This document shows, piece by piece, positions 1 to 64,000 of a DNA stretch of 64,000 nucleotides. Source of the DNA: Pseudomonas paralcaligenes. Its GTDB lineage: Bacteria; Pseudomonadota; Gammaproteobacteria; Pseudomonadales; Pseudomonadaceae. A model generated the notes under the pieces. The model had not been told where the DNA came from. It made no database searches and saw only the letters and a list, made by a program, of their open reading frames with translations. The translations under genes were made by a program, and so were the position numbers. Numbering within the stretch: position 1 is the first letter of the stretch; each line of letters opens with the position of its first letter. Location: the NCBI RefSeq assembly GCF_019655855.1, contig NZ_BPFX01000014.1:248001-312000 (forward strand), given 5' to 3'.

Positions 1-82
1 TAATCAATAAAAATGCCTCTGAATTGATACGTGCACACCCCAAACTATCTGTACTCAACACCAAAATAGGGCATTTACTAAC

Positions 83-292
83 ATGGACCTACGAATTATT
101 CGCATGCGAGAGCTCGAGGCTCTGATTTCTCTAAAACGTTCAACCATCTATAAAAAACTTAATACCGACCCCTCATTTCCAAAACCAATCCCGCTGAGTG
201 ACAGCGCATCACCTGGAGCCCCAGTCGGATTCCTATTGAGCGAGGTGCTAGCGTGGATTGAGGGTCGGATTGCGAAGCGGGCGGAGGACTGA
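83..292 (+). CDS. AlpA/MerR-type short DNA-binding regulator
   Basis: This 69-residue protein has the layout of AlpA-family (prophage CP4-57 type) regulators. A short winged helix-turn-helix begins around the RIIRMRELEAL segment, followed by the SKRSTIYKKL helix and FPKPIPL, the usual 'wing' of this family. Such proteins control excision or replication genes of satellite phages and integrative islands. It sits 2 bp upstream of the primase-like gene in the same direction, so it probably heads the replication operon. No clear Shine-Dalgarno sequence precedes the ATG. The family call rests on motif recall; the role is inferred from position. Confidence 0.75.
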   Translation: MDLRIIRMRELEALISLKRSTIYKKLNTDPSFPKPIPLSDSASPGAPVGFLLSEVLAWIEGRIAKRAED

Positions 293-294
293 GC

Positions 295-1161
295 ATGGAT
301 GTTAACGCAACAGTAGATATTCACGTCGCAATGGAACGTGTATTCGGCCAACTGAACTGGCAACCGATTGCTGATGGCAAAATCCATCGATTCCACATAG
401 CCGAGGACCGCCTTGGTACCCAGAATGGCTGGTACATAATTTTTCCCGGCGAAAACTTCGGAAAATTTGGTAGCTGGAGAACGGGCAGAACCTACAACTG
501 GAGTAGCAGTAACCTCAGCAGCAATCTGGGCAACCTGCAATTTCGTGAGCGCAGAGAAAAACTCTCTCATAATCTACTGGCCAAGCAGCACAGTACACAT
601 ACTGCTGCCGCCAAGAGGGCGCATCATCTATGGCAAAACTCCACACGCCCCGATCCGCATCACCCCTATTTATCGGCTAAGGGATGCAACCCGCATAATT
701 TGCGCCAAATCGGGAATACACTACTGGTACCGATTTTCCACGGAGGACAACTAGTTAACCTGCAACGCATTAGCCCATCTGGCGAGAAGCGTTTTCTACC
801 CGGCGGACGAATAAAGCAATGCTACTCACTAATAGGCACACCCTCCCCCTTAGTTGAGCTATATATCTCCGAGGGCTGGGCAACCGGTGCGACCATCCAT
901 GAGGAAACGGGAGCAGTCGTTGCCTGTGCGATGAACTCAGGTAACCTACTAAGGGTTGGCCAACATCTACAAAGTCTTTATCCAGACGCCACTCTGATAA
1001 TTGCTGGTGATGATGACCGTAAAACCGCAGGCAATCCTGGTCGCGAAGCGGCAATAAAAGCAGCTGCTGCACTCGACTGTGGTTATGTATTTCCACTGTG
1101 GCCAATCGATGCGCCCAGCAATTTGTCTGACTTCAACGATCTGCGCCAATGGTTGAGATAA
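295..1161 (+). CDS. Toprim-domain primase-like protein of a mobile element
   Basis: The 288-residue protein resembles the Toprim half of phage P4-type or island primases. The C-terminal half carries a Toprim-like core: the EGWATGATI segment with its acidic residue (about 190-200), then AGDDDRKTAGNPG (about 235-250), and SDFNDL near the end. The N-terminal 100 residues (GKFGSW, NWSS) look like the domain that normally precedes Toprim in these proteins. No zinc-finger cysteines are evident. It is followed by the DUF3987 gene with a stop-start overlap (TAATG). Likely role: priming replication of the element. Family level is reasonably sure; activity is inferred. Confidence 0.75.
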   Translation: MDVNATVDIHVAMERVFGQLNWQPIADGKIHRFHIAEDRLGTQNGWYIIFPGENFGKFGSWRTGRTYNWSSSNLSSNLGNLQFRERREKLSHNLLAKQHSTHTAAAKRAHHLWQNSTRPDPHHPYLSAKGCNPHNLRQIGNTLLVPIFHGGQLVNLQRISPSGEKRFLPGGRIKQCYSLIGTPSPLVELYISEGWATGATIHEETGAVVACAMNSGNLLRVGQHLQSLYPDATLIIAGDDDRKTAGNPGREAAIKAAAALDCGYVFPLWPIDAPSNLSDFNDLRQWLR

Positions 1162-2642
1162 TGAAAATGAGCACCCCAATCATAAGCAGGCCAAAATATG
1201 TAGAACCAATCCCGTTGCTGATTGAAAAAGAGGAGGATAAACCTTACCCGGTTGATGCTTTGGGCGAATTGCTAGGCGGCGCAGTCGCCGCAATTGCGTC
1301 AGCTGTACAAGTACCAGATGCACTGGCCGCCCAGTCAATATTGACTGCCGCCGCCATGGCGTCCCAGCCGCATGCAAACGTTTTACGCGCCGGCCAAAGG
1401 ATTCCATTATCGCTATTTGGCCTAACAGTAGCTGAATCAGGTGATCGCAAAAGTTCTGCAGACCGTCTGGCTCTTCATGCCCACCGTGAGCATCAGCAGA
1501 TACTAAAACGGAGGCAAAAAGTCGCAGAAAAGGAATTCCGCAACTTACGGGATGCTTACCAAAAAGCGCATTCAATAGTACTCGACAGAACCAAACATGA
1601 AAAACCTGAGGTAGTAGCGACTGAACTAACAAAACTCAATGAGCCAACCGAACCAAAGCTGCCCATAATATTGGTCGAGGAACCAACGATTGAGGGGCTG
1701 CAAAAAAGCCTTCTTCGAGGACACTCATCGCAGGGTTTTTTCAGCGATGAGGGCGGGCTTTTTTTTGGAGGTCACGCAACTAAATCTGAGAACATTCTCA
1801 AAAGTTTTGCGGGCTTATCAAAACTTTGGGATGGAGCCCCTATCACGCGCACTCGTGCAGCAGATGGGGAGAGTGCTACACGAAGCGGCTGTCGCCTTAG
1901 TGCCCACCTCATGATACAGCCAATTGTAGCGCAGGATATCTTAAATAATCCCATCCTACTCGGGCAAGGCCTTCTGGCCAGGTTCCTAATTTCTTGGCCG
2001 CAATCACTAGCAGGAACACGCCTATACCAAGATATTGATGCCACAAGTGATCATCGTCTGATCAATTTCTGGAAGCGCATGAGTTCATTGCTAGAAACTC
2101 CGGCAAAACATGACGAAAACGATGAGCTATCGGCACCTGACCTGAAACTAGAAATTCCCGCCCAGTCAGCCTGGATTAGATATCACGATGAAATAGAGAA
2201 AACTCTTGGCAGAGGGGGGGAAATGCAGGAAATTAAATCAACAGCAGCTAAATCCGCTGAGAACGCCCTCAGAATTGCTGGCGTAATAGCGGTTACAGAA
2301 GGTTTAAGCATTATTACCAAAGAAATAATGGAGCGAGCTGCCATACTATCCCGCTGGTATCTCAATGAGGCTCACCGTCTAGCCTATCCAACGAAAATAG
2401 AAATGCGATTATTGAATGCTCAACAACTGCTCGACTGGCTGACAGCCAAGTGCTGGGTATCATTTGACGCTCGGCGCCTGCAGCGCGAGGGGCCGATGTT
2501 GGTCAGGAAGAGCTCCAAGCAACGCGATCAGCTTCTTGCGATATTAGTTGAGCATTGCTTTCTTTCGACGACAGATGGAAAAGAATACCATCTAGCCAAA
2601 TCTATGAGACCCCAAACATTTAGTACAATTCAATCGAGATAA
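1161..2642 (+). CDS. DUF3987 (YfjI-like) helicase/replication protein
   Basis: The protein has 493 residues from the ATG at 1161, which overlaps the upstream stop as TAATG; an ATG at 1149 in the same frame is a possible alternative. It has the family's YPVDALGELLGGAVAAIA start, a degenerate P-loop in AESGDRKSSADRL (about residue 93), and a long middle region with HLMIQPIVAQ typical of DUF3987. These proteins pair with Toprim proteins in P4-like satellites and islands and are thought to act in element replication. Iteron-like repeats lie just downstream. The low-GC codon usage contrasts with the core genes to the right. Confidence 0.8.
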   Translation: MKMSTPIISRPKYVEPIPLLIEKEEDKPYPVDALGELLGGAVAAIASAVQVPDALAAQSILTAAAMASQPHANVLRAGQRIPLSLFGLTVAESGDRKSSADRLALHAHREHQQILKRRQKVAEKEFRNLRDAYQKAHSIVLDRTKHEKPEVVATELTKLNEPTEPKLPIILVEEPTIEGLQKSLLRGHSSQGFFSDEGGLFFGGHATKSENILKSFAGLSKLWDGAPITRTRAADGESATRSGCRLSAHLMIQPIVAQDILNNPILLGQGLLARFLISWPQSLAGTRLYQDIDATSDHRLINFWKRMSSLLETPAKHDENDELSAPDLKLEIPAQSAWIRYHDEIEKTLGRGGEMQEIKSTAAKSAENALRIAGVIAVTEGLSIITKEIMERAAILSRWYLNEAHRLAYPTKIEMRLLNAQQLLDWLTAKCWVSFDARRLQREGPMLVRKSSKQRDQLLAILVEHCFLSTTDGKEYHLAKSMRPQTFSTIQSR

Positions 2643-3038
2643 TTCCAAAATAACGCGATAAGCCAGCGATAGCATGTTAAATAATTAGCGCTCATTAGCG
2701 TCGCATGCTGTCGCATGGCTGTCGCAGCTTGAGACCGTACAATTGAACGTACTGTCGCGAGTGTCGCAAATGTCGCATGCCCCTCATCGGTTATCCCGCA
2801 GATTTGATCTGAAACCGACGTCTCCACCTAGTTGCATAGAAACATCGACAGGCTGCTTGTTGCCGCTCTTAGCCCGTCAAATCAGGCAGGAGACGGCCAG
2901 AGGCAGTCACTCAAAACCGCAGGCCTCAAGCGGAGTTCAGAATCGTTTCAGACTCAGGTCTGGAAAGTATGTGGACTGAGGAGTATTAGGCCCGCTGAAC
3001 TGGAATCGAATTGAGTAATTTCCAGCAGGCATAGGGCG
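2643..3038. other. Non-coding stretch with a possible element origin
   Basis: Nearly 400 bp between the replication operon and the convergent Sel1 gene. The only clear structure is the set of GTCGCA/G repeats at 2700-2777. Open frames at 2743-2979 and 2832-3014 show no recognisable motif or ribosome binding site and are not called. Confidence 0.5.
2699..2777. repeat. Six iteron-like GTCGCA/G direct repeats
   Basis: GTCGC followed by A or G occurs at 2700-2705, 2710-2715, 2721-2726, 2754-2759, 2763-2768 and 2772-2777, all in the same orientation. They form two groups of three with a 9-11 bp pitch, close to one helical turn, split by a 27 bp spacer. Five of the six are preceded by T or C then T. 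The placement directly after a primase/helicase-like operon suggests an origin or replication-protein binding site; this is inference. Confidence 0.6.
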
Positions 3039-4589
3039 TTATGCGAGGCTCTGCCTCATACAGCAATTTTTGTATTTAGCGCCCTTGCCACAGGGGCAAG
3101 GATCGTTCCTGCCGATCTTGTGGCCAGTGTAAGCCGGTGGCTCCTGTGCAGGCGCCCCTCCTAAGGAGAACCGGAAATGAGGGAATTCACGGGACATGGC
3201 AGCTGCCAGTTTGTCTTGGAGAACATGATTGATCCTGTTGATCCCCGGTTCTAAACGACTGTACTGAGGGTTGGCACGGATTTCTTCCCTGCATTGGAAA
3301 ATGAAATTGAGCGCTGAGTGCAACTCCTGATAGTCCTCAGCGTGCGTTGCCACCAGATTGGCATACCCATACAGGGCCTGAACCCGATGGTTCGGGGAGT
3401 TGAAACACTGTTTATAAAGCTGTTGTGCATCGGTGAAGCTGCGATCCGTAAATTTATATTTCTCAATCAGCCCCGCCAACGCCATCATGGCTTCAGGATG
3501 GCGTTGCTCTGCTGCCTGGGTGAGCCAGTTGAGGGCTGTGGAGCGATCACCGACAAATGCGCGCCCCTTTAGATGCAGCGCATACAAGTGATATTGAGCA
3601 TGTGGGAATCCAGACTCTGCAGCTTTCAGTGAGCACTCGAAGGCCTTCTGGATATTCTTCGGCCCTCCAAGTCCCTGCTCATGCATTCTGCCCAACTGGG
3701 CTAGAGCACGCGGGTGCGATTGCTCAGCGGCTTCCTGATAGAGCTCTCTTGCACGCTCATAGTCGCGCTCAAGACGCTCAGTGCCGGTGAAGAAAAAGTC
3801 GCCCATCAATGCTTGGGCATCAGAATGTCCGTCGAGGCATGCTAACCAGACCTGGTGTTCACCGCGCAGTCGATCGTCGCGATGATTGCTGGTCTCGTCA
3901 GAGTTGTCCTTGAGTCGATACAGGTATGCGCCATATTCATACCTAGCGCTGGAATGATTGCTCTCAGCGGCAGATTTGAACCAGTGCATGGCCTGATCGA
4001 TGGCCTTGCGTGACGGCATATCGGACATAGCCCCATAGCCGTCATCATTGCGAATATAGCAATCGCCAGAATTCTCTCGGTCCGCCTTCTCTTTAAAATA
4101 GACACCTAGGGTATATCGAGACTCTGCATCTTCTTCGAATATGGCTCTGTAGCTGAGATCTCGCTGGATGTGCAGGGTGGGCTCGATTACCTCATACTCA
4201 GGCGTTGATGATCTGCCGGTTTTCAGCCAGTTGAGATGCTCCAAGAGCTCACGAGCGAGGCACAGCCCCTTAGCCGCCATCGAAGGGAAGTCGAGGGTGC
4301 CCGGCGCATACTCTTCCGGGTGGGCAGCTTTGTTCCCACTGTCGCGCAAGGTGTCCAAGGCTGACAGTATCTTCCTGGATGAACCCTCCGCGCTGTGCAC
4401 CTTTTCGATCTTGCTGGCGATATTGGACTCAAACCGTGCCGACGGCTCTTTCTCATCGCAGAAGACTGCTGCAAAGCTGCGCAAGTGGGTTAGGGCGTAC
4501 CCTGGGGTAATGAAGGCTAGGTCTTTAGCCTGTTCGTAATGCCCAGCCAGATCTGGGCTGACGCTCAGTGCAAACTCGATGTCGTTCAT
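3039..4589 (-). CDS. DUF4145 - Sel1-repeat - SEC-C protein
   Basis: This 516-residue protein joins three modules. Residues about 20-115 match a DUF4145-like helical domain (LTHLRSFAAVFCDE and the LRDSGNKAAHP segment). Residues about 155-440 are Sel1/TPR-like repeats (for example ALAQLGRMHEQGLGG and AQYHLYALHLKG). The C-terminal 24 residues form a SEC-C zinc motif, GRNDPCPCGKGAKYKNCC. DUF4145 is often fused to nucleases or signalling domains in mobile regions, and Sel1 arrays mediate protein contacts. It follows the NTPase gene on the same strand after a 372 bp gap, so it may be a partner or separate cargo. Function unknown. Confidence 0.8.
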   Translation of the reverse strand: MNDIEFALSVSPDLAGHYEQAKDLAFITPGYALTHLRSFAAVFCDEKEPSARFESNIASKIEKVHSAEGSSRKILSALDTLRDSGNKAAHPEEYAPGTLDFPSMAAKGLCLARELLEHLNWLKTGRSSTPEYEVIEPTLHIQRDLSYRAIFEEDAESRYTLGVYFKEKADRENSGDCYIRNDDGYGAMSDMPSRKAIDQAMHWFKSAAESNHSSARYEYGAYLYRLKDNSDETSNHRDDRLRGEHQVWLACLDGHSDAQALMGDFFFTGTERLERDYERARELYQEAAEQSHPRALAQLGRMHEQGLGGPKNIQKAFECSLKAAESGFPHAQYHLYALHLKGRAFVGDRSTALNWLTQAAEQRHPEAMMALAGLIEKYKFTDRSFTDAQQLYKQCFNSPNHRVQALYGYANLVATHAEDYQELHSALNFIFQCREEIRANPQYSRLEPGINRINHVLQDKLAAAMSREFPHFRFSLGGAPAQEPPAYTGHKIGRNDPCPCGKGAKYKNCCMRQSLA

Positions 4590-4961
4590 AGGCGGTCAAA
4601 AGTCGTGAGTGTTGCGAGAGTGGAATAGACGTTTGGCGACAAGATACCGGGACTCAACTGATCGGTCACAGGCTTTGGACAGGGGTTGATACTGGCGCTG
4701 GTTAGGGCATCATGCGGCGGTAGTGATTACGGGCCTGGATAATTGCACAGACTTGACCTCCCATTTGCACTCGAGCTGAGGTGTCTTTAGCGGATAATCT
4801 GACCAGCATGCTTCATGGCCCTGGCTGGCAGGGAACGGTCAGACGCGGCCGGTGAACAGAAAGACGGCGACGTCTCCCCCGATTTGAGTAGCTAGGCTTG
4901 GTCTTTGGTGGAAATTGATTGGTCTGCCCAGCGCTTACTCGAAATAGTTCACGCTAAAGGG
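4590..4961. other. Intergenic gap between two island cargo genes
   Basis: About 370 bp without a supportable gene. I see no transfer RNA, repeat array or strong terminator here. It presumably holds the promoter of the DUF4145-Sel1 gene (minus strand) and the 3' end of the NTPase transcript. Confidence 0.4.
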
Positions 4962-7900
4962 TTAGAACCCTATGACCTTCCAGTCCCTCGCAGACCATTG
5001 AGAGAATGAGCGATGTAGGTGTTTGTGTGCTTGGTAAATTTTCTGCCTGACACCGTCTCTGATAGGGTGATGACCATCCATTTTCTTGAGCCAGTTCCGC
5101 TCGCCCCAATTGCACCACACGAACACCTGACGAGTTTCGCTCAGGTAGCGTTGAAGAAGTTCCGCCCGAATGTACAGAAGGCTGTGCCGGTTCCCCTTCC
5201 ATGAATCGCCAGCCTCACGATAGAGCGTTCCAGGCCTGCCCATAGAATCGTAGAAGTCGATTTCCCGATTCTTGCTCGCTAACCCAAGACGCTGAATCAA
5301 ACTGGGAGCAGGTAGATCGAAACCTGAGAATTGGTTGTGTGGCGAATGGTAGGACTCCCAGCCGAAGTGAATAAACGGAAGCTCCAGTCGGATGCCTGGA
5401 ATGCGGCGAAATTTCGGCTTCGGAGCAAGTAGATCGTCGAAAGAAATTTGGGATGTCTTCCCTTCATTGGTGACCAGATCAACCGTGACGGGGGGGCGTT
5501 TGACCCTCTTATTTGGCCCCTCCTGCACATGTTCCACGAATGCTTCTACGACTTGGCGCCGATAAAGCCCATTCCTCTGGTATAGCTGTCGGGAATAGGT
5601 CTGGCTACGGCCTGCCTCCCCTGCATAGAGATAGTTCTCAGTACCAGCTTCGGGGATCTTGTAGTTGCCTGGATAGTCCACAGCAAGAAACTTCGTTTTA
5701 AGACTCTCTACATCCTTACGGGCCACAAACATACCGCGTAGGAAAGCAAAAATGTCCCGATCGAGGGTTTCATCGACCCCACGGACATGTCCTTGCAAAA
5801 GAACCCATGGTCCTTGGTGTCCATTGATTGACGGGACCACGAGCAAGGGATGCCAGTTAGGAGTGAAACCGCCTTGTACCCAAGCATTGGCGCTTCTTGT
5901 CACACGCCCGAATAAATCTGGAATAGGCGGTATCCATTCGGGTGGCCGCTTGGGAAAGCTTGGGTCAACGCCACAGTCAGAAGTTCTCTCTTCTAGACGC
6001 CAATCAGGCAGGGTTCTGTTGGCCTGTCGCTCGCCCCACATTTCAAAAAAGGCAATCCACGAGTACTTCTTCCCATACCGATCCACCTTTACTTCATCGC
6101 GTGCTTGCCAGGATGTACTCCCAATATCCCTATCAGCAGTTTCGAATCGATGTGCCCGATACCCAAGGTCATAGATGCGTCGCTCGATTTTCGCCCGAAT
6201 GCGGACGTACTCAGGATGTTTGTTATCGTAGTTAGCACGATGGCAGACCAAACGCCCCATCGTGTAGTTGCCGAAGTCCATTTGAATAGCGTTGTCGATC
6301 GCCTCTGTGACCGCAGGATCGGGCGTGCCATTGCTCGCAAATGTAGACGGCGTATTCGAGAACGGCGCGGCAAGATCCGCAGTGGCATTCTCAGGGAGAA
6401 CCACGCATTCAGCGCGTATTGCTAGCCCAATAATTCCGACGGCGTAACCACGCGTAAGCGTGTGGTGGGTGGCATGGTGGGCATGTGGTGCGAACATGCT
6501 CTCGTACAGAGTTTTCGCAAGCCCCCCTAACTGTGGCCGAAAGGTTACCGCCAATTCCGAGTCCACCAAGGACATCGTTGTCCCGTAAGCCGCAGCCAGC
6601 ATTCGCTCTGGTACGTAGGGGTCGTTGAACTCAAGGCTCGTTACGACATGCGCAAAAAGTACCTCCGGAAACCGCTCCCCAATCATAACAAGCGCTTTCG
6701 TTGCCAGGTCCCGGTCACGTCGAACCACGGTTGTAAGAACGAGAGAGAGCAATACGACCAGCTCACCAGCCGACTCAGGCGTCATGTGGGCAACATTTAG
6801 CTTTTGGGCCCAGATCAGTAACCGGTGAATAGTTGGCGATGCATAGCGGCGCCTCAGATACTCGGACCATTGGAGATCGCGATCTGGCATTGAGAAGCCT
6901 GCCAAATAATCGTAAAGACGCCGAGAATGGTACGGGTGCTTTGGCTTGGTTGAGACGGCTGCTAATGCATCCACCACCTGCTCCCATGTCCGTGAGTTGG
7001 CAGTCAGATAGTGGTTGATAACCGTGCGTGTACCCTCCGTGAAAGCCGCGGGATCACGCCAAAAAATGCCTTCGATAAAGGGTTCGAAGTAGGCACTCGA
7101 ACTCTGAGCCTGTTTGGGCAAGACAAAGTACAACTCTCGTTGCCCATCAGGCAGTCGCTTGCCTGCTCGCGCCGGAAACTCAGTGATCAGTGCCTGCGCC
7201 CAGCCTGGCTCTGCGTACTCGCGCTGTAATCGGTTTCGCATTTTAAAGATGCGCGCAAGCGGTGCTTTGCCCGTCAAGCTCTGCTTGATGGTGTCGATCG
7301 AAGTGAAATCGAGATGAGTTTTGAGTAGGTGTCTCGCTATCAGGTGGTCGCTGAACCGCTGATAAGGAAGCCGCAAAACAATCCGGGACTTGTACCCAGA
7401 GCTTGCCGAATACCAGATAGCGTCCTCTTCAATGAGCCCATTTGTGCGTAACGCTTCAAGGAGCTGGCGGCGTTGGGCTGGTTTCAACAGCGGGTAGTGA
7501 GCCGCAATAATGCGGTCAGCCTCGGAGGGCCGAACGTAGCCTCGCATGTTCGCTGCCATGCATGGTGCAAAGCCCGCGAGTCGACTGTCTTTGATTTGAT
7601 CGCTGCCTTTCAACAACAGCCAACAGCCCTTAGTCGCAAGACCAAACTCTTGCTCAATAGGCTCCCCTACACGCTTCACAAACGACTCAAGGACAAAGGT
7701 CATTCCTTTTTGACCTGAAGCGATGCCCGAAAACCCTTTTGCTAATTTCTTACCTGTCAGGCTTTGAAGTGACTGGCAGATCAGCTTCAGCGTTAACGGC
7801 CTTGAGAACTCCCTATCCAGCAGCGGAACCTCGGGTAACGGCAAGTCGTAGTACTGAAAGAAAGCAGCTTGCGCATCGAACTCTTGATCGTCGAATCCGT

Positions 7901-8861
7901 AGTGAACGACCTTGTGAAATCGCTCTAGATCATTCTGCTGGATTGCAATTGGCTCGAACGGTGTGCGGCATGTGACGATCAGTCCGATGTTCGAGCGATC
8001 ATCTGCGAGTCGGAGGAGCATAGTGACGGCATCTCGCCATTCTCGACGACAGCCTTCGTTTACACCATCAAGGATGAAGATTGTTCTGCCAGCCGACTCA
8101 TTGGCCAGTTCGGCAAGGCAGTCGAATACCTCTCCTGCTGCGGTACCTGCCTGAACCCGCGAGCAGATTTCTTCAACTACATTGCCTTCGAAGTTCTTGG
8201 CTAGGACAAGGACTGTGGCTTGATCACGCCCAATGCGCTCCTGAGTGACATCACAGAGGAGATGCGTTTTACCGGTTCCCCATGCTCCGCTTATCAAAAG
8301 CTTTGGATCAAACAAGACTTTGAATTCAGGGCTCTGGATGTACTCCCTCTCATTTGTCACGACAGTTAGGCAGCGGCTAATCGCGCTCATATGGTTACGA
8401 ATCGTGCTTTGTGCGGAGGAATATCCGGTGTCTCCATCAGAGGGAGATAGCCTGATCTCCTCGTCACGCCAGTGATTCATATCCTCAATCAGCCCGGCCT
8501 CTATAACCGAAATCTGCTCCATCCATTCAGTTCCGGCCGTTGCATCTCGTTGGCGCAATCGATTCATCATGGGCGTCAAAAAGGCACGCGCATCAGCCAA
8601 TTTCGCTTCAAGTGCATTGGGCTGCTGGCTGGAGCGTTTGGCTTGCGTCCATGCTTCGGAGAGCGAGTCTAGGGTCGACTCAAACCTCGCAAGTGCGCCT
8701 GCTCCGCAAGCAACGTTCTCGATAGCAGAGAACAGCGATTCGACCCTAAGATTCGGTGCATCAGGATCAACCCCTGGGGTGTATCTATGCCCCGCTTGCT
8801 GAATTTGATCTCTGCAGAGGCTTTTCACTGCAGTCAGGAGAGTTTCACGTGCAGAAGGCAT
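4962..8861 (-). CDS. Large NACHT/STAND-type P-loop NTPase, candidate anti-phage protein
   Basis: A 1299-residue protein. Residues 1-180 form a mainly helical N-terminal region with no recognisable effector enzyme. The NTPase core has Walker A GAWGTGKT (192-199), Walker B IFILDGVNE (261-269; D265 and E269) and a sensor-1-like IVTCR ending at R299. A winged-helix-like part follows, ending in LPYQRFSDHLIARHLL (about 498-513). The remaining 780 residues contain helical, repeat-like stretches and a distinctive C-terminal part with KKYSWIAFFEM at 931-941. This layout, in a tRNA-associated island, fits bacterial STAND/NACHT defence proteins related to Avs or bNACHT. The exact family is not identified. 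The ATG is preceded by AAGG at 7 bp. Confidence 0.8.
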   Translation of the reverse strand: MPSARETLLTAVKSLCRDQIQQAGHRYTPGVDPDAPNLRVESLFSAIENVACGAGALARFESTLDSLSEAWTQAKRSSQQPNALEAKLADARAFLTPMMNRLRQRDATAGTEWMEQISVIEAGLIEDMNHWRDEEIRLSPSDGDTGYSSAQSTIRNHMSAISRCLTVVTNEREYIQSPEFKVLFDPKLLISGAWGTGKTHLLCDVTQERIGRDQATVLVLAKNFEGNVVEEICSRVQAGTAAGEVFDCLAELANESAGRTIFILDGVNEGCRREWRDAVTMLLRLADDRSNIGLIVTCRTPFEPIAIQQNDLERFHKVVHYGFDDQEFDAQAAFFQYYDLPLPEVPLLDREFSRPLTLKLICQSLQSLTGKKLAKGFSGIASGQKGMTFVLESFVKRVGEPIEQEFGLATKGCWLLLKGSDQIKDSRLAGFAPCMAANMRGYVRPSEADRIIAAHYPLLKPAQRRQLLEALRTNGLIEEDAIWYSASSGYKSRIVLRLPYQRFSDHLIARHLLKTHLDFTSIDTIKQSLTGKAPLARIFKMRNRLQREYAEPGWAQALITEFPARAGKRLPDGQRELYFVLPKQAQSSSAYFEPFIEGIFWRDPAAFTEGTRTVINHYLTANSRTWEQVVDALAAVSTKPKHPYHSRRLYDYLAGFSMPDRDLQWSEYLRRRYASPTIHRLLIWAQKLNVAHMTPESAGELVVLLSLVLTTVVRRDRDLATKALVMIGERFPEVLFAHVVTSLEFNDPYVPERMLAAAYGTTMSLVDSELAVTFRPQLGGLAKTLYESMFAPHAHHATHHTLTRGYAVGIIGLAIRAECVVLPENATADLAAPFSNTPSTFASNGTPDPAVTEAIDNAIQMDFGNYTMGRLVCHRANYDNKHPEYVRIRAKIERRIYDLGYRAHRFETADRDIGSTSWQARDEVKVDRYGKKYSWIAFFEMWGERQANRTLPDWRLEERTSDCGVDPSFPKRPPEWIPPIPDLFGRVTRSANAWVQGGFTPNWHPLLVVPSINGHQGPWVLLQGHVRGVDETLDRDIFAFLRGMFVARKDVESLKTKFLAVDYPGNYKIPEAGTENYLYAGEAGRSQTYSRQLYQRNGLYRRQVVEAFVEHVQEGPNKRVKRPPVTVDLVTNEGKTSQISFDDLLAPKPKFRRIPGIRLELPFIHFGWESYHSPHNQFSGFDLPAPSLIQRLGLASKNREIDFYDSMGRPGTLYREAGDSWKGNRHSLLYIRAELLQRYLSETRQVFVWCNWGERNWLKKMDGHHPIRDGVRQKIYQAHKHLHRSFSQWSARDWKVIGF

Positions 8862-8891
8862 AGTCGACCTTGAGTAATACCAAGTCTGAGC

Positions 8892-8920
8892 AACTATTGT
8901 GGATGGGAAAAATAAGTCAA
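8892..8920 (-). promoter_or_regulatory. Candidate promoter of the NTPase gene
   Basis: On the minus strand TTGACT (8915-8920) is followed after 16 bp by AATAGT (8893-8898), which matches four of six -10 positions, about 30 bp upstream of the ATG. Sigma-70-like; a visual match only. Confidence 0.4.
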
Positions 8921-9078
8921 CTCGCTCAAGGAAATCGATTGCCGACAGTCTGAGCGAAGATGCGTACGAGCTGTGGCAGCGCTCTCTGAAGTGCCCCTAA
9001 TTTCGTAGGCACCGCCATGCATTTGCTCGAAGAGCTTATATTGGCTGTTAAAGCTAAAGCAGGCGACAGGCTGCTTTT

Positions 9079-10310
9079 GGCTGTGGACTCAACCGGTCGA
9101 CGCAACAGCGTGGTTAAAGCACTCGGCAGGGGTCGAGTATCCCAGAGTCTTTCTGGGGCGTTAGTTCAACTGCCGAGCGACTACAATCCAGCTCATCCTG
9201 CGAGTAGAGCGAGAGATCCATTCCCTTCGGGAAGTACTGCCGTAGCAGGCCGTTAGTATTAACATTCGTCCCTCGCTGCCAGGGATTTTGCGGATCGCAG
9301 AAATAGACCTGGATATCCGTCGCTAGGGTAAAGCGCTTGTGAGAGGCCATCTCCTTGCCGCGATCCCAGGTCAGTGATCGGTAAAGCTCCTGAGGCAGTC
9401 GCCGGGCATTTTCGATCAGTGCGTTCACCACTGTCTCGGTATCTTTTCCACCCACCTTAACCAGCATCACGTAGCGGCTGTGGCGTTCTGCCAGCGTGGC
9501 AATCTGGCTGTTCTTGCTGCCGCACAACAGATCCCCTTCCCAGTGCCCTGGTACCGCACGATCCTCAACGCAGGCTGGCCGTTCGCTGATGGAAATCGTA
9601 TCGCTGATGCGGCCATGGTTGTCGGTTTTCTGTGTGTGATGGCGCGAGCGGCGCATGGCCCGGCTGCGGCGCAGATGCTCCAGTAATTCCTTCTTCAATA
9701 CGCCACGGGCCTGGATGAAGAGGCTCCGGTAGATGGTCTCGTGTGACACCTGACTGGCCGCGTCCGGGTATGTTCGCTTCAACCATCCAGCGATCTGCTC
9801 GGGCGACCACTGAATCTGAAGCTTCTCCGCAACAAGCTGCGCCAACTTCGGACACTGAGCAAGCTTGCAAAGCTTCGGGCGATGAGCTCTATCCCATGCC
9901 GCTTGTTCAGCTTCATTAGCGCGGTAAGACTGACGACCACCGTTACGGCCAATCTCGCGACCGACGGTGGATGGGGCGCGCTCCAGGCGTAGTGCGATTT
10001 GCCGAATCGACTGGCCAACTGCAAGCGCACGCGAGATCTCCTTGCGCTCAACCAGCGTTAGCGACAACCTGGAGCGTCGTCGCGCGGCTGGGCGGATGCC
10101 ACCTGTCTAGGCAAGAATGCGCTGGATCGAAGAGTGGTTTCGATCGAACAGCTGCGCGATCTTTTGGAGCGAATCACCTGCCTTCCAGCGATCCCACATC
10201 AACGCCTTCTGGCTTTCGGTGTAGTAGATCCGAGGTCTTTGTTTCATCTGCAACACCCTCCTGCTTACGCAGGGTTCAGTGTGTTGCGTTCACAGGTTGA
10301 GTCCACAGCC
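9079..10310 (-). mobile_element. Degenerate IS30-family insertion sequence
   Basis: The element is bounded by 29 bp inverted repeats (9079-9107 and 10282-10310) that match at 26 positions and begin GGCTGTGGACTCAACC at each end. It is about 1232 bp long, as expected for IS30 members of this type, and contains one transposase reading frame that is broken (see the pseudogene). No 2-3 bp target duplication is evident at the flanks (TTT left, GTT right), which suggests an old insertion or rearranged flanks. Confidence 0.85.
9089..10247 (-). pseudogene. IS30 transposase pseudogene
   Basis: The ancestral frame starts at the ATG at 10247 (MKQRPRIYYTESQK). It meets an in-frame TAG at 10107-10109, where relatives have a sense codon after QRILA, and resumes through TGGIRPAARRR. 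The longest intact piece (ATG 10067) holds the helix-turn-helix (QSIRQIALRLERAPSTVGRE) and the DDE domain (GHWEGDLL, SLTWDRGKEM). The catalytic glutamate normally found in GTNENTNGL is valine here (GTNVNTNGL, GTT codon). Near 9183 the frame shifts; the proper C-terminus (VARQLN, RPRKTLGYSTPAE) lies in another frame and has an internal TAA. The protein should be inactive. Confidence 0.9.
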
Positions 10311-10498
10311 GTTAGCTGCCCTCCCCCTGATGGCTCGCACAGCCTGACTCACTTCTAACAGCCCTACCCCACATTTCCGCCGCTGAGCCATTCTCAGCGG
10401 TGGGGCAAAAAGTGGGGTAAAAATCAGATACCTTCAAAAAACAGTAGAAATAAAAAAATCCAGTCACCGCTAAGTGACTGGATTTTCTAGGGTTTTTT
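10311..10498. other. Island end between IS30 and tRNA-Pro
   Basis: This contains an 8 bp stem hairpin (10380-10387 with 10393-10400), repeated TACCCCAC/GTGGGGTA words around it, and the tRNA terminator. Short pyrimidine and GGGGT repeats next to a tRNA 3' end resemble integrase arm or promoter regions of tRNA-targeting islands, but no integrase gene remains here. Inference. Confidence 0.4.
10452..10486 (-). terminator. Rho-independent terminator after tRNA-Pro
   Basis: On the minus strand an 11-13 bp stem (AATCCAGTCAC paired with GTGACTGGATT) with a 6 nt loop is followed by a T run. It lies just past the tRNA 3' end. Confidence 0.85.
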
Positions 10499-10575
10499 TG
10501 GTCGGGACGGAGTGATTCGAACACTCGACCCCTTGCACCCCATGCAAGTGCGCTACCGGGCTGCGCTACGCCCCG
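10499..10575 (-). tRNA. tRNA-Pro (GGG anticodon)
   Basis: A 77 nt cloverleaf read on the minus strand. The acceptor CGGGGCG pairs with CGTCCCG, followed by A and an encoded CCA. The anticodon stem CTTGC/GCAAG encloses the loop ATGGGGT, giving GGG. The T-arm has GTTCGAATC. It follows the ihfA-merR genes, as in other Pseudomonas, and its 3' end faces the accessory region, so it is probably the attachment site of the island. Confidence 0.95.
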
Positions 10576-10657
10576 ACGATGCTGCCGTGTTACCGGAAGC
10601 GGGATGGACTTTACTATAAGCTGCTGAATTGTGGAAGTTTTTTTTGCGACTCGGTGC

Positions 10658-11014
10658 TTATTTGCGAAGCACGTGCAGCACATCTTCCAACTCGGCAATC
10701 ATCTGCCGGATCAGTTGCCTGTACTGGGTGGTGTCGTCCTTGGCTTCGTCGCCGGAGAGGCGCTGGCGCGCTCCGCCGATGGTGAAGCCTTGGTCGTACA
10801 GGAGTGCCCGGATCTGGCGGATCATCAGCACATCCTGGCGCTGATAGTAGCGGCGGTTGCCCCGCCGCTTCACCGGATTGAGCTGGGGAAACTCCTGCTC
10901 CCAGTAACGCAAAACATGAGGCTTGACGGCGCAGAGGTCGCTGACTTCGCCGATGGTGAAGTAGCGTTTGCCAGGGATAGGCGGCAACTCGTCGTTATGA
11001 CTTGGTTCCAGCAT
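10658..11014 (-). CDS. MerR-family transcriptional regulator
   Basis: A 118-residue protein with an N-terminal MerR helix-turn-helix: the [25 protein letters not shown] segment starts about residue 18, and RRGNRRYY forms the wing. A C-terminal helix may form the dimer coiled coil. No metal-binding cysteine pattern is apparent. Its start overlaps the ihfA stop by 20 bp, so it is the last gene of the thrS-to-ihfA operon, a conserved arrangement in Pseudomonas. Target genes are unknown. Confidence 0.9.
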
Positions 11015-11297
11015 ATGCCTCTACTCTGGCCTTCAATTTCTGGCCTGGACGAAAGGTGACGACACGGCGAGCCGTGATCGGGATTTCTTCGCCTGTCTTG
11101 GGATTGCGGCCCGGGCGCTGACGCTTGTCGCGCAGGTCGAAATTGCCGAAACCGGACAATTTGACCTGCTCGTTGTCTTCCAGCGCGTGGCGGATTTCCT
11201 CGAAAAACAGCTCCACCAACTCCTTGGCTTCCCGCTTATTCAGGCCAAGCTCTTCATACAGACGTTCCGCCATTTCAGCTTTCGTCAGAGCCCCCAT
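10995..11297 (-). CDS. ihfA: Integration host factor subunit alpha
   Basis: A 100-residue HU/IHF-fold protein beginning [20 protein letters not shown]. It contains the conserved [10 protein letters not shown] and the DNA-intercalating arm [14 protein letters not shown], with the proline at the arm tip. With IhfB it bends DNA for recombination, replication and promoter control. It follows pheT after only 3 bp and overlaps merR, the conserved pheST-ihfA order of gammaproteobacteria. Confidence 0.98.
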
Positions 11298-11300
11298 ACG

Positions 11301-13679
11301 CTACTTCCTTAACGTGGCGTTGAACCTTTCTTCCAGCGAGGTGATGATGTTTTGCGTGGTTGTATTCACCTCATCGTCGTTAAGAGTGCGCGATGGATGT
11401 TGCCAGGTCAAGCCGACGGCCAGGCTTTTTCTATGTGGATCAATACCTTTACCGTGATACACATCAAACAGCCTGAGGTCCGTCAACCATTCGCCCGCGG
11501 CCTCGCGGATGTTGGCGAGCACGGCTTCGGCCGGTTGTTCGCGGTCCACCAGCAGGGCCAGGTCGCGACGCACTTCAGGGAAGCGTGACAGTTCGCTGAA
11601 CGCCGGCATGCGACCGGCGGCCACTTCCGCCAGTACCAGTTCGAAGAGGAATATCGGCTGGTCCAGGCCGAGGGTCTTGGCCAGCTCCGGGTGCAGGGCT
11701 CCGAGGAAACCGACCAGGCGCCCTTCCCGCTCGATGCGTGCGGTCTGGCCCGGGTGCAGGGCCGGGTGTTCGCCCGGTACGAAGCTGAAGGCATCGGCCC
11801 CGCCGGCATAACCCAGCAACGCCTCGACATCGGCCTTGAGGTCGTAGAAGTCCACGATCTCGCGGCCGTTGGCCCAACCTTCCGGCAAACGGCTGCCGCT
11901 GATCACGCCGGCCAGCATGGCCTCCTGCTTCAGGCCCTCAAGCTGGCCGACGAAGCGCAGGCCGCTCTCGAACAGGCGCACGCGCGACTGTTGGCGATTG
12001 AGGTTGTGCTCCAGCGCCTTGACCAGGCCCGGCCACAGCGAGGAACGCATGGCGGCCATGTCGGCGGAGATCGGGTTGGCCAACTGCAGCGGCGCCACGC
12101 CCGGATTGAACAGCTCGAACAGTTTGGGATCGATGAAACTGTAGGTGATGGCTTCCTGGTAGCCGCGCGCCACCAGCAGGCGGCGCAGGGCCGGTAGCTC
12201 GGCACGGGCTTCGGCCTTGGCCTGCGGAGCCAGACGGGCCTGCGGATAACGCACCGGCAGACGGTTGTAGCCGTACAGGCGGCCCAGCTCTTCGATCAGG
12301 TCCACTTCCAGGCTGATGTCGAAGCGGTGGCTCGGCACGCTGACCTGCCACTGGCCGGCACCCTGAGCGGTCACGCCCAGGCCCAACGCGGTGAGCAGGC
12401 GTTCGATCTCGGCGCCGTCCATGTCCATGCTTAGCATCTGGCTGATGCGCTCGGCGCGCAGGGTGATCGGCGCGACATTCGGCAGATCGGCGGCGCTGGC
12501 CACTTCGATGATCGGACCGGCTTCGCCACCGACGATCTCCAGCAGCAGCGCGGTGGCGCGCTCCATTGCACCGCGTGCCAGCTGCGAGTCCACGCCGCGC
12601 TCGAAGCGGTGCGAGGAGTCGGTGTGCAGGCCATAGGAACGGGCCTTGCCAGCCACCGAGATGGTGTCGAAGAAGGCACTTTCCAGGAACAGGTCACGGG
12701 TCTTGCCACTCACGCCGCTGTGCTCGCCACCCATCACGCCGGCGATGGCCAGGGCGCGGTTATGGTCGGCAATCACCAGGGTGTCGGCGCGCAGACTGAC
12801 TTCCTGGCCATCCAGCAGGACTAGCTTCTCCCCCTCTTCCGCCATGCGCACGCGGATGCCGCCATTGATCTCGGCGAGATCGAAGGCGTGCATCGGCTGG
12901 CCGAGTTCGAGCATCACGTAGTTGGTGATGTCGACTGCGGCGTCGATGCTGCGGATGTCGGAACGGCGCAGGCGCTCGACCATCCACAACGGGGTCGGCT
13001 TGGACAGGTCGACGTTACGGACGACGCGGCCCAGGTAGCGCGGACATGCCTTGGAGGCCAGCACTTCAACCGGGCGCACTTCGTCATGCGCGGCGGCGAC
13101 CGGGGCAACGGATACAGTCGTTACCGGAGCGCCATAAATGGCGCCGACTTCACGGGCCAGACCGGCCAGCGACAGACAGTCGCCACGATTCGGGGTCAGG
13201 CCGATCTCGATGCTGGCATCGTCCAGACCGAGATAGTCGCGCAGGCTCTGGCCGACCGGGGCGTCTGCCGCCAGCTCCATCAGGCCGTTGTTGTCGTCGC
13301 TGACCTGCAGTTCGGAGGCCGAGCAGAGCATGCCCTGAGACTCCACACCGCGCAGCTTGGCCTGCTTAATCTTGAAGTCGCCCGGCAGCTCGGCGCCGAT
13401 CATGGCGAAGGGAATCTTGATGCCGGCGCGAGCATTGGGCGCGCCGCAGACCACCTGGAAGGTGGCGCTGCCGTTGCTGACTTGGCACACGCGCAGCTTG
13501 TCGGCGTCCGGGTGCTGTTCGGCGCTGAGAATCTCGCCCACCACCACGCCGCTGAACTGGCCGGCGACCGGGATCACGGCGTCCACTTCCAGGCCGACCA
13601 TGGACAGGCGGGCCACCAGTTCGTCGCGCGAAACTGCCGGGTTCACCCAGCTGCGCAGCCACTGTTCACTGAATTTCAT
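11301..13679 (-). CDS. pheT: Phenylalanyl-tRNA synthetase beta subunit
   Basis: The 792-residue length is typical. It has an N-terminal EMAP-like tRNA-binding domain (about 40-150, GVVVGEI and CGAPNARAG), B3/B4 editing and B5 domains, a catalytic-like core (ELGRLYGYNRLP at about 460), and a C-terminal FDX-ACB anticodon domain (SRFPEVRRDLALLVD onward). It forms the alpha2-beta2 enzyme with PheS that charges tRNA-Phe. It lies 44 bp downstream of pheS in the operon and starts MKFSEQWLR. Confidence 0.98.
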   Translation of the reverse strand: MKFSEQWLRSWVNPAVSRDELVARLSMVGLEVDAVIPVAGQFSGVVVGEILSAEQHPDADKLRVCQVSNGSATFQVVCGAPNARAGIKIPFAMIGAELPGDFKIKQAKLRGVESQGMLCSASELQVSDDNNGLMELAADAPVGQSLRDYLGLDDASIEIGLTPNRGDCLSLAGLAREVGAIYGAPVTTVSVAPVAAAHDEVRPVEVLASKACPRYLGRVVRNVDLSKPTPLWMVERLRRSDIRSIDAAVDITNYVMLELGQPMHAFDLAEINGGIRVRMAEEGEKLVLLDGQEVSLRADTLVIADHNRALAIAGVMGGEHSGVSGKTRDLFLESAFFDTISVAGKARSYGLHTDSSHRFERGVDSQLARGAMERATALLLEIVGGEAGPIIEVASAADLPNVAPITLRAERISQMLSMDMDGAEIERLLTALGLGVTAQGAGQWQVSVPSHRFDISLEVDLIEELGRLYGYNRLPVRYPQARLAPQAKAEARAELPALRRLLVARGYQEAITYSFIDPKLFELFNPGVAPLQLANPISADMAAMRSSLWPGLVKALEHNLNRQQSRVRLFESGLRFVGQLEGLKQEAMLAGVISGSRLPEGWANGREIVDFYDLKADVEALLGYAGGADAFSFVPGEHPALHPGQTARIEREGRLVGFLGALHPELAKTLGLDQPIFLFELVLAEVAAGRMPAFSELSRFPEVRRDLALLVDREQPAEAVLANIREAAGEWLTDLRLFDVYHGKGIDPHRKSLAVGLTWQHPSRTLNDDEVNTTTQNIITSLEERFNATLRK

Positions 13680-13723
13680 GCTGTCTGTTCTCCATTGAGC
13701 GAATTCGATACGGGTCGTGCGGC

Positions 13724-14792
<1,069 letters not shown>

Positions 14793-14835
14793 CGGTGACG
14801 TTTGCACCGGGCGAGCCCGGTGATTGTCGGGGGAC

Positions 14836-15192
14836 TTAAGCCAGTACGGCCTTAGCTTTCTCGACAATCGCAGCAAACGCCGCTTTTTCGTTCACTGCCA
14901 GATCGGCCAGAACCTTGCGATCGATCTCGATGGTCGCTTTTTTCAGGCCAGCAATCAGGCGGCTGTAAGACAGACCGTTCTGACGAGCACCAGCGTTGAT
15001 ACGAGCGATCCACAGAGCGCGGAACTGACGCTTGCGCTGACGGCGGTCACGGTAGGCGTACTGGCCTGCCTTGATCACAGCCTGCTTGGCAACGCGGAAC
15101 ACGCGGGAGCGCGCGCCGTAGTAGCCTTTGGCGAGTTTCAGAATTTTCTTGTGACGGGCACGAGCGATGACGCCACGCTTAACACGAGCCAT
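14836..15192 (-). CDS. rplT: 50S ribosomal protein L20
   Basis: The 118-residue length is standard. The basic N-terminus [16 protein letters not shown] and [12 protein letters not shown] are hallmark L20 segments, followed by the globular C-terminal part. It assembles early on 23S rRNA and in enterobacteria represses the rpmI-rplT messenger. It lies 30 bp after rpmI. Confidence 0.98.
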
Positions 15193-15222
15193 GAGTAATT
15201 ACCTCTAAAGTATCTTGACCGA

Positions 15223-15417
15223 TTAACGAACGCGCAGCATGCGCTCGACTTTTGCCTTGTCCGACGGATGCATCAGCTCGCTACCGCGCAGTTGACGCTT
15301 ACGCTTGGTGGACATTTTGGTCAGGATGTGGCTCTTGAAAGCGTGCTTGTGCTTGTAGCCGCCAGCGGTTTTCAGGAAACGCTTGGCTGCACCGCTCTTG
15401 GTTTTCATCTTTGGCAT
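15223..15417 (-). CDS. rpmI: 50S ribosomal protein L35
   Basis: A 64-residue, strongly basic protein starting [17 protein letters not shown], the L35 signature. It lies in the invariant infC-rpmI-rplT order, 60 bp downstream of infC. Confidence 0.98.
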
Positions 15418-15477
15418 GTTTGGTACTCCGCATTCATTAACAACTGATAACCATCAGGCCTGCCAGTGCCCGGGAGG

Positions 15478-16023
15478 TTATTTACGCTTCTTGGGAGCGA
15501 TGACCATCATCAGCTGGCGTCCTTCCAACTTGGGATGCTGTTCCACGGTGCCGATTTCGGCGAGGTCGGCTTCGACCCGCTTCAACAGCTCCATGCCCAG
15601 CTCCTGGTGGGCCATCTCACGACCACGGAATCGCAAGGATACCTTGGCCTTGTCCCCTTCATTAAGGAAACGTACCAGGTTGCGTAGTTTTACCTGGTAA
15701 TCCCCTTCTTCCGTCCCTGGACGAAACTTGATTTCTTTGATCTGCTGCTGGTGCTGGTTCTTCTTCGCGATAGCAGCTTGCTTCTTCTTCTCGAACAGGT
15801 GCTTGCCGTAGTCCATGATCCGGCAAACTGGCGGGACGGCGTCAGCTGAGATCTCCACCAGATCCAGCTTGGCTTCTTCAGCCACACGCAGTGCCTCATC
15901 AATCGAAACAATGCCAATTTGCTCGCCATCCGCGCCAATCAGGCGGACTTCACGCGCAGTGATGTTCTCGTTGATCGGTGCCTTCGGGACCGCCCGCTTG
16001 TCCTGTCTCATTTCACGCTTAAT
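15478..16023 (-). CDS. infC: Translation initiation factor IF-3 with AUU start
   Basis: A 181-residue IF-3. The N-domain ([14 protein letters not shown]), linker helix and C-domain ([32 protein letters not shown]) are all present. I place the start at ATT 16021-16023, 4 codons upstream of the first ATG, because GGAG sits 8 bp before it and IF-3 genes elsewhere use AUU for autoregulation (known from E. coli). An ATC two codons further upstream is a possible alternative but has almost no spacing to the same GGAG. The gene begins 5 bp after the thrS stop. Confidence 0.93.
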
Positions 16024-16028
16024 AGTGA

Positions 16029-17951
16029 TTACTCCGAATCTTGGCGACCACGCCGGGAAACCGCTTGCTTGAGCTGTTCGGCGAACTGTTCCAGAGGCAT
16101 GGAGCCCAGGTCGACACCTTCGCGGGTACGCACAGCAACGGATCGTGTCTCAACTTCCCTGTCGCCAATAACCAGCAGATAGGGAACCTTGAGCAAAGTA
16201 TGCTCGCGGATTTTAAAGCCGATTTTTTCGTTTCTCAAGTCCGACTTGGCACGGAATCCGCTTTGGTTGAGGGTTTTCTCCACTTCCAGAGCGAAATCGG
16301 CCTGCTTGTCGGTGATGTTCATCACCACTGCCTGCACCGGAGCCAGCCAGGACGGGAAGGCGCCCGCATAGTGCTCGATCAGCATGCCGATGAAACGCTC
16401 GAAGGAACCGAGAATCGCGCGATGCAGCATCACCGGGCGCTTGCGGTTGTTGTCCTCGGCGATATAGCTGGCATCCAGACGTTCCGGCAGGTTCGGATCG
16501 TACTGCAGAGTACCGCACTGCCAGTTACGCCCCAGGCAGTCCTTGAGGGTGAACTCGATCTTCGGGCCGTAGAAGGCACCTTCGCCAGGCTGGTATTCCC
16601 ACTCCAGACCGGATTCGTTCAGCGCATCGGCCAGGGCGCCCTCGGCGCGATCCCACAGCTCGTCGGAACCCACGCGTTTGGCCGGACGAGTGGACAGCTT
16701 CATGGAGATATCGGAGAAGCCGAAGTCCGAGTACACCTGCAGAGTCAGCTTGATGAAGTCGGCCGCTTCCTTCTTCACCTGATCTTCGGTGCAGAAGATG
16801 TGCGCGTCGTCCTGGGTGAAGCCACGCACGCGCATGATGCCGTGCAGCGCGCCGGACGGCTCGTTGCGGTGGCAGGCGCCGAACTCGGCCATGCGCAGCG
16901 GCAGGTCGCGGTAGGACTTCAGGCCCTGGTTGAAGATCTGCACGTGGCACGGGCAGTTCATCGGCTTCACTGCGTAATCGCGGTTTTCCGAGTTGGTGGT
17001 GAACATGTTCTCGGCGTAGTTCGACCAGTGCCCGGAGCGCTCCCACAGGATGCGGTCGACCACCTGCGGCGTGCGCACCTCGACGTAGCCGTTCTCACGC
17101 TGCACCTGGCGCATGTACTGCTCCAGCACCTGGTAGACAGTCCAGCCGCCCGGGTGCCAGAACACCATGCCCGGCGCCTCTTCCTGCAGGTGGAACAGGT
17201 CCAGCTGCTTGCCGATGCGACGATGGTCGCGCTTCTCGGCTTCCTCGATGCGCTGGATGTAGGCCGCCAGCTGCTTCTTGTCCGCCCAGGCGGTGCCGTA
17301 GATACGCTGCAGTTGCTCGTTCTTCGAGTCGCCGCGCCAGTAAGCGCCGGAAATCTTGGTCAGCTTGAAGGATTTGAGGAAGCGAGTATTGGGCACGTGC
17401 GGACCGCGGCACATGTCCACGTATTCCTCGTGGTAGTACAGCCCCATCGCCTGCTCATTCGGCATGTCGTCGATCAGGCGCAGCTTGTATTCCTCGCCAC
17501 GGGACCTGAATACCTCGATGACCTCGGCGCGCGGCGTCATCTTCTTGATGACGTCGTAGTCCTTGTCGATCAGCTCGGCCATGCGCTTCTCGATGGCTGC
17601 CAGATCTTCCGGAGTGAAGGGGCGGTCGATGGCGATGTCGTAGTAGAAGCCTTCCTCGATCACCGGACCGATCACCATCCTGGCGTTCGGATAGAGCTGC
17701 TTGACCGCGTGACCGACCAGGTGGGCACAGGAGTGGCGGATGATTTCCAGCCCCTCTTCGTCCTTCGGCGTGATGATCTGCAGAGTCGCGTCATTCTCAA
17801 TCAGGTCGCAGGCGTCCACCTGCCGGCCGTCGACCTTGCCGGCCAGGGTGGCCTTGGCCAGGCCCGCGCCGATGGACTGGGCCACCTCGAGCACGGAAAC
17901 GGGATGATCGAACGAACGCTGACTGCCGTCGGGAAGAGTAATAATGGGCAT
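16029..17951 (-). CDS. thrS: Threonyl-tRNA synthetase
   Basis: A 640-residue class II synthetase: TGS domain (about 1-62), editing domain with [10 protein letters not shown] and the later C-rich part, catalytic core with [10 protein letters not shown] (zinc ligand Cys), and a C-terminal anticodon-binding domain. The start is the ATG at 17951, with GAGGAG 5 bp upstream; an in-frame upstream ATG at 17984 lacks such a site. It is the first gene of the thrS-infC-rpmI-rplT-pheST-ihfA-merR operon. Confidence 0.98.
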
Positions 17952-18140
17952 GGCGCCTCCTCTCCTAGTGGTGACCCCTACCAAAGGTCACGTGGGTTGG
18001 GATGAGCCAGGAAGCGATCCGGCGGCATGCCTGCCAGACGATGGCAGGGGCCTTGCGGCAACCGGAACAGACCGCAGTCACTGGAGGTAAACGGAATCGC
18101 GGATGCTTCCAGAAAGCCTGGGCCCTGGCAAGCAGCCAAT

Positions 18141-18170
18141 AAAAAAGGGGTCGTATGAACGACCCCTTTC
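18141..18170 (-). terminator. Terminator after tRNA-Val
   Basis: An 11 bp stem (AAAGGGGTCGT and its complement) with a 4 nt loop is followed by T residues on the minus strand, 6 bp past the encoded CCA. Confidence 0.85.
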
Positions 18171-18175
18171 GGATT

Positions 18176-18252
18176 TGGTAGGCACAATTGGACTCGAACC
18201 AACGACCCCCACCATGTCAAGGTGGTGCTCTAACCAACTGAGCTATGTGCCT
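18176..18252 (-). tRNA. tRNA-Val (GAC anticodon)
   Basis: A 77 nt cloverleaf on the minus strand. The acceptor AGGCACA pairs with TGTGCCT, followed by A and an encoded CCA. The anticodon stem CCACC/GGTGG encloses TTGACAT, giving GAC. The T-loop GTTCGAGTCC is present. Confidence 0.95.
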
Positions 18253-18437
18253 GCAATGGAGGCGCATTTTAGGGAGATTCGCCGGGGTGTCAATACCTTT
18301 TTTCGCTAAGCCACTGAAAAAGTGGATTTTTTGCTGCACAGCGCTGCGTTGAGAATTTTGCACAGAGGCTAGCCGGCTCATTTCCAGTCGGGTAGCATCG
18401 GCTCATTCCGTAAAAAATAAGAAACGCAGGTTAAAAT

Positions 18438-19721
18438 ATGACGCACACTCCCTACCCCCAGTCCCACTACGCAGCCTCGGCCAACCCGGTGCCGGAGCGC
18501 CCGGCCCTGCAGGGCGAGACCGAGACCGATGTCTGCATCATCGGCGCCGGCTACACCGGTCTCTCCACCGCCCTGTTCCTGCTGGAGAACGGTTTCAAGG
18601 TGACCATCGTCGAGGCGGCCAAGGTCGGATTCGGCGCCTCTGGCCGTAACGGTGGCCAGATCGTCAACAGCTACAGCCGCGACATCGACGTGATCGAGCG
18701 CACAGTCGGAGCCAAGCAGGCGCAGCTGCTCGGACAGATGGCCTTCGAAGGCGGTCGTATCATCCGCGAGCGCATCGCCCAGTACGGCATCCAGTGCGAC
18801 CTGAAGGACGGTGGCGTGTTCGCCGCCAACACACCCAAGCACATGAAGCACCTGGAGTCGCAGAAGAAGCTGTGGGAGCGCTACGGCCACACCCAGCTTG
18901 AGCTGCTCGACGCCAAGCGCATCCGCGAAGTGGTGGATACCGACAGTTATGTCGGCGGCATGCTCGACATGAGCGGCGGCCACATCCATCCGCTCAACCT
19001 CGCGCTGGGTGAAGCCGCCGCCGTCGAATCCCTGGGCGGCGTCATCCACGAGCAGAGCCCGGCGATCCGCATCGAGCGCGGCGCCAACCCGGTGGTGCAC
19101 ACCCCTGGCGGCCGGGTGAAGGCCAAGTTCGTGGTAGTCGCCGGCAACGCTTACCTGGGTAACCTGCTGCCGGAACTGGCATCCAAGTCCATGCCCTGCG
19201 GCACCCAGGTGATCACCACCGAGCCGCTGTCCGACGAACTGGCGCGCAGCCTGCTGCCGCAGGACTACTGCGTCGAGGACTGCAACTACCTGCTGGACTA
19301 CTACCGCCTCTCCGGCGACAAGCGCCTGATCTACGGCGGCGGCGTGATCTACGGTGCCCGCGACCCGGCGGACGTCGAGGCGATCATCCGGCCGAAGATG
19401 CTCAAGACCTTCCCGCAGCTGAAAGATGTGAAGATCGACTTCGCCTGGACCGGCAACTTCCTGCTGACCCTGTCGCGCCTGCCCCAGGTCGGCCGCATCG
19501 GCGACAACATCTATTACTCCCAGGGCTGCAGCGGCCACGGCGTCACCTACACCCACGTGGCCGGCAAGGCACTGGCGGAGGCACTGCGCGGCCAGGCCGA
19601 GCGCTTCGACGCCTTCGCCAACCTGCCGCACTACCCCTTCCCGGGCGGTCGCCTGTTCCGCGTGCCTTTCACCGCGCTGGGCGCCTGGTACTACAGCCTG
19701 CGCGACAAGCTGGGCGTGTAG
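18438..19721 (+). CDS. FAD-dependent oxidase, gamma-glutamylputrescine oxidase-like
   Basis: A 427-residue DAO-type flavoenzyme. The Rossmann FAD motif DVCIIGAGYTGLSTA starts at residue 31, and GFGASGRNGGQIV (about 65-77) is typical of the PuuB/OrdL group. In Pseudomonas several PauB paralogues oxidise gamma-glutamyl polyamines, giving an aldehyde and peroxide. No other polyamine genes adjoin it, so the substrate is not certain. It stands alone, followed by a terminator. Confidence 0.85.
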   Translation: MTHTPYPQSHYAASANPVPERPALQGETETDVCIIGAGYTGLSTALFLLENGFKVTIVEAAKVGFGASGRNGGQIVNSYSRDIDVIERTVGAKQAQLLGQMAFEGGRIIRERIAQYGIQCDLKDGGVFAANTPKHMKHLESQKKLWERYGHTQLELLDAKRIREVVDTDSYVGGMLDMSGGHIHPLNLALGEAAAVESLGGVIHEQSPAIRIERGANPVVHTPGGRVKAKFVVVAGNAYLGNLLPELASKSMPCGTQVITTEPLSDELARSLLPQDYCVEDCNYLLDYYRLSGDKRLIYGGGVIYGARDPADVEAIIRPKMLKTFPQLKDVKIDFAWTGNFLLTLSRLPQVGRIGDNIYYSQGCSGHGVTYTHVAGKALAEALRGQAERFDAFANLPHYPFPGGRLFRVPFTALGAWYYSLRDKLGV

Positions 19722-19735
19722 ACGATCCGAAAGGG

Positions 19736-19759
19736 AAACGGCGCCATCAGGCGCCGTTT
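19736..19759. terminator. Intrinsic terminator, probably bidirectional
   Basis: A perfect 10 bp stem, AAACGGCGCC with GGCGCCGTTT, between the convergent oxidase and DUF2388 genes. Confidence 0.8.
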
Positions 19760-19763
19760 CTGC

Positions 19764-20066
19764 TTACAGGACGAGTATGGCCTGCGCCAGTTCGAGGTCA
19801 CTCGCCCGCAGCTCCGGCAGGCGGTCGCGGACATGCCGCAGGGCCGCCTCCAGGCGGGCACCACGGATATCGCCCTGGCTGGCGATGAAACTGGCCGCAT
19901 CGTCCCTGGCCTCGCGCACCACCTTGTCGTCGAAGGCCGACGAGGTGACATCGCTGATGCCATCCACCGTGTTGACCATCGCGTCGGTGGTCACGACGAA
20001 ACTGCTCGCGTTCGCCGACAGGCTGACCCCGAGGGCCAGCGCCGCCAGCCAATATTTGCCATGCAT
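19764..20066 (-). CDS. DUF2388 small secreted protein
   Basis: A 100-residue protein with a clear Sec signal peptide (MHGKYWLAALALGVSLSANA, cleavage about residue 20). The mature part has SFVVTTDAMVNTVDGISDVTSSAFDDK, typical of DUF2388, a Pseudomonas-restricted periplasmic family of unknown function. It is divergent from dusA and convergent with the upstream oxidase. Confidence 0.85.
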   Translation of the reverse strand: MHGKYWLAALALGVSLSANASSFVVTTDAMVNTVDGISDVTSSAFDDKVVREARDDAASFIASQGDIRGARLEAALRHVRDRLPELRASDLELAQAILVL

Positions 20067-20198
20067 GATGCAAGCTCCTGTATTGCGGACTGATTTCGGT
20101 CGGGGAGATTACCCGTGGCCTCGTTGAAGGTATAGCAGCCACCCTCGCTGAGGTAGAATGCCCGGCCGCGTCCCGCTCCAGTATCTTCCGGCTCCTTC

Positions 20199-21191
20199 AT
20201 GCAGAATTCCTCCCCTCGCCCAGCCCTCTCCCGCCGTTTCTCCGTGGCGCCGATGATGGACTGGACCGATCGCCACTGCCGTTTCTTCCTGCGCCAGCTG
20301 TCCAGCCAGGCGCTGCTGTATACCGAGATGGTCACCACCGGCGCCCTGCTGCATGGCGATGCGCAGCGCTTCCTGCGCTACCACGACTGCGAGCACCCGC
20401 TCGCCCTGCAGCTGGGCGGCAGCGATCCGGCGGACCTGGCCGCCTGTGCACGGATGGCGGAGGCGCATGGCTACGACGAGGTCAACCTGAACGTCGGCTG
20501 CCCCAGCGACCGGGTGCAGAACAACATGATCGGCGCCTGCCTGATGGGCCATCCGCAGCTGGTGGCCGATTACGTGAAGGCCATGCGCGACGCCGTGACC
20601 ATACCGGTGACGGTCAAGCACCGCATCGGCATCAACGGCCGCGACAGCTACGCCGAGCTGTGCGACTTCGTCGGCACCGTGCGCGATGCCGGCTGCACCA
20701 GTTTCACCGTGCATGCGAGGATCGCCATCCTCGAAGGCTTGTCGCCGAAGGAGAACCGCGAGGTCCCGCCGTTGCGCTACGAGGTGGCGGCGCAGTTGAA
20801 GCAGGACTTCCCGGAGCTGGAGATCATCCTCAACGGCGGCATCAAGACGCTCGAGGAATGCCAGCAGCACCTGCAGACCTTCGACGGCGTGATGCTGGGG
20901 CGCGAGGCGTATCACAACCCCTACCTGCTGGCCCAGGTCGACCAGGCGCTGTTCGGCCTCGACAAGGCCGTGATCGGCCGGGCCGAGGCCCTGACGCGCC
21001 TGCGCCCCTACATCGAGGCGCACCTCGCCGAAGGCGGCGCCATGCATCACATCACCCGTCACGTTCTGGGGCTAGCCCAGGGCTTCCCGGGCGCGCGCCG
21101 CTTCCGCCAGCTGCTCTCGGTGGATGTGCACAAGACCCGCGAGCCCCTGGCGCTGCTCGACCAGGCCACCGAACTGCTCGCCGGCCGCTGA
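20199..21191 (+). CDS. dusA: tRNA-dihydrouridine(20/20a) synthase
   Basis: A 330-residue FMN TIM-barrel enzyme. It begins [18 protein letters not shown] after a short leader, has the catalytic cysteine in [14 protein letters not shown], and carries [11 protein letters not shown] and [10 protein letters not shown] phosphate-binding loops. It reduces U20/U20a in tRNA D-loops. One variation: the usual HARKAWL of DusA is HARIAIL here. A compact dusA-tal order is shared with other Pseudomonas. Confidence 0.97.
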
Positions 21192-21267
21192 AAAGCCCGA
21201 GCCAGACGTTGAAGCGCCCCTCAGGGCTCGGGTAAGGTCGAGGTCATCGCAAAGACAGGGCCTCGTC

Positions 21268-22191
21268 ATGACCTCCAAGCTGGACCAACTCAAGCAGTTC
21301 ACCACCGTGGTCGCCGACACCGGCGACCTCGACGCCATCAGCCGGCTCAAGCCGGTGGACGCCACCACCAATCCCTCGCTGCTGCTCAAGGCCGCCGCCC
21401 TGCCCCGTTACGCCGAGCTGCTGGACCGCGCCGTGAGCGCCTGTGACGGCGACCTGGGACTCGCCTGCGACCGCTTCGGCGTGGCCGTCGGCCAGGAGAT
21501 CCTCAACGTGATCCCCGGGCGGATTTCCACCGAGGTGGATGCCCGTCTCTCGTTCGACACCGAGGCTACCCTGGCCCGCGCCGAGCGCATCATCGGCCTC
21601 TACGAACAGGCCGGCGTCGGCCGCGAGCGGGTGCTGATCAAGATCGCCTCCACCTGGGAAGGCATCCGCGCCGCCGAGCGCCTGGAAAAGGCCGGCATCC
21701 AGACCAACCTGACGCTGCTGTTCTCCTTCGCCCAGGCCGTGGCCTGCGCCGATGCCGGAGTGTTCCTCATCTCGCCCTTCGTCGGGCGCATCTACGACTG
21801 GTACAAGAAGGCCGAGGGCCGCGACTTCGTAGGCGCGGAAGACCCCGGTGTGAAGTCCGTTTCACGCATCTATCAGTACTACAAGGCCAACGGCTACTCC
21901 ACGGTGGTCATGGGCGCCAGCTTCCGCAACCTCGGCCAGATCGAACAGCTCGCCGGTTGCGACCGCCTGACCATCAGCCCCGAGCTGCTGCAGCAACTGG
22001 CCGACGACCAGGGCGAGTTGCCGCGCGTGCTCACGGCGAGCACGGGCGAGCCCCGCCAGGCACTGGACGAGAGCGCTTTCCGCTGGGCCATGAACGAGGA
22101 CGCCATGGCCACCGAGAAGCTGGCGGAAGGCATCCGCCTGTTCGCCCGCGACCAGGAGAAGCTGGAGGCCCTGCTGGCCGCACGCCGCTGA
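21268..22191 (+). CDS. tal: Transaldolase
   Basis: A 307-residue transaldolase B type, starting [20 protein letters not shown]. It has [13 protein letters not shown] near residue 32 and the Schiff-base lysine in [17 protein letters not shown]. It transfers dihydroxyacetone units in the pentose phosphate pathway. The ATG at 21268 gives the standard length; the longer frame upstream runs through the dusA tail and is not used. Confidence 0.97.
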
Positions 22192-22204
22192 TTTCGGAGA
22201 AAAC

Positions 22205-22240
22205 AAAAGGGGCGATGTCCGTGCGGACATCGCCCCTTTT
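22205..22240. terminator. Strong bidirectional terminator between tal and the STAS gene
   Basis: A stem of about 16 bp, AAAAGGGGCGATGTCCG with its complement, with A and T tracts on both sides. Confidence 0.9.
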
Positions 22241-22254
22241 CATATCGATGACGG

Positions 22255-22749
22255 CTAGCTGCGCTCCAGCGCGCTCACCAGGTCGTGAAAGGCCTCGCGA
22301 TTGGACTCGTTGAGCCCCATGAGGATGCGGTGCGCTTCCAGCACCTTGGCCTTGACCACCTCTTCCGACTGATCCTGGGACGGCAGGTCGCTCAGGCATT
22401 CCGGGCAAGGAATCGGCCGGTCGACGATGTTGAACACCTGATCGAAGCCCATGGACTGCAGCAGGCGCGTGATGTCCTCGTGGGTGGTGACCACGGTGGG
22501 CAACAGGCCGATCTTCTGCCGGGAGAGGATGGACAGCTTGGCCAGCAGGCCAAGGGTGGTGCTATCGATGCTACGGGTTTCCGTCAGGTCGATGACGATC
22601 GCCGAAAAATTCAGCGCCGTGAAAATCTTCTCGATCGTTGAATCCAGTGCCGAACACAAGGTCAGGCGGACTTCGCCGACGAACTTCAGGACGAAGGTTC
22701 CGTCCTGCTCAGCGAACTGGATCCTACCGGGGCTATTCCCAGGGTTCAT
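22255..22749 (-). CDS. rssC: STAS-domain anti-sigma factor antagonist
   Basis: A 164-residue protein: STAS domain in residues about 10-105 with the DLTETRSIDSTTLGLL segment, whose serine is the expected phosphorylation site. It then has a C-terminal extension carrying CPEC and helical parts. It starts with an ATGA overlap to the end of the rssB-like phosphatase gene, so the phosphatase probably dephosphorylates this antagonist in a partner-switch pathway. The symbol follows recalled Pseudomonas usage. Confidence 0.85.
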   Translation of the reverse strand: MNPGNSPGRIQFAEQDGTFVLKFVGEVRLTLCSALDSTIEKIFTALNFSAIVIDLTETRSIDSTTLGLLAKLSILSRQKIGLLPTVVTTHEDITRLLQSMGFDQVFNIVDRPIPCPECLSDLPSQDQSEEVVKAKVLEAHRILMGLNESNREAFHDLVSALERS

Positions 22750-23930
22750 GCAAGGTTCCTGCTCAACACCAGCAAGGCAATATCATCCGGCATATCGCGC
22801 AGATTGGCCAGACCGAAGACCTGGCGCAGCCCGTCGAGAGTGCCTCCGGCCTCGCTCACCAGCCTGGGGAGCGCGGCCTCCTTGTCTTTGAGCGTGTCGC
22901 CGGGCAAAAGGTCCAGAATACCGTCGGACATCAGGCTCAGGCTGAAGGACTGCGGCAGCTGCACGGCCAGGTCGCCGTAGCTGGCGTCCTCGAACAGCCC
23001 GACCGGCAGGCCGCGGCCTTCCAGGTAGCTCGCCTTGCCCTCGCTGAACAGCACCGGCAACGGCAGGTGGCCGCCGACGCTGTAGGTCAGCTGGCCGGTC
23101 TCCTCGTCGATCACGCCGCCCAGCATGGTCACGTGCTTGCCCAGCTTGCAGTTGAGCAGCCCGCGGTTGATGTGGGCGAGCACGTCGGACGGCTTGAACT
23201 CGGGCAGCACGCCATTGCGCCGCCACTCGTAGAGCAGGCGCGTGGTCATGAACTTGAGCAGCACGGTGACGAACGCCGACGAGGCGCCGTGACCAGAGAC
23301 ATCGGCCAGATAGAAGGCCACCCGTCGCTCGTCCACCCGGAAATAGTCGACGAAATCGCCGGACAGATAGAGAGAGGGAATGATCTGGTGGGCGAACTCC
23401 AGGCTGTCGGCCTGCCAGGGCGTGTTCGGCAGCATATTCATCTGCACCTGGCGCCCGGCGTTCTGGTCTTCCTGCAGCAGGTGCAGGCTGGCCTGCAGCT
23501 CGCGGTTGGCGGTTTCCAGCTTCTCGCGGTAGCGCTGGTTCTCCAGGCGCAGGTGAGAGCGATCCAAGGCGCGGCGCACCGAATGCTCCAGCACGGCCAG
23601 GTCTTCCAGCGGCTTGATCAGATAGTCGGCGGCGCCCAGGCGCAGGGCCTCGACCGCATCGCTCATCACCCCGGCACCGGACACGACGATGACCGGGACT
23701 TCGCTGTTGAGCGCGTTGATCCGGCGGATCAGCTCGAGACCGTCGATCTGCGGCATGCGCAGATCGCAGATGATCACCTCGGGCCGCTCGCGCTCGAACA
23801 CCTCCAGCCCTTGCAACCCGTTCCCGGCCTGCAGGACCTGGAAACCGCTGTCGTCGAGGTAGGCCGCGAGGCTCGCACGCACCACCTCGTCATCATCGAT
23901 AATCAGCAGCTTGGCGCTGGTTTTATGCAT
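22746..23930 (-). CDS. rssB: Response regulator with PP2C-type phosphatase output
   Basis: A 394-residue protein. The receiver domain (1-120) has IIDDDE, the phospho-acceptor in VIICDLRMPQIDG, and the switch lysine in YLIKPL. A helical linker (about 125-185) leads to a SpoIIE/PPM phosphatase domain with SGDFVDYF and ADVSGHGASS metal-binding motifs. It matches Pseudomonas RssB in length and neighbours. The start is MHKTSAKLL at 23930; upstream in-frame sequence looks non-coding. It overlaps the STAS gene by ATGA, indicating translational coupling. Confidence 0.93.
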   Translation of the reverse strand: MHKTSAKLLIIDDDEVVRASLAAYLDDSGFQVLQAGNGLQGLEVFERERPEVIICDLRMPQIDGLELIRRINALNSEVPVIVVSGAGVMSDAVEALRLGAADYLIKPLEDLAVLEHSVRRALDRSHLRLENQRYREKLETANRELQASLHLLQEDQNAGRQVQMNMLPNTPWQADSLEFAHQIIPSLYLSGDFVDYFRVDERRVAFYLADVSGHGASSAFVTVLLKFMTTRLLYEWRRNGVLPEFKPSDVLAHINRGLLNCKLGKHVTMLGGVIDEETGQLTYSVGGHLPLPVLFSEGKASYLEGRGLPVGLFEDASYGDLAVQLPQSFSLSLMSDGILDLLPGDTLKDKEAALPRLVSEAGGTLDGLRQVFGLANLRDMPDDIALLVLSRNLA

Positions 23931-24142
23931 GGGCCATCCAGGCAAACGACGCCGGAGAAGTTGAATTTGGCGCCTCGGAACAGACTGTACACCTGTGCTC
24001 GGACGATTCAAGGCGCAGACGGTACTCCCATCCGCCGGGCGATTCAAGCGGCCAGCCGATTGTCGCCAGGCGCCTTTACACCGCAAATCGGCGGGAGTTA
24101 TAAGACCCTCCAGAGAGCGTCCCAAAACAAGAGGATAGGTCC

Positions 24143-24442
24143 ATGAGCCAGAACGATCGCGCCTACAGCGAGAAACGCGACTTCATCCGCATGCGACTGG
24201 AAGCCCCCGTCACACTCCACCACGCCGGCAAGGAAATCCAGGCCCAGTGCCTCGACCTCTCCAGCACGGGCATGCAGGTGGAAGCGGACTGCCAGGTGGC
24301 CATGGGCGACAGGGTGAAGGTCCACATCCCTTCCGAGCACAGCGAACTGAAAGGGCTGGAAGCCGAGGCCGAGGTGGTGCGGATCATCCAGCTGGAAGAC
24401 GGCCGGAGTTCGATCGGCCTGGCCATCCTGTCGATGACCTGA
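24143..24442 (+). CDS. PilZ-domain protein
   Basis: A 99-residue single-domain PilZ. EKRDFIRMR carries the arginine-rich motif and DLSSTGMQVE the D/NxSxxG motif, so c-di-GMP binding is plausible. It is divergent from rssB and may act with this signalling locus. It is followed by a terminator. Confidence 0.92.
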   Translation: MSQNDRAYSEKRDFIRMRLEAPVTLHHAGKEIQAQCLDLSSTGMQVEADCQVAMGDRVKVHIPSEHSELKGLEAEAEVVRIIQLEDGRSSIGLAILSMT

Positions 24443-24461
24443 TCCGCAGGCGGAAAGAAAG

Positions 24462-24485
24462 AAGGCGGCCAATGGCCGCCTTTTT
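24462..24485. terminator. Terminator after the PilZ gene
   Basis: A stem, AAGGCGGCC with GGCCGCCTT, followed by a T run; it sits between the convergent PilZ and mlaA genes. Confidence 0.85.
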
Positions 24486-24501
24486 CATTGCCGCGAACGG
24501 C

Positions 24502-25203
24502 TCAGAAGTCGTCCACCACCTCGCCATCCTTCACGCGGAACTCGCGGTTCTGCAGATAGGCGTTGCGGATGAAGATGTACTTGTCGCCGGTCATCATCTT
24601 TTCCGCCGATAGCAGGCTGGCGCGGGTATCGATCACGTTGACGGTGCGGGTGACGTTGCGGGTCGGTACATGGTCGATGTAGGGGTACGGGCCGAGGTAG
24701 CCGTCGGGAATCTTGGCGCCGGCGTCACGCACAGTGCTGGGCCCGAGGAACGGAATCACCAGGTAGGGGCCGCTGCCCAACCCCCAGGCGCCCAGGGTCT
24801 GGCCGAAGTCCTCGTCGTTGCGCTGCAGGCCCATCTCGCTGGCCACGTCGAAGAAGCCCAGCAGGCCGAAGGTGGTGTTGAAGATCAGGCGGCTGCCGTC
24901 GACGCCCGCATCGTGCACCTTGCCCTGCAGCAGGTCGTTGGCCAGGTTGCCGACGTCGCCGATATTGCGGAACACGTTGTGCACGCCGTCTTCGAGGAAC
25001 TGCGGGGTCACCGCCTGGTAGCCCTTGGCGACGGGCTTCAGGGCGTAGGTGTCGAGCGTATCGTTGAAGCGGAAGATCGGGCGGTTAAAGCTCTCCCAGG
25101 GGTCTTCCTCGGCCGCGTTCGCCGCCAGCGGCAGCACGGCCATCGCGGCACAGGCACACAGGCGGCCCAGACGATCGAGCCAGCTCGCACCGATCATTCG
25201 CAT
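24502..25203 (-). CDS. mlaA: MlaA/VacJ outer-membrane lipid asymmetry protein
   Basis: A 233-residue protein from the ATG at 25203, preceded by GGGGAG 7 bp upstream (an ATG 15 bp earlier is less well placed). A signal peptide ends at about LAANA. The MlaA hallmarks DPWESFNRPIFRFND, GLLGFFDVA and GPYLVIPFLGPST are present. MlaA takes misplaced phospholipids from the outer membrane for the Mla pathway. No lipobox cysteine follows the signal segment, unlike E. coli MlaA. Confidence 0.94.
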   Translation of the reverse strand: MRMIGASWLDRLGRLCACAAMAVLPLAANAAEEDPWESFNRPIFRFNDTLDTYALKPVAKGYQAVTPQFLEDGVHNVFRNIGDVGNLANDLLQGKVHDAGVDGSRLIFNTTFGLLGFFDVASEMGLQRNDEDFGQTLGAWGLGSGPYLVIPFLGPSTVRDAGAKIPDGYLGPYPYIDHVPTRNVTRTVNVIDTRASLLSAEKMMTGDKYIFIRNAYLQNREFRVKDGEVVDDF

Positions 25204-25319
25204 TTGCAGTCTCCCCATCGCATCAGTAGTGTGGCGGCCCGTGGCCAGCCGGATATCCTTGCAGGCCGCGCAGTATAAACGTCGCTGTCCCGTATGGCAG
25301 CAGCATAGTGGACTCCAGC

Positions 25320-25736
25320 ATGTCGGAAAAACGCCTGCTCCATACCGCCCATATCCCGGTGCGCTGGGGCGACATGGACAACTACGGCCACGTCAACAAC
25401 ACCGTCTACCTGGAATACGTCCAGGAAGCGCGGGTGGCCTGGTTCGCCAGCGTAGGCCTGGACATCGACCACGACGCCCAGGGGCCGGTGGTGCTGCAGA
25501 CCCTGCACACCTACCTGAAGCCGGTGGTCCACCCCGCCACCGTGGTGGTCGAACTGTACGCCGGCCCGGTCGGGCGCAGCAGCCTGGTGGTCGAGCACCG
25601 CCTGAGCACCCTGGAAGATCCGCAGAACTGCTACGGAGAGGGCCACTGCAAGCTGGTGTGGATCGACCACGGCGGCAATGTCTCGGTGCCCGTGCCCGAC
25701 GACGTGCGCCGGGTGATGGGCGTCGATCCGTCGTAA
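25320..25736 (+). CDS. Hotdog-fold acyl-CoA thioesterase (4HBT family)
   Basis: A 138-residue YbgC/4HBT-type enzyme. RWGDMDNYGHVNNTVYLEYVQEAR holds the catalytic aspartate and the N-terminal helix of the fold. It likely hydrolyses acyl-CoA in the cytoplasm. The start is the ATG at 25320; a GTG at 25308 lies upstream without support. It is divergent from mlaA and adjacent to the HAD-like gene. Confidence 0.9.
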   Translation: MSEKRLLHTAHIPVRWGDMDNYGHVNNTVYLEYVQEARVAWFASVGLDIDHDAQGPVVLQTLHTYLKPVVHPATVVVELYAGPVGRSSLVVEHRLSTLEDPQNCYGEGHCKLVWIDHGGNVSVPVPDDVRRVMGVDPS

Positions 25737-25793
25737 CCGGATCGTCACAGGCGCTCGCTACCCTGCCCCGAACGCTTCGGGAAACGAATCGCC

Positions 25794-26456
25794 ATGCCAG
25801 CCCCCCAGTTCACCGCCCTGCTGTTCGGCCTGACCGGTTGCCTGGTCGACCACGGCGCCCGCACCCTGCCGGTCGCCCTGCAGCATACGGGGCTGCGCCA
25901 CTGCCCCGCAGACCTGCGGCAACCGCAGCTGCTGGACAGCCTGCTCGCCAGCGCGGACGAGCGGGCCGAGGCGCTGCCCGGCGTGATCGAGCTGCTGGAG
26001 GAGCTGGCGCTCCAGCGCCTACCCCATGCCGCCCTGGACGAACTGCCCGCCGAAGTCGCGTGGCGACTGGCAAGCGCCCTGCCCCGCGACGTCACCCTCT
26101 GCTGCACCGGAGACGCCCGCCCCTGGCCAGCGCCTGACAGCCTCTGGCAGGCGCTGGCCCAGTTGCAGGTGGAGTGCCTGGAAGGCTGCGTGCTGATCGC
26201 CAGTGAGCCGCGCCTGTTGCAGGCAGGACTGAATGCCGGGCTCTGGTGCATCGGCCTGGCCAGCTGCGGCTCGTCGTGCGGGCTGGCCCTGGCCGACTGG
26301 CAGGCCCTGCCCGCCGCCGAGCGCGAGAAGCTGCGCGCCCAGGCCACCCTGGAGCTGTACCGGCTCGGCGCCCATTCGGTGATCGACCACCCCGGCGAGT
26401 TGCCGGCATGCCTGCACGATCTTGCGGCGCGCCGGGACAAGGGCGAAAAACCCTAG
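25794..26456 (+). CDS. HAD-like hydrolase family protein, divergent
   Basis: A 220-residue protein that resembles phosphonatase-like HAD proteins. It begins APQFTALLFGLTGCLVDHGARTLP, where the usual DxDxT/V nucleophile motif is replaced by FGLTGCLVD, so the canonical first aspartate is missing. Later segments include LPGVIELLEELA and LEGCVLIASEPRLLQAGLNAGLW. The lost nucleophile suggests no phosphatase activity or a binding role. Family call moderate. Confidence 0.7.
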   Translation: MPAPQFTALLFGLTGCLVDHGARTLPVALQHTGLRHCPADLRQPQLLDSLLASADERAEALPGVIELLEELALQRLPHAALDELPAEVAWRLASALPRDVTLCCTGDARPWPAPDSLWQALAQLQVECLEGCVLIASEPRLLQAGLNAGLWCIGLASCGSSCGLALADWQALPAAEREKLRAQATLELYRLGAHSVIDHPGELPACLHDLAARRDKGEKP

Positions 26457-26494
26457 CCACGCCGCAGCAAACGACGTGGTAGTTGAATGTATCG

Positions 26495-26941
26495 TTAGGC
26501 TCCTGCGACGAACTCGAAGCGATAGCCCTCGAAAAAACGGAAGCTGGAGGCTTCCATTTCTTGCAAGTTGACTGAAATTTCGCCTACCAGAATAGGTGGC
26601 TCTTTTTTGTCATTGCACTAAGCATCAATGCAATCGAGGTCATGGCCGCCAGCCAATATTGATCTGAATACTTCTAAAACCTGTAGCGTTGCATCTATAT
26701 CTTCTTGATCTTCTGGCCACCAGTCTACCGGCTGAGAAAATCCGAGGTCTGCCGAGCCTCGGTCAAGGTGCCTAAAATCGCAGCTACAACCATCCTTTGA
26801 ACCAAGAAACCATTTTTGGGGATACTGCAGAAGCTCTGCCTCTGGGACTCCGGAGATGCTTCTTGAGAACTGCATTAAAGGCGTATTTAGCAGGGTTAAA
26901 TCCACCTCTGATGTGGTGCTGATTACGGTCATGTAGCACAT
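26495..26941 (-). pseudogene. Conserved hypothetical gene interrupted by an in-frame TAG
   Basis: The frame starts at ATG 26941 (MCYMTVISTTSEVDL), carries KWFLGSKDGCSCDFRHLD and PVDWWPEDQEDIDATLQ, and hits TAG at 26618-26620 just after DLDCIDA. The same frame continues another 40 codons to TAA at 26495 with sequence that still looks coding (EPPILVGEISVNLQ, FRFFEGYRFEF). I recall full-length relatives that continue past DCIDA with a tryptophan, so TGG to TAG is likely. The 107-residue product may be truncated and non-functional or still partly folded. Function unknown. Confidence 0.65.
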
Positions 26942-27020
26942 GGTGAAACCTAACGGTTGGTCAAGGGCGGGATTTAGCTCATCCAACGAGCGAAGCAAAC
27001 GGCTTGAACCATTCTCTGTC

Positions 27021-27224
27021 TTATTTCCAAAGCTGGCCTTCACGCACGACCCTACAGTGGTAGCAGCCACTCTCTTTACTGTTGATGTTGCACCACTCAT
27101 GGTTACCTTCTGCCTGTTCGCAGTCGGCTCCTTTGGCAGCAACACCCCAGTCAATTATCAACCAAGGCAGATGGCTTTTGAGCCAAGTTCTAAAGAAATA
27201 TGGATCACTGAAATATTTAGGCAT
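27021..27224 (-). CDS. Small conserved protein with HEW...CYHC motif
   Basis: A 67-residue protein starting MPKYFSDPYFFRTWL (ATG 27224, with AAGGGGGG just upstream). It has SHLPWLIIDWGVAAKG and ends with NHEWCNINSKESGCYHCRVV, a pattern I recall from small uncharacterised proteobacterial proteins. The two cysteines of CYHC plus two histidines could bind metal. It lies on a lower-GC patch 79 bp upstream of the interrupted gene, in the same direction. Confidence 0.6.
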   Translation of the reverse strand: MPKYFSDPYFFRTWLKSHLPWLIIDWGVAAKGADCEQAEGNHEWCNINSKESGCYHCRVVREGQLWK

Positions 27225-27285
27225 TGGCAACCCCCCTTGCAAAGATACATAAAGCAAGGTTAATGAAAACTAGCCAAGGGCTGTG

Positions 27286-27678
27286 TCAGGCCTCCCCCGA
27301 CTTCAACGAACTATTAGTCAAAGCCAGCCCCAATACCGGCACAATCAGCATATACAAGTACTGATCCCAGTATACGGACAAGCCGGCAATAAGCCCTGAC
27401 ACATGTAGCCAAGGATTCATCAATGCGAGAAAAGAAGCAATCGCTGCTGCGTAGGCAAGAACATAGCTTGTCGTCTCCCTCGCCCCGAAAAACACTAACA
27501 GCAAAGATGCTGCCGATGAAATTACAACAGTTGGCAAGGCTGAAATTACAAACGAGTACAGCTCAATCCAGTTGTGCTCTGGAGTCGGCCGTGCCACCAG
27601 ACCCCCAATCAGAGAAACCGCTAGCCACGGGACGGAAGCGCCAACAATGATTGCTAGAATATGGTTTCTGAAATTCAT
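27286..27678 (-). CDS. Hypothetical membrane protein
   Basis: A 130-residue hydrophobic protein with about four predicted membrane segments: ILAIIVGASVPWLAVSLIGGL, FVISALPTVVISSAASLLLVFF, VLAYAAAIASFLAL and YMLIVPVLGLAL regions. No family recognised. It is part of the lower-GC block and runs with its neighbours on the minus strand. Confidence 0.6.
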   Translation of the reverse strand: MNFRNHILAIIVGASVPWLAVSLIGGLVARPTPEHNWIELYSFVISALPTVVISSAASLLLVFFGARETTSYVLAYAAAIASFLALMNPWLHVSGLIAGLSVYWDQYLYMLIVPVLGLALTNSSLKSGEA

Positions 27679-27772
27679 CGGTGCTTCACTCTGGTTGACA
27701 TGTGGTTAGAAGTTGGGATTTAGCCCGACCCAACGAACAACATGAGCCCTTTGAGCATATTGCCATGTACAT

Positions 27773-28165
27773 TTAATCAAGCTGCTCGGTAATGCTTGAA
27801 AAATATGACATTGAAATGATGGCGCCGATTCCAATCACGAGAAAATAGGAAATTAATGAGTCGAATCCACCTTGAACGATAAGCCCAAACATCGGCGTAA
27901 TAAGCCCGGAAACTATGACTGTTATTAGAAACAACGTTCTCCCCCACCTCTTAAGCTGGTGAAGACCAACTAGAGAAATCAATGTGACCCCGGTGATAAT
28001 GTAAGGAATAGGGCCGTAAAAACTGACCCGCCCTCCATACCCATTCCAGCTTAAGGCGTCAAGTTCTTCTTGACTGTACATAAGATGCCATGCATATGGC
28101 ATAAGAATGTACACCAAATATAGTAGAAAGGTTGCCACAACAACTTTCTTAAAGAATCCCTTCAT
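27773..28165 (-). CDS. Hypothetical membrane protein
   Basis: A 130-residue protein with about four predicted membrane segments, starting MKGFFKKVVVATFLLYLVY. A basic stretch (LKRWGR) separates membrane segments two and three. No family recognised. It is similar in size and style to the neighbour at 27286 but not obviously a duplicate. Confidence 0.6.
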   Translation of the reverse strand: MKGFFKKVVVATFLLYLVYILMPYAWHLMYSQEELDALSWNGYGGRVSFYGPIPYIITGVTLISLVGLHQLKRWGRTLFLITVIVSGLITPMFGLIVQGGFDSLISYFLVIGIGAIISMSYFSSITEQLD

Positions 28166-28525
28166 GATTTCCTCGACCGAACATAACTGTTATTGAGCGA
28201 AGTCACTGCCGCATAATGCTCTTGCAAAATGTCACAGGGCAGCCTTATACACTAATTTCTTGGTATCCATGCGAGCAAAGAAAATCAAACGCGACATCGG
28301 TGGAACGAAAATCGACACACCCGAAGACTATGTATGAGCACAAAGGCTGTCTAGAGAGGTGTCGAAAAATGCGGTTTGGTCTTGACTCCTACCAGAAAAC
28401 CCTGACACCCAAAACTTGCCCTGGATCAGGCGAGCGTCGCCGGCCTGGATTAACCTTCAGCCAGATGCAGCGAACCCGGAGCGCAAGGTCCGGTCCACTC
28501 TGCGATAGCCATAAAGGAGACGACC
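28166..28525. other. Intergenic stretch at the right edge of the low-GC block
   Basis: About 360 bp without a supportable gene. The first part is AT-rich and the last 100 bp return to high GC. An AAAGGAG just before 28526 is the ribosome binding site of the DUF4404 gene. No repeats or attachment duplication seen. Confidence 0.4.
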
Positions 28526-28789
28526 ATGTCCGCACGCCTGCAGCACCATTTCCAGCAACTGCGCGAGGAGCTCGCGACCGACGCGCCGCTGGACGTCGAT
28601 GATCGCGCCGCGCTGCTCGAGCTGATGCAGGAGATCGACCTCAAGCTGGCCAGGGAACTGGCCAGCGACCCCGACGCCACCCTGGTCGACGGCGTCAATC
28701 TGGCGGTCGAGCGCTTCGAAAGCCAGCACCCCACCCTGACCGGAACCCTGCGCAACATCCTGCAGAGCCTGGCCAACATGGGTATCTGA
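28526..28789 (+). CDS. DUF4404 family protein
   Basis: An 87-residue helical protein: MSARLQHHFQQLREEL, a middle LLELMQEIDLKLAREL, and FESQHPTLTGTLRNILQSLANMGI at the C-terminus, the typical DUF4404 layout. Function unknown; found widely in Pseudomonas. AAAGGAG lies 8 bp before the ATG. Confidence 0.88.
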   Translation: MSARLQHHFQQLREELATDAPLDVDDRAALLELMQEIDLKLARELASDPDATLVDGVNLAVERFESQHPTLTGTLRNILQSLANMGI

Positions 28790-28805
28790 TTTTCGCCCCG
28801 TAACG

Positions 28806-28843
28806 AAAAACGCCCCCTCCGGTCTGGCCGGAGGGGGCGTTTC
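28806..28843. terminator. Bidirectional terminator between DUF4404 and deaD
   Basis: A stem of about 14 bp, AACGCCCCCTCCGG with its complement, with an A tract upstream and a T tract downstream. Confidence 0.9.
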
Positions 28844-28861
28844 TGCACATCGACTTCTGAA

Positions 28862-30559
28862 TCAGTCTTCGCGGTAGCGACGCAGCTTCAGGGACTTGCC
28901 GGCGACGCGGGTGTCCTTGAGTTTGCCGAGCAGGCGATCCAAGCCGTCTTCCGGCAGCTCGATCAGGCTGAAGGTCTCGCGAATCTGGATGCGGCCGATC
29001 GCATCACGCTGCAGGCCACCCTCGTTGAGGATGGCGCCCAGCAGGTTCTTCGCGGCGATACCGTCACGCGCGCCAAGGGCGGTGCGGCAGCGGGCCTTGC
29101 CTTCGCTCGGCGCAGCCATCGGCCGGCGCTCGCGGACTTCACCACGGTCGCCGCGGTCGTACGAACGCTCGGGACGGTCGCCGTCACGCTCGCGGCGCTC
29201 GCGCGGGGCGCCGACGCTCGGCACCAGCGGCTGCTCGCGCTCGACGCTGGCCAGATCCAGGGCCTGGCCACCGGTGGCCTTCTTCAGCAGGGCCGCGGCC
29301 AGAGCGCGCGGGCTGCAGCCGATGTCGGCGATCAGGCGGTCCAGCAGAGCGCCGTGGCTGGTTTCAGCGTCGGCGGTCAGCGGAGTGAGGCTGGTAGTGA
29401 GCTTCTTGATGCGGGCGTCCAGCACCTGCTGCGGGTTGGGCAGCTTGACCTCGCCGACCTTCTGCCCGGTGACGCGCTCGATCACCTGCAGCATGCGGCG
29501 CTCACGCGGAGTCACCAGCAGCAGGGCGCGGCCATCGCGACCGGCTCGGCCGGTACGGCCGATACGGTGCACGTAGGACTCCGGGTCGTACGGCATGTCG
29601 ACGTTGAGCACGTGGGTGATGCGCGGCACGTCGATGCCACGGGCGGCCACGTCGGTGGCGACCACGATGTCCAGGCGGCCGTCCTTGAGCGATTCGATCA
29701 CGCGCTCGCGCTGGTTCTGGGCGATGTCGCCGTTCAGCGCGGCGGCCTTGTAGCCCTTGGCTTCCAGGGCGCCGGCCAGGTCCAGGGTGGCCTGCTTGGT
29801 GCGCACGAAGGCGATCAGGGCGTCGAAGTCCTCTACTTCCAGCAGGCGGGTCACGGCGTTGATCTTCTGATCGGCGTGGATCATCAGGTGCGCCTGCTCG
29901 ATGCGCGACACGGTCTGGGTCTTGGCCGCGATCTTGACGTGCTTGGGCTCGTGCAGGTGCTTCTCGGCAATCTCGCGGATCGAGTGCGGCAGGGTCGCGG
30001 AGAACAGCACGCTCTGGCGGGTTGCCGGCATGGCCTGGAAGATCACTTCCAGGTCGTCCATGAAGCCGAGCTTGAGCATCTCGTCGGCTTCGTCCAGCAC
30101 CAGGTGGCGGATGGTCGACAGCAGCTGGTCGTTGCGGCTCAGGTGGTCGACCAGGCGGCCCGGAGTGGCGACGATGATCTGCGCGCCCATGCGCAGGGAC
30201 TTGAGCTGCGGGCCCATCGGCGCGCCGCCGTAGACGGCCACGACGTTCACGCCGGGCATCTGCTTGGAGTAGGTCTCGAACGCGGTGGCCACCTGCAGGG
30301 CCAGTTCGCGGGTCGGCGCCAGGATCAGCGCCTGGGGCTCGCGCTTGGCCGGGTCGATCCTGGACAGGATCGGCAAGGCGAAGGCGGCGGTCTTGCCGGT
30401 GCCGGTCTGGGCCTGGCCGATCATGTCGTGGCCGGCCAGGATCATCGGGATGGCCTGGGCCTGGATGGGGGACGGCTCTTCGTAACCGACCGCGGTCAGC
30501 GCGGCGAGAATGGCGGGATGAAGGCCGAGATCGGCAAAGGTGCCGGTTTCCTGGGTCAT
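28862..30559 (-). CDS. deaD: DEAD-box ATP-dependent RNA helicase
   Basis: A 565-residue helicase: Q-motif near GLHPAILAALTAVGYEEPSPIQ, motif I AQTGTGKT, motif II DEAD (VLDEADEML), motif III SAT, and motif VI HRIGRTGRAGR. An R/E/D-rich linker (about 445-490) and a C-terminal DbpA-type RNA-binding domain (IGRIQIRETFSLIELPEDG) follow. It acts in ribosome assembly and RNA decay at low temperature. The start is MTQETGTFADLG at 30559; the frame is open to 30910 but the extension lacks helicase homology. The 260 bp upstream may be the long leader common for cold-shock helicases. Confidence 0.95.
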   Translation of the reverse strand: MTQETGTFADLGLHPAILAALTAVGYEEPSPIQAQAIPMILAGHDMIGQAQTGTGKTAAFALPILSRIDPAKREPQALILAPTRELALQVATAFETYSKQMPGVNVVAVYGGAPMGPQLKSLRMGAQIIVATPGRLVDHLSRNDQLLSTIRHLVLDEADEMLKLGFMDDLEVIFQAMPATRQSVLFSATLPHSIREIAEKHLHEPKHVKIAAKTQTVSRIEQAHLMIHADQKINAVTRLLEVEDFDALIAFVRTKQATLDLAGALEAKGYKAAALNGDIAQNQRERVIESLKDGRLDIVVATDVAARGIDVPRITHVLNVDMPYDPESYVHRIGRTGRAGRDGRALLLVTPRERRMLQVIERVTGQKVGEVKLPNPQQVLDARIKKLTTSLTPLTADAETSHGALLDRLIADIGCSPRALAAALLKKATGGQALDLASVEREQPLVPSVGAPRERRERDGDRPERSYDRGDRGEVRERRPMAAPSEGKARCRTALGARDGIAAKNLLGAILNEGGLQRDAIGRIQIRETFSLIELPEDGLDRLLGKLKDTRVAGKSLKLRRYRED

Positions 30560-30821
30560 GGGTCTGCCTCTGTGTGCATCCGCAAAAACCCAGGAACAAA
30601 GGCTGCGCATGCCGTGTAAGACCTTGTGGGTCACCCTGGCAGCCGATCGACGGGTATTTGCGAAAACGATGGATGAAACGTCAAGGGTAGTCCGCGCGGG
30701 CGGACCAGCAGCGAAGCCGGGCTTCGTGAAATTGACGGGGCCAGTTTTGGCCGGGCGCGAATCATACAGGAAAAAGCTGACTACGGGTCGGGATTTTGCG
30801 CCATCCGGCCGAACGGCGCGC

Positions 30822-31577
30822 TCAGGTGGCCGGGCGCAGCACGTCCAGCAGCGGCTGCAGGGAGTAGCCCAGGCGCGGCTTGAGTGCCTCGGCGCGGGCC
30901 GTGAGGGCATCGAGGCCGAGGGGCTGGTCGAGGTCCGCCGGCACCAGCAGGACGACGTTGCCCTCCTTCACGGGAATCTCCCAGTAGTGGCGGTGGTACA
31001 GGCCGCGCAACAGGGCCGCGCCCAATGGGCGGCCGTCGTCGGTGCCCCACTGGTTGATCACCAGCCAGCCGCCGGGATTGAGGCGCTTCTGGCAGTTTTC
31101 CAGGAAGCGCCAGGCCAGGTGACCGGCCGCCGGACCGGTGTCGGTGTAGAGGTCGACGAAGATCAGGTCGGCCGATTCGGCGCTGTCCAGCAGCTCCAGC
31201 GCGTCGCCGATGCGCACGGTCAGGCGCGGGTCGTCGGCCAGGCCCAGGTGGCGCATGGCCAGGCGTGGCACGTCGGGGCGCAACTCGATCACCTCGACAT
31301 CGTCCAGCGGCAGGAACTTGAGGCACGCCTGGGTCAGGGTGCCGCCACCGAGGCCGAGGAACAGCGCCGACTCCGGCGCCTCGTGGCACAGGCCGCCGAT
31401 CAGCATGGCGCGGGTGTAGTCGTACTCCAGCCAGGCCGGGTCGCGGGTGTAGGTGCAGCTCTGCTCGATGGCCTCGCCGAACTCGAGGAAGCGGTAGTCG
31501 CCCACCTCCAGCACGCGGATCACGCCCCAGTCGTCGCGCACTTCCTCCAGCAGGATTTCCTCGCGCAGGTCGCTCAT
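30822..31577 (-). CDS. Spermidine synthase-like methyltransferase-fold protein
   Basis: A 251-residue protein with a SpeE-type Rossmann core: ESALFLGLGGGTLTQACLKFLP is the nucleotide-binding loop, VEVIELRPDV ends strand beta-2, and the DLIFVDLYTD segment is where polyamine synthases place the catalytic Asp. It lacks the usual N-terminal beta hairpin domain in full. It starts with an ATGA overlap to the AraC gene and so is co-expressed with that regulator. True substrate unknown; not a confident spermidine synthase. Confidence 0.8.
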   Translation of the reverse strand: MSDLREEILLEEVRDDWGVIRVLEVGDYRFLEFGEAIEQSCTYTRDPAWLEYDYTRAMLIGGLCHEAPESALFLGLGGGTLTQACLKFLPLDDVEVIELRPDVPRLAMRHLGLADDPRLTVRIGDALELLDSAESADLIFVDLYTDTGPAAGHLAWRFLENCQKRLNPGGWLVINQWGTDDGRPLGAALLRGLYHRHYWEIPVKEGNVVLLVPADLDQPLGLDALTARAEALKPRLGYSLQPLLDVLRPAT

Positions 31578-32542
31578 TGGCCGAGCCCCTGGCGGAACTG
31601 CCCGGGGGTGATCCCACTCCAGCGCCGGAAGGCCTTGGCGAAGGCGCTCTCGTCGGAGAAGCCGAGCCCCTCGGCGACCTCGGCCACCCGTGGCGATTCG
31701 CGCAGGCGCTGCTCGGCCATCTGGTGCAGCACCTGGTCGCGCAGCAGCTTGAAGCTGGTGCCCTCGTCGGCCAGCTTGCGGTTCAGGTGACGGCCGCTCA
31801 GCTCCAGCTGTTCGGCGATGCGCTCCTTGCCCCAGCGCGGTTGCTGGCGCAGCAGTTGCTGCACCCGCGCCGCCAGGCTCTGGTTGCCGAGGCGCTCCAG
31901 CAGGCTGTCGGCCAGGCCGCGCAGGTGCTCGCGCATCAGCGCGTTGGCCTGGATCAGCGGCATGCCCAGGTCGGCGCGGTCGAACAGCAGCGCGTCGGCT
32001 TCGGCGCCGAAGCGCAGCGGACAGCCGAGCAGCTCGATGTAGCGTGCCTCGGCCGCGCGCAGCGGATGGGCGAAGTGCAGCTCCAGCGGCTGGATGCGCT
32101 CGCCGGTGATCCAGCGCGCCATGTGCACCAGGCTGGCCAGCACCGCTTCCACCCGCTCCTCGCGGCGCACCTGATAGTGCGGCAGGTAGACCAGGCGCAA
32201 CTGGTCGCCCTCCTCGCTCAGACCGAACTCGCCGCCCTCGCCGACGATGGGGTAGTACTCCAGGAGCGCTTCCAGCGCCTCGCCCAGGGTCTCGCAGCTC
32301 ATCAGCAGCGCACCGACCATGTCCAGGTGCCCGACCTGCAGGGCGCTGCCCAGGCGCAGGCCGATCAGCGGGTCATGGGCGGCGGCGCAGAAGGCCTCCC
32401 ACAGGGCCTCCTGGCGCGCCAGCGGGATGCGCGCCTCCTGGCCGAGCGCCCGCAGTTCGACGGGTAGCGGCAAGGCCAGGCGCTCGGCGGCCTGGAGGAT
32501 GGCCTGGGCGTAGTGGACGGTGACCGAAGGCGGGTTGCTCAT
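31574..32542 (-). CDS. AraC-family transcriptional regulator
   Basis: A 322-residue OruR/ArgR-like AraC regulator: N-terminal Arabinose_bd-type domain (IGLRLGSALQVGHLDMVGALLMSC) and C-terminal double helix-turn-helix (ERIAEQLELSGRHLNRKLADEG, then VAEGLGFSDESAFAKAFRRWSG). It is divergent from the flavin monooxygenase operon across 105 bp, so it probably controls that operon. Confidence 0.92.
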   Translation of the reverse strand: MSNPPSVTVHYAQAILQAAERLALPLPVELRALGQEARIPLARQEALWEAFCAAAHDPLIGLRLGSALQVGHLDMVGALLMSCETLGEALEALLEYYPIVGEGGEFGLSEEGDQLRLVYLPHYQVRREERVEAVLASLVHMARWITGERIQPLELHFAHPLRAAEARYIELLGCPLRFGAEADALLFDRADLGMPLIQANALMREHLRGLADSLLERLGNQSLAARVQQLLRQQPRWGKERIAEQLELSGRHLNRKLADEGTSFKLLRDQVLHQMAEQRLRESPRVAEVAEGLGFSDESAFAKAFRRWSGITPGQFRQGLGQ

Positions 32543-32647
32543 GGAGTCCTGAATTAACCGGAAGAGGTCCTGTTTGAGCCGTTACGGCATGCAGGTGGCT
32601 GCATATGCTTGCGGAACATAACCAGAAAGACAATCGAGTAGCCTTGC

Positions 32648-33991
32648 ATGCATGCCATCATCGGCGCCGGCCCCATGGGGCTGGCCGCTGCACGTCAGTT
32701 GCAGCGCCATGGTATCCCTTTCGTCGGCTTCGAACTGCACCACGATGTCGGCGGCCTGTGGGATATCGCCAACCCGCACAGCACCATGTACGAGTCGGCC
32801 CACCTGATCTCGTCCAAGGGCATGACCCAGTTCGACGAATTTCCCATGGCGGACGAGGTGCCGCCCTACCCGCACCATAGCCAGATCGGCCGCTACTTCC
32901 GCGACTACGCCGAACGCTTCGGCCTGCGCCAGCACTACCGGTTCGATACCCGGGTGGTGCGCGTCGAGCGCCTGAGCCGGGGCTGGCGGCTGGTCAGCGA
33001 GCACGGCGGCAGCCAGCGCGAGTGGCAGTTCGACGGCGTGCTGATCGCCAACGGCACCCTGCACACTCCCAACCAGCCGGCGCTGCCCGGCCGCTTCACC
33101 GGCGAGCTGCTGCATTCTTCTGCCTACAAGAGTGCGGAGGTGTTCGCAGGCAAGCGCGTGCTGGTGGTCGGCTGCGGCAACTCGGCCTGCGACATCGCCG
33201 TGGACGCCGTGCACCGGGCGAAATCGGTGGACCTGTCGGTGCGCCGCGGCTATCACTTCCTGCCCAAGTTCATCCTCGGCAGGCCGACCGACACCTTCGG
33301 CGGCGCGGTGAAGCTGCCGCGCCGGCTCAAGCAGCTGGTCGACGGCCTGGTGGCCCGCGTCCTGGTCGGCAAGCCCTCGCAGTACGGCCTGCCCGATCCG
33401 GACTACCGCCTGTACGAGTCGCACCCGGTGATGAATTCCCTGGTGCTGCACCATATCGGCCACGGCGATATCCGGCCGCGCGGCGACATTCGCGCGGTCG
33501 AAGGCAGGACCGTGATCTTCGCCGACGGCCGCCAGGGCGAATACGACCTGATCCTGCAGGCCACGGGCTACCAGCTCGACTACCCCTTCATCGACCGCGC
33601 CGAGCTGAACTGGCCGGACGGCGCCGATGCCCCGCAGCTCTACCTCAACGTGTTCCACCCGCAGCACGCCGATCTGTTCATGCTCGGCATGATCGAGGCC
33701 TCGGGCCTGGGCTGGCAGGGCCGCGCCGAACAGGCCGAGCTGGTCGCCCTGGCGATCCGCCAGCAGCTGGATGGCCGAGCCTCGGCCAGGGCCTTGCGCG
33801 ACACCGTGCGGCAACGCGCCGGCCAGCGCCTGGACGGCGGCTACGCCTACCTGAAGCTGCCGCGCATGGCCTACTACGTGCACAAGACCAGCTACCGCGC
33901 CGCGCTCAAGGCACACATCGCTGAGCTGCGCCGCGACCTCGCGCCCACCACCCAGCCCGAGGAGCGGCCCGATGCCCAGCGTCAATCTTGA
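32648..33991 (+). CDS. Flavin-containing monooxygenase
   Basis: A 447-residue class B flavoprotein: FAD motif IIGAGPMGLAAARQL at the N-terminus, NADPH motif VLVVGCGNSACDIAV (about 173-187), and the FMO signature FxGxxxHxxxY in FTGELLHSSAY. Such enzymes oxygenate N, S or carbonyl (Baeyer-Villiger) groups. It is the first gene of the five-gene operon and overlaps the transporter gene by 20 bp. Substrate unknown. Confidence 0.9.
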   Translation: MHAIIGAGPMGLAAARQLQRHGIPFVGFELHHDVGGLWDIANPHSTMYESAHLISSKGMTQFDEFPMADEVPPYPHHSQIGRYFRDYAERFGLRQHYRFDTRVVRVERLSRGWRLVSEHGGSQREWQFDGVLIANGTLHTPNQPALPGRFTGELLHSSAYKSAEVFAGKRVLVVGCGNSACDIAVDAVHRAKSVDLSVRRGYHFLPKFILGRPTDTFGGAVKLPRRLKQLVDGLVARVLVGKPSQYGLPDPDYRLYESHPVMNSLVLHHIGHGDIRPRGDIRAVEGRTVIFADGRQGEYDLILQATGYQLDYPFIDRAELNWPDGADAPQLYLNVFHPQHADLFMLGMIEASGLGWQGRAEQAELVALAIRQQLDGRASARALRDTVRQRAGQRLDGGYAYLKLPRMAYYVHKTSYRAALKAHIAELRRDLAPTTQPEERPDAQRQS

Positions 33992-34910
33992 GTTCTCGCC
34001 CACGGCGATGATCGCCCTCAACGCCATCATCGCCCTGATGATGTTCGGCGTGTCCCTGGAGCTGCGCGCGGAAGACTTCAGCCGCATCGTCCGCGCGCCC
34101 AAGGCGCCGGCCATCGGCATGCTGGTGCAATTCCTGCTGCTGCCGGCGACCACCTGCGGCCTGACCATGCTGCTGCCGATCGACCCGCAGCTGGCCCTGG
34201 GCATGATCCTGGTCGCCACCTGCCCCAGCGGCACCTTCTCCAACATCATGACCTGGCTGGCGCGCGGCAACGTGGCGGTGTCGGCCAGCGTCACCGCGGT
34301 GTCCAGCCTCACCGCCGGTATCTTCACCCCGCTCAACTTCGCCCTGTACGCCGGTCTCAACCCGAGCACCCGCGCGCTGCTCACCGAGATCAGCGTCGAC
34401 CCGCTGGAGCTGCTGGCCATGGTGGTGCTGGTGCTGATCGTGCCGATGCTCGCCGGCATGGCCCTGGGCAGGCGTCGCCCGAGTCTTGCGCGCAAGCTGG
34501 AGAAGCCGCTGCGGCACTTCTCCCTGCTGGTGCTGGTGGCCTTCGTCGGCGGTGCCTTCGCCAAGAACTTCGCGCAGTTCATCGAGCACTTCCACCTGTT
34601 CTTCTGGCTGGTGGTGCTGCTCAACTCGGTGGCCCTGGGCCTCGGCTACCTGTGCGCCCGGCTGTGGCGGTTGAGCGAGGCCGACGTGCGCGCGGTGACG
34701 CTGGAGACCGGCATCCACAACTCGGCCCTGGGCATGGCGCTGATCTTCACCTTCTTCCCGCAGGCCGGCGGCATGCTGCTGATCGCCGCCTTCTGGGGCT
34801 GCTGGCAACTGCTGGCCGGGCTGGTGCTGGCCCTGCTGTGGGCGCGGCGCCCCCTTGGCGACCTGGCCGAACAACGTGGGAGCGGCCTTGGCCGCGATTA
34901 CCAGCCATGA
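33972..34910 (+). CDS. Bile acid:sodium symporter (BASS) family transporter
   Basis: A 312-residue protein with about nine or ten membrane segments. The signatures ATCPSGTFSNIMTWLARGN and ETGIHNSALGMAL match the crossing helices of NTCP/ASBT-type carriers, which bind sodium and organic anions. It presumably imports the anionic substrate of this operon. The stop overlaps the SDR start (ATGA) inside a REP element. Confidence 0.92.
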   Translation: MPSVNLEFSPTAMIALNAIIALMMFGVSLELRAEDFSRIVRAPKAPAIGMLVQFLLLPATTCGLTMLLPIDPQLALGMILVATCPSGTFSNIMTWLARGNVAVSASVTAVSSLTAGIFTPLNFALYAGLNPSTRALLTEISVDPLELLAMVVLVLIVPMLAGMALGRRRPSLARKLEKPLRHFSLLVLVAFVGGAFAKNFAQFIEHFHLFFWLVVLLNSVALGLGYLCARLWRLSEADVRAVTLETGIHNSALGMALIFTFFPQAGGMLLIAAFWGCWQLLAGLVLALLWARRPLGDLAEQRGSGLGRDYQP

Positions 34911-34939
34911 CTTCGCATCGCGGCCAAGGCCGCTCCCAC
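34876..34939. repeat. REP element pair at the BASS/SDR junction
   Basis: A 22 bp inverted repeat beginning GTGGGAGCGGCCTTGG on the left and its complement on the right. The loop holds the ATGA overlap of the two genes. Of the Pseudomonas dispersed palindromic type; a third copy with the same right arm occurs at 38384-38443. Confidence 0.85.
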
Positions 34940-35836
34940 AAGAACACTCCCGCGACCGTCCTGATCACCGGCGCCGCCAGCGGCCTGGGCTGGGAGCTGG
35001 CCAAGGCCTGCCACGCCTGCGGCCACAGCCTGCTGCTCACCGACATCGACGCCGCCGGCCTGGCCGCGCGGGTGGCCGAGCTGGACAGCGACCGGGTCGA
35101 GGCGCTGTCCGGCGACATCACCGACCCGGCCCTGCATCGCCAGTTGGTCGACGCCTGCCGCGCGGTGTTCGGCCGCCTCGACCTGCTGATCAACAACGCC
35201 GGCATCACCCACCGCTCGCCGACCCTGCTGACCCGCCCCGAAGTGTTGCGCAAGGTGATGGCGGTGGACTACCACGCGCCGCTGGAACTGACCCTGGCCG
35301 CCACCGACCTGCTGCGCGAAAGCCGTGGCCGGGTGGCCTGCATCGGCTCCATGGCCGGCTGGATGCCGGTGCTCGGCCGCGCCGGCTACTGCGCGGCGAA
35401 GGCAGCCCTGGCGCAGAGCTTCGAGGTGCTGCGCGCCGAGCTGGCGCAGGACGGCGTGGGCCTGCTGATGGTCTACCCGAGCTTTCTCGACACCCCCATC
35501 GACCGCAACGCCCTGGGCGCCGACGGCCAGCCAGCCGGCCACGCTCGCTCGACCCTGGGCAGCGTGCGCAGCGCCGCGTGGATGGCCGGGGAGATACTTA
35601 ACGCCCTGGAAAGCGGCCGCGAGCGGCTGTTCCCGGACCGCGGCAGCTGGCTCGCCAGCCTGCTCTGGCGCATCGCCCCGGGCCTGTACTACCGGCAGAT
35701 GAGCCGCCGCTTCGCCGGCGAGCTACCGCCACCCGGCGCCAGCGTAGGAGCGAGCTCTGCTCGCGAAGAGGCCCCGGCGTTGTCCGGTTCGCGAGCAGAG
35801 CTCGCTCCTACAGATCAATACCGAGCCCGGTCATGA
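34907..35836 (+). CDS. Short-chain dehydrogenase/reductase
   Basis: A 309-residue classical SDR: TVLITGAASGLGWELA carries TGxxxGxG, NNAGITHRSP the NNAG motif, and GYCAAK the catalytic YxxxK. The first 15 residues (MTSHRGQGRSHKN) and about 25 residues near the C-terminus (VGASSAREE to ELAPTD) are translated from REP elements, so both ends differ from a normal SDR. ATGA overlaps join it to the BASS and TSUP genes. Confidence 0.9.
   Translation: MTSHRGQGRSHKNTPATVLITGAASGLGWELAKACHACGHSLLLTDIDAAGLAARVAELDSDRVEALSGDITDPALHRQLVDACRAVFGRLDLLINNAGITHRSPTLLTRPEVLRKVMAVDYHAPLELTLAATDLLRESRGRVACIGSMAGWMPVLGRAGYCAAKAALAQSFEVLRAELAQDGVGLLMVYPSFLDTPIDRNALGADGQPAGHARSTLGSVRSAAWMAGEILNALESGRERLFPDRGSWLASLLWRIAPGLYYRQMSRRFAGELPPPGASVGASSAREEAPALSGSRAELAPTDQYRARS
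35744..35811. repeat. REP element within the SDR 3' end
   Basis: Inverted repeat arms starting GTAGGAGCGAGCTCTGCTCG with complement ending 35811, about 24 bp each. It is read through in frame by the SDR gene. Confidence 0.85.
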
Positions 35837-36570
35837 GCGCCTCCTACGCTCTCGGCGCCTTCATCCTGCTGGCCTACACCCTGGAGGCCGTCACCGGCTT
35901 CGGCAGCATCGTCATCGCCCTGTCGCTGGGGGCTCTGCTGCTGCCCATCGAACAGCTGCTGCCGGTGCTGGTACCGCTGAACATCGGCATGACCGGCTAC
36001 CTGGTGTGGCGCCACCGCGCGCAGATCGATCGTCCGCTGCTGTTCGGCACCATCCTGCCCGGCATGCTCGTCGGCACCCTGCTCGGCTATTGGCTGCTGC
36101 CCTGGCTGGACGCGGCGCTGCTCAAGCGTGGCTTCGGCCTGCTGATCCTGTGGTTCGCCGGCCGCGAGCTGTGGCGCCTGCGCCATGCCGCGGCGCTACC
36201 GGTACGCCCGCCGTGGCTGACCCGCCTGCTCACCCTCGGCGCCGGCTTCAGCCACGGCCTGTTCGCCTCCGGTGGACCATTGCTGGTCTACGGCCTGGCC
36301 GGCACCACGCTGGACAAGGCGCGCCTGCGCGCCACCCTGGTCAGCGTCTGGTTCACCCTCAACAGCCTGCTGACCGTCGCCTTCCTGCTCGACGGCCGCC
36401 TGCAACCGGCCCTGCCCCAGGTGCTGGCCTACGCCCCGCTGCTGCTGGTCGGCCTGTGGCTGGGCGAACACCTGCACCGGCGCTTCGACGAACGCCACTT
36501 CCGCATCGCCATCTACGCCCTGTTGCTGGTCACCGGCACCCTGCTGCTCGCCCCCTGGAGCTTCGTATGA
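35833..36570 (+). CDS. TSUP (TauE/SafE) family membrane permease
   Basis: A 245-residue protein with about seven or eight membrane segments and the duplicated TSUP pattern: EAVTGFGSIVIALSLG near the start and GFSHGLFASGGPLLVYGLAG in the second half. Members export sulfite, sulfoacetate or similar anions. ATGA overlaps link it to genes on both sides. It could export a small anion released during catabolism. One of three TSUP genes in the window. Confidence 0.9.
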   Translation: MSASYALGAFILLAYTLEAVTGFGSIVIALSLGALLLPIEQLLPVLVPLNIGMTGYLVWRHRAQIDRPLLFGTILPGMLVGTLLGYWLLPWLDAALLKRGFGLLILWFAGRELWRLRHAAALPVRPPWLTRLLTLGAGFSHGLFASGGPLLVYGLAGTTLDKARLRATLVSVWFTLNSLLTVAFLLDGRLQPALPQVLAYAPLLLVGLWLGEHLHRRFDERHFRIAIYALLLVTGTLLLAPWSFV

Positions 36571-38351
36571 GCTACGACATCGTCATCAACAACGGCCTGT
36601 ACTTCGACGGCAGCGGCGCGCCCGGCGCAGTGCGCCATATCGGCATCAAGGACGGACGCATCGACACCCTGAGCGTCAGCCCGCTCGACGAGAGCGGCGC
36701 CGAGGTCATCGACGCCGCCGGCAAATGGGTCACCCCCGGCTTCCTGGAAATCCACTCGCACTACGACGCCGAGGTGATCGCCGCGCCGGCGCTGAAGGAG
36801 TCGGTGCGCCACGGCGTCACCAGCGTGACCATCGGCTCCTGCTCGATCAGCATGGTGCTGGCCGACGCCGAGGACTGCTCGGACCTGTTCACCCGCGTCG
36901 AGGCGGTGCCGCGCGAGTACGTGCTGCCGATCCTGCAGGAGCAGAAAACCTGGCGCGACGCCGCCGGCTACCGCGCCTTCTACGACCAGTTGGCGCTGGG
37001 CCCCAACGTCAGCTCCTTCCTCGGCCACTCAGAGCTGCGCGTGGCGGTGATGGGCCTGGAGCGGGCGACCAGCCCGGTCAAACCGACCGAAGCCGAGCTG
37101 CAGCGCATGGAGCAGCTGCTGGAAGAGGCGCTGGACGCCGGCTGCATCGGCTTGTCGGTGATGACCACGCGGCTGGACAAGATGGACGGCGACCGCGCCT
37201 GGTCCAGCCCGCTGCCCTCCACCTTCGCCAGCTGGAAGGAATTCTCGCGCCTGTTCGCCATCCTCCGCCGGCGTGGCGCGGTGATGCAGGGCGCGCCAAA
37301 CGCGGTGACCAAGGTCAACGTGTTCGCCTTCCTCTGGCAGGCCCACGGCTGGTTCCGCACCCCGCTCAAATGCTCGATGCTCACCGCCCTGGACCTCAAG
37401 TCGCAGCCGTTGCTGCACCGCTTCACCCGCTTCTCCGGCTGGCTGGCGAACAAGGTGCTGCGCGGCAACTTCCGCTGGCAGACCCTGCCGGCGCCGTTCA
37501 CCCTGCGCCTGGAAGGCCTCAACGTGAACGCCTTCGAGGAGTTCGGCGCCGGCGAGATCCTGCGCAACATCAAGGACCCGGACGAGCTGTACGCCAAGGT
37601 GCTGGAGCCGGAGTTCCGCGCCCTGTTCAAGAAGCAGGTCAAGGCCGTGCTGACCAAGGGCCTGTGGCACCGCGACTTCTCCGACTGCTGGGTGACCGAA
37701 TGCCCGGACGCCTCGATGGTCGGCAAGAACTTCAAGCAACTCGGCCAGGCCCGCGGCCTGGACGCGGTGGATGCCTACTTCGAGCTGGCCTGCCAGTACC
37801 GCGAGGCCCTGAAGTGGACCACCTGCTATGGCAACCAGCGCCTGCCGGTGATGCACAAGCTGCTGGCCAGCCCATGGACCCAGCCGGGCTTCGCCGACTC
37901 CGGCGCGCACCTGCGCTCCATCGCCCAGTACAACTTCCCCCTGCGTTTCCTCAAGTACGTGCGCGACGCCGAACTGGCCGGCGCGCCCTTCATGGAGCTG
38001 GGCCAGGCAATCCACAGGCTTTCCGGCGAACTGGCCGACTTCATCGGGGTGGACGCCGGCCGCATCCGCGTCGGCGACCGCGCCGACCTGGTGATCATCG
38101 ACCCCGCCGGGCTGACCGATGCACTGGACGAGATGCACGAAGCGCCCATGGAAGTGCTCGGCCTGGAGCGGGTGGTCAAGCGCAACGACGCGGCGGTGGA
38201 CGCCACCCTGATCAACGGCCGTATCGCCTACCGGCGCGGCCTGGAATACCCGGACGACCTCGGCAAGGCGCAAGGCTACGGCCGCTTCCTGCCCGGCCGC
38301 GACGTGTTGCCGCGCCAGGCGCCGAACGCCCTCCAGCCGGCCACGGCGTAG
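36567..38351 (+). CDS. N-acyl-D-amino-acid deacylase-like amidohydrolase
   Basis: A 594-residue amidohydrolase. The metal motif is HSHYD (in GFLEIHSHYDAEV), with GVTSVTIGSCSISM, FLGHSELRVAVMG and FADSGAHLRSIAQY in the positions of D-aminoacylase motifs, and a C-terminal DADLV-like composite domain (VGDRADLVIIDPAGL). It hydrolyses an amide or ester-like bond in a metal-dependent way. It overlaps TSUP by ATGA and ends the operon; a REP element follows. Confidence 0.9.
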   Translation: MSYDIVINNGLYFDGSGAPGAVRHIGIKDGRIDTLSVSPLDESGAEVIDAAGKWVTPGFLEIHSHYDAEVIAAPALKESVRHGVTSVTIGSCSISMVLADAEDCSDLFTRVEAVPREYVLPILQEQKTWRDAAGYRAFYDQLALGPNVSSFLGHSELRVAVMGLERATSPVKPTEAELQRMEQLLEEALDAGCIGLSVMTTRLDKMDGDRAWSSPLPSTFASWKEFSRLFAILRRRGAVMQGAPNAVTKVNVFAFLWQAHGWFRTPLKCSMLTALDLKSQPLLHRFTRFSGWLANKVLRGNFRWQTLPAPFTLRLEGLNVNAFEEFGAGEILRNIKDPDELYAKVLEPEFRALFKKQVKAVLTKGLWHRDFSDCWVTECPDASMVGKNFKQLGQARGLDAVDAYFELACQYREALKWTTCYGNQRLPVMHKLLASPWTQPGFADSGAHLRSIAQYNFPLRFLKYVRDAELAGAPFMELGQAIHRLSGELADFIGVDAGRIRVGDRADLVIIDPAGLTDALDEMHEAPMEVLGLERVVKRNDAAVDATLINGRIAYRRGLEYPDDLGKAQGYGRFLPGRDVLPRQAPNALQPATA

Positions 38352-38383
38352 CCCAGTCCGAGGATGGCCCACTGTGGGCCTCT

Positions 38384-38443
38384 GTGGGAGCGGACTTGTC
38401 CGCGAATGCTTACCGGCACATTCGCGGCCAAGGCCGCTCCCAC
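38384..38443. repeat. REP element after the amidohydrolase gene
   Basis: Imperfect inverted arms: GTGGGAGCGGACTTGTCCGCG on the left (single differences) and CGCGGCCAAGGCCGCTCCCAC-type on the right. It lies in the gap before the DAHP synthase gene and may help end transcription. Confidence 0.85.
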
Positions 38444-38559
38444 ACAAGATTGCTCCCACACGGCGCATTCGCACCCACCTCCATGACCCGGATGCAATCC
38501 GCCACGGGGGCTTATCGGTTACCATGCTGGCCTGCCCGATCAGCCGATAGAGAAGTCCG

Positions 38560-39903
38560 ATGCACCCCTGGAGTCCCGAAAGCTGGAGGGCCAAGCCCAT
38601 CCAGCAGCAGCCCGAATACCCCGACGCCGCCCACCTCGCCCGTGTGGAACAGACCCTGGCCGGCTACCCGCCGCTGGTGTTCGCCGGCGAGGCCCGCGAG
38701 CTGCGCCGCCAGTTCGCCGAGGTGACCCAGGGCCGCGCCTTCCTGCTGCAGGGCGGCGACTGCGCCGAGAGCTTCGCCGAATTCTCTGCCGCCAAGATCC
38801 GCGACACCTTCAAGGTGCTGCTGCAGATGGCCATCGTCATGACCTTCGCCGCCGGCTGCCCGGTGGTGAAGGTCGGGCGCATGGCCGGCCAGTTCGCCAA
38901 GCCGCGCTCGGCCAACGACGAGACCATCGATGGCGTCACCCTGCCGGCCTACCGCGGCGATATCGTCAACGGCATCGGCTTCGACGCCGCCAGCCGCGTG
39001 CCCGACCCGGAGCGCCTGCTGCAGGCCTACCACCAGGCCACCGCCAGCCTCAACCTGCTGCGCGCCTTCGCCCAGGGCGGTTTCGCCGACGTGCACCAGG
39101 TGCATCAGTGGAACCTCGACTTCATCGCCCACTCGGCGCTGGGCGAGAAATACAGCGCCCTGGCCGACCGCATCGACGAGACCCTGGCCTTCATGCGCGC
39201 GGTCGGCATGGACAGCGCGCCGCAGCTGCGCGAAGCCAGCTTCTTCACCGCCCATGAAGCGCTGCTGCTCGGCTACGAGCAGGCCTTCGTGCGCCAGGAC
39301 AGCCTCACCGGCCGCTGGTACGACTGCTCCGCGCACATGCTGTGGATCGGCGACCGCACCCGCCAACTGGACGGCGCTCACGTCGAATTCCTGCGCGGCG
39401 TGGAGAACCCCATCGGGGTCAAGGTCGGCCCGAGCATGGACCCGGACGAGCTGATCCGCCTGATCGACATCCTCAACCCGGACAACGACCCCGGCCGTCT
39501 CAACCTGATCGTGCGCATGGGCGCGGACAAGGTCGAGCAGCACTTCCCGCGCCTGCTGCGCAAGGTCAGGGACGAAGGCCGCCAGGTGCTGTGGAGTTCC
39601 GACCCCATGCACGGCAACACCATCAAGGCGTCCAGCGGCTACAAGACCCGCGACTTCGCGCAGATCCTCTCCGAGGTGAAGCAGTTCTTCCAGGTGCACC
39701 GCGCCGAAGGCACTGTGGCCGGTGGCATCCACATCGAGATGACCGGGCAGAACGTCACCGAGTGCATCGGTGGCTCGCGGCCGATCACCGAGGACGGTCT
39801 CTCCGACCGTTACCACACCCACTGCGACCCGCGGATGAACGCCGACCAGTCCCTGGAACTGGCCTTCATGATCGCCGAGACGCTGAAGCAAGCCAGGAGC
39901 TGA
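38560..39903 (+). CDS. Class II (plant-type) DAHP synthase
   Basis: A 447-residue enzyme: [11 protein letters not shown] (phosphoenolpyruvate and metal-binding region, with the metal Cys), [11 protein letters not shown], and the C-terminal SDPMHGNT and [18 protein letters not shown] segments typical of AroA-II. It condenses phosphoenolpyruvate and erythrose-4-phosphate, the first step of aromatic synthesis. The starting [10 protein letters not shown] is the usual N-terminus. It stands alone. Type II enzymes in Pseudomonas may serve either primary or phenazine metabolism. Confidence 0.95.
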
Positions 39904-40061
39904 CGCCCTGGCCACCGCTTCACGGTGAGATTGGCGTCACGAATTGACCGAGGAGTGCGAATCGCTTCACGCCTCGCCGGGGTCAGATCGCCGACAATGC
40001 GCAGCCGGCCGGAAGCCGACGCCTCTCGGCCACCCCATACGCCACATTTAAGGATGATGCC

Positions 40062-40814
40062 ATGAAGCTGCAGTACACCCTTTCCGCCCTCGCACTTGCC
40101 ACTCTGGTTTCGGGCTGCCAGAACATGAGCGCGGACAGCATGCTGAACACCGGCCTGCAGGCCTTCCAGGCCGTGACCCTCAGCGATGCCGACGTGAAGA
40201 AGATGTCGGACGAGGCCTGCGCCCAGATGGACTCGGAAGCCAAGATCGCTCCGGCCAGCAGCAAGTACAGCCAGCGCCTGAAGAAGATCGCCAACAACCT
40301 GGGCAGCGACGCAGGCGGCACCCCGGTCAACTACAAGGTCTACCTCACCAACGACGTCAACGCCTGGGCCATGGCCAACGGCTGCGTGCGCGTCTACAGC
40401 GGCCTGATGGACCTGATGAACGACAACGAAGTGGAAGGCGTACTGGGCCACGAGATGGGCCACGTCGCCCTGGGCCACAGCAAGAAAGCCATGCAGACCG
40501 CCTACGCCACCTCGATCGCCCGCGACGCGGCCGCCTCCTCCGGCAACGGCGCCGTCGCCGCGCTGTCCAGCTCGCAACTGGGCGCGCTGGGTGAAGCCCT
40601 GGTCAACGCCCAGTTCTCCCAGTCCCAGGAAAGTGACGCCGACGACTTCTCCTTCGACCTGATGAAGAAGCGTGGCCTGCGCCTGGAAGGCCTGGCCAGC
40701 GCCTTCGACAAGCTGGCCAAGCTGGGCGGTGGCGACAGCAGCATGTTCGACTCCCACCCGGGTTCGGCCGACCGCGCGGCGCACATCCGCCAGCGCATCG
40801 CCGCCGGCAAGTAA
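40062..40814 (+). CDS. M48 family metalloprotease lipoprotein
   Basis: A 250-residue protein with a lipobox (LATLVSGC, lipidated Cys about 20) and the zinc motif HEMGH (LGHEMGHVALGH, about 129-140), with the third ligand in ESDADDFSFD. LoiP/YggG-type peptidase of the envelope, likely in outer-membrane protein quality control. The ATG follows AAGGATG. Confidence 0.93.
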   Translation: MKLQYTLSALALATLVSGCQNMSADSMLNTGLQAFQAVTLSDADVKKMSDEACAQMDSEAKIAPASSKYSQRLKKIANNLGSDAGGTPVNYKVYLTNDVNAWAMANGCVRVYSGLMDLMNDNEVEGVLGHEMGHVALGHSKKAMQTAYATSIARDAAASSGNGAVAALSSSQLGALGEALVNAQFSQSQESDADDFSFDLMKKRGLRLEGLASAFDKLAKLGGGDSSMFDSHPGSADRAAHIRQRIAAGK

Positions 40815-40853
40815 GCGTTCCAGACCCGTCCGCGCCCCGTGCGCGGGCGGGTG

Positions 40854-42062
40854 CTACTCCTGCAGCAACGGCCGCAGCAGCCCCGCCACCGGCGAGCGGC
40901 AGTTCAGCGCCACCCTCTCCAGCCCCAGCCAGTTCGCCAGCGCTCGCAGTTCTGCGGCCAGGGCCAGCAGCGCTTCCTCGTTCAACACAGCTTCCTCCAG
41001 ATGCACGGCATGCACCGCCAGGCGCCCGTGTGCGCGCTCGCTGCGCAGGTCGACCCGCGCCAGCAGGCGCTCGTGGTGCAGGAACGGCAGCACGTAGTAG
41101 CCGTACACGCGCCTGGCGGGCGGCGTGTAGATTTCCAGGCGGTAGCGGAAGCCGAACAGCCGCTCGGTGCGCTCGCGCTCCCAGATCAGCGAGTCGAACG
41201 GCGACAGCAGAGCGCTGCGCCGGACCCGGCGCGGAATGCTCGGCTCGCCGCGGCAATAGGCCAGGGGCTTCCAGCCCTCGACCGCCAGCGGTTGCAGCTC
41301 GCCGGCCTCCACCAGTTCGGCCAGGCGCCGCTTCGCGTCGGCGGCGTCCAGCCGGTAGTAGTCGCGCAGGTCACGTTCCGTGGCGACGCCCAGGGCGTCC
41401 GCCGAACGCAGCAGCAGTTGCCGCTGGGCCTCGGCCTCGTCGATCTCCGGATGCGCCAGCAACGGCGCGGGAATCACCCGCTCGGGCAGGTCGTACAGGC
41501 GCTCGAAGCCACGCCGCCCGGCCACCGCCACCTGTCCGGCGGCGAACAGCCATTCCAGCGCCTGCTTCTCGGCGCTCCAGTCCCACCACGGTCCGGCCCG
41601 CTCGGTGCGGGTGGCGAGGCTGCCAGCGCCCAGCGCGCCCTGGCTGCGCACCGCCTCCAGCACACGCTCGATGACATCCCGCCGCTGGCGACCGAACTCG
41701 GCCAGCTGGCGATAGATGCCCTGCCCGTCCGCCGCCCGATGCATGCGCCAGCGCATCAGCGGATACAGTTCCAGCGGCAGCAGCGACGCCTCGTGCCCCC
41801 AGTACTCGAACAGCCGGCGCTGGCGCGGCCGGCCCCAGGCCAGGTCGTCCAGCAGCGTGGCCTCGTAGTGGCCGAGCCGGGAAAAGGCCGGCAGGTAGTG
41901 GGAGCGCACCAGTGCGTTGACCGAATCGATCTGCAGCACGCCCAGACGCTCGATGCGGGCCAGCAGCTGCCGGTGACGCACGGGGCCGCGCGGCGCGGCG
42001 GCGAAGCCCTGGGCGGCCAGGGCCAGGCGGCGGGCCTCGGTGAGGGAAAGGGATCGGGTCAT
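40854..42062 (-). CDS. YcaQ-type winged-helix DNA glycosylase
   Basis: A 402-residue HTH_42 family protein. QIDSVNAL near residue 36 carries the Q-x-D catalytic-type motif of AlkX/YcaQ glycosylases; the RERTERLFGFRYRLEIYTPPARRVYGYY region is the conserved core. These enzymes unhook DNA crosslinks and remove alkylated bases. It lies 10 bp after the DMT transporter gene, on the same strand. Confidence 0.9.
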   Translation of the reverse strand: MTRSLSLTEARRLALAAQGFAAAPRGPVRHRQLLARIERLGVLQIDSVNALVRSHYLPAFSRLGHYEATLLDDLAWGRPRQRRLFEYWGHEASLLPLELYPLMRWRMHRAADGQGIYRQLAEFGRQRRDVIERVLEAVRSQGALGAGSLATRTERAGPWWDWSAEKQALEWLFAAGQVAVAGRRGFERLYDLPERVIPAPLLAHPEIDEAEAQRQLLLRSADALGVATERDLRDYYRLDAADAKRRLAELVEAGELQPLAVEGWKPLAYCRGEPSIPRRVRRSALLSPFDSLIWERERTERLFGFRYRLEIYTPPARRVYGYYVLPFLHHERLLARVDLRSERAHGRLAVHAVHLEEAVLNEEALLALAAELRALANWLGLERVALNCRSPVAGLLRPLLQE

Positions 42063-42072
42063 GCCGGCAAGC

Positions 42073-42996
42073 CTAGCTCACCCTAAAGCGGCGACGCAGC
42101 CAGCTCTCCCCGCTGACCAGGCAGATGCCCAGCAGCACCAGCAGCGCGCCGATCACGAAGTTCAGGCTCAGCGGCTCGTCCAGCACCAGCACGCCGAAGC
42201 TGACGCCGAACATGGGCGTCATGAAGGAGAACACCGCCATGTTCGACGCCAGGTAATGGCGCAGCAGCCAGAACCAGGCCAGGTAGCTGAGGAACGACAC
42301 CACCACGCCCTGCATCAGCACGCTGCCGATGGCGATCGGCGTCCAGCGCAACGGGCCGAGCGCGCCGGTGGCCACGACGAAGCCCAGCAGCAGGACGAAG
42401 GACACCGCCAGCTGATAGAACAGGGTCAACGCCGGCGGCGCCTCCGACAGCCGCGAGCCGCGCACCACCACGGTAGTGGCGCCCCAGGCCATGCCGGCGA
42501 GCAGGCCGAGCAGATCCCCCAACAGCATGCGGGCATCCATCGCGGCCCAGTCCGCGCCGGCGCCGAAGGCGATGGCCACGCCACCGAAGCACAGGCCGAT
42601 GCCCAGCCACTGCAATAGCCGCAGCCGCTCACCGGGCAGCAGCAGGTGCAGCCCCAGGGCGGAGAAGATCGGCGCGGTATAGAGGAACACCGCCATGTGC
42701 GAGGCCGAGGTGTACTGCAGGCCGCGGGCGATGAAGAAGAACTCCAGGGCGAACAAGGCGCCGGCCAGCACCCCGCCGCGCCAGGTACTGCCCAGCCAGC
42801 CTCGCCAGCTGCGCTGCCAGAGCAGCACCAGGCCCACCAGCAGCGCGGCGATGGCCGAGCGCAGCGTCACCTGCAACAGCGGCGAGATATCGGGAGCGGC
42901 CAGCTTGATGGCCACCTGCTGGCTGCCCCAGATGGCGCACAGCAACAGCATCAGTTGGAACAGGAAGACATCGGCACCCTTGCGCGACGCACTCAT
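42073..42996 (-). CDS. EamA/DMT family transporter
   Basis: A 307-residue protein with ten predicted membrane helices in two EamA repeats (about 10-145 and 155-300). Typical features are SAIAALLVGL, PIFSALGLHLLLPGE and LVLDEPLSLNFVIGALLVLLG. It exports metabolites or amino-acid-like compounds. It probably shares a transcript with the YcaQ gene downstream. Confidence 0.92.
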   Translation of the reverse strand: MSASRKGADVFLFQLMLLLCAIWGSQQVAIKLAAPDISPLLQVTLRSAIAALLVGLVLLWQRSWRGWLGSTWRGGVLAGALFALEFFFIARGLQYTSASHMAVFLYTAPIFSALGLHLLLPGERLRLLQWLGIGLCFGGVAIAFGAGADWAAMDARMLLGDLLGLLAGMAWGATTVVVRGSRLSEAPPALTLFYQLAVSFVLLLGFVVATGALGPLRWTPIAIGSVLMQGVVVSFLSYLAWFWLLRHYLASNMAVFSFMTPMFGVSFGVLVLDEPLSLNFVIGALLVLLGICLVSGESWLRRRFRVS

Positions 42997-43032
42997 GCGC
43001 AGACTCCAGCAACCACCCGCATTCTCCTCGTA

Positions 43033-43269
43033 TCAGCGTTGCGACGGATCGTCCCAGAACGGACGCTCGCTTTCCTGCAGCGCATCGGCCCGGCTGAGGC
43101 CGATGTCCTTGAGCGCCGCGTCGTCCAGCATCGCCAGCCGGCGGCGCTGCATCGCCAGTTGACGCCAGCGCCGCAGGCGGAGCCACAACCGGCCGAGACC
43201 GAGGCCCGGCAGAGCGGGCTCGAAGGATACCGAGCGAACCAGTGCATAACCTTTCTGACCTTTCATCAT
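43033..43269 (-). CDS. DUF1127 small protein
   Basis: A 78-residue protein starting MMKGQKGYALVRS (AGGGAGG 6 bp upstream of ATG 43269). The C-terminal arginine-rich motif RRRLAMLDDAALKDIGLSRADAL, ending in RPFWDD, defines DUF1127. In other bacteria such proteins touch RNA or regulate phosphate, carbon and nitrogen metabolism. It is divergent from a LysR gene, a pairing common in Pseudomonas, so that regulator probably controls it. Confidence 0.88.
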   Translation of the reverse strand: MMKGQKGYALVRSVSFEPALPGLGLGRLWLRLRRWRQLAMQRRRLAMLDDAALKDIGLSRADALQESERPFWDDPSQR

Positions 43270-43315
43270 GACGTCCTCCCTGTGGGGTTGGCGCCAGTTT
43301 CCCTTCGCGATTAAG

Positions 43316-43361
43316 ATCAATCCAACGAATGTTTCTTATGCCTCACATCTTGAGGATTGAT
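43316..43361. promoter_or_regulatory. Inverted repeat in the DUF1127/LysR intergenic region
   Basis: ATCAATCC (43316-43323) and GGATTGAT (43354-43361) are perfect complements separated by 30 bp, just before the LysR start. A shorter ATC-N5-GAT (ATCTTGAGGAT) lies between them. Possible LysR binding sites or a loop; unproven. Confidence 0.45.
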
Positions 43362-43363
43362 GA

Positions 43364-44215
43364 ATGAGCTACCCCAGCATCGACACCGAACTGCTGCGCA
43401 GCTTCGTCGCCATCGCCGACAACGGCGGCTTCACCCGCGCGGCGGAAGTGGTCAACCGCACCCAGTCCGCGGTCAGCATGCAGATGAAACGTCTGGAGGA
43501 CGACGTAGTTCAGCGCACCCTGTTCGAACGCGACGGTCGGCAGGTGCGCCTCACCCCCGAGGGCCAGGTGCTGCTGGGCTACGCGCGACGCATCCTCAAG
43601 CTGCACGGCGAGGTGCTCAACACCCTGCGCGAGCCGCACATGGTCGGTGCCGTGCGCATCGGCACGCCGGACGACTACGTGATGCGCTTCCTGCCGGACA
43701 TCCTCTCGCGCTTCGCCCAGGCCTACCCGCTGGTCCAGGTGGAGGTGCACTGCGAGCCCTCGACCCAGCTGCTGCAGCGGCAGGACCTGGACCTGACCAT
43801 CGTCACCCGCGAGCCGGGCAAGGAGATCGGCCAGATGCTGCGCCAGGAGCGCTTCGTCTGGGCCGAGGCCCAGGGCTACAGCCCCCACGAGCAGAACCCG
43901 ATCCCGCTGGCGATGTTCAACGCCGACTGCTTCTGCCGCGCCTGGGCGTGCAACGCGCTCGACGCGATGGAGCGGCCCTACCGCATCGCCTACACCAGCC
44001 CGAGCCTGGCCGCCCTGTTCGCCGTGGTCGGCGCCGGCCTCGCCGTCACCGCCCAGCTGCAGAGCCTGATCACCCCGGACATGCGCATCCTCGGAGAAGC
44101 CGAGGGCATGCCCACCCTGCCGATGACCAGCATCGTCCTGCTGCGCCATCCCCAGCGCCAGTCGCAGGTCACCGACACCCTGGCCGAGCACATCGTCGAG
44201 GGCTTCAGGCTCTGA
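43364..44215 (+). CDS. LysR-family transcriptional regulator
   Basis: A 283-residue regulator: winged helix-turn-helix (LRSFVAIADNGGFTRAAEVVNRTQSAVSMQMKRLE region, about 10-44) and a periplasmic-binding-like effector domain. Divergent from DUF1127, probably its activator; some orthologues of this pair respond to metabolites unknown to me. Confidence 0.93.
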   Translation: MSYPSIDTELLRSFVAIADNGGFTRAAEVVNRTQSAVSMQMKRLEDDVVQRTLFERDGRQVRLTPEGQVLLGYARRILKLHGEVLNTLREPHMVGAVRIGTPDDYVMRFLPDILSRFAQAYPLVQVEVHCEPSTQLLQRQDLDLTIVTREPGKEIGQMLRQERFVWAEAQGYSPHEQNPIPLAMFNADCFCRAWACNALDAMERPYRIAYTSPSLAALFAVVGAGLAVTAQLQSLITPDMRILGEAEGMPTLPMTSIVLLRHPQRQSQVTDTLAEHIVEGFRL

Positions 44216-44226
44216 GCATCGCGATC

Positions 44227-44247
44227 GGTGCGCGCGGCGCACCCTAC
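44227..44247. repeat. 21 bp dispersed repeat, copy A
   Basis: Perfect inverted match to 52707-52727 (GTAGGGTGCGCC and GCGCACC core). It contains the stop codon of the TSUP gene. Confidence 0.7.
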
Positions 44248-44999
44248 GGGTGCAACCCCAGCAGCACCGCGCACAGCAGCAGGAAGCCGCAGAACAGGCC
44301 GCGCAGCACCCGCTCCGGCAGCGCGTGGGCCAGGCGCACGCCCCAGGAGATGCTGAGCAGGCCGCCCACCGCCAGAGGGATGCCCATGGCCCAGTCCACA
44401 TGGTCGTGCAGAGCGTAGGTCAATAGCGTCACGCCGGTGCTGGGCAGGGCCAGCGCCAATGACAATCCCTGGGCCGCCAGTTGGCCGACGCCGAACAGAT
44501 TGGTCAGCACCGGCACCGCCAGCACCGCGCCGCCGACCCCGAACATGCCGCCCAGGGCGCCCGCGGCGCTGCCCAGCACACCGAGCCAGGGCCAAGGATG
44601 GCGCAACTGCGCCGAGGGCGCCGGGGTCCGCATGAACAGCCGCGCTAGGTTGTACAGCGCCAGCGCCACGAGGAAGCCGACGAAGGCCAGGCGCATGCGT
44701 TCGGCCTGCAGCTCCACCGCGTACAGCGAGGCCAGCCAGGCGAAGACGACGGCGGAAAGGCTGAGCAGCAGCGCGTGGCGCGGCTGGATGCGATTGCGCT
44801 GGTTGTAGCGCCACAGCGCCAGCACCACGTTCGGTACCACCATCACCAGGGCCGTGCCCTGGGCCAGCTGCTGGTCCAGGCCGAACAGCACGCCCAGCGC
44901 GGGAATCGCCACCAGCCCGCCGCCGATGCCGAACAGCCCGCCGAGAGTGCCCATGGCCAGGCCCAGCAGCAGGTTGAGGATCAGGTCGAGGGGATTCAT
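44244..44999 (-). CDS. TSUP (TauE/SafE) family membrane permease
   Basis: A 251-residue protein with eight predicted helices. The duplicated motif appears as GTLGGLFGIGGGLVAIPAL near the start and GALGGMFGVGGAVLAVPVL in the second half. Exports small anions in related systems. It is divergent from a LysR gene whose operator lies between them, so that regulator is its likely controller. The stop codon lies in a dispersed repeat. Confidence 0.92.
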   Translation of the reverse strand: MNPLDLILNLLLGLAMGTLGGLFGIGGGLVAIPALGVLFGLDQQLAQGTALVMVVPNVVLALWRYNQRNRIQPRHALLLSLSAVVFAWLASLYAVELQAERMRLAFVGFLVALALYNLARLFMRTPAPSAQLRHPWPWLGVLGSAAGALGGMFGVGGAVLAVPVLTNLFGVGQLAAQGLSLALALPSTGVTLLTYALHDHVDWAMGIPLAVGGLLSISWGVRLAHALPERVLRGLFCGFLLLCAVLLGLHP

Positions 45000-45068
45000 G
45001 GAGGCCTCCGGTTGCAGGCCGGCATCCTAGCCACCCCCGGCTGGCGGGGAAACGCACAGCAACGCACA

Positions 45069-45095
45069 ATGGCTTTGCATAGTTTGCAAAGCCAT
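45069..45095. promoter_or_regulatory. Palindromic operator overlapping the LysR start codon
   Basis: ATGGCTTTGCA (45069-45079) and TGCAAAGCCAT (45085-45095) are perfect 11 bp complements around a 5 bp centre. The right arm runs into the LysR ATG at 45094. Suited to LysR autorepression and control of the divergent TSUP gene. Confidence 0.7.
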
Positions 45096-46056
45096 GACCA
45101 TGAACCCCGACACCCTCACCGAACAGTTCGACCTCTACCTGGATGTGCTGGAAGCCGGCAGCTTCTCCGCCGCCGCGCGCCGCCAGCAGCTGAGCCCGTC
45201 CTCGGTGGCGCGCCGCATCGACGCGCTGGAACGGGCGATGGGTTGCCCGCTGCTGGTGCGCAGCACCCATGCCGTGCGCGCCACGCCGGCCGGCCTGGCT
45301 TTTGCCGAGCGGGCCCGGCGCATCCTCGCCGAGCTGCGCCAGGCTCGCGCCGAGGCGGTATCCCTGAGCAGCGCGCCCGAGGGGCTGATCCGCATCGATG
45401 CCCCCGCTCCGTTCGGCCGACGCCACCTGGCCCCGGCCATCGCCGAGTTCCTCACCGCCTACCCGGGGCTGGACGTGCAGCTGCGTCTGATCGACAGCTT
45501 CATCGACATGCAGGGCGAACACCTCGGCGAGGTGGACCTGGTGCTGCGCATCGGCCCGCTGGCCGACACCCGTCTGGTGGCGACGCCGCTGGCGCCGATG
45601 GTGCGGATACTCTGCGCCAGCCCGGACTACATCCGCCGCCGCGGCCTGCTGCGCGACCCGCGCGAGCTGCCGGAGCACGACGGCCTGGACTGGGATGCCC
45701 TGTCGCCGCCGCACGCCTGGCGCTTCGAGGTGGACGGTCGCCTGCAGGTGCTGCGCCCCGGTCGCCTGCGGCTGACCGCCAACAACGCGGAGACCCTGCT
45801 GTTCAGCGCCGTGGCCGGCCTCGGCATCGCCCACCTGCCGACCTGGCTGATCAGCGACTACCTGCTGCGTGGCGAGTTGGTGCCGCTGCTGTGCGAGGGC
45901 GGCCTGCCGCCGGCCGAGCCCAGCGGCATCTACGCGCTGCGCCTGGCCAGCGACGCCAGTTCGCGCAGCCGCCTGCTGCTGGAATTCCTCAAGCGCCGCT
46001 TCGGCCCGGTCCCGCCCTGGGACCTGGCGCTTCAGCGCGGATTGAAGCAGGACTAG
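45094..46056 (+). CDS. LysR-family transcriptional regulator
   Basis: A 320-residue regulator: N-terminal helix-turn-helix (VLEAGSFSAAARRQQLSPSSVARRIDALER, about 15-45) and effector domain. An alternative start is the ATG at 45100. Divergent from the TSUP permease with a shared palindromic operator; its stop overlaps the convergent TetR gene by 4 bp. Confidence 0.93.
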   Translation: MTMNPDTLTEQFDLYLDVLEAGSFSAAARRQQLSPSSVARRIDALERAMGCPLLVRSTHAVRATPAGLAFAERARRILAELRQARAEAVSLSSAPEGLIRIDAPAPFGRRHLAPAIAEFLTAYPGLDVQLRLIDSFIDMQGEHLGEVDLVLRIGPLADTRLVATPLAPMVRILCASPDYIRRRGLLRDPRELPEHDGLDWDALSPPHAWRFEVDGRLQVLRPGRLRLTANNAETLLFSAVAGLGIAHLPTWLISDYLLRGELVPLLCEGGLPPAEPSGIYALRLASDASSRSRLLLEFLKRRFGPVPPWDLALQRGLKQD

Positions 46057-46631
46057 GCCCGCACCGACTCCCAGGCAATGCTCGCCAGCAGCTCCCGGCA
46101 GTCGGCCAGCTCGGTCTGGGTGCGGCCGGCCAGCCAGTTGCGGGCGAAGTCGTGGGTCGGGCCGATGATCACCGAGGCGAAGCAGTCCGCCGGCATGTGC
46201 TTGAACAGCCCCTGCTCGCGGTAGACGGCCAGGGCGTCGAGGATGCGCTGGAAGTGCACCCGGTTCGCCTCGCGCAACGCCTCGCCCATCTCCCCCGCCT
46301 CGACCCGGCCGCGGCTGTGCAGCACAAAGCGCGCCCAGTCGGGGTTGGCCACCACCCAGTCGATGTAGCTGGTCACCAGCAGCCGGACGCACGCCTCGGC
46401 GCTGTCGGCCACGGCGAAACCCTCGTCCAGCAGGGCGGCGTACTCGGCCGTGCCGGCCAGGTAAAGGGCACCGATGATCCGCTCCTTGTTGCCGAAGTGG
46501 TGGTAGAGGCTGCCGATGCTGGCCCCGGAGCGGTCGCGGATCATCTCGATGGTGGTGGCGTCCACCCCGGATTCGGTGAAGCAGGCCAGGGCGGCCTGGA
46601 GGATTTCGTCCTTGCGGGAACGGCGGGCCAT
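46053..46631 (-). CDS. TetR-family transcriptional regulator
   Basis: A 192-residue regulator: helix-turn-helix in residues about 8-55 (ILQAALACFTESGVDATTIEMIRDRSGASIGSLYHHFGNKE), followed by a helical ligand domain. A double palindromic operator lies in the divergent gap to the thioesterase-like gene, the likely target. Confidence 0.94.
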   Translation of the reverse strand: MARRSRKDEILQAALACFTESGVDATTIEMIRDRSGASIGSLYHHFGNKERIIGALYLAGTAEYAALLDEGFAVADSAEACVRLLVTSYIDWVVANPDWARFVLHSRGRVEAGEMGEALREANRVHFQRILDALAVYREQGLFKHMPADCFASVIIGPTHDFARNWLAGRTQTELADCRELLASIAWESVRA

Positions 46632-46648
46632 GGGGCCTCCGGTGAAAT

Positions 46649-46676
46649 TAGAATAATTTTCTAGAATTACTTTCTA
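46649..46676. promoter_or_regulatory. Double TetR operator
   Basis: Two overlapping palindromes TAGAA-N5-TTCTA (46649-46663 and 46662-46676) share the central TA. A TATACT -10-like hexamer lies at 46684-46689, so binding would block the promoter of the divergent thioesterase-like gene, and probably that of tetR. Confidence 0.75.
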
Positions 46677-46729
46677 GTATCCGTATACTGCCTGGGCGCG
46701 CGCTTCTCTTCAATCAACAGGAGCACCCC

Positions 46730-47167
46730 ATGAGTCAGATGATGCAGATGTACCAGCAGGTCGGCCCGGAGCAGTTCAGCTCGATGATCGGCCAGGTCGC
46801 CCCCTACTTCGCCAGCATCGCCCCGCGCTTCGTCGAGCTGCGCCCGGGCTATGCCGAGGTGACCTTCCCCAAGCGCCGCGAGGTGCTCAACCACATCGGC
46901 ACCGTGCACGCCATCGCCCTGTGCAACGCCGCGGAGCTGGTGGCCGGCACCATGACCGACGCCTCCATCCCTGCCGGCCACCGCTGGATTCCGCGCGGCA
47001 TGACGGTCGAGTACCTGGCCAAGGCCAAGGGCGACGTACGCGCCGTGGCCGACGGCAGTGCCATCGACTGGAGCCAGGTCGGCGACGTGAAGGTGCCGGT
47101 GGTGGCCTACGTCGAGGGCGAGCCGGTGTTCCGCGCCGAGATCACCATGTACGTCAGCCAGGGCTGA
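46730..47167 (+). CDS. Hotdog-fold DUF4442/PaaI-like thioesterase
   Basis: A 145-residue protein: PGYAEVTFPKRREVLNHIGTVHAIALCNAAELVAG is the N-terminal hotdog segment with the conserved HIGTVHA motif, followed by strands ending in AEITMYVSQG. Probably acts on acyl-CoA or acyl-carrier substrates. Controlled by the divergent TetR gene, a pattern seen for fatty-acid-responsive regulators. Confidence 0.85.
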   Translation: MSQMMQMYQQVGPEQFSSMIGQVAPYFASIAPRFVELRPGYAEVTFPKRREVLNHIGTVHAIALCNAAELVAGTMTDASIPAGHRWIPRGMTVEYLAKAKGDVRAVADGSAIDWSQVGDVKVPVVAYVEGEPVFRAEITMYVSQG

Positions 47168-47170
47168 TTA

Positions 47171-47222
47171 CCTAGGGCGGGTGAAACCCGCGAATCGGCA
47201 ACGCGGGTTACACCCGCCCTAC
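47171..47222. repeat. Dispersed inverted repeat (GGGCGGGTG type)
   Basis: Arms AGGGCGGGTG-AA-ACCCGCG and their near complement with one or two differences. It resembles the GTAGGGCGGGTGTAACCCGCG-like intergenic repeat common in Pseudomonas. Confidence 0.75.
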
Positions 47223-47229
47223 GAACGAA

Positions 47230-47252
47230 AAGGCCCGGATCGACCGGGCCCT
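47230..47252 (-). terminator. Terminator after the quinone-oxidoreductase gene
   Basis: A 9 bp stem (AAGGCCCGG with CCGGGCCTT-type) and 5 nt loop, followed by a short T stretch on the minus strand. Confidence 0.75.
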
Positions 47253-47269
47253 TTCTTCCATCACAAGCC

Positions 47270-48259
47270 TCAGTCCAGCCGGACCAGCACCCGCCCGACC
47301 AGCTTGCCGGCGAGGATCTGCTCGATGGCCTTCGGCAGTTGCTCCAGGCTCACTTCCTCGGCCAGGCTCTCGAGGTTGCCCAGCTTCCATTGCAGGGACA
47401 GCTTGTCCCACATGGAGGCCTTGACCACCAGCGGCAGCTCCACCGAGTCCACCCCCAGCAGGTTGACCCCGCGCAGGATGAAGGGCGCCACATTGCCCTT
47501 GAAGCCCATGCCGGCGGTCAGGCCGCAACAGGCGGCGCTGGCGCCGTAGCGCAGCGACTTGACCACGTTGAACAGGATTTCCCCGCCCACGGTGTCCACC
47601 GCGCCGGCCCAGCGTTCCTTGAGCATGACCTTCTCGGCGCCGTCCTGCAGCTCCTCGCGCGGCACGATCTGCTGGGCCCCGAGCTGGCGCAGGAACTCGC
47701 CCTGCCCGGCCTTGCCGGTGGACGCCGCGACGTTGTAGCCGAGGCGCGCCAGCAGAGCCACGGCGATGCTGCCGACGCCGCCGGTGGCGCCGGTGACCAG
47801 CACCGGGCCGGCGGCCGGCGTGAGGCCGGCCTGCTCCAGCTTGTCCACGCACAGCGCGGCGGTCAGGCCGGCGGTGCCGAGCAGCATGGCCTCGCGTAGG
47901 GACAGGCCCGCCGGGCGCTTGATCACCCAGGCGGCCGGCACGCGGATGTACTGGCCGAAGCCGCCGGAAGTGTTCATGCCCAGGTCGTAGCCGGTGACGA
48001 TCACCTCGTCGCCCGCCGCGAACTCGCTCACCGAGGACTCGGCCACCACGCCGGCGGCGTCGATGCCCGGGGTGTGCGGGTAGGCCTTGGTCACGCCGCG
48101 GTTGCCGCTGGCGGACAGGGCGTCCTTGTAGTTGAGCGAGGAATATTGCACGCGGATCAGCACTTCGCCGGCCGGCAGGTCGGCCACCGCGCGCTCCACC
48201 ACCCTGGGCACGAAGGCGCCGTTCTCCTCGCTGACCAGCAATGCCTTGAACTGGCTCAT
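47270..48259 (-). CDS. YhdH/AcuI-type acrylyl-CoA reductase / quinone oxidoreductase
   Basis: A 329-residue medium-chain reductase without the zinc-alcohol-dehydrogenase cysteines. It has SLNYKDALSASGNRG, PGIDAAGVV and the nucleotide motif VTGATGGVGSIAV (about 152-164). The closest recalled relatives are YhdH/AcuI, which reduce acrylyl-CoA to propionyl-CoA using NADPH. It lies 10 bp after the sohB stop on the same strand. Confidence 0.9.
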   Translation of the reverse strand: MSQFKALLVSEENGAFVPRVVERAVADLPAGEVLIRVQYSSLNYKDALSASGNRGVTKAYPHTPGIDAAGVVAESSVSEFAAGDEVIVTGYDLGMNTSGGFGQYIRVPAAWVIKRPAGLSLREAMLLGTAGLTAALCVDKLEQAGLTPAAGPVLVTGATGGVGSIAVALLARLGYNVAASTGKAGQGEFLRQLGAQQIVPREELQDGAEKVMLKERWAGAVDTVGGEILFNVVKSLRYGASAACCGLTAGMGFKGNVAPFILRGVNLLGVDSVELPLVVKASMWDKLSLQWKLGNLESLAEEVSLEQLPKAIEQILAGKLVGRVLVRLD

Positions 48260-48269
48260 GCCATGCTCC

Positions 48270-49292
48270 TTACCAGAATCGTTGTTGATTGAGACGGCTC
48301 CACCCGTTCAGCAGCACGCGGTCGAGCGCGACGCTGGCAGCCAGCCCGAAACGCTCCGGCAGGCTCTTCTTCTCGGCGAAGTGCAGATGAAACAGTTCGG
48401 CCTCGCGGGCGCGCTCGGCCAGGTATTCGTCGCTGGTCCGGAGTTCGTCGACCAGGTGCTTGTTCAGCGCGGAAATGCCCAGCCAGACCTCGCCGGTGGC
48501 GATCTCGTCGATGCTCAGCTGCGGGCGGTAGCGCGCGACGAAGTTCTTGAACAGCTCGTGGGTGGTCTCCAGGTCTTCCTGGAACTTCTCCCGGCCCTTC
48601 TCGGTGTTCTCGCCGAACACCGTGAGGGTGCGCTTGAACTCGCCGGCCGTGAGCACCTCGACGTCGATGTCGTGCTTCTTCAGCAGGCGGTGGACGTTGG
48701 GCAGCTGCGCCACCACGCCGATGGAGCCGAGGATGGCGAAGGGCGCGGAGAGCACCTTGTCACCGATGCAGGCCATCATGTAACCGCCGCTGGCGGCGAC
48801 CTTGTCCACGCACACGGTCAGCGGCACGCCGGCCTGGCGGATGCGCGCCAGTTGCGAGGCGGCCAGGCCGTAGCCGTGGACCATGCCGCCGCCGCTCTCC
48901 AGGCGCAGCACCACCTCGTCCTGGGCGGTGGCCATGGTCAGCAGCGCGGTGATCTCATGGCGCAGGTTGTCGGTGGCCGAGGCCTTGATGTCGCCGTCGA
49001 AATCAAGCACGAACACCCGCGGCTTGTGCCTGCCTTCCTTCTTCTCCAGCTTGGCCTGCTTCGCCTCGGCCTTGCGCTGGACCTTGAGCTGCGCCTTGTC
49101 CAGCAGCTCGTGCTCGAGGCGTTCGCGCAGCGCCTTGTAGAAATCGTTGAGCTTGTTGACCTGCAAGTGGCCGGAGCCCTTGCCACGGCCCTTGCCGCGC
49201 AGCGCGGCGATGGTCAGCAGGACCACGATGATCGCGACCACCACCGTCAGGGTGCGAAGCAGGAACTCCGCATAATCCAACAGAAACTCCAC
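48270..49292 (-). CDS. sohB: SohB-type inner-membrane serine protease
   Basis: A 340-residue protease from a GTG start (49292) with GGGGGA upstream. An N-terminal membrane helix (LRTLTVVVAIIVVLLTIAAL), a charged coiled linker (about 60-95), and a ClpP-like SppA domain with catalytic serine in VAASGGYMMAC and the lysine further downstream. It acts in the periplasm on signal peptides or membrane proteins. An ATG-initiated longer frame to 49412 lacks homology. Confidence 0.92.
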   Translation of the reverse strand: MEFLLDYAEFLLRTLTVVVAIIVVLLTIAALRGKGRGKGSGHLQVNKLNDFYKALRERLEHELLDKAQLKVQRKAEAKQAKLEKKEGRHKPRVFVLDFDGDIKASATDNLRHEITALLTMATAQDEVVLRLESGGGMVHGYGLAASQLARIRQAGVPLTVCVDKVAASGGYMMACIGDKVLSAPFAILGSIGVVAQLPNVHRLLKKHDIDVEVLTAGEFKRTLTVFGENTEKGREKFQEDLETTHELFKNFVARYRPQLSIDEIATGEVWLGISALNKHLVDELRTSDEYLAERAREAELFHLHFAEKKSLPERFGLAASVALDRVLLNGWSRLNQQRFW

Positions 49293-49492
49293 AGGTTCCC
49301 CCTCGTCTATCCTGTCGCAGGCCCCCGGCAGGGCGGCTTGCCAGCCCCAAGCATACCGGCGCCGGGACGCGCCGGCCAACCGCCGCGAACGGGTGCCGGC
49401 GAATTCAAACAAGCGTATGTTTTTTCGTTGACAGCGGCTCGACTCTGCCCCTAACCTCGCGAAACCTCAACCCGTCAGGATCGGTAGCCGAC

Positions 49493-50203
49493 GTGGGCAG
49501 CATCTATCTGATACGACATGGCCAGGCCTCCTTCGGTGCGGACGATTACGACGTGCTGTCGCCCCTCGGCGTGCGCCAGGCCGAAGTGCTCGGCGACCAC
49601 CTCGCCCAGCTGGGCGTCAGCCTCGACCGTTGCCTCAGCGGCAGCCTGCGCCGCCAGCAGCATACCGCCACCGCCGCCCTGCAGCGCTGCGTGGCCGCCG
49701 GCCTGAACGCGCCGGAGCTGGAAATCGATCCGGCCTTCAACGAATTCGACGCCGAGGCGGTGATCCGCAACCTGCTGCCCGCCATGCTCCCCGACGAGCC
49801 GGACGCGCTGGACATCCTGCGCAACCCGAAGGACAACCGCGCCGCCTTCCAGCACCTGTTCGCCCGCATCATCCGGCGCTGGGTCAGCGGCGAGCACGAC
49901 GCACCGGGCCACAACACCTGGCGGACCTTCGTCGAGACCGTGGAGGATGGTCTGCAACGCCTGCTGGCGCAAGCGGAGCGCGGCCATTCGGTGGCGGTGT
50001 TCACGTCCGGTGGCACCATCACCGCCCTGCTCCACCTGCTGACAGGCGTGCCGGCCGACAAGGCCTTCGAACTCAACTGGCAGATCGTCAACACCTCGCT
50101 CTCGCGCCTGCAGTTCCGCGGCAGCGACGTGACCCTGGCTTCCTTCAACAGCCGTGTGCATTTGGAACTGTTGAGGACCCCGGAACTCATCACCTATCGC
50201 TGA
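49493..50203 (+). CDS. Histidine phosphatase family protein
   Basis: A 236-residue phosphoglycerate mutase-like protein: IYLIRHGQASFG has the catalytic RHG, GSLRRQQHTA follows, and HSVAVFTSGGTITALLH supplies the position of the second histidine motif (TSGG, Ser/Thr rather than His). It starts at GTG 49493. First gene of a run with SCP2, aminoglycoside-phosphotransferase-like and SDR genes that looks like lipid catabolism. Confidence 0.9.
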   Translation: MGSIYLIRHGQASFGADDYDVLSPLGVRQAEVLGDHLAQLGVSLDRCLSGSLRRQQHTATAALQRCVAAGLNAPELEIDPAFNEFDAEAVIRNLLPAMLPDEPDALDILRNPKDNRAAFQHLFARIIRRWVSGEHDAPGHNTWRTFVETVEDGLQRLLAQAERGHSVAVFTSGGTITALLHLLTGVPADKAFELNWQIVNTSLSRLQFRGSDVTLASFNSRVHLELLRTPELITYR

Positions 50204-50263
50204 GTCCGGCCCACAGCGGCCCCGCAAGGTCGCGAGCAACCCTAGATAAAAAGGATAGAAACC

Positions 50264-50578
50264 ATGAGCTCCGTTGCCGACATCATCAACACCATGAAAT
50301 CCAAGTTCAACGCCAGCGCTGCGTCCGGCCTGGACCTGGTCTTCCAGTTCAACATCGAAGACGGTGAGAACTACGCGCTGATCGTCAAAGACGGCACCTG
50401 CGACGTACAGGCTGGCGACAACCCCAACGCCAACGTCACCCTGATCATGGACAGCGCCACCCTGGCCGGCATCGCCAGCGGCGAAACCGACGGCATGCAG
50501 GCCTTCATGGGCGGCAAGCTGCGCGCCGAAGGCGACATGATGCTGGCCATGAAACTGGCCGAGCTGTTCCCGGTATAA
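50264..50578 (+). CDS. SCP2 sterol-binding domain protein
   Basis: A 104-residue single-domain SCP2 protein: LDLVFQFNIEDGENYALIVKDGTCDVQAG and the ending GGKLRAEGDMMLAMKLAELFPV are typical. It binds lipids or acyl-CoA and lies between the phosphatase and the phosphotransferase-like gene. AAAGGATAG precedes the ATG. Confidence 0.93.
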   Translation: MSSVADIINTMKSKFNASAASGLDLVFQFNIEDGENYALIVKDGTCDVQAGDNPNANVTLIMDSATLAGIASGETDGMQAFMGGKLRAEGDMMLAMKLAELFPV

Positions 50579-50604
50579 GCCTCGGGGCACACCGCGCAAC
50601 AGCG

Positions 50605-50637
50605 AAAAACCGGAGCCTTCGGACTCCGGTTTTTTTT
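50605..50637 (+). terminator. Terminator after SCP2
   Basis: A stem, AAACCGGAG with CTCCGGTTT (about 9 bp), followed by eight T residues. Confidence 0.88.
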
Positions 50638-50778
50638 CGCCCGCGCCCAGGCGAAACGCGGCAATCAGGGCTCTTGATCAATGACCAACAGCCACATCTA
50701 TAACGCTGTGCTTTGCTTAAGGGCACCATTAAATTAGCCAATGATTAGTGGCCCCCATCATCAGCAGAAGGGATAAGC

Positions 50779-51846
50779 ATGACGCTGACAGACCAGTCCA
50801 CCGGCATCCGCGAAGGCGAAGAGCTAGACGCCGCGCAGATCGACCCCTACCTGAAGGCGCACATCCCCGGTCTCACCGGAACCCCGCGCATCAGCCAGTT
50901 CCCCGGCGGCGCCTCCAACCTGACCTACCTGCTGGAATACCCGGGGCAGGAATTCGTCCTGCGTCGCCCGCCCTTCGGCCACAAGGCCAAGTCGGCCCAC
51001 GACATGGGCCGCGAATACCGCATCCTGAACCAGCTCAACGCCGGCTTCCCGTACTGCCCGAAGGCCTACGTGCACTGCACCGACGAGTCGGTGATCGGCA
51101 GCGAGTTCTACGTGATGCAGCGGGTCAAGGGCATCATCCTGCGCAGCGACATGCCGGCCGAGCTGGACTTCAGCGCCGAGCAGACCCGCGAGCTGTGCAA
51201 GAGCTTCATCGACAAGCTGGTCGAGCTGCACAACGTCGACTACCAGGCCTGCGGCCTCGCCGACCTGGGCAAGCCGGAAGGCTACGTCAAGCGCCAGATC
51301 GAAGGCTGGAGCGACCGCTACGAGAAGGCCCTGACCCCCGACGCTCCGGCCTGGGAAGCGGTCAAGACCTGGCTGCGCGACAAGATGCCGGCCGACCACC
51401 ACAAGCCGGGCATCGTGCACAACGACTACCGCTTCGACAACGTCATCCTCGACCCGGCCAACCCGATGCAGATCATCGGCGTGCTGGACTGGGAGCTGAC
51501 CACCATCGGCGACCCGTTGATGGACCTGGGCAACACCCTCGCCTACTGGATCGACGCCGGCGACCCGCCGCCCGTGCAGCTGATGCGCCGCCAGCCGAGC
51601 AACGCGCCGGGCATGCTGACCCGCCAGGAGTTCGTCGACTACTACGCCGAGCGCGCCGACATCCGCATCGACAACTTCGACTTCTACTACGTGTACGGCC
51701 TGTTCCGCCTGGCCGGCATCGTGCAGCAGATCTACTACCGCTTCTTCCATGGCCAGACCAAGGACAAGCGCTTCGCCCAGTTCATCCACATGAACAAGCT
51801 GCTGGAACAGATGGCCCTCCAGGTCATCGGCAAATCCACCCTCTAA
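50779..51846 (+). CDS. APH-type phosphotransferase family protein (ACAD10-like)
   Basis: A 355-residue kinase-fold protein: FPGGASNLTYLLEY (phosphate loop), IVHNDYRFDNVILD (Brenner motif, catalytic D) and GVLDWELTTIGDPLMDLGNT (metal-binding D). Homologues accompany acyl-CoA dehydrogenases and are proposed to phosphorylate 4-hydroxy acids. No acyl-CoA dehydrogenase is adjacent here. It shares direction with the SDR gene 25 bp downstream. Confidence 0.92.
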   Translation: MTLTDQSTGIREGEELDAAQIDPYLKAHIPGLTGTPRISQFPGGASNLTYLLEYPGQEFVLRRPPFGHKAKSAHDMGREYRILNQLNAGFPYCPKAYVHCTDESVIGSEFYVMQRVKGIILRSDMPAELDFSAEQTRELCKSFIDKLVELHNVDYQACGLADLGKPEGYVKRQIEGWSDRYEKALTPDAPAWEAVKTWLRDKMPADHHKPGIVHNDYRFDNVILDPANPMQIIGVLDWELTTIGDPLMDLGNTLAYWIDAGDPPPVQLMRRQPSNAPGMLTRQEFVDYYAERADIRIDNFDFYYVYGLFRLAGIVQQIYYRFFHGQTKDKRFAQFIHMNKLLEQMALQVIGKSTL

Positions 51847-51871
51847 CCCCGGCTCAGACAAGGTAACCACA

Positions 51872-52639
51872 ATGTCCAAGACCCACCTGTTCGACCTCGA
51901 CGGCAAGATCGCTTTCGTTTCCGGCGCCAGCCGCGGCATCGGCGAGGCCATCGCCAAGCTGCTGGCCCAGCAGGGCGCCCACGTGATCGTCTCGAGCCGC
52001 AAGATCGAAGGCTGCCAGGCCGTCGCCGACGCGATCATCGCCGAGGGTGGCAAGGCCACCGCCATCGCCTGCCACATCGGCGAGATGGAGCAGATCCAGA
52101 ACGTCTTCGCGTTCATCCGCGAGCAGTTCGGCCGCCTCGACATCCTGGTCAACAACGCCGCCACCAACCCACAGTTCTGCAACGTGCTGGACACCGACCT
52201 GGGCGCCTTCCAGAAGACCGTGGACGTCAACATCCGCGGCTACTACTTCATGTCCATCGAAGGCGGCAAGCTGATGAAGCAGAACGGCGGTGGCAGCATC
52301 ATCAACGTCGCCTCCATCAACGGAGTCTCCCCGGGCGAGTTCCAGGGCATCTACTCGGTGACCAAGGCCGCCGTGATCAGCATGACCAAGGTGTTCGCCA
52401 AGGAATGCGCCCAGTTCGGCATCCGCTGCAACGCCCTGCTGCCGGGCCTGACCGACACCAAGTTCGCCTCCGCCCTGGTGAAGAACGACTCCATCCTCAA
52501 CGTCGCCCTGCAGCGTATCCCGCTCAAGCGCGTGGCCGACCCGAGCGAGATGGCCGGCACCGTGCTGTACCTGGCCAGCGACGCCTCCAGCTACACCACC
52601 GGCGTGGCGCTGAACGTGGATGGCGGCTTCCTCTCCTGA
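51872..52639 (+). CDS. SDR-family oxidoreductase
   Basis: A 255-residue classical SDR: FVSGASRGIGEAIAK (TGxxxGxG variant), NNAATNPQF, IINVASINGVSPG (Ser), and YSVTKAAVISM (YxxxK). C-terminal GVALNVDGGFLS is the usual end of FabG-like proteins. It probably works with the APH-type gene on hydroxyacyl substrates. Confidence 0.94.
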   Translation: MSKTHLFDLDGKIAFVSGASRGIGEAIAKLLAQQGAHVIVSSRKIEGCQAVADAIIAEGGKATAIACHIGEMEQIQNVFAFIREQFGRLDILVNNAATNPQFCNVLDTDLGAFQKTVDVNIRGYYFMSIEGGKLMKQNGGGSIINVASINGVSPGEFQGIYSVTKAAVISMTKVFAKECAQFGIRCNALLPGLTDTKFASALVKNDSILNVALQRIPLKRVADPSEMAGTVLYLASDASSYTTGVALNVDGGFLS

Positions 52640-52655
52640 GGACGCCCGCACAGCC

Positions 52656-52688
52656 ATGAAAAAAGGGACCTTCGGGTCCCTTTTTCAT
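52656..52688. terminator. Terminator after the SDR gene
   Basis: A stem, AAAAAAGGGACC with GGTCCCTTTTT around TTCG, in both directions. Confidence 0.9.
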
Positions 52689-52706
52689 TGGTACGGGTCA
52701 TTGCCC

Positions 52707-52727
52707 GTAGGGTGCGCCGCGCGCACC
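52707..52727. repeat. 21 bp dispersed repeat, copy B
   Basis: Perfect reverse-complement match of copy A at 44227-44247, in an intergenic region. Confidence 0.7.
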
Positions 52728-52773
52728 AAAACATCCGGGAAAACTCACGCGGCGTTCCCGGATCGCATCCGGG

Positions 52774-53424
52774 CTACTCCCACTCCTTCAGCGCCTGCTC
52801 GGCCGCCTGGTTCATCGGCTTGGCCAGCAGGCCGGTCGGGCTGAGGCTGACGCTGTAGGCGGCGCCGTCGGCGATGGGCAGGTAGGTGACCCGGCCGGCC
52901 TGGGCGTCGAACAGGAACAGGTCGCGCTGCCCCAGGCGCAGCCAGCGCCACAGGTCGATGCCGTAGGGGCTCTGCGCCAGCTGGACTTGGGCATGGCGGG
53001 CGGTCTGCTGCTGCTCGATGGCGAGGAAGCGGCCGGACAGCCGCTCCAGGCGGTAGCCCGGCTCCAGGCCGATCAGCGCGGCCAGGCCCTTCCAGCCCAG
53101 CAGGCGGGCGTCGAGCTGCCAGAGGTCGCCTTCCAGCGTCACCTGACGCTCCTCGGCGCCCTCAATCACGCTGACCCGGTAGCGTTGCGGGCCGTCCGCC
53201 GCGAAGCTCAGGGTCACCAGCGGCCGGTCCTGCACCTGCGGGTCGTAGCTGCGCAGGTCGTAGGCCACCACGCCGATCAGCAGCGCCAGGGCGAGAAAGG
53301 CGAGGCCGACGGTGCCGCGCAGCCAGGCCAGGAACCAGTGGGGGGTGAACAGGATGCGGGCGGCGATGAACAGCGCCAGCAAGGCCAGCAGGCCGGTGAA
53401 CCAGGCCAGGCCGTCGTACTGCAT
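52774..53424 (-). CDS. Hypothetical membrane-anchored protein
   Basis: A 216-residue protein with two N-terminal membrane helices (GLLALLALFIAARILF and GLAFLALALLIGVVAYDL) followed by a soluble domain of about 150 residues. It resembles a Pseudomonas protein often mis-named 'multidrug transporter', though two helices do not make a transporter. Function unknown; divergent from the TSUP gene. Confidence 0.8.
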   Translation of the reverse strand: MQYDGLAWFTGLLALLALFIAARILFTPHWFLAWLRGTVGLAFLALALLIGVVAYDLRSYDPQVQDRPLVTLSFAADGPQRYRVSVIEGAEERQVTLEGDLWQLDARLLGWKGLAALIGLEPGYRLERLSGRFLAIEQQQTARHAQVQLAQSPYGIDLWRWLRLGQRDLFLFDAQAGRVTYLPIADGAAYSVSLSPTGLLAKPMNQAAEQALKEWE

Positions 53425-53524
53425 GGATGCGATTCCTTCTGCGGTTTTTTGCCGGCATTATGCGGAGTGGCCGCCCGGCTAACCAGCAACGGCCCGCCAC
53501 AATTGAATCCACTTCGAGTTTTTT

Positions 53525-54301
53525 ATGCCGTTTCCCTTCGAACTGGGCGTCGACCCGGCCACGCTGCTGGTGCTCGCCCTGGTCGCCTTCACCGCGGGTT
53601 TCATCGACGCCATCGCCGGCGGCGGCGGTCTGCTGACCATCCCGGCACTGCTCACCGCGGGCCTGCCGCCCCATCTGGTGCTGGGCACCAACAAGCTGTG
53701 CGCCACCTTCGGTTCCGCCACCGCCAGCTACACCTTCTACCGGCGCAAGCTGTTCTCCCCCAGGCACTGGCGCAACGCGCTGATCGCCACGGCCGTGGGC
53801 GCGGCCATCGGCGCCATCATCGCCCACTGGCTGCCCGCCGCCTGGCTCAACCAGATGCTGCCGGCGGTGGTGTTCGGCTGCGGCCTGTACCTGCTGTTCG
53901 GCAAGACACCGGAGACCCATGGCCAGGAAGATGCGCCCGTGGCCCAGGGCCGCCAGTGGCCCCAGGGGCTCGGCCTGGGCTTCTACGACGGCGTGGCCGG
54001 CCCCGGCACCGGCGCGTTCTGGACGGTGAGCACCCTGCTGCTCTACCCCATGGACCTGGTGCGCGCCAGCGGCGTGGCGCGCAGCATGAACTTCGTCAGC
54101 AACGGCGTGGCCCTGGCGGTGTTCGTGATCGCCGGCCAGGTGGCCTGGCTGCTCGGCATCGCCATGGGCCTGGCGCTGATGGCCGGCGCCTTCCTCGGCG
54201 CCCGCACGGCGATCAGCGGCGGCTCGCGCTTCATCCGCCCGGTCTTCATTCTGGTGGTCCTGGCGCTGACCGCGCGCCTGGCCTGGCAGCACTGGTTCTG
54301 A
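53525..54301 (+). CDS. TSUP (YfcA-like) family membrane permease
   Basis: A 258-residue protein with about eight helices. It has FTAGFIDAIAGGGGLLTIPALL and LGTNKLCATFGSATAS at the start and GFYDGVAGPGTGAFWTV in the second half, the best match of the three TSUP genes to the YfcA subgroup. Exports or imports small anions. Followed after 16 bp by the VOC gene. Confidence 0.93.
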   Translation: MPFPFELGVDPATLLVLALVAFTAGFIDAIAGGGGLLTIPALLTAGLPPHLVLGTNKLCATFGSATASYTFYRRKLFSPRHWRNALIATAVGAAIGAIIAHWLPAAWLNQMLPAVVFGCGLYLLFGKTPETHGQEDAPVAQGRQWPQGLGLGFYDGVAGPGTGAFWTVSTLLLYPMDLVRASGVARSMNFVSNGVALAVFVIAGQVAWLLGIAMGLALMAGAFLGARTAISGGSRFIRPVFILVVLALTARLAWQHWF

Positions 54302-54317
54302 CTCACGAGGCATCCCC

Positions 54318-54683
54318 ATGAAACTTGGCAAGACCACTCCGATCCTGCGCGTTTTCGACGAGACCAAGACACGGGAGTTCTACGTCGACTTCCTCGGCTT
54401 CCGGGTCGACTGGGAGCACCGCTTCGCCCCCGACCTGCCGCTGTACCTGCAGGTCTCCCGCGACGGCTGCGTGCTGCACCTGTCCGAACACCATGGCGAC
54501 GCCTGCCCGGGCGCCGCGCTGCGCATCGAGACCGACGCGCTGGACGCCTTCCACCGGGAACTGGAACAGAAGCACTACGGCTACGCGCGCCCCGGCATCG
54601 AGGCGATGCCCTGGGGCAGCCGCGACATGAACGTGCGCGACCCCTTCGGCAACCGCCTGACCTTCACCGACGCGGTGGGCTGA
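54318..54683 (+). CDS. VOC-fold (glyoxalase/bleomycin-resistance superfamily) protein
   Basis: A 121-residue protein of the bleomycin-resistance-like type: ILRVFDETKTREFYVDFLGFRVDWEH and the ending RDPFGNRLTFTDAVG are typical. Such proteins bind antibiotics or form small oxygenases. Its stop codon TGA is the left copy of the MITE's target duplication. Confidence 0.88.
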   Translation: MKLGKTTPILRVFDETKTREFYVDFLGFRVDWEHRFAPDLPLYLQVSRDGCVLHLSEHHGDACPGAALRIETDALDAFHRELEQKHYGYARPGIEAMPWGSRDMNVRDPFGNRLTFTDAVG

Positions 54684-54824
54684 GAACCTGTTCACGATCT
54701 TCTGGATTAGAGCCAGATGGTGGCAAAAACGACCGAGGAAGCGGAGTTTACGAGTGGTAAATGAGCATTCCGAGGGCGTTTTTAACGCCGTATGGCCGCG
54801 AGCCAGGAGATCGTGAACAGGTTC
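54684..54824. mobile_element. MITE (IS5/TNA-type), about 141 bp
   Basis: Perfect 17 bp terminal inverted repeats, GAACCTGTTCACGATCT at 54684-54700 and its complement at 54808-54824, are flanked by TGA on both sides (54681-54683, 54825-54827). A 3 bp TNA duplication fits the IS5 superfamily. No coding capacity. It lies between the VOC stop and the nudC stop. Confidence 0.8.
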
Positions 54825-54830
54825 TGAGGC

Positions 54831-55664
54831 TCAGCGGTGCAGCTGCGGCTCAGGCTGCCCCAGGCGGCGGGCCACATAAAGGTCGATCAGGTAGCGGGCG
54901 ATGGAGCGCGACATCGGCAGCGGCGGCAGCCGGTCGAGGGGAAACCAGGCGGCGTCCTCGATCTCGTCGGCCTGGGGCACGATCTCGCCGCCGGCGTATT
55001 CGGCATGGAAGCCGAGCATCAGCGAATGGGGGAACGGCCAGCTCTGGCTGCCCAGGTACTGCGGGTCGCGCACCTGGATGCCGACCTCCTCCAGCACCTC
55101 GCGGGCCACGCACTCCTCCGCCGACTCGCCGGGCTCGACGAAGCCGGCCAGGGTGCTGTACATACCGGAGACGAAGCGCGGCGAGCGGGCCAGCAGGATC
55201 TCGTCGCCACGGGTGACCAGCACGATCATGCTCGGCGAGATGCGCGCGTAGCTGTCCAGGCCGCACTCGGGGCAGCGCATGCAGCGCTCGCCCGGCACCT
55301 GGCGGTTGCGGCTGCCGCAGCGGCCGCAGAAGCGGTGGTTGAGGTCCCAGTTGCCGACCTGCTCGGCGAACGAGAGCATGCGGAAGGTGGGATAGTCGGC
55401 CTGCAGCATGAACTGGCGCAGCCCCTGCCAGAAGCAGCCGGGCATGTCCGCCGGGCGGTCCAAAGCCAGCAGCCAGACCGGCTCGCCGTCGAAGTGGCCG
55501 AGGCCGTGCTCGGCGATCAGCGGCAGGTCCTGGCGCTTGAGCCATTCGCGGGGGAACAGCACGCCGTTGGCGTCGGCGAGAAACCCCTGCGGGCTGCGCA
55601 CCAGTGCCCAGCCGCCGGGCTGGCCGTTGTCCAGCGGCGGCTGGGTCTGCCAGCCGGCAGCCAT
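54831..55664 (-). CDS. nudC: NADH pyrophosphatase / RNA NAD-decapping hydrolase
   Basis: A 277-residue protein starting [13 protein letters not shown] (ATG 55664). Zinc ribbon CGRCG...CMRCPEC (about 126-148), then the Nudix box [23 protein letters not shown] and the NudC signature SQSWPFPHS (commonly SQPWPFP). It splits NADH and removes NAD caps from RNA. The start overlaps the fimL stop by one base (TGATG), suggesting coupling. Confidence 0.95.
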
Positions 55665-57337
55665 CAGGCGGCTACCGACATGCCAAGAGCCCGGACGCTC
55701 TCCTCGGCGAGGTCGAGCACGCTCGGCGTGGTCTCGGGGCGCAGCACGGCGCCACCTTCGAGGTAGTACTCCAGGCTGCTGAGGGCGTCGGCCAGGGTCT
55801 CCAGCATCTGCTCGGAAGGCATCTGCAGGGAATCGATCATCTGCGTCTGGATGTAGTCCGCGCACAGGCCGATCAGCCGCGCCGCGCGCTCCTGGTCGAG
55901 GAACCAGAGGCCGCCGCGCACCGCCTGCAGGCTGAAGGGCACGTTGGCCAGGTGCAGCTTGTCGCCGGCCGATTCCAGGTAGGAAGTGATCGCCCGCTTG
56001 GCCAGGGCCAGGCCGCCACGGGCCTCGTCGACCACCACGATGCGCGCCTCGGCCAGCTGGTGGGCAGCGAACGCCTCGCCCTCGTCGCCCGGCTGCGCCA
56101 CGCTGGGACGCTGGTTGCGCTGCTCGCCGCGCTCCAGGCTGGCGACCATGCTCTCCACGTACAGCACGGCCTCGGCCAGCTTGTGCAGGTCGCCGCTCTC
56201 GGCCCGGTTGTCTTCGCCCCAGCCGGCCACCAGTGGCAGCTGGCCCTGCAGGGCGCTGGCGGCGGAACTCAGGCCGACCATGCCGAGGGTCTTGGCCAGC
56301 TTGCCGAGCAGCGCGTGCAGGTTGCCGTAGCTGTCCGGCTGGGCGGTGCCGCGCTCGATCAGGTCGAGCAGGTCCTTGACGCTGGCCAGCTCCTCGCGGA
56401 TGGCGGTGGACAGCGAACGCAGCACGCCCTGACCGGGGCCGGACAGGCGCTGGTATTCCTCGTCCAGCAGGTGATCGGTGAACGGCAGCGGGGTCAGCCC
56501 GAACACCTCGCGCACCGCGCTGGCATGTGGCCCGCGGCTGTCCGCCAGGGCCACCAGGTAGAGCAGTTCCTTGAGCAGGCTGCGCGGCGCCTCGTAGCCG
56601 CCGTTGCCGCCCAGGGCCTGTCTGATCTCGCGGTCGAGGCGGGAGAACAGCTGCTTGCGCGCCTTGCGCGGCAGCAGCTGGCCGTCCAGTTGCGACTCGA
56701 CGGCCGCGGCGCCGATCCAGTACAGGCGCCCTGCCGGCTTGTCGGCGAACAGGCTGTCCAGGCGTCCCAGCGCGCGCAGCATCAGCTTGAGGCCGGCCTG
56801 GGGATTGTCCTCGCGGATGAAGCCGAGCAGGCCGACCTGGAACATGTGGCGCAGGCGCCGCGCGTCGGCGGCGCTGACCGCCCCGCCCGGCGTGCCGGCG
56901 GGGCGCGGCTGGTCGAGGCGCACGCTGAAGAAGAAGCTTTCCGGCAACGGCGGCTGGGCGCCGGCCTGGCGCAGGTCGTTGATCGCCGGCAGCAGCAGCT
57001 CCGGCATTTCCTGGCGGTGGGCATCGACGTTTTCCAGGTAGCGGCGCAGCACGTAGAGCGCGTTGCTCAGGGCGGACAGCTGGCCGTCGCGCTCCTCGCC
57101 CGCGCCGGTGGGGATGTCCGTCGCCTGTTGCAGCACTTCCTGGGCCAGCAGCTCGGCACCGGCCAGCTCGATCAGGTTGAGGGTGCCGCGCACCTGTTGC
57201 AGGTTTTCCACGGCCTGCTGCAGCAGGCTGCCGTTGTTGCGTTCGGCGATGAACTGCTCGAGGCTCTGTTCGGTCTCTTCCATGGTGGTGAACAGTTCGT
57301 CACGCACCAGACTCAGGGATGTCGCTCCAGTGACCAT
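55664..57337 (-). CDS. fimL: FimL, twitching motility and cAMP signalling scaffold
   Basis: A 557-residue protein similar to the N-terminal part of ChpA/PilL with repeated helical Hpt-like modules (for example [31 protein letters not shown] near the start), but the histidine that would be phosphorylated is absent from the Hpt-like segments I can see. In P. aeruginosa FimL links the Pil-Chp system to CyaB and type IV pili at the pole. Followed by nudC, the recalled Pseudomonas order. Confidence 0.9.
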
Positions 57338-57365
57338 GGGTCTGCTGAACCTCTTCTAGGCTAGG

Positions 57366-58175
57366 TCAGTCCGCGAATTCCGGCTTCTGCTTGCTCATGT
57401 GCGCGGCCATGGCCACGCGCAGGTCTGCGGATTGCAGCATGGCGCCGTTCCAGTTGGCGACGTATTCCAGGCCGTCGTCGACCCGGTGATCACGCATGTA
57501 GCGAATCATGTGCTTGGTGCCACGGATGGCGATCGGCGACTTGGCGGCAATCTCGCGGGCGATCTCGAACACGCCTTCCAGCAGCTCTTCCTGGCTGGCG
57601 TAGGTGCGGTTGACCAGGTTGATGCGCAGGGCCTCGGCGCCGTCGATGGTGCGGCCGGTGAAGGCCAGCTCGCGCATCATGCCGTCGCCGATGATGCGTG
57701 GCAGGCGCTGCAGGGTGCCGACGTCGGCGGCCATGCCCATGTCGATCTCCTTGATGGAGAACTGGGCGTCGGCGGTGGAGTAGCGCATGTCGCAGGCCGA
57801 GATCAGGTCGATGGCGCCGCCCAGGCAGTAGCCCTGGATGGCCGCCAGCACCGGCTTGCGGCAGTTGTCGACGGCGTTGAACGAGCCCTGCAGCTGGAGG
57901 ATCTTGCGGCGCAGGCCCTCGGCGTTGCGGCCCACGTCCTTGCCCAGCTGGCTGCCGGCCTGGGCCAGCAGCATCAGGTCGATGCCCGAGGAGAAGTGCT
58001 TGCCGGCGCCGGACAGCACCACGACGCGGGCCTCGTCGGTGTCGTCGACCCAGCGGAAGATGTCGATGATCTCTTCCCAGAAGTCGGCGTTCATCGCGTT
58101 GACCTTCTCGGGGCGATTGATCTGCACATGGGCGATCTTGTCGACGAGTTCGACTCGGAAAGCTTTGTAATCAGG
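57366..58175 (-). CDS. Enoyl-CoA hydratase/isomerase family protein
   Basis: A 269-residue crotonase: INRPEKVNAMNADFWEEI, SGAGKHFSSGIDL (oxyanion loop) and AIQGYCLGGAIDLISACDMRY. The expected catalytic acid positions hold E and D (IKEIDMGMAADVGTLQR), as in dienoyl-CoA isomerase-like members. I chose the GTG at 58175 since GAGG lies 9 bp upstream; the ATG three codons earlier has no spacing to that site. It lies 28 bp before fimL. Confidence 0.9.
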   Translation of the reverse strand, partial: PDYKAFRVELVDKIAHVQINRPEKVNAMNADFWEEIIDIFRWVDDTDEARVVVLSGAGKHFSSGIDLMLLAQAGSQLGKDVGRNAEGLRRKILQLQGSFNAVDNCRKPVLAAIQGYCLGGAIDLISACDMRYSTADAQFSIKEIDMGMAADVGTLQRLPRIIGDGMMRELAFTGRTIDGAEALRINLVNRTYASQEELLEGVFEIAREIAAKSPIAIRGTKHMIRYMRDHRVDDGLEYVANWNGAMLQSADLRVAMAAHMSKQKPEFAD

Positions 58176-58404
58176 CACGCAGATCATCCTCGAGGGCAAG
58201 GCACGCGATGGCGCCATAGATATGTTGTTTTGGAATCAATCGCCCAACTATAACAAGCGTGCAATAAATGTCGATGCTGGCAACTGTGATGGAGAACACG
58301 CTAGCAGACCTCAGATGGTTTCTGCCTATGTTCGATAAATAGTTGATATTTTTGGAGCTTGCCACTTCCGACACTCGCTCCGATCAACGAAATTCAGGGC
58401 GATT

Positions 58405-59742
58405 TCAGAGCCGTTGGCCTTCCACCCGATTGCGCCATTGGCGCCAGGTATAGAGGGGAATGCCGACCATCAAGACCAGGAAACCCCAGAAGATCGCCTG
58501 CTCGCCGGTGCCGTAGAGCGCCCACATCGAGTAGATGAAGGTGCAGCAGCCGATCCACAGCAGCCGCCCGCGCTCGCGCTCGCCGAAGTCCCCCGGCTGC
58601 ATCGCTAGCAGGTGCATCAGCGCCGCCGCACAGAACACGTAGGGCACCACGCCGGCCATGGTGCCGAGCAGGATGATCACGTTGAACACCTCGACCAGGT
58701 CGCCCTGCCCGTCCACCAGCACCAGCAGGGTCACCAGCACCCCGGACACCAGCAGGCCGTTGGCCGGCACGCCGTAGCGGTTGGTCCTGGCCAGGGCCTC
58801 GGGCAGCAGGCCGTCGCGGGCGGTGGCCATGGGAATCTGCCCCTGCAGCAGCACCCAGCCGTTGAGCGCGCCGAGGCAGGCGATCACCGCGCCTCCGGCG
58901 ATGAAGTAGTAGCCCCAGTCGCCCAGCATCACCCGCGCCGCGTCGGCGAACGGCGCGGTGGAGCGGGCCAGCACCTCCGGCGGCAGCACGCCCTGCACCG
59001 CGGTGATCGAGAGGATGTACACGCCGGCGGCCACCAGGGTGCCGCACAGGGTGGCGCGCGGAATGGTGCGGCGCGGGTCGCGCACATGCTCGGCCGGCAC
59101 GGTGGCCGACTCCAGGCCGATGAACGACCACAGGGTGAGCGCCGCCGTGGTGGCGATGGCCTGCACGTAGCCGCCACCCGGCAGCGCCGTCGGCTCGGGG
59201 ATGGCCAGATGCTCGGGGTGGAAGTGGAACCAGCCGAGCACGCCGACCAGCACCAGCGGCACCAGCTTGAGCAGGGTCAGCACGTTCTGCACGTAGCCGA
59301 AGGCGGTGATGCCGCGCAGGTTGATCAGGGTGCACAGCCAGATCGCGCCGATCGCCGTCGCCACCATCGGCAGCGGTGCGCGCAGCACCGGCAGGAACAC
59401 CTGCAGGTAGCCGACCAGGGTCACGGCGATGGCGGCGTTGCCGATCCAGGCGGCCTTCCAGTAGGTCCAGGCGCACAGGTAGCCGGCGAAGCCGCCGAAG
59501 GCGTCGCGGGTGTAGGCATAGGGCCCGCCCGCCGCCGGGTTGAGCCGCGCCAGGCGGGAGAAGGTCAGGGCCAGCAGCACGGCGCCGGTGCTCGACACCA
59601 GCCAGCCGACCAGGCTCAGCCCGCCGTAGGGCGCCAGCGCCGATGGCAGGAGGAAGACGCCGGAACCGACCATGTTGCCGACCACCAGGGCGGTACAGGT
59701 CCAGAACCCACCTGCAGTTCGCCCGCCCTTCTGCTGCGCCAT
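58405..59742 (-). CDS. ldcB: Amino-acid permease, putative lysine/cadaverine antiporter
   Basis: A 445-residue APC transporter with 12 predicted helices: VGNMVGSGVFLLPSALA at the start, TRDAFGGFAGYLCAWTYW, and GLESATVPAEHVRDPRR. It starts at MAQQKGG (59742). It lies 49 bp after ldcA; the P. aeruginosa ldcAB operon (lysine decarboxylation, ArgR control) is the recalled parallel, so it likely exchanges lysine for cadaverine. Confidence 0.9.
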   Translation of the reverse strand: MAQQKGGRTAGGFWTCTALVVGNMVGSGVFLLPSALAPYGGLSLVGWLVSSTGAVLLALTFSRLARLNPAAGGPYAYTRDAFGGFAGYLCAWTYWKAAWIGNAAIAVTLVGYLQVFLPVLRAPLPMVATAIGAIWLCTLINLRGITAFGYVQNVLTLLKLVPLVLVGVLGWFHFHPEHLAIPEPTALPGGGYVQAIATTAALTLWSFIGLESATVPAEHVRDPRRTIPRATLCGTLVAAGVYILSITAVQGVLPPEVLARSTAPFADAARVMLGDWGYYFIAGGAVIACLGALNGWVLLQGQIPMATARDGLLPEALARTNRYGVPANGLLVSGVLVTLLVLVDGQGDLVEVFNVIILLGTMAGVVPYVFCAAALMHLLAMQPGDFGERERGRLLWIGCCTFIYSMWALYGTGEQAIFWGFLVLMVGIPLYTWRQWRNRVEGQRL

Positions 59743-59791
59743 GCTCTCCCCCGGATCGAAGCCAGCCCGTGCCTGTATGGCGGCGCAGGGA

Positions 59792-62032
59792 CTATTTGAT
59801 GCAATCCACGGTATAGCACGCATCCTCGCGCTGCAGGCCGTGGACGTCGGCGTCGAAGCCGGGGAACTGGCTGTCGAAGGTGCGGGCGAACTGCAGGTAG
59901 TCGATGATCGAGCGGGTCTCGGCGGTGAAGCGCTCGCCCGGCATGATCAGCGGGATGCCCGGCGGGTACGGTACCAGCATCACCGCGGCGATACGCCCTT
60001 CGAGCTGCTCGATGGGCACCGCCTCGACCCCGCCGCGCACCAGCTGGTCGTAGGCGTCGGCCGGCTTGATCGCCACCTCCGGCAGCACGGTGTACATGCG
60101 CTTGAGCGCCTTGGCCGTGGCGTTCTCCCGGTAACAGGCATGCAGCTCGTCGCACAGGTCGCGCAGGCCCATGCCGGCGTAGCGCGCGCCGCCCTCGCGG
60201 GCGATCGACGGCAGCGCGTCGGCCAGCGGCACATTGGCGTCGTACAGGCGCTTGAATTCCAGCAGTTCGGTGAGCAGGGTGCTCCACTTGCCCTTGGTGA
60301 TGCCCATGGAGAACAGCACCAGGAAGGAATACAGGCCGGTCTTCTCCACCACCAGGCCGCGCTCCCAGAGGAACTTGCTGACCACCGCCGCGGGAATGCC
60401 GGCCTCGGCCAGCCTGCCGTCGGCGCTCAGGCCCGGCATCACCAGGGTCACCTTGATCGGGTCGAGCAGCACATAGTCCTCGGCCACGTCGCCGAAGCCG
60501 TGCCAGTCGGCCGCGGGCGCCAGCAGCCAGTCGCCGGTGGCGACAGCGTCGGCGCCATCGGCCTGCTCCGGCTGCCAGATGCTGAACCACCAGTCGTCCG
60601 CCGCCAGGTTCTGCCGCAGGTTGGCCAGGGCGCGGCGGAAGCTCAGCGCCTCGTCGAAGGTCTCCTGGATCAGCGAACGCCCGGCCGGGCCCTCCATCAT
60701 CGCCGAGGCCACGTCCAGCGAGGCGATGATGCCGTACTGCGGCGAGGTGGAGATGTGCATCATGAAGGCTTCGTTGAAGCGGTCGCGGTCCAGCTGGCGC
60801 ACGCCGCCGTCCTGCACGTGGATCATCGAGGCCTGGCTGAAGGCGGCCAGCAGCTTGTGGGTGGAATGGGTAGTGAACACCAGCGGCGAGTGCTCGTCGC
60901 TGTGGGTGCCCATGCCGTAGCGCCCGGCGTAGAACTCGTGGAAGGCGGCGTAGGCGTACCAGGCCTCGTCGAAGTGCAGCACTTCCACCGAGTCTCCCAG
61001 GGCCTGCTTGACCATCTCGGCGTTGTAGCAGAGACCGTCGTAGGTGGAGTTGGTGACCACCGCCAGTTTGACCTTGGGTGCACGCCCCTTGGCCAGCGGG
61101 CTGGCGTCGATCTTGGCCTGGATCGATTCGCGGCTGAACTCGGAGAGCGGAATCGGCCCGATGATGCCCAGCTCGTTGCGCTCGGGGCACAGGTATAGCG
61201 GGATGGCGCCGGTCATGATGATCGAATGCAGGATCGACTTGTGGCAGTTGCGGTCGACCAGTACCAGGTCGTCGCGGCCGACCATGGAGTGCCAGACGAT
61301 CTTGTTCGCCGTCGAGGTGCCGTTGATCACGAAGAAGGTGTGGTCGGCGCCGAAGTTGCGCGCCGCGCGGGCCTCGGCCTCGGCCAGAGGGCCGGTGTGG
61401 TCGAGCAGCGAGCCCAGCTCGGGCACCGACACCGACAGGTCCGAGCGCAGGGTGTTCTCGCCGAAGAACTGGTGGAAGGCCTGCCCCACCGGGCTCTTGC
61501 GGTAGGCCACGCCGCCGCCGTGGCCGGGCGTGTGCCAGGAATAGTTGGATTGCGCGGTGTGCTGTACCAGCGCCTTGAAGAACGGCGGCAGCAGGCCGTC
61601 CAGGTAATTGTGTGCGGCGCGCGCCACCTGGCGGGCGAGGAAGGACACGGTGTCCTCGTACAGATAAAGGATGCCGCGCAGGTGGTTGAGGTCGGCCATG
61701 GCGTCGGCCGGCGCGTTCTCGATGGTCACCTGCTCGCCCAAGGCGAAGATCGGCAGCTGCGGCGCGCGCACCCGGGCGATGCGGATAAGCTCGACCATGT
61801 CCTGCAGCAGGCGCTGGTTCTCCCCCGCCCCCTCGGCGGCCACCAGGATGCAGGCCAGGCCGTGGTGGGTCGAGGCGACGATGCGGCCCTCGGCGGAGCT
61901 GGCGGTGGAGAGGATGGTGAAGCCGTCCTTGCCCAGTTCTTCGGCAATGGCCCGGACGCGCTCGCCAGCGACGGTGTCGGCCTTGATGTCGCGGTGGACG
62001 ATGAGGATGGGGAAGTTCAGGTCTTTGTACAT
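59792..62032 (-). CDS. ldcA: Lysine-specific PLP-dependent decarboxylase
   Basis: A 746-residue Orn/Lys/Arg decarboxylase: N-terminal wing domain (1-130), core domain with SNYSWHTPGHGGGVAYRKSP and the PLP lysine in FTTHSTHKLLAAFSQAS, and C-terminal domain. It converts lysine to cadaverine, the first step of Pseudomonas lysine catabolism. Start MYKDLNFPILIVHRDIK. A hairpin lies directly upstream and may shape its translation. Confidence 0.97.
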   Translation of the reverse strand: MYKDLNFPILIVHRDIKADTVAGERVRAIAEELGKDGFTILSTASSAEGRIVASTHHGLACILVAAEGAGENQRLLQDMVELIRIARVRAPQLPIFALGEQVTIENAPADAMADLNHLRGILYLYEDTVSFLARQVARAAHNYLDGLLPPFFKALVQHTAQSNYSWHTPGHGGGVAYRKSPVGQAFHQFFGENTLRSDLSVSVPELGSLLDHTGPLAEAEARAARNFGADHTFFVINGTSTANKIVWHSMVGRDDLVLVDRNCHKSILHSIIMTGAIPLYLCPERNELGIIGPIPLSEFSRESIQAKIDASPLAKGRAPKVKLAVVTNSTYDGLCYNAEMVKQALGDSVEVLHFDEAWYAYAAFHEFYAGRYGMGTHSDEHSPLVFTTHSTHKLLAAFSQASMIHVQDGGVRQLDRDRFNEAFMMHISTSPQYGIIASLDVASAMMEGPAGRSLIQETFDEALSFRRALANLRQNLAADDWWFSIWQPEQADGADAVATGDWLLAPAADWHGFGDVAEDYVLLDPIKVTLVMPGLSADGRLAEAGIPAAVVSKFLWERGLVVEKTGLYSFLVLFSMGITKGKWSTLLTELLEFKRLYDANVPLADALPSIAREGGARYAGMGLRDLCDELHACYRENATAKALKRMYTVLPEVAIKPADAYDQLVRGGVEAVPIEQLEGRIAAVMLVPYPPGIPLIMPGERFTAETRSIIDYLQFARTFDSQFPGFDADVHGLQREDACYTVDCIK

Positions 62033-62040
62033 TGGAGGTT

Positions 62041-62079
62041 CCTGAGGGTAGGCGCTCTGCGGCGCCTGATCACCTCAGG
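62041..62079 (-). promoter_or_regulatory. Leader hairpin before ldcA
   Basis: On the minus strand CCTGAGG pairs with CCTCAGG (7 bp) and inside AGGCGC pairs with GCGCCT around a 6 nt loop. The lower 3' arm ends 8 bp before the ATG and overlaps the AGGA that would serve as the Shine-Dalgarno, so folding could mask it. No T run follows. Confidence 0.55.
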
Positions 62080-62558
62080 GTAGAAGTTCGCCGTGGGCGG
62101 CGGAACCCCCTGTGCGGAAGGCTATAAGAAAAGGTCGCAATACGGCAGCTGCAAGCTGCTCAGTATGCGAGCCGAGGCCCCCAGACTTTCCAGTGTTTTT
62201 GCTTGGCCATGTCCCCGTTGCGTGTTGCAGTTACAGCTGCTCTGCGGAAACGGCCTGTCTGCAATATCGATAGGAACCTGCAGGTGGGTTAGGTCACAGA
62301 CCGTAGCTCACGCCGTGACACCACCGGTGGATTGCGCCGGCAAGTGGCTAACCCACCCTACCTGTTGCGCGGTCAAGACCCTCTATCTGAACGCTGTAGC
62401 TGCATGCCCCTGGATTCCCGCATGCGCGGGAATGACGAGGTAGGGGGGAGTTTTTTCCGAAACCGTCATCCCCGCGCAGGCGGGGATCCAGAAGGTGTCG
62501 GGGAACTACAACGCCCAACGGTGACATAGCCGTTTACCTGTAGCTGGCAGCCTGTCGC
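62080..62558. other. Intergenic gap with dispersed repeats
   Basis: Over 470 bp between ldcA and dnaQ without a supportable gene. It holds GTGGGTTAG/CTAACCCAC inverted arms (about 62283-62361) and the two GGATTCCCGC/CCCCGCG-type palindromes at 62411-62490. The ldcA promoter should also lie here. Confidence 0.55.
62411..62490. repeat. Pair of inverted GGATTCCCGC-type palindromic repeats
   Basis: TGGATTCCCGC-ATGC-GCGGGAATGACG at 62411-62437 and its inverted, slightly diverged copy at 62464-62490 (CGTCATCCCCGC...GCGGGGATCCA), 26 bp apart. This resembles the widely dispersed bacterial repeat of that type. Confidence 0.8.
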
Positions 62559-63311
62559 TTATGACTGCGCTTCTTCCATCTTGACCCACAGCGACGGGCC
62601 GCCGGCGGCCTTCTCGATGATCGCCAGGCGTACCGCATGGGCCGCCAGTTCTTCCTCGGTGGCGCGCAGCACGCGGATCGGCGCGCGGTTCGGGTCGAGC
62701 CGGCGGATCGGGCTGGGCAGTATGCGGCCGGAGCCGTCGCCGCCCTCGCCGGCCAGCGACAGGTGGGTCTGGCCACCGGTCATGGTCAGGTAGACGTCGG
62801 CCAGGATCTCGGCATCGAGCAGTGCGCCGTGCAGGTCGCGGCCGGAGTTGTCCACGCCGTAGCGCTTGCACAGGGCGTCGAGGTTGTTGCGCTGGCCCGG
62901 GTGGCGCTCGCGGGCCATCAGCAGGGTGTCGAGCACCGAGCAGTAGTCGTTGACCTCGCTGCGCTCGCTCTGGCCCAGCAGGGCGAATTCGTTGTTGATG
63001 AAGCCGATGTCGAACGCCGCGTTGTGGATGATCAGCTGGGCACCGTTGATGAACTCGAAGAACTCGTCGGCCACGTCCTTGAAACGCGGCTTGTCGGCGA
63101 CGAATTCGTTGGTGATGCCGTGGACCGCGATCGCGCCTTCGTCGATCTCCCGGTCCGGGTTGAGGTAGACGTGGAAGTGGCGGCCGGTCAGGCGGCGGCC
63201 ATCCAGTTCGACGCAACCGATTTCGATGATGCGGTGACCGTCGGTCACCGGCATGCCGGTGGTTTCGGTATCCAGCACGACCAGACGAGTACCGGAGAAT
63301 TGTCCACTCAT
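62559..63311 (-). CDS. dnaQ: DNA polymerase III subunit epsilon (proofreading exonuclease)
   Basis: A 250-residue DnaQ: Exo I LDTETTG (D and E), Exo II HNAAFDIGF and Exo III HGALLDAEILADVY. The C-terminal segment (about 180-250) carries the polymerase-alpha contact region. Start MSGQFSGTRLVVLD (63311); a few-residue longer start at 63332 is less likely. Lies downstream of galU on the same strand; P. aeruginosa has rnhA there instead, so the local order differs. Confidence 0.95.
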   Translation of the reverse strand: MSGQFSGTRLVVLDTETTGMPVTDGHRIIEIGCVELDGRRLTGRHFHVYLNPDREIDEGAIAVHGITNEFVADKPRFKDVADEFFEFINGAQLIIHNAAFDIGFINNEFALLGQSERSEVNDYCSVLDTLLMARERHPGQRNNLDALCKRYGVDNSGRDLHGALLDAEILADVYLTMTGGQTHLSLAGEGGDGSGRILPSPIRRLDPNRAPIRVLRATEEELAAHAVRLAIIEKAAGGPSLWVKMEEAQS

Positions 63312-63455
63312 AGAACCGCAGAACCCCATCAAGAAAAGTGCCTGTGAATGCCGGGCACAATTAGAACCTCGATGGACGCGGATGGCGAGTGGTTTTGCCG
63401 GTCGCTCGACGGAGAGTCTGCCGCAGAGGCACGAAGGCCCCGCGGCACGGGATGG

Positions 63456-64000
63456 TCAGGCGACCGAGGCGGCGCTTTCAGCCGGCGCCTCGACCTTGGC
63501 CGGCTGCGCCGTCGCCAGCTTGCTCAGGCGGCGGCGCTCCTGCTCCGGCTTGTACAGGTGCTCGAAGCAGAAGTTGGTGGCCTCGACGTAGCCCTCGGCG
63601 GCGCCGCAGTCGAAGCGCTTGCCCTTGAACTTGTAGGCCAGCACGCAGCCCTGCCGGGCCTGCTTCATCAGCGCGTCGGTGATCTGGATCTCGCCGCCCT
63701 TGCCCGGTTCGGTCTGCTCGATGAGCTTGAAGATGTCCGGGGTGAGGATGTAGCGGCCGATGATCGCCAGGTTAGACGGCGCGTCCTCGGGCCTGGGTTT
63801 CTCCACCATGCGGTCGACCCGGAAGATGTCGTCGCGGATCGCCTCGCCGGCGATGATCCCGTACTTGTGGGTCTCCTCCGGCGGCACCTCCTGAATGGCG
63901 ACGATGGAGCAGCGGAACTGGTTGTACAGCCTGGCCATCTGGGTCAGCACGCCGTCGCCGCCGGGGTTCAGGCACAGGTCGTCGGCCAGCACCACGGCGA
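63456..64000 (-). CDS. galU: UTP-glucose-1-phosphate uridylyltransferase, 5' part cut by the window
   Basis: The last 181 codons of GalU. VVLADDLCLNPGGDGVLTQM contains the substrate-binding aspartate region, followed by EVPPEETHKYGIIAG, VEKPRPEDAPSNLAIIGRYIL, EIQITDALM and FDCGAAEGYVEATN. It makes UDP-glucose for lipopolysaccharide, alginate and trehalose. The last 25 residues (KLATAQPAKVEAPAESAASVA) form an unusual Ala-rich tail, often longer than in P. aeruginosa. Start lies beyond 64000. Confidence 0.97.
   Translation of the reverse strand, partial: AVVLADDLCLNPGGDGVLTQMARLYNQFRCSIVAIQEVPPEETHKYGIIAGEAIRDDIFRVDRMVEKPRPEDAPSNLAIIGRYILTPDIFKLIEQTEPGKGGEIQITDALMKQARQGCVLAYKFKGKRFDCGAAEGYVEATNFCFEHLYKPEQERRRLSKLATAQPAKVEAPAESAASVA

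Follow-up and report, generated by a model that had tools for sequence, protein, structure and literature searches.

An Avs2-like STAND protein that lacks an N-terminal effector domain in Pseudomonas paralcaligenes

The Locus and Its Gene

The window analysed here, a stretch of 64,000 nucleotides from contig NZ_BPFX01000014.1 of Pseudomonas paralcaligenes, carries on its minus strand a single unbroken reading frame of 1299 codons, and its features are summarised in Table 1. The plus-strand reading of the same interval is rich in stop codons. A protein search at E ≤ 0.001 yielded 539 homologues, of which the best 120 are 67–93% identical over 90–100% of the query, and this frame is therefore no chance occurrence. 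Moreover, the gene appears to be complete because its best homologues share both the methionine region at the start and the same end.

Table 1. Features of the Avs2-like gene and of the adjoining island edge, in window coordinates.
Feature	Coordinates	Strand	Basis
Avs2-like STAND protein without N-terminal effector domain, 1299 aa	4962..8861	minus	ORF, profiles, alignment
Helical N-terminal region, residues 1–181, equivalent to the linker that Avs2 profiles have after the effector	8319..8861	minus	profiles, alignment, structure model
Conserved AGxRYTPGxxPxAPNLxIxxL, residues 17–44	8730..8813	minus	comparison of both clades
STAND NTPase core, residues about 185–420	7602..8309	minus	alignment, structural matches
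Walker A, residues 192–199	8265..8288	minus	ORF translation, alignment
Walker B region, residues 261–269	8055..8081	minus	ORF translation, alignment
R299, invariant sensor-like arginine	7965..7967	minus	alignment
Sensor half, residues 601–1299, superposing on the sensor of terminase-bound Avs3	4965..7061	minus	structure model
KKYSWIAFFEM, residues 931–941, common to Avs2	6039..6071	minus	alignments
tRNA-Pro(ggg) at island edge	10499..10575	minus	tRNA call, genus comparison

The original prediction, made from the sequence of the window, was of a STAND-type NTPase core, and this core is intact, with both Walker motifs and the sensor arginine at the positions assigned to them. Among 24 aligned homologues, W194, G195, T196, G197, K198, T199, N268, E269, R299 and K932–A937 are invariant, while the Walker B acid at position 265 is Asp in the window protein and Glu in some homologues, and K931 varies in one of them. 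Avs4 and NLR cores are among the top structural matches of the NTPase part. The KKYSWIAFFEM motif, also singled out initially, lies where it was placed but it is not a mark of this protein alone because Avs2 carries a similar stretch, reading GKKYQWIAYYE in the solved chain 9o4e and GKKYQWIAFYD in the relative L081.

Genomic Setting

The proposal that the gene lies in a tRNA-Pro island holds in part. The tRNA-Pro gene is present and, just past its 3' end, the sequence shared with those genomes of the genus that match better restarts at about 10387–10450, so that the island edge is likely to be located there. On the other hand, the 37 kb to the left yielded no copy of the tRNA-Pro end of at least 15 bases, and no integrase was recognised in the ORF list of that region. 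An Rfam search of positions 1–20000 produced a tRNA-Val alone at gathering score.

Between the gene and the tRNA (9114–10260) there is an IS30-like transposase gene which has an in-frame stop in its upstream part and looks degenerate. Downstream, on the same strand, positions 3039–4589 encode a 516-aa protein that contains Sel1 repeats and a SEC-C motif and matches DUF4145 below threshold; this gene was not seen beside relatives in ORF clusters of 36 loci. Toprim and DUF3987 genes lie inside the island at 295–2642, and a DUF3987 gene (4289–5641) also immediately precedes the relative on viral contig L036; both may be carried by satellite-like elements. A phage integrase gene adjoins the relative at locus L018. 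A defence cluster is located 16.7–36.5 kb to the left of window base 1 (L094, L093), where six of seven tested proteins match PADLOC models, including DpdE, DrmMI, DruE and PDC-M61.

Neighbours of relatives were also compared with known defence proteins. Strong matches were obtained for 5 of 21 hand-picked proteins from 18 loci, as a raw count, and they comprise type I restriction (L006, L027), a type I methylase (L018), a type IIG protein (L028) and ZorD (L013); beyond these five, a neighbour at L007 gave a partial helicase-like match.

The sequence T[AG]NA[AG]T occurs within 16 bases of the start at 11 of 20 core-clade loci, the window among the 20, compared with a mean of 0.59 and at most 4 in shuffled sequences. 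The pattern was picked after viewing, the rows are related, and no start codon stands at the start taken for L006 or for L011. A Shine-Dalgarno-like core is present at one of the 20 loci (shuffle mean 2.3), and genes of the core clade may be read from leaderless messages. The region upstream of the window gene (8862–8906) contains neither element.

Relationship to Avs2

All six PADLOC Avs2 models match the protein, the best at 2.5e-155 with residues 13–871 aligned to positions 177–999 of 1504, and the protein thus belongs to Avs2 in the wide sense. It is defence-like by profile, as was proposed at the outset, and the term undescribed, in the sense of unplaced, does not apply to it. With the NCBIfam equivalog model NF041813 for Avs2 it scores 441 bits, under the curated cut-off of 1000, and for this reason we refer to it as Avs2-like rather than Avs2 proper. 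No Pfam match exceeded the curated cut-off for the whole protein, for residues 1–170 or for the C-terminal part. The single PDB sequence match for residues 1–184, to an unrelated enzyme at E 1.2, was judged to be due to chance.

Avs proteins are described in PMC12931631 and PMC12724215 as carrying sensor, switch and N-terminal effector within a single chain. In Avs2 proper the effector domain precedes the linker; the window protein first aligns with the PADLOC model at position 177 of 1504 and with L081 at residue 184 of that relative, and the structure model of the window protein reveals no additional domain. The early observation that no effector enzyme is visible was correct and is the actual finding at this gene: the effector is missing from the window protein and from a large group of its relatives. 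It had also been suggested that the killing activity might reside in a new fold at either end. Profile alignment, together with the structure prediction and fold comparison that had been recommended, instead gave an Avs-type linker and an Avs3 sensor fold: residues 13–170 align with the part behind the N-terminal domain in the Avs2 profiles and residues 601–1299 of the model follow the Avs3 sensor, a C-terminal Avs sensor fold, up to its final residues. We are highly confident, from sequence and modelling, in an architecture consisting of an intact STAND NTPase switch, an Avs3-type sensor fold and a helical linker N-terminus with no further domain.

The PADLOC Avs2 model PDLC02165 itself begins just 31–44 positions ahead of the linker, which implies that short forms had already been swept into Avs2. 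In the literature searched, mostly outside subscription journals, we found neither a report of an effector-less Avs2 lineage nor a remark on short forms in PDLC02165.

Distribution and Evolution of the Effector-less Form

Named hosts among the matches listed include Pseudomonas, Dyella, Lysobacter, Polynucleobacter and Sideroxyarcus. A search with a second, distant set of seven sequences yielded 678 proteins, which may overlap with the 539, and the best 120 of these are 1058–1358 residues long. Among the best 240 of both searches, a sample biased to the effector-less form because it holds the best-scoring of the 539 and 678, Walker A is present in 238 and is preceded by at least 230 residues in four, whose starts look like run-on start calls. 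The 33 loci taken from genome contigs extend over Alpha-, Beta- and Gammaproteobacteria, Desulfo- groups, Acidobacteria, Actinomycetota, Bacteroidia and Chloroflexi, with L035 a long form, and broken copies, split or shortened, occur at L010, L013, L021, L022 and L023.

Within the genus sample, 21 of 398 genomes carry matches and the effector-less form is found in one of these, the genome of the window; the frames in the other 20 are of 1347–1677 residues in 19 and 609 residues in one. N-termini could be named for only some of the longer relatives, namely L081 and the L083 type (by PADLOC) and L091 (DUF4062).

Trees were built from 43 hand-chosen rows, and the tool warned of long branches, including the L083 group. 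A single origin of the effector-less form agrees with the tree of the middle part (69/99; seen in 72% of bootstrap trees) and with that of the sensor half (83/76; 82%). The tree of the NTPase alone needs two changes, with one change sufficing in 0% of bootstrap trees. Given this tree and the long-branch warning, loss of the effector from a nuclease-bearing ancestor is likely rather than shown.

Possible Modes of Action

A large lineage, found in many kinds of bacteria, thus retains switch and sensor and dispenses with the effector, which raises the question of how phage is stopped: either a hidden class of partners exists or recognition alone suffices. A role in defence is very probable. The simplest account is that a signal is passed on through exposed linker helices, because the switch is strictly constrained, the sensor is folded like that of Avs3 and an effector is absent. 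The sensor would bind some phage protein that is conserved, and to judge by its fold this is most likely the large terminase, the protein bound by Avs1–Avs3; binding would drive ATP-dependent assembly of a ring, and the assembled N-terminal helices could then recruit or activate a partner, encoded away from the gene, that stops the infection. We give output delivered in trans a little under an even chance, and hold the whole account, of an Avs2-like phage sensor without effector that acts through a partner, tentatively at a similar level.

It counts against output in trans that no partner was found beside the gene or sharing its N-terminus. Among ORFs of at least 60 aa at 36 loci, many of them on short contigs, only the gene itself forms a cluster in more than three loci. 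In the 1-kb flanks of 27 loci and the window, DNA and six-frame matches were confined to L003/L014/L020 and L006/L017, with L005/L021 matching by protein. In STAND proteins of the EAD type, the N-terminal effector-associated adaptor domain recurs on effector proteins encoded in the same genome. No second protein sharing the N-terminal region of the window protein was detected in its own genome (E ≤ 10), and a search for a stand-alone adaptor, limited to small proteins and in sensitivity, gave 35 matches of which 34 are pieces of the same family.

The lack of an effector and of a recurring partner would also fit a defence with no killing step, in which an ATP-driven assembly grips the phage terminase and itself blocks DNA packaging. 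Recognition would then be the blow, and a widespread Avs lineage would defend without any effector by halting packaging. The sensor half does match the terminase-binding half of Avs3 along its full length, but terminase binding is a prediction from the modelled fold, the strictly conserved NTPase motifs call for a switch rather than a mere trap, and relatives couple the same sensor half to a nuclease-like domain; we regard this reading as unlikely.

We consider it more doubtful still that the helical residues 1–181 constitute an undescribed effector released by assembly. They are everything that lies ahead of the NTPase, and residues 17–170 are conserved with a mean identity of 0.74 to 0.81 in 24 core rows. 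Nevertheless, the region aligns with the linker that nuclease-bearing Avs2 retains, residues 1–16 are poorly conserved (0.55), and residues 17–44 are the sole N-terminal part well kept between both clades, with nuclease-bearing L081 reading GKRYTPEI there. Nor does the region contain a membrane segment, the best 19-residue hydropathy mean being 1.57.

A role outside defence might be read from the 16 of the 21 hand-picked neighbours, again a raw count, without a strong match to known defence, but the Avs2 profiles, the Avs3-like sensor fold, the patchy spread within the genus and the mobile settings (the tRNA edge, the integrase beside L018 and the DUF3987 gene on L036) render it very improbable. 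We give least credence to the idea that the protein serves as a decoy or regulator, competing with a nuclease-bearing Avs of its own cell or dampening it. Although the sensor half is common to nuclease-bearing relatives, there is no second Avs2-like gene in its own genome, and each matching genome of the genus carries its match in one gene, bar broken copies, so that Avs pairs are not the rule there.

Comparison with Known Systems

Signalling through a partner, the reading that we prefer, has precedents. In Avs1 the nuclease is a separate protein, according to PMC12799240, and bNACHT clade 14 (bNACHT02, bNACHT12) comprises protective NTPases described in PMC12169576 as having no discernible effector. 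The latter are likened to the window protein by description; they differ in belonging to the NACHT proteins, and their C-terminus is a short SNaCT region instead of an Avs sensor.

The closest sensor half outside the effector-less set belongs to the L083 type (1341–1352 aa), which occurs in the genus Pseudomonas and on viral contigs, and is 39% identical over residues 640–1084; this type and the window protein form one group in the sensor tree (100/100). It differs in an extra N-terminal domain with the sequence QPGVEFHL..GWQCKWY, which by eye we take to be PD-(D/E)xK/Mrr-like. Pfam gave no match for the domain, which aligns with PADLOC models of Avs2 and Avs4 at their N-terminal ends. Nuclease-bearing relatives of this type are present on the IMG/VR viral contigs L120 (1986–6140) and L121 (1–4059).

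With Avs2 (AVAST type 2), the window protein shares the linker in the PADLOC profiles, the NTPase, the helical part behind it and the KKYxWIA stretch; the solved chain 9o4e_A aligns with residues 169–814 (2.1e-54) and a profile search adds the KKYxWIA stretch. It differs in lacking the N-terminal effector domain, and L081, which passes the NCBI Avs2 cut-off, is only 23% identical to it. In Avs4 bound to a phage portal (8dgf), the linker and NTPase fold (residues 176–551) corresponds to model residues 2–606 at 9% identity, whereas Avs4 residues before 176, resolved or not, have no counterpart in the window protein. In Avs3 bound to the terminase of phage PhiV-1 (8dgc), the sensor-half fold of residues 1166–2081 is shared with window residues 602–1299 at a sequence identity of 12%, whereas the Avs3 chain is 2004 residues long and the window protein is without an effector.
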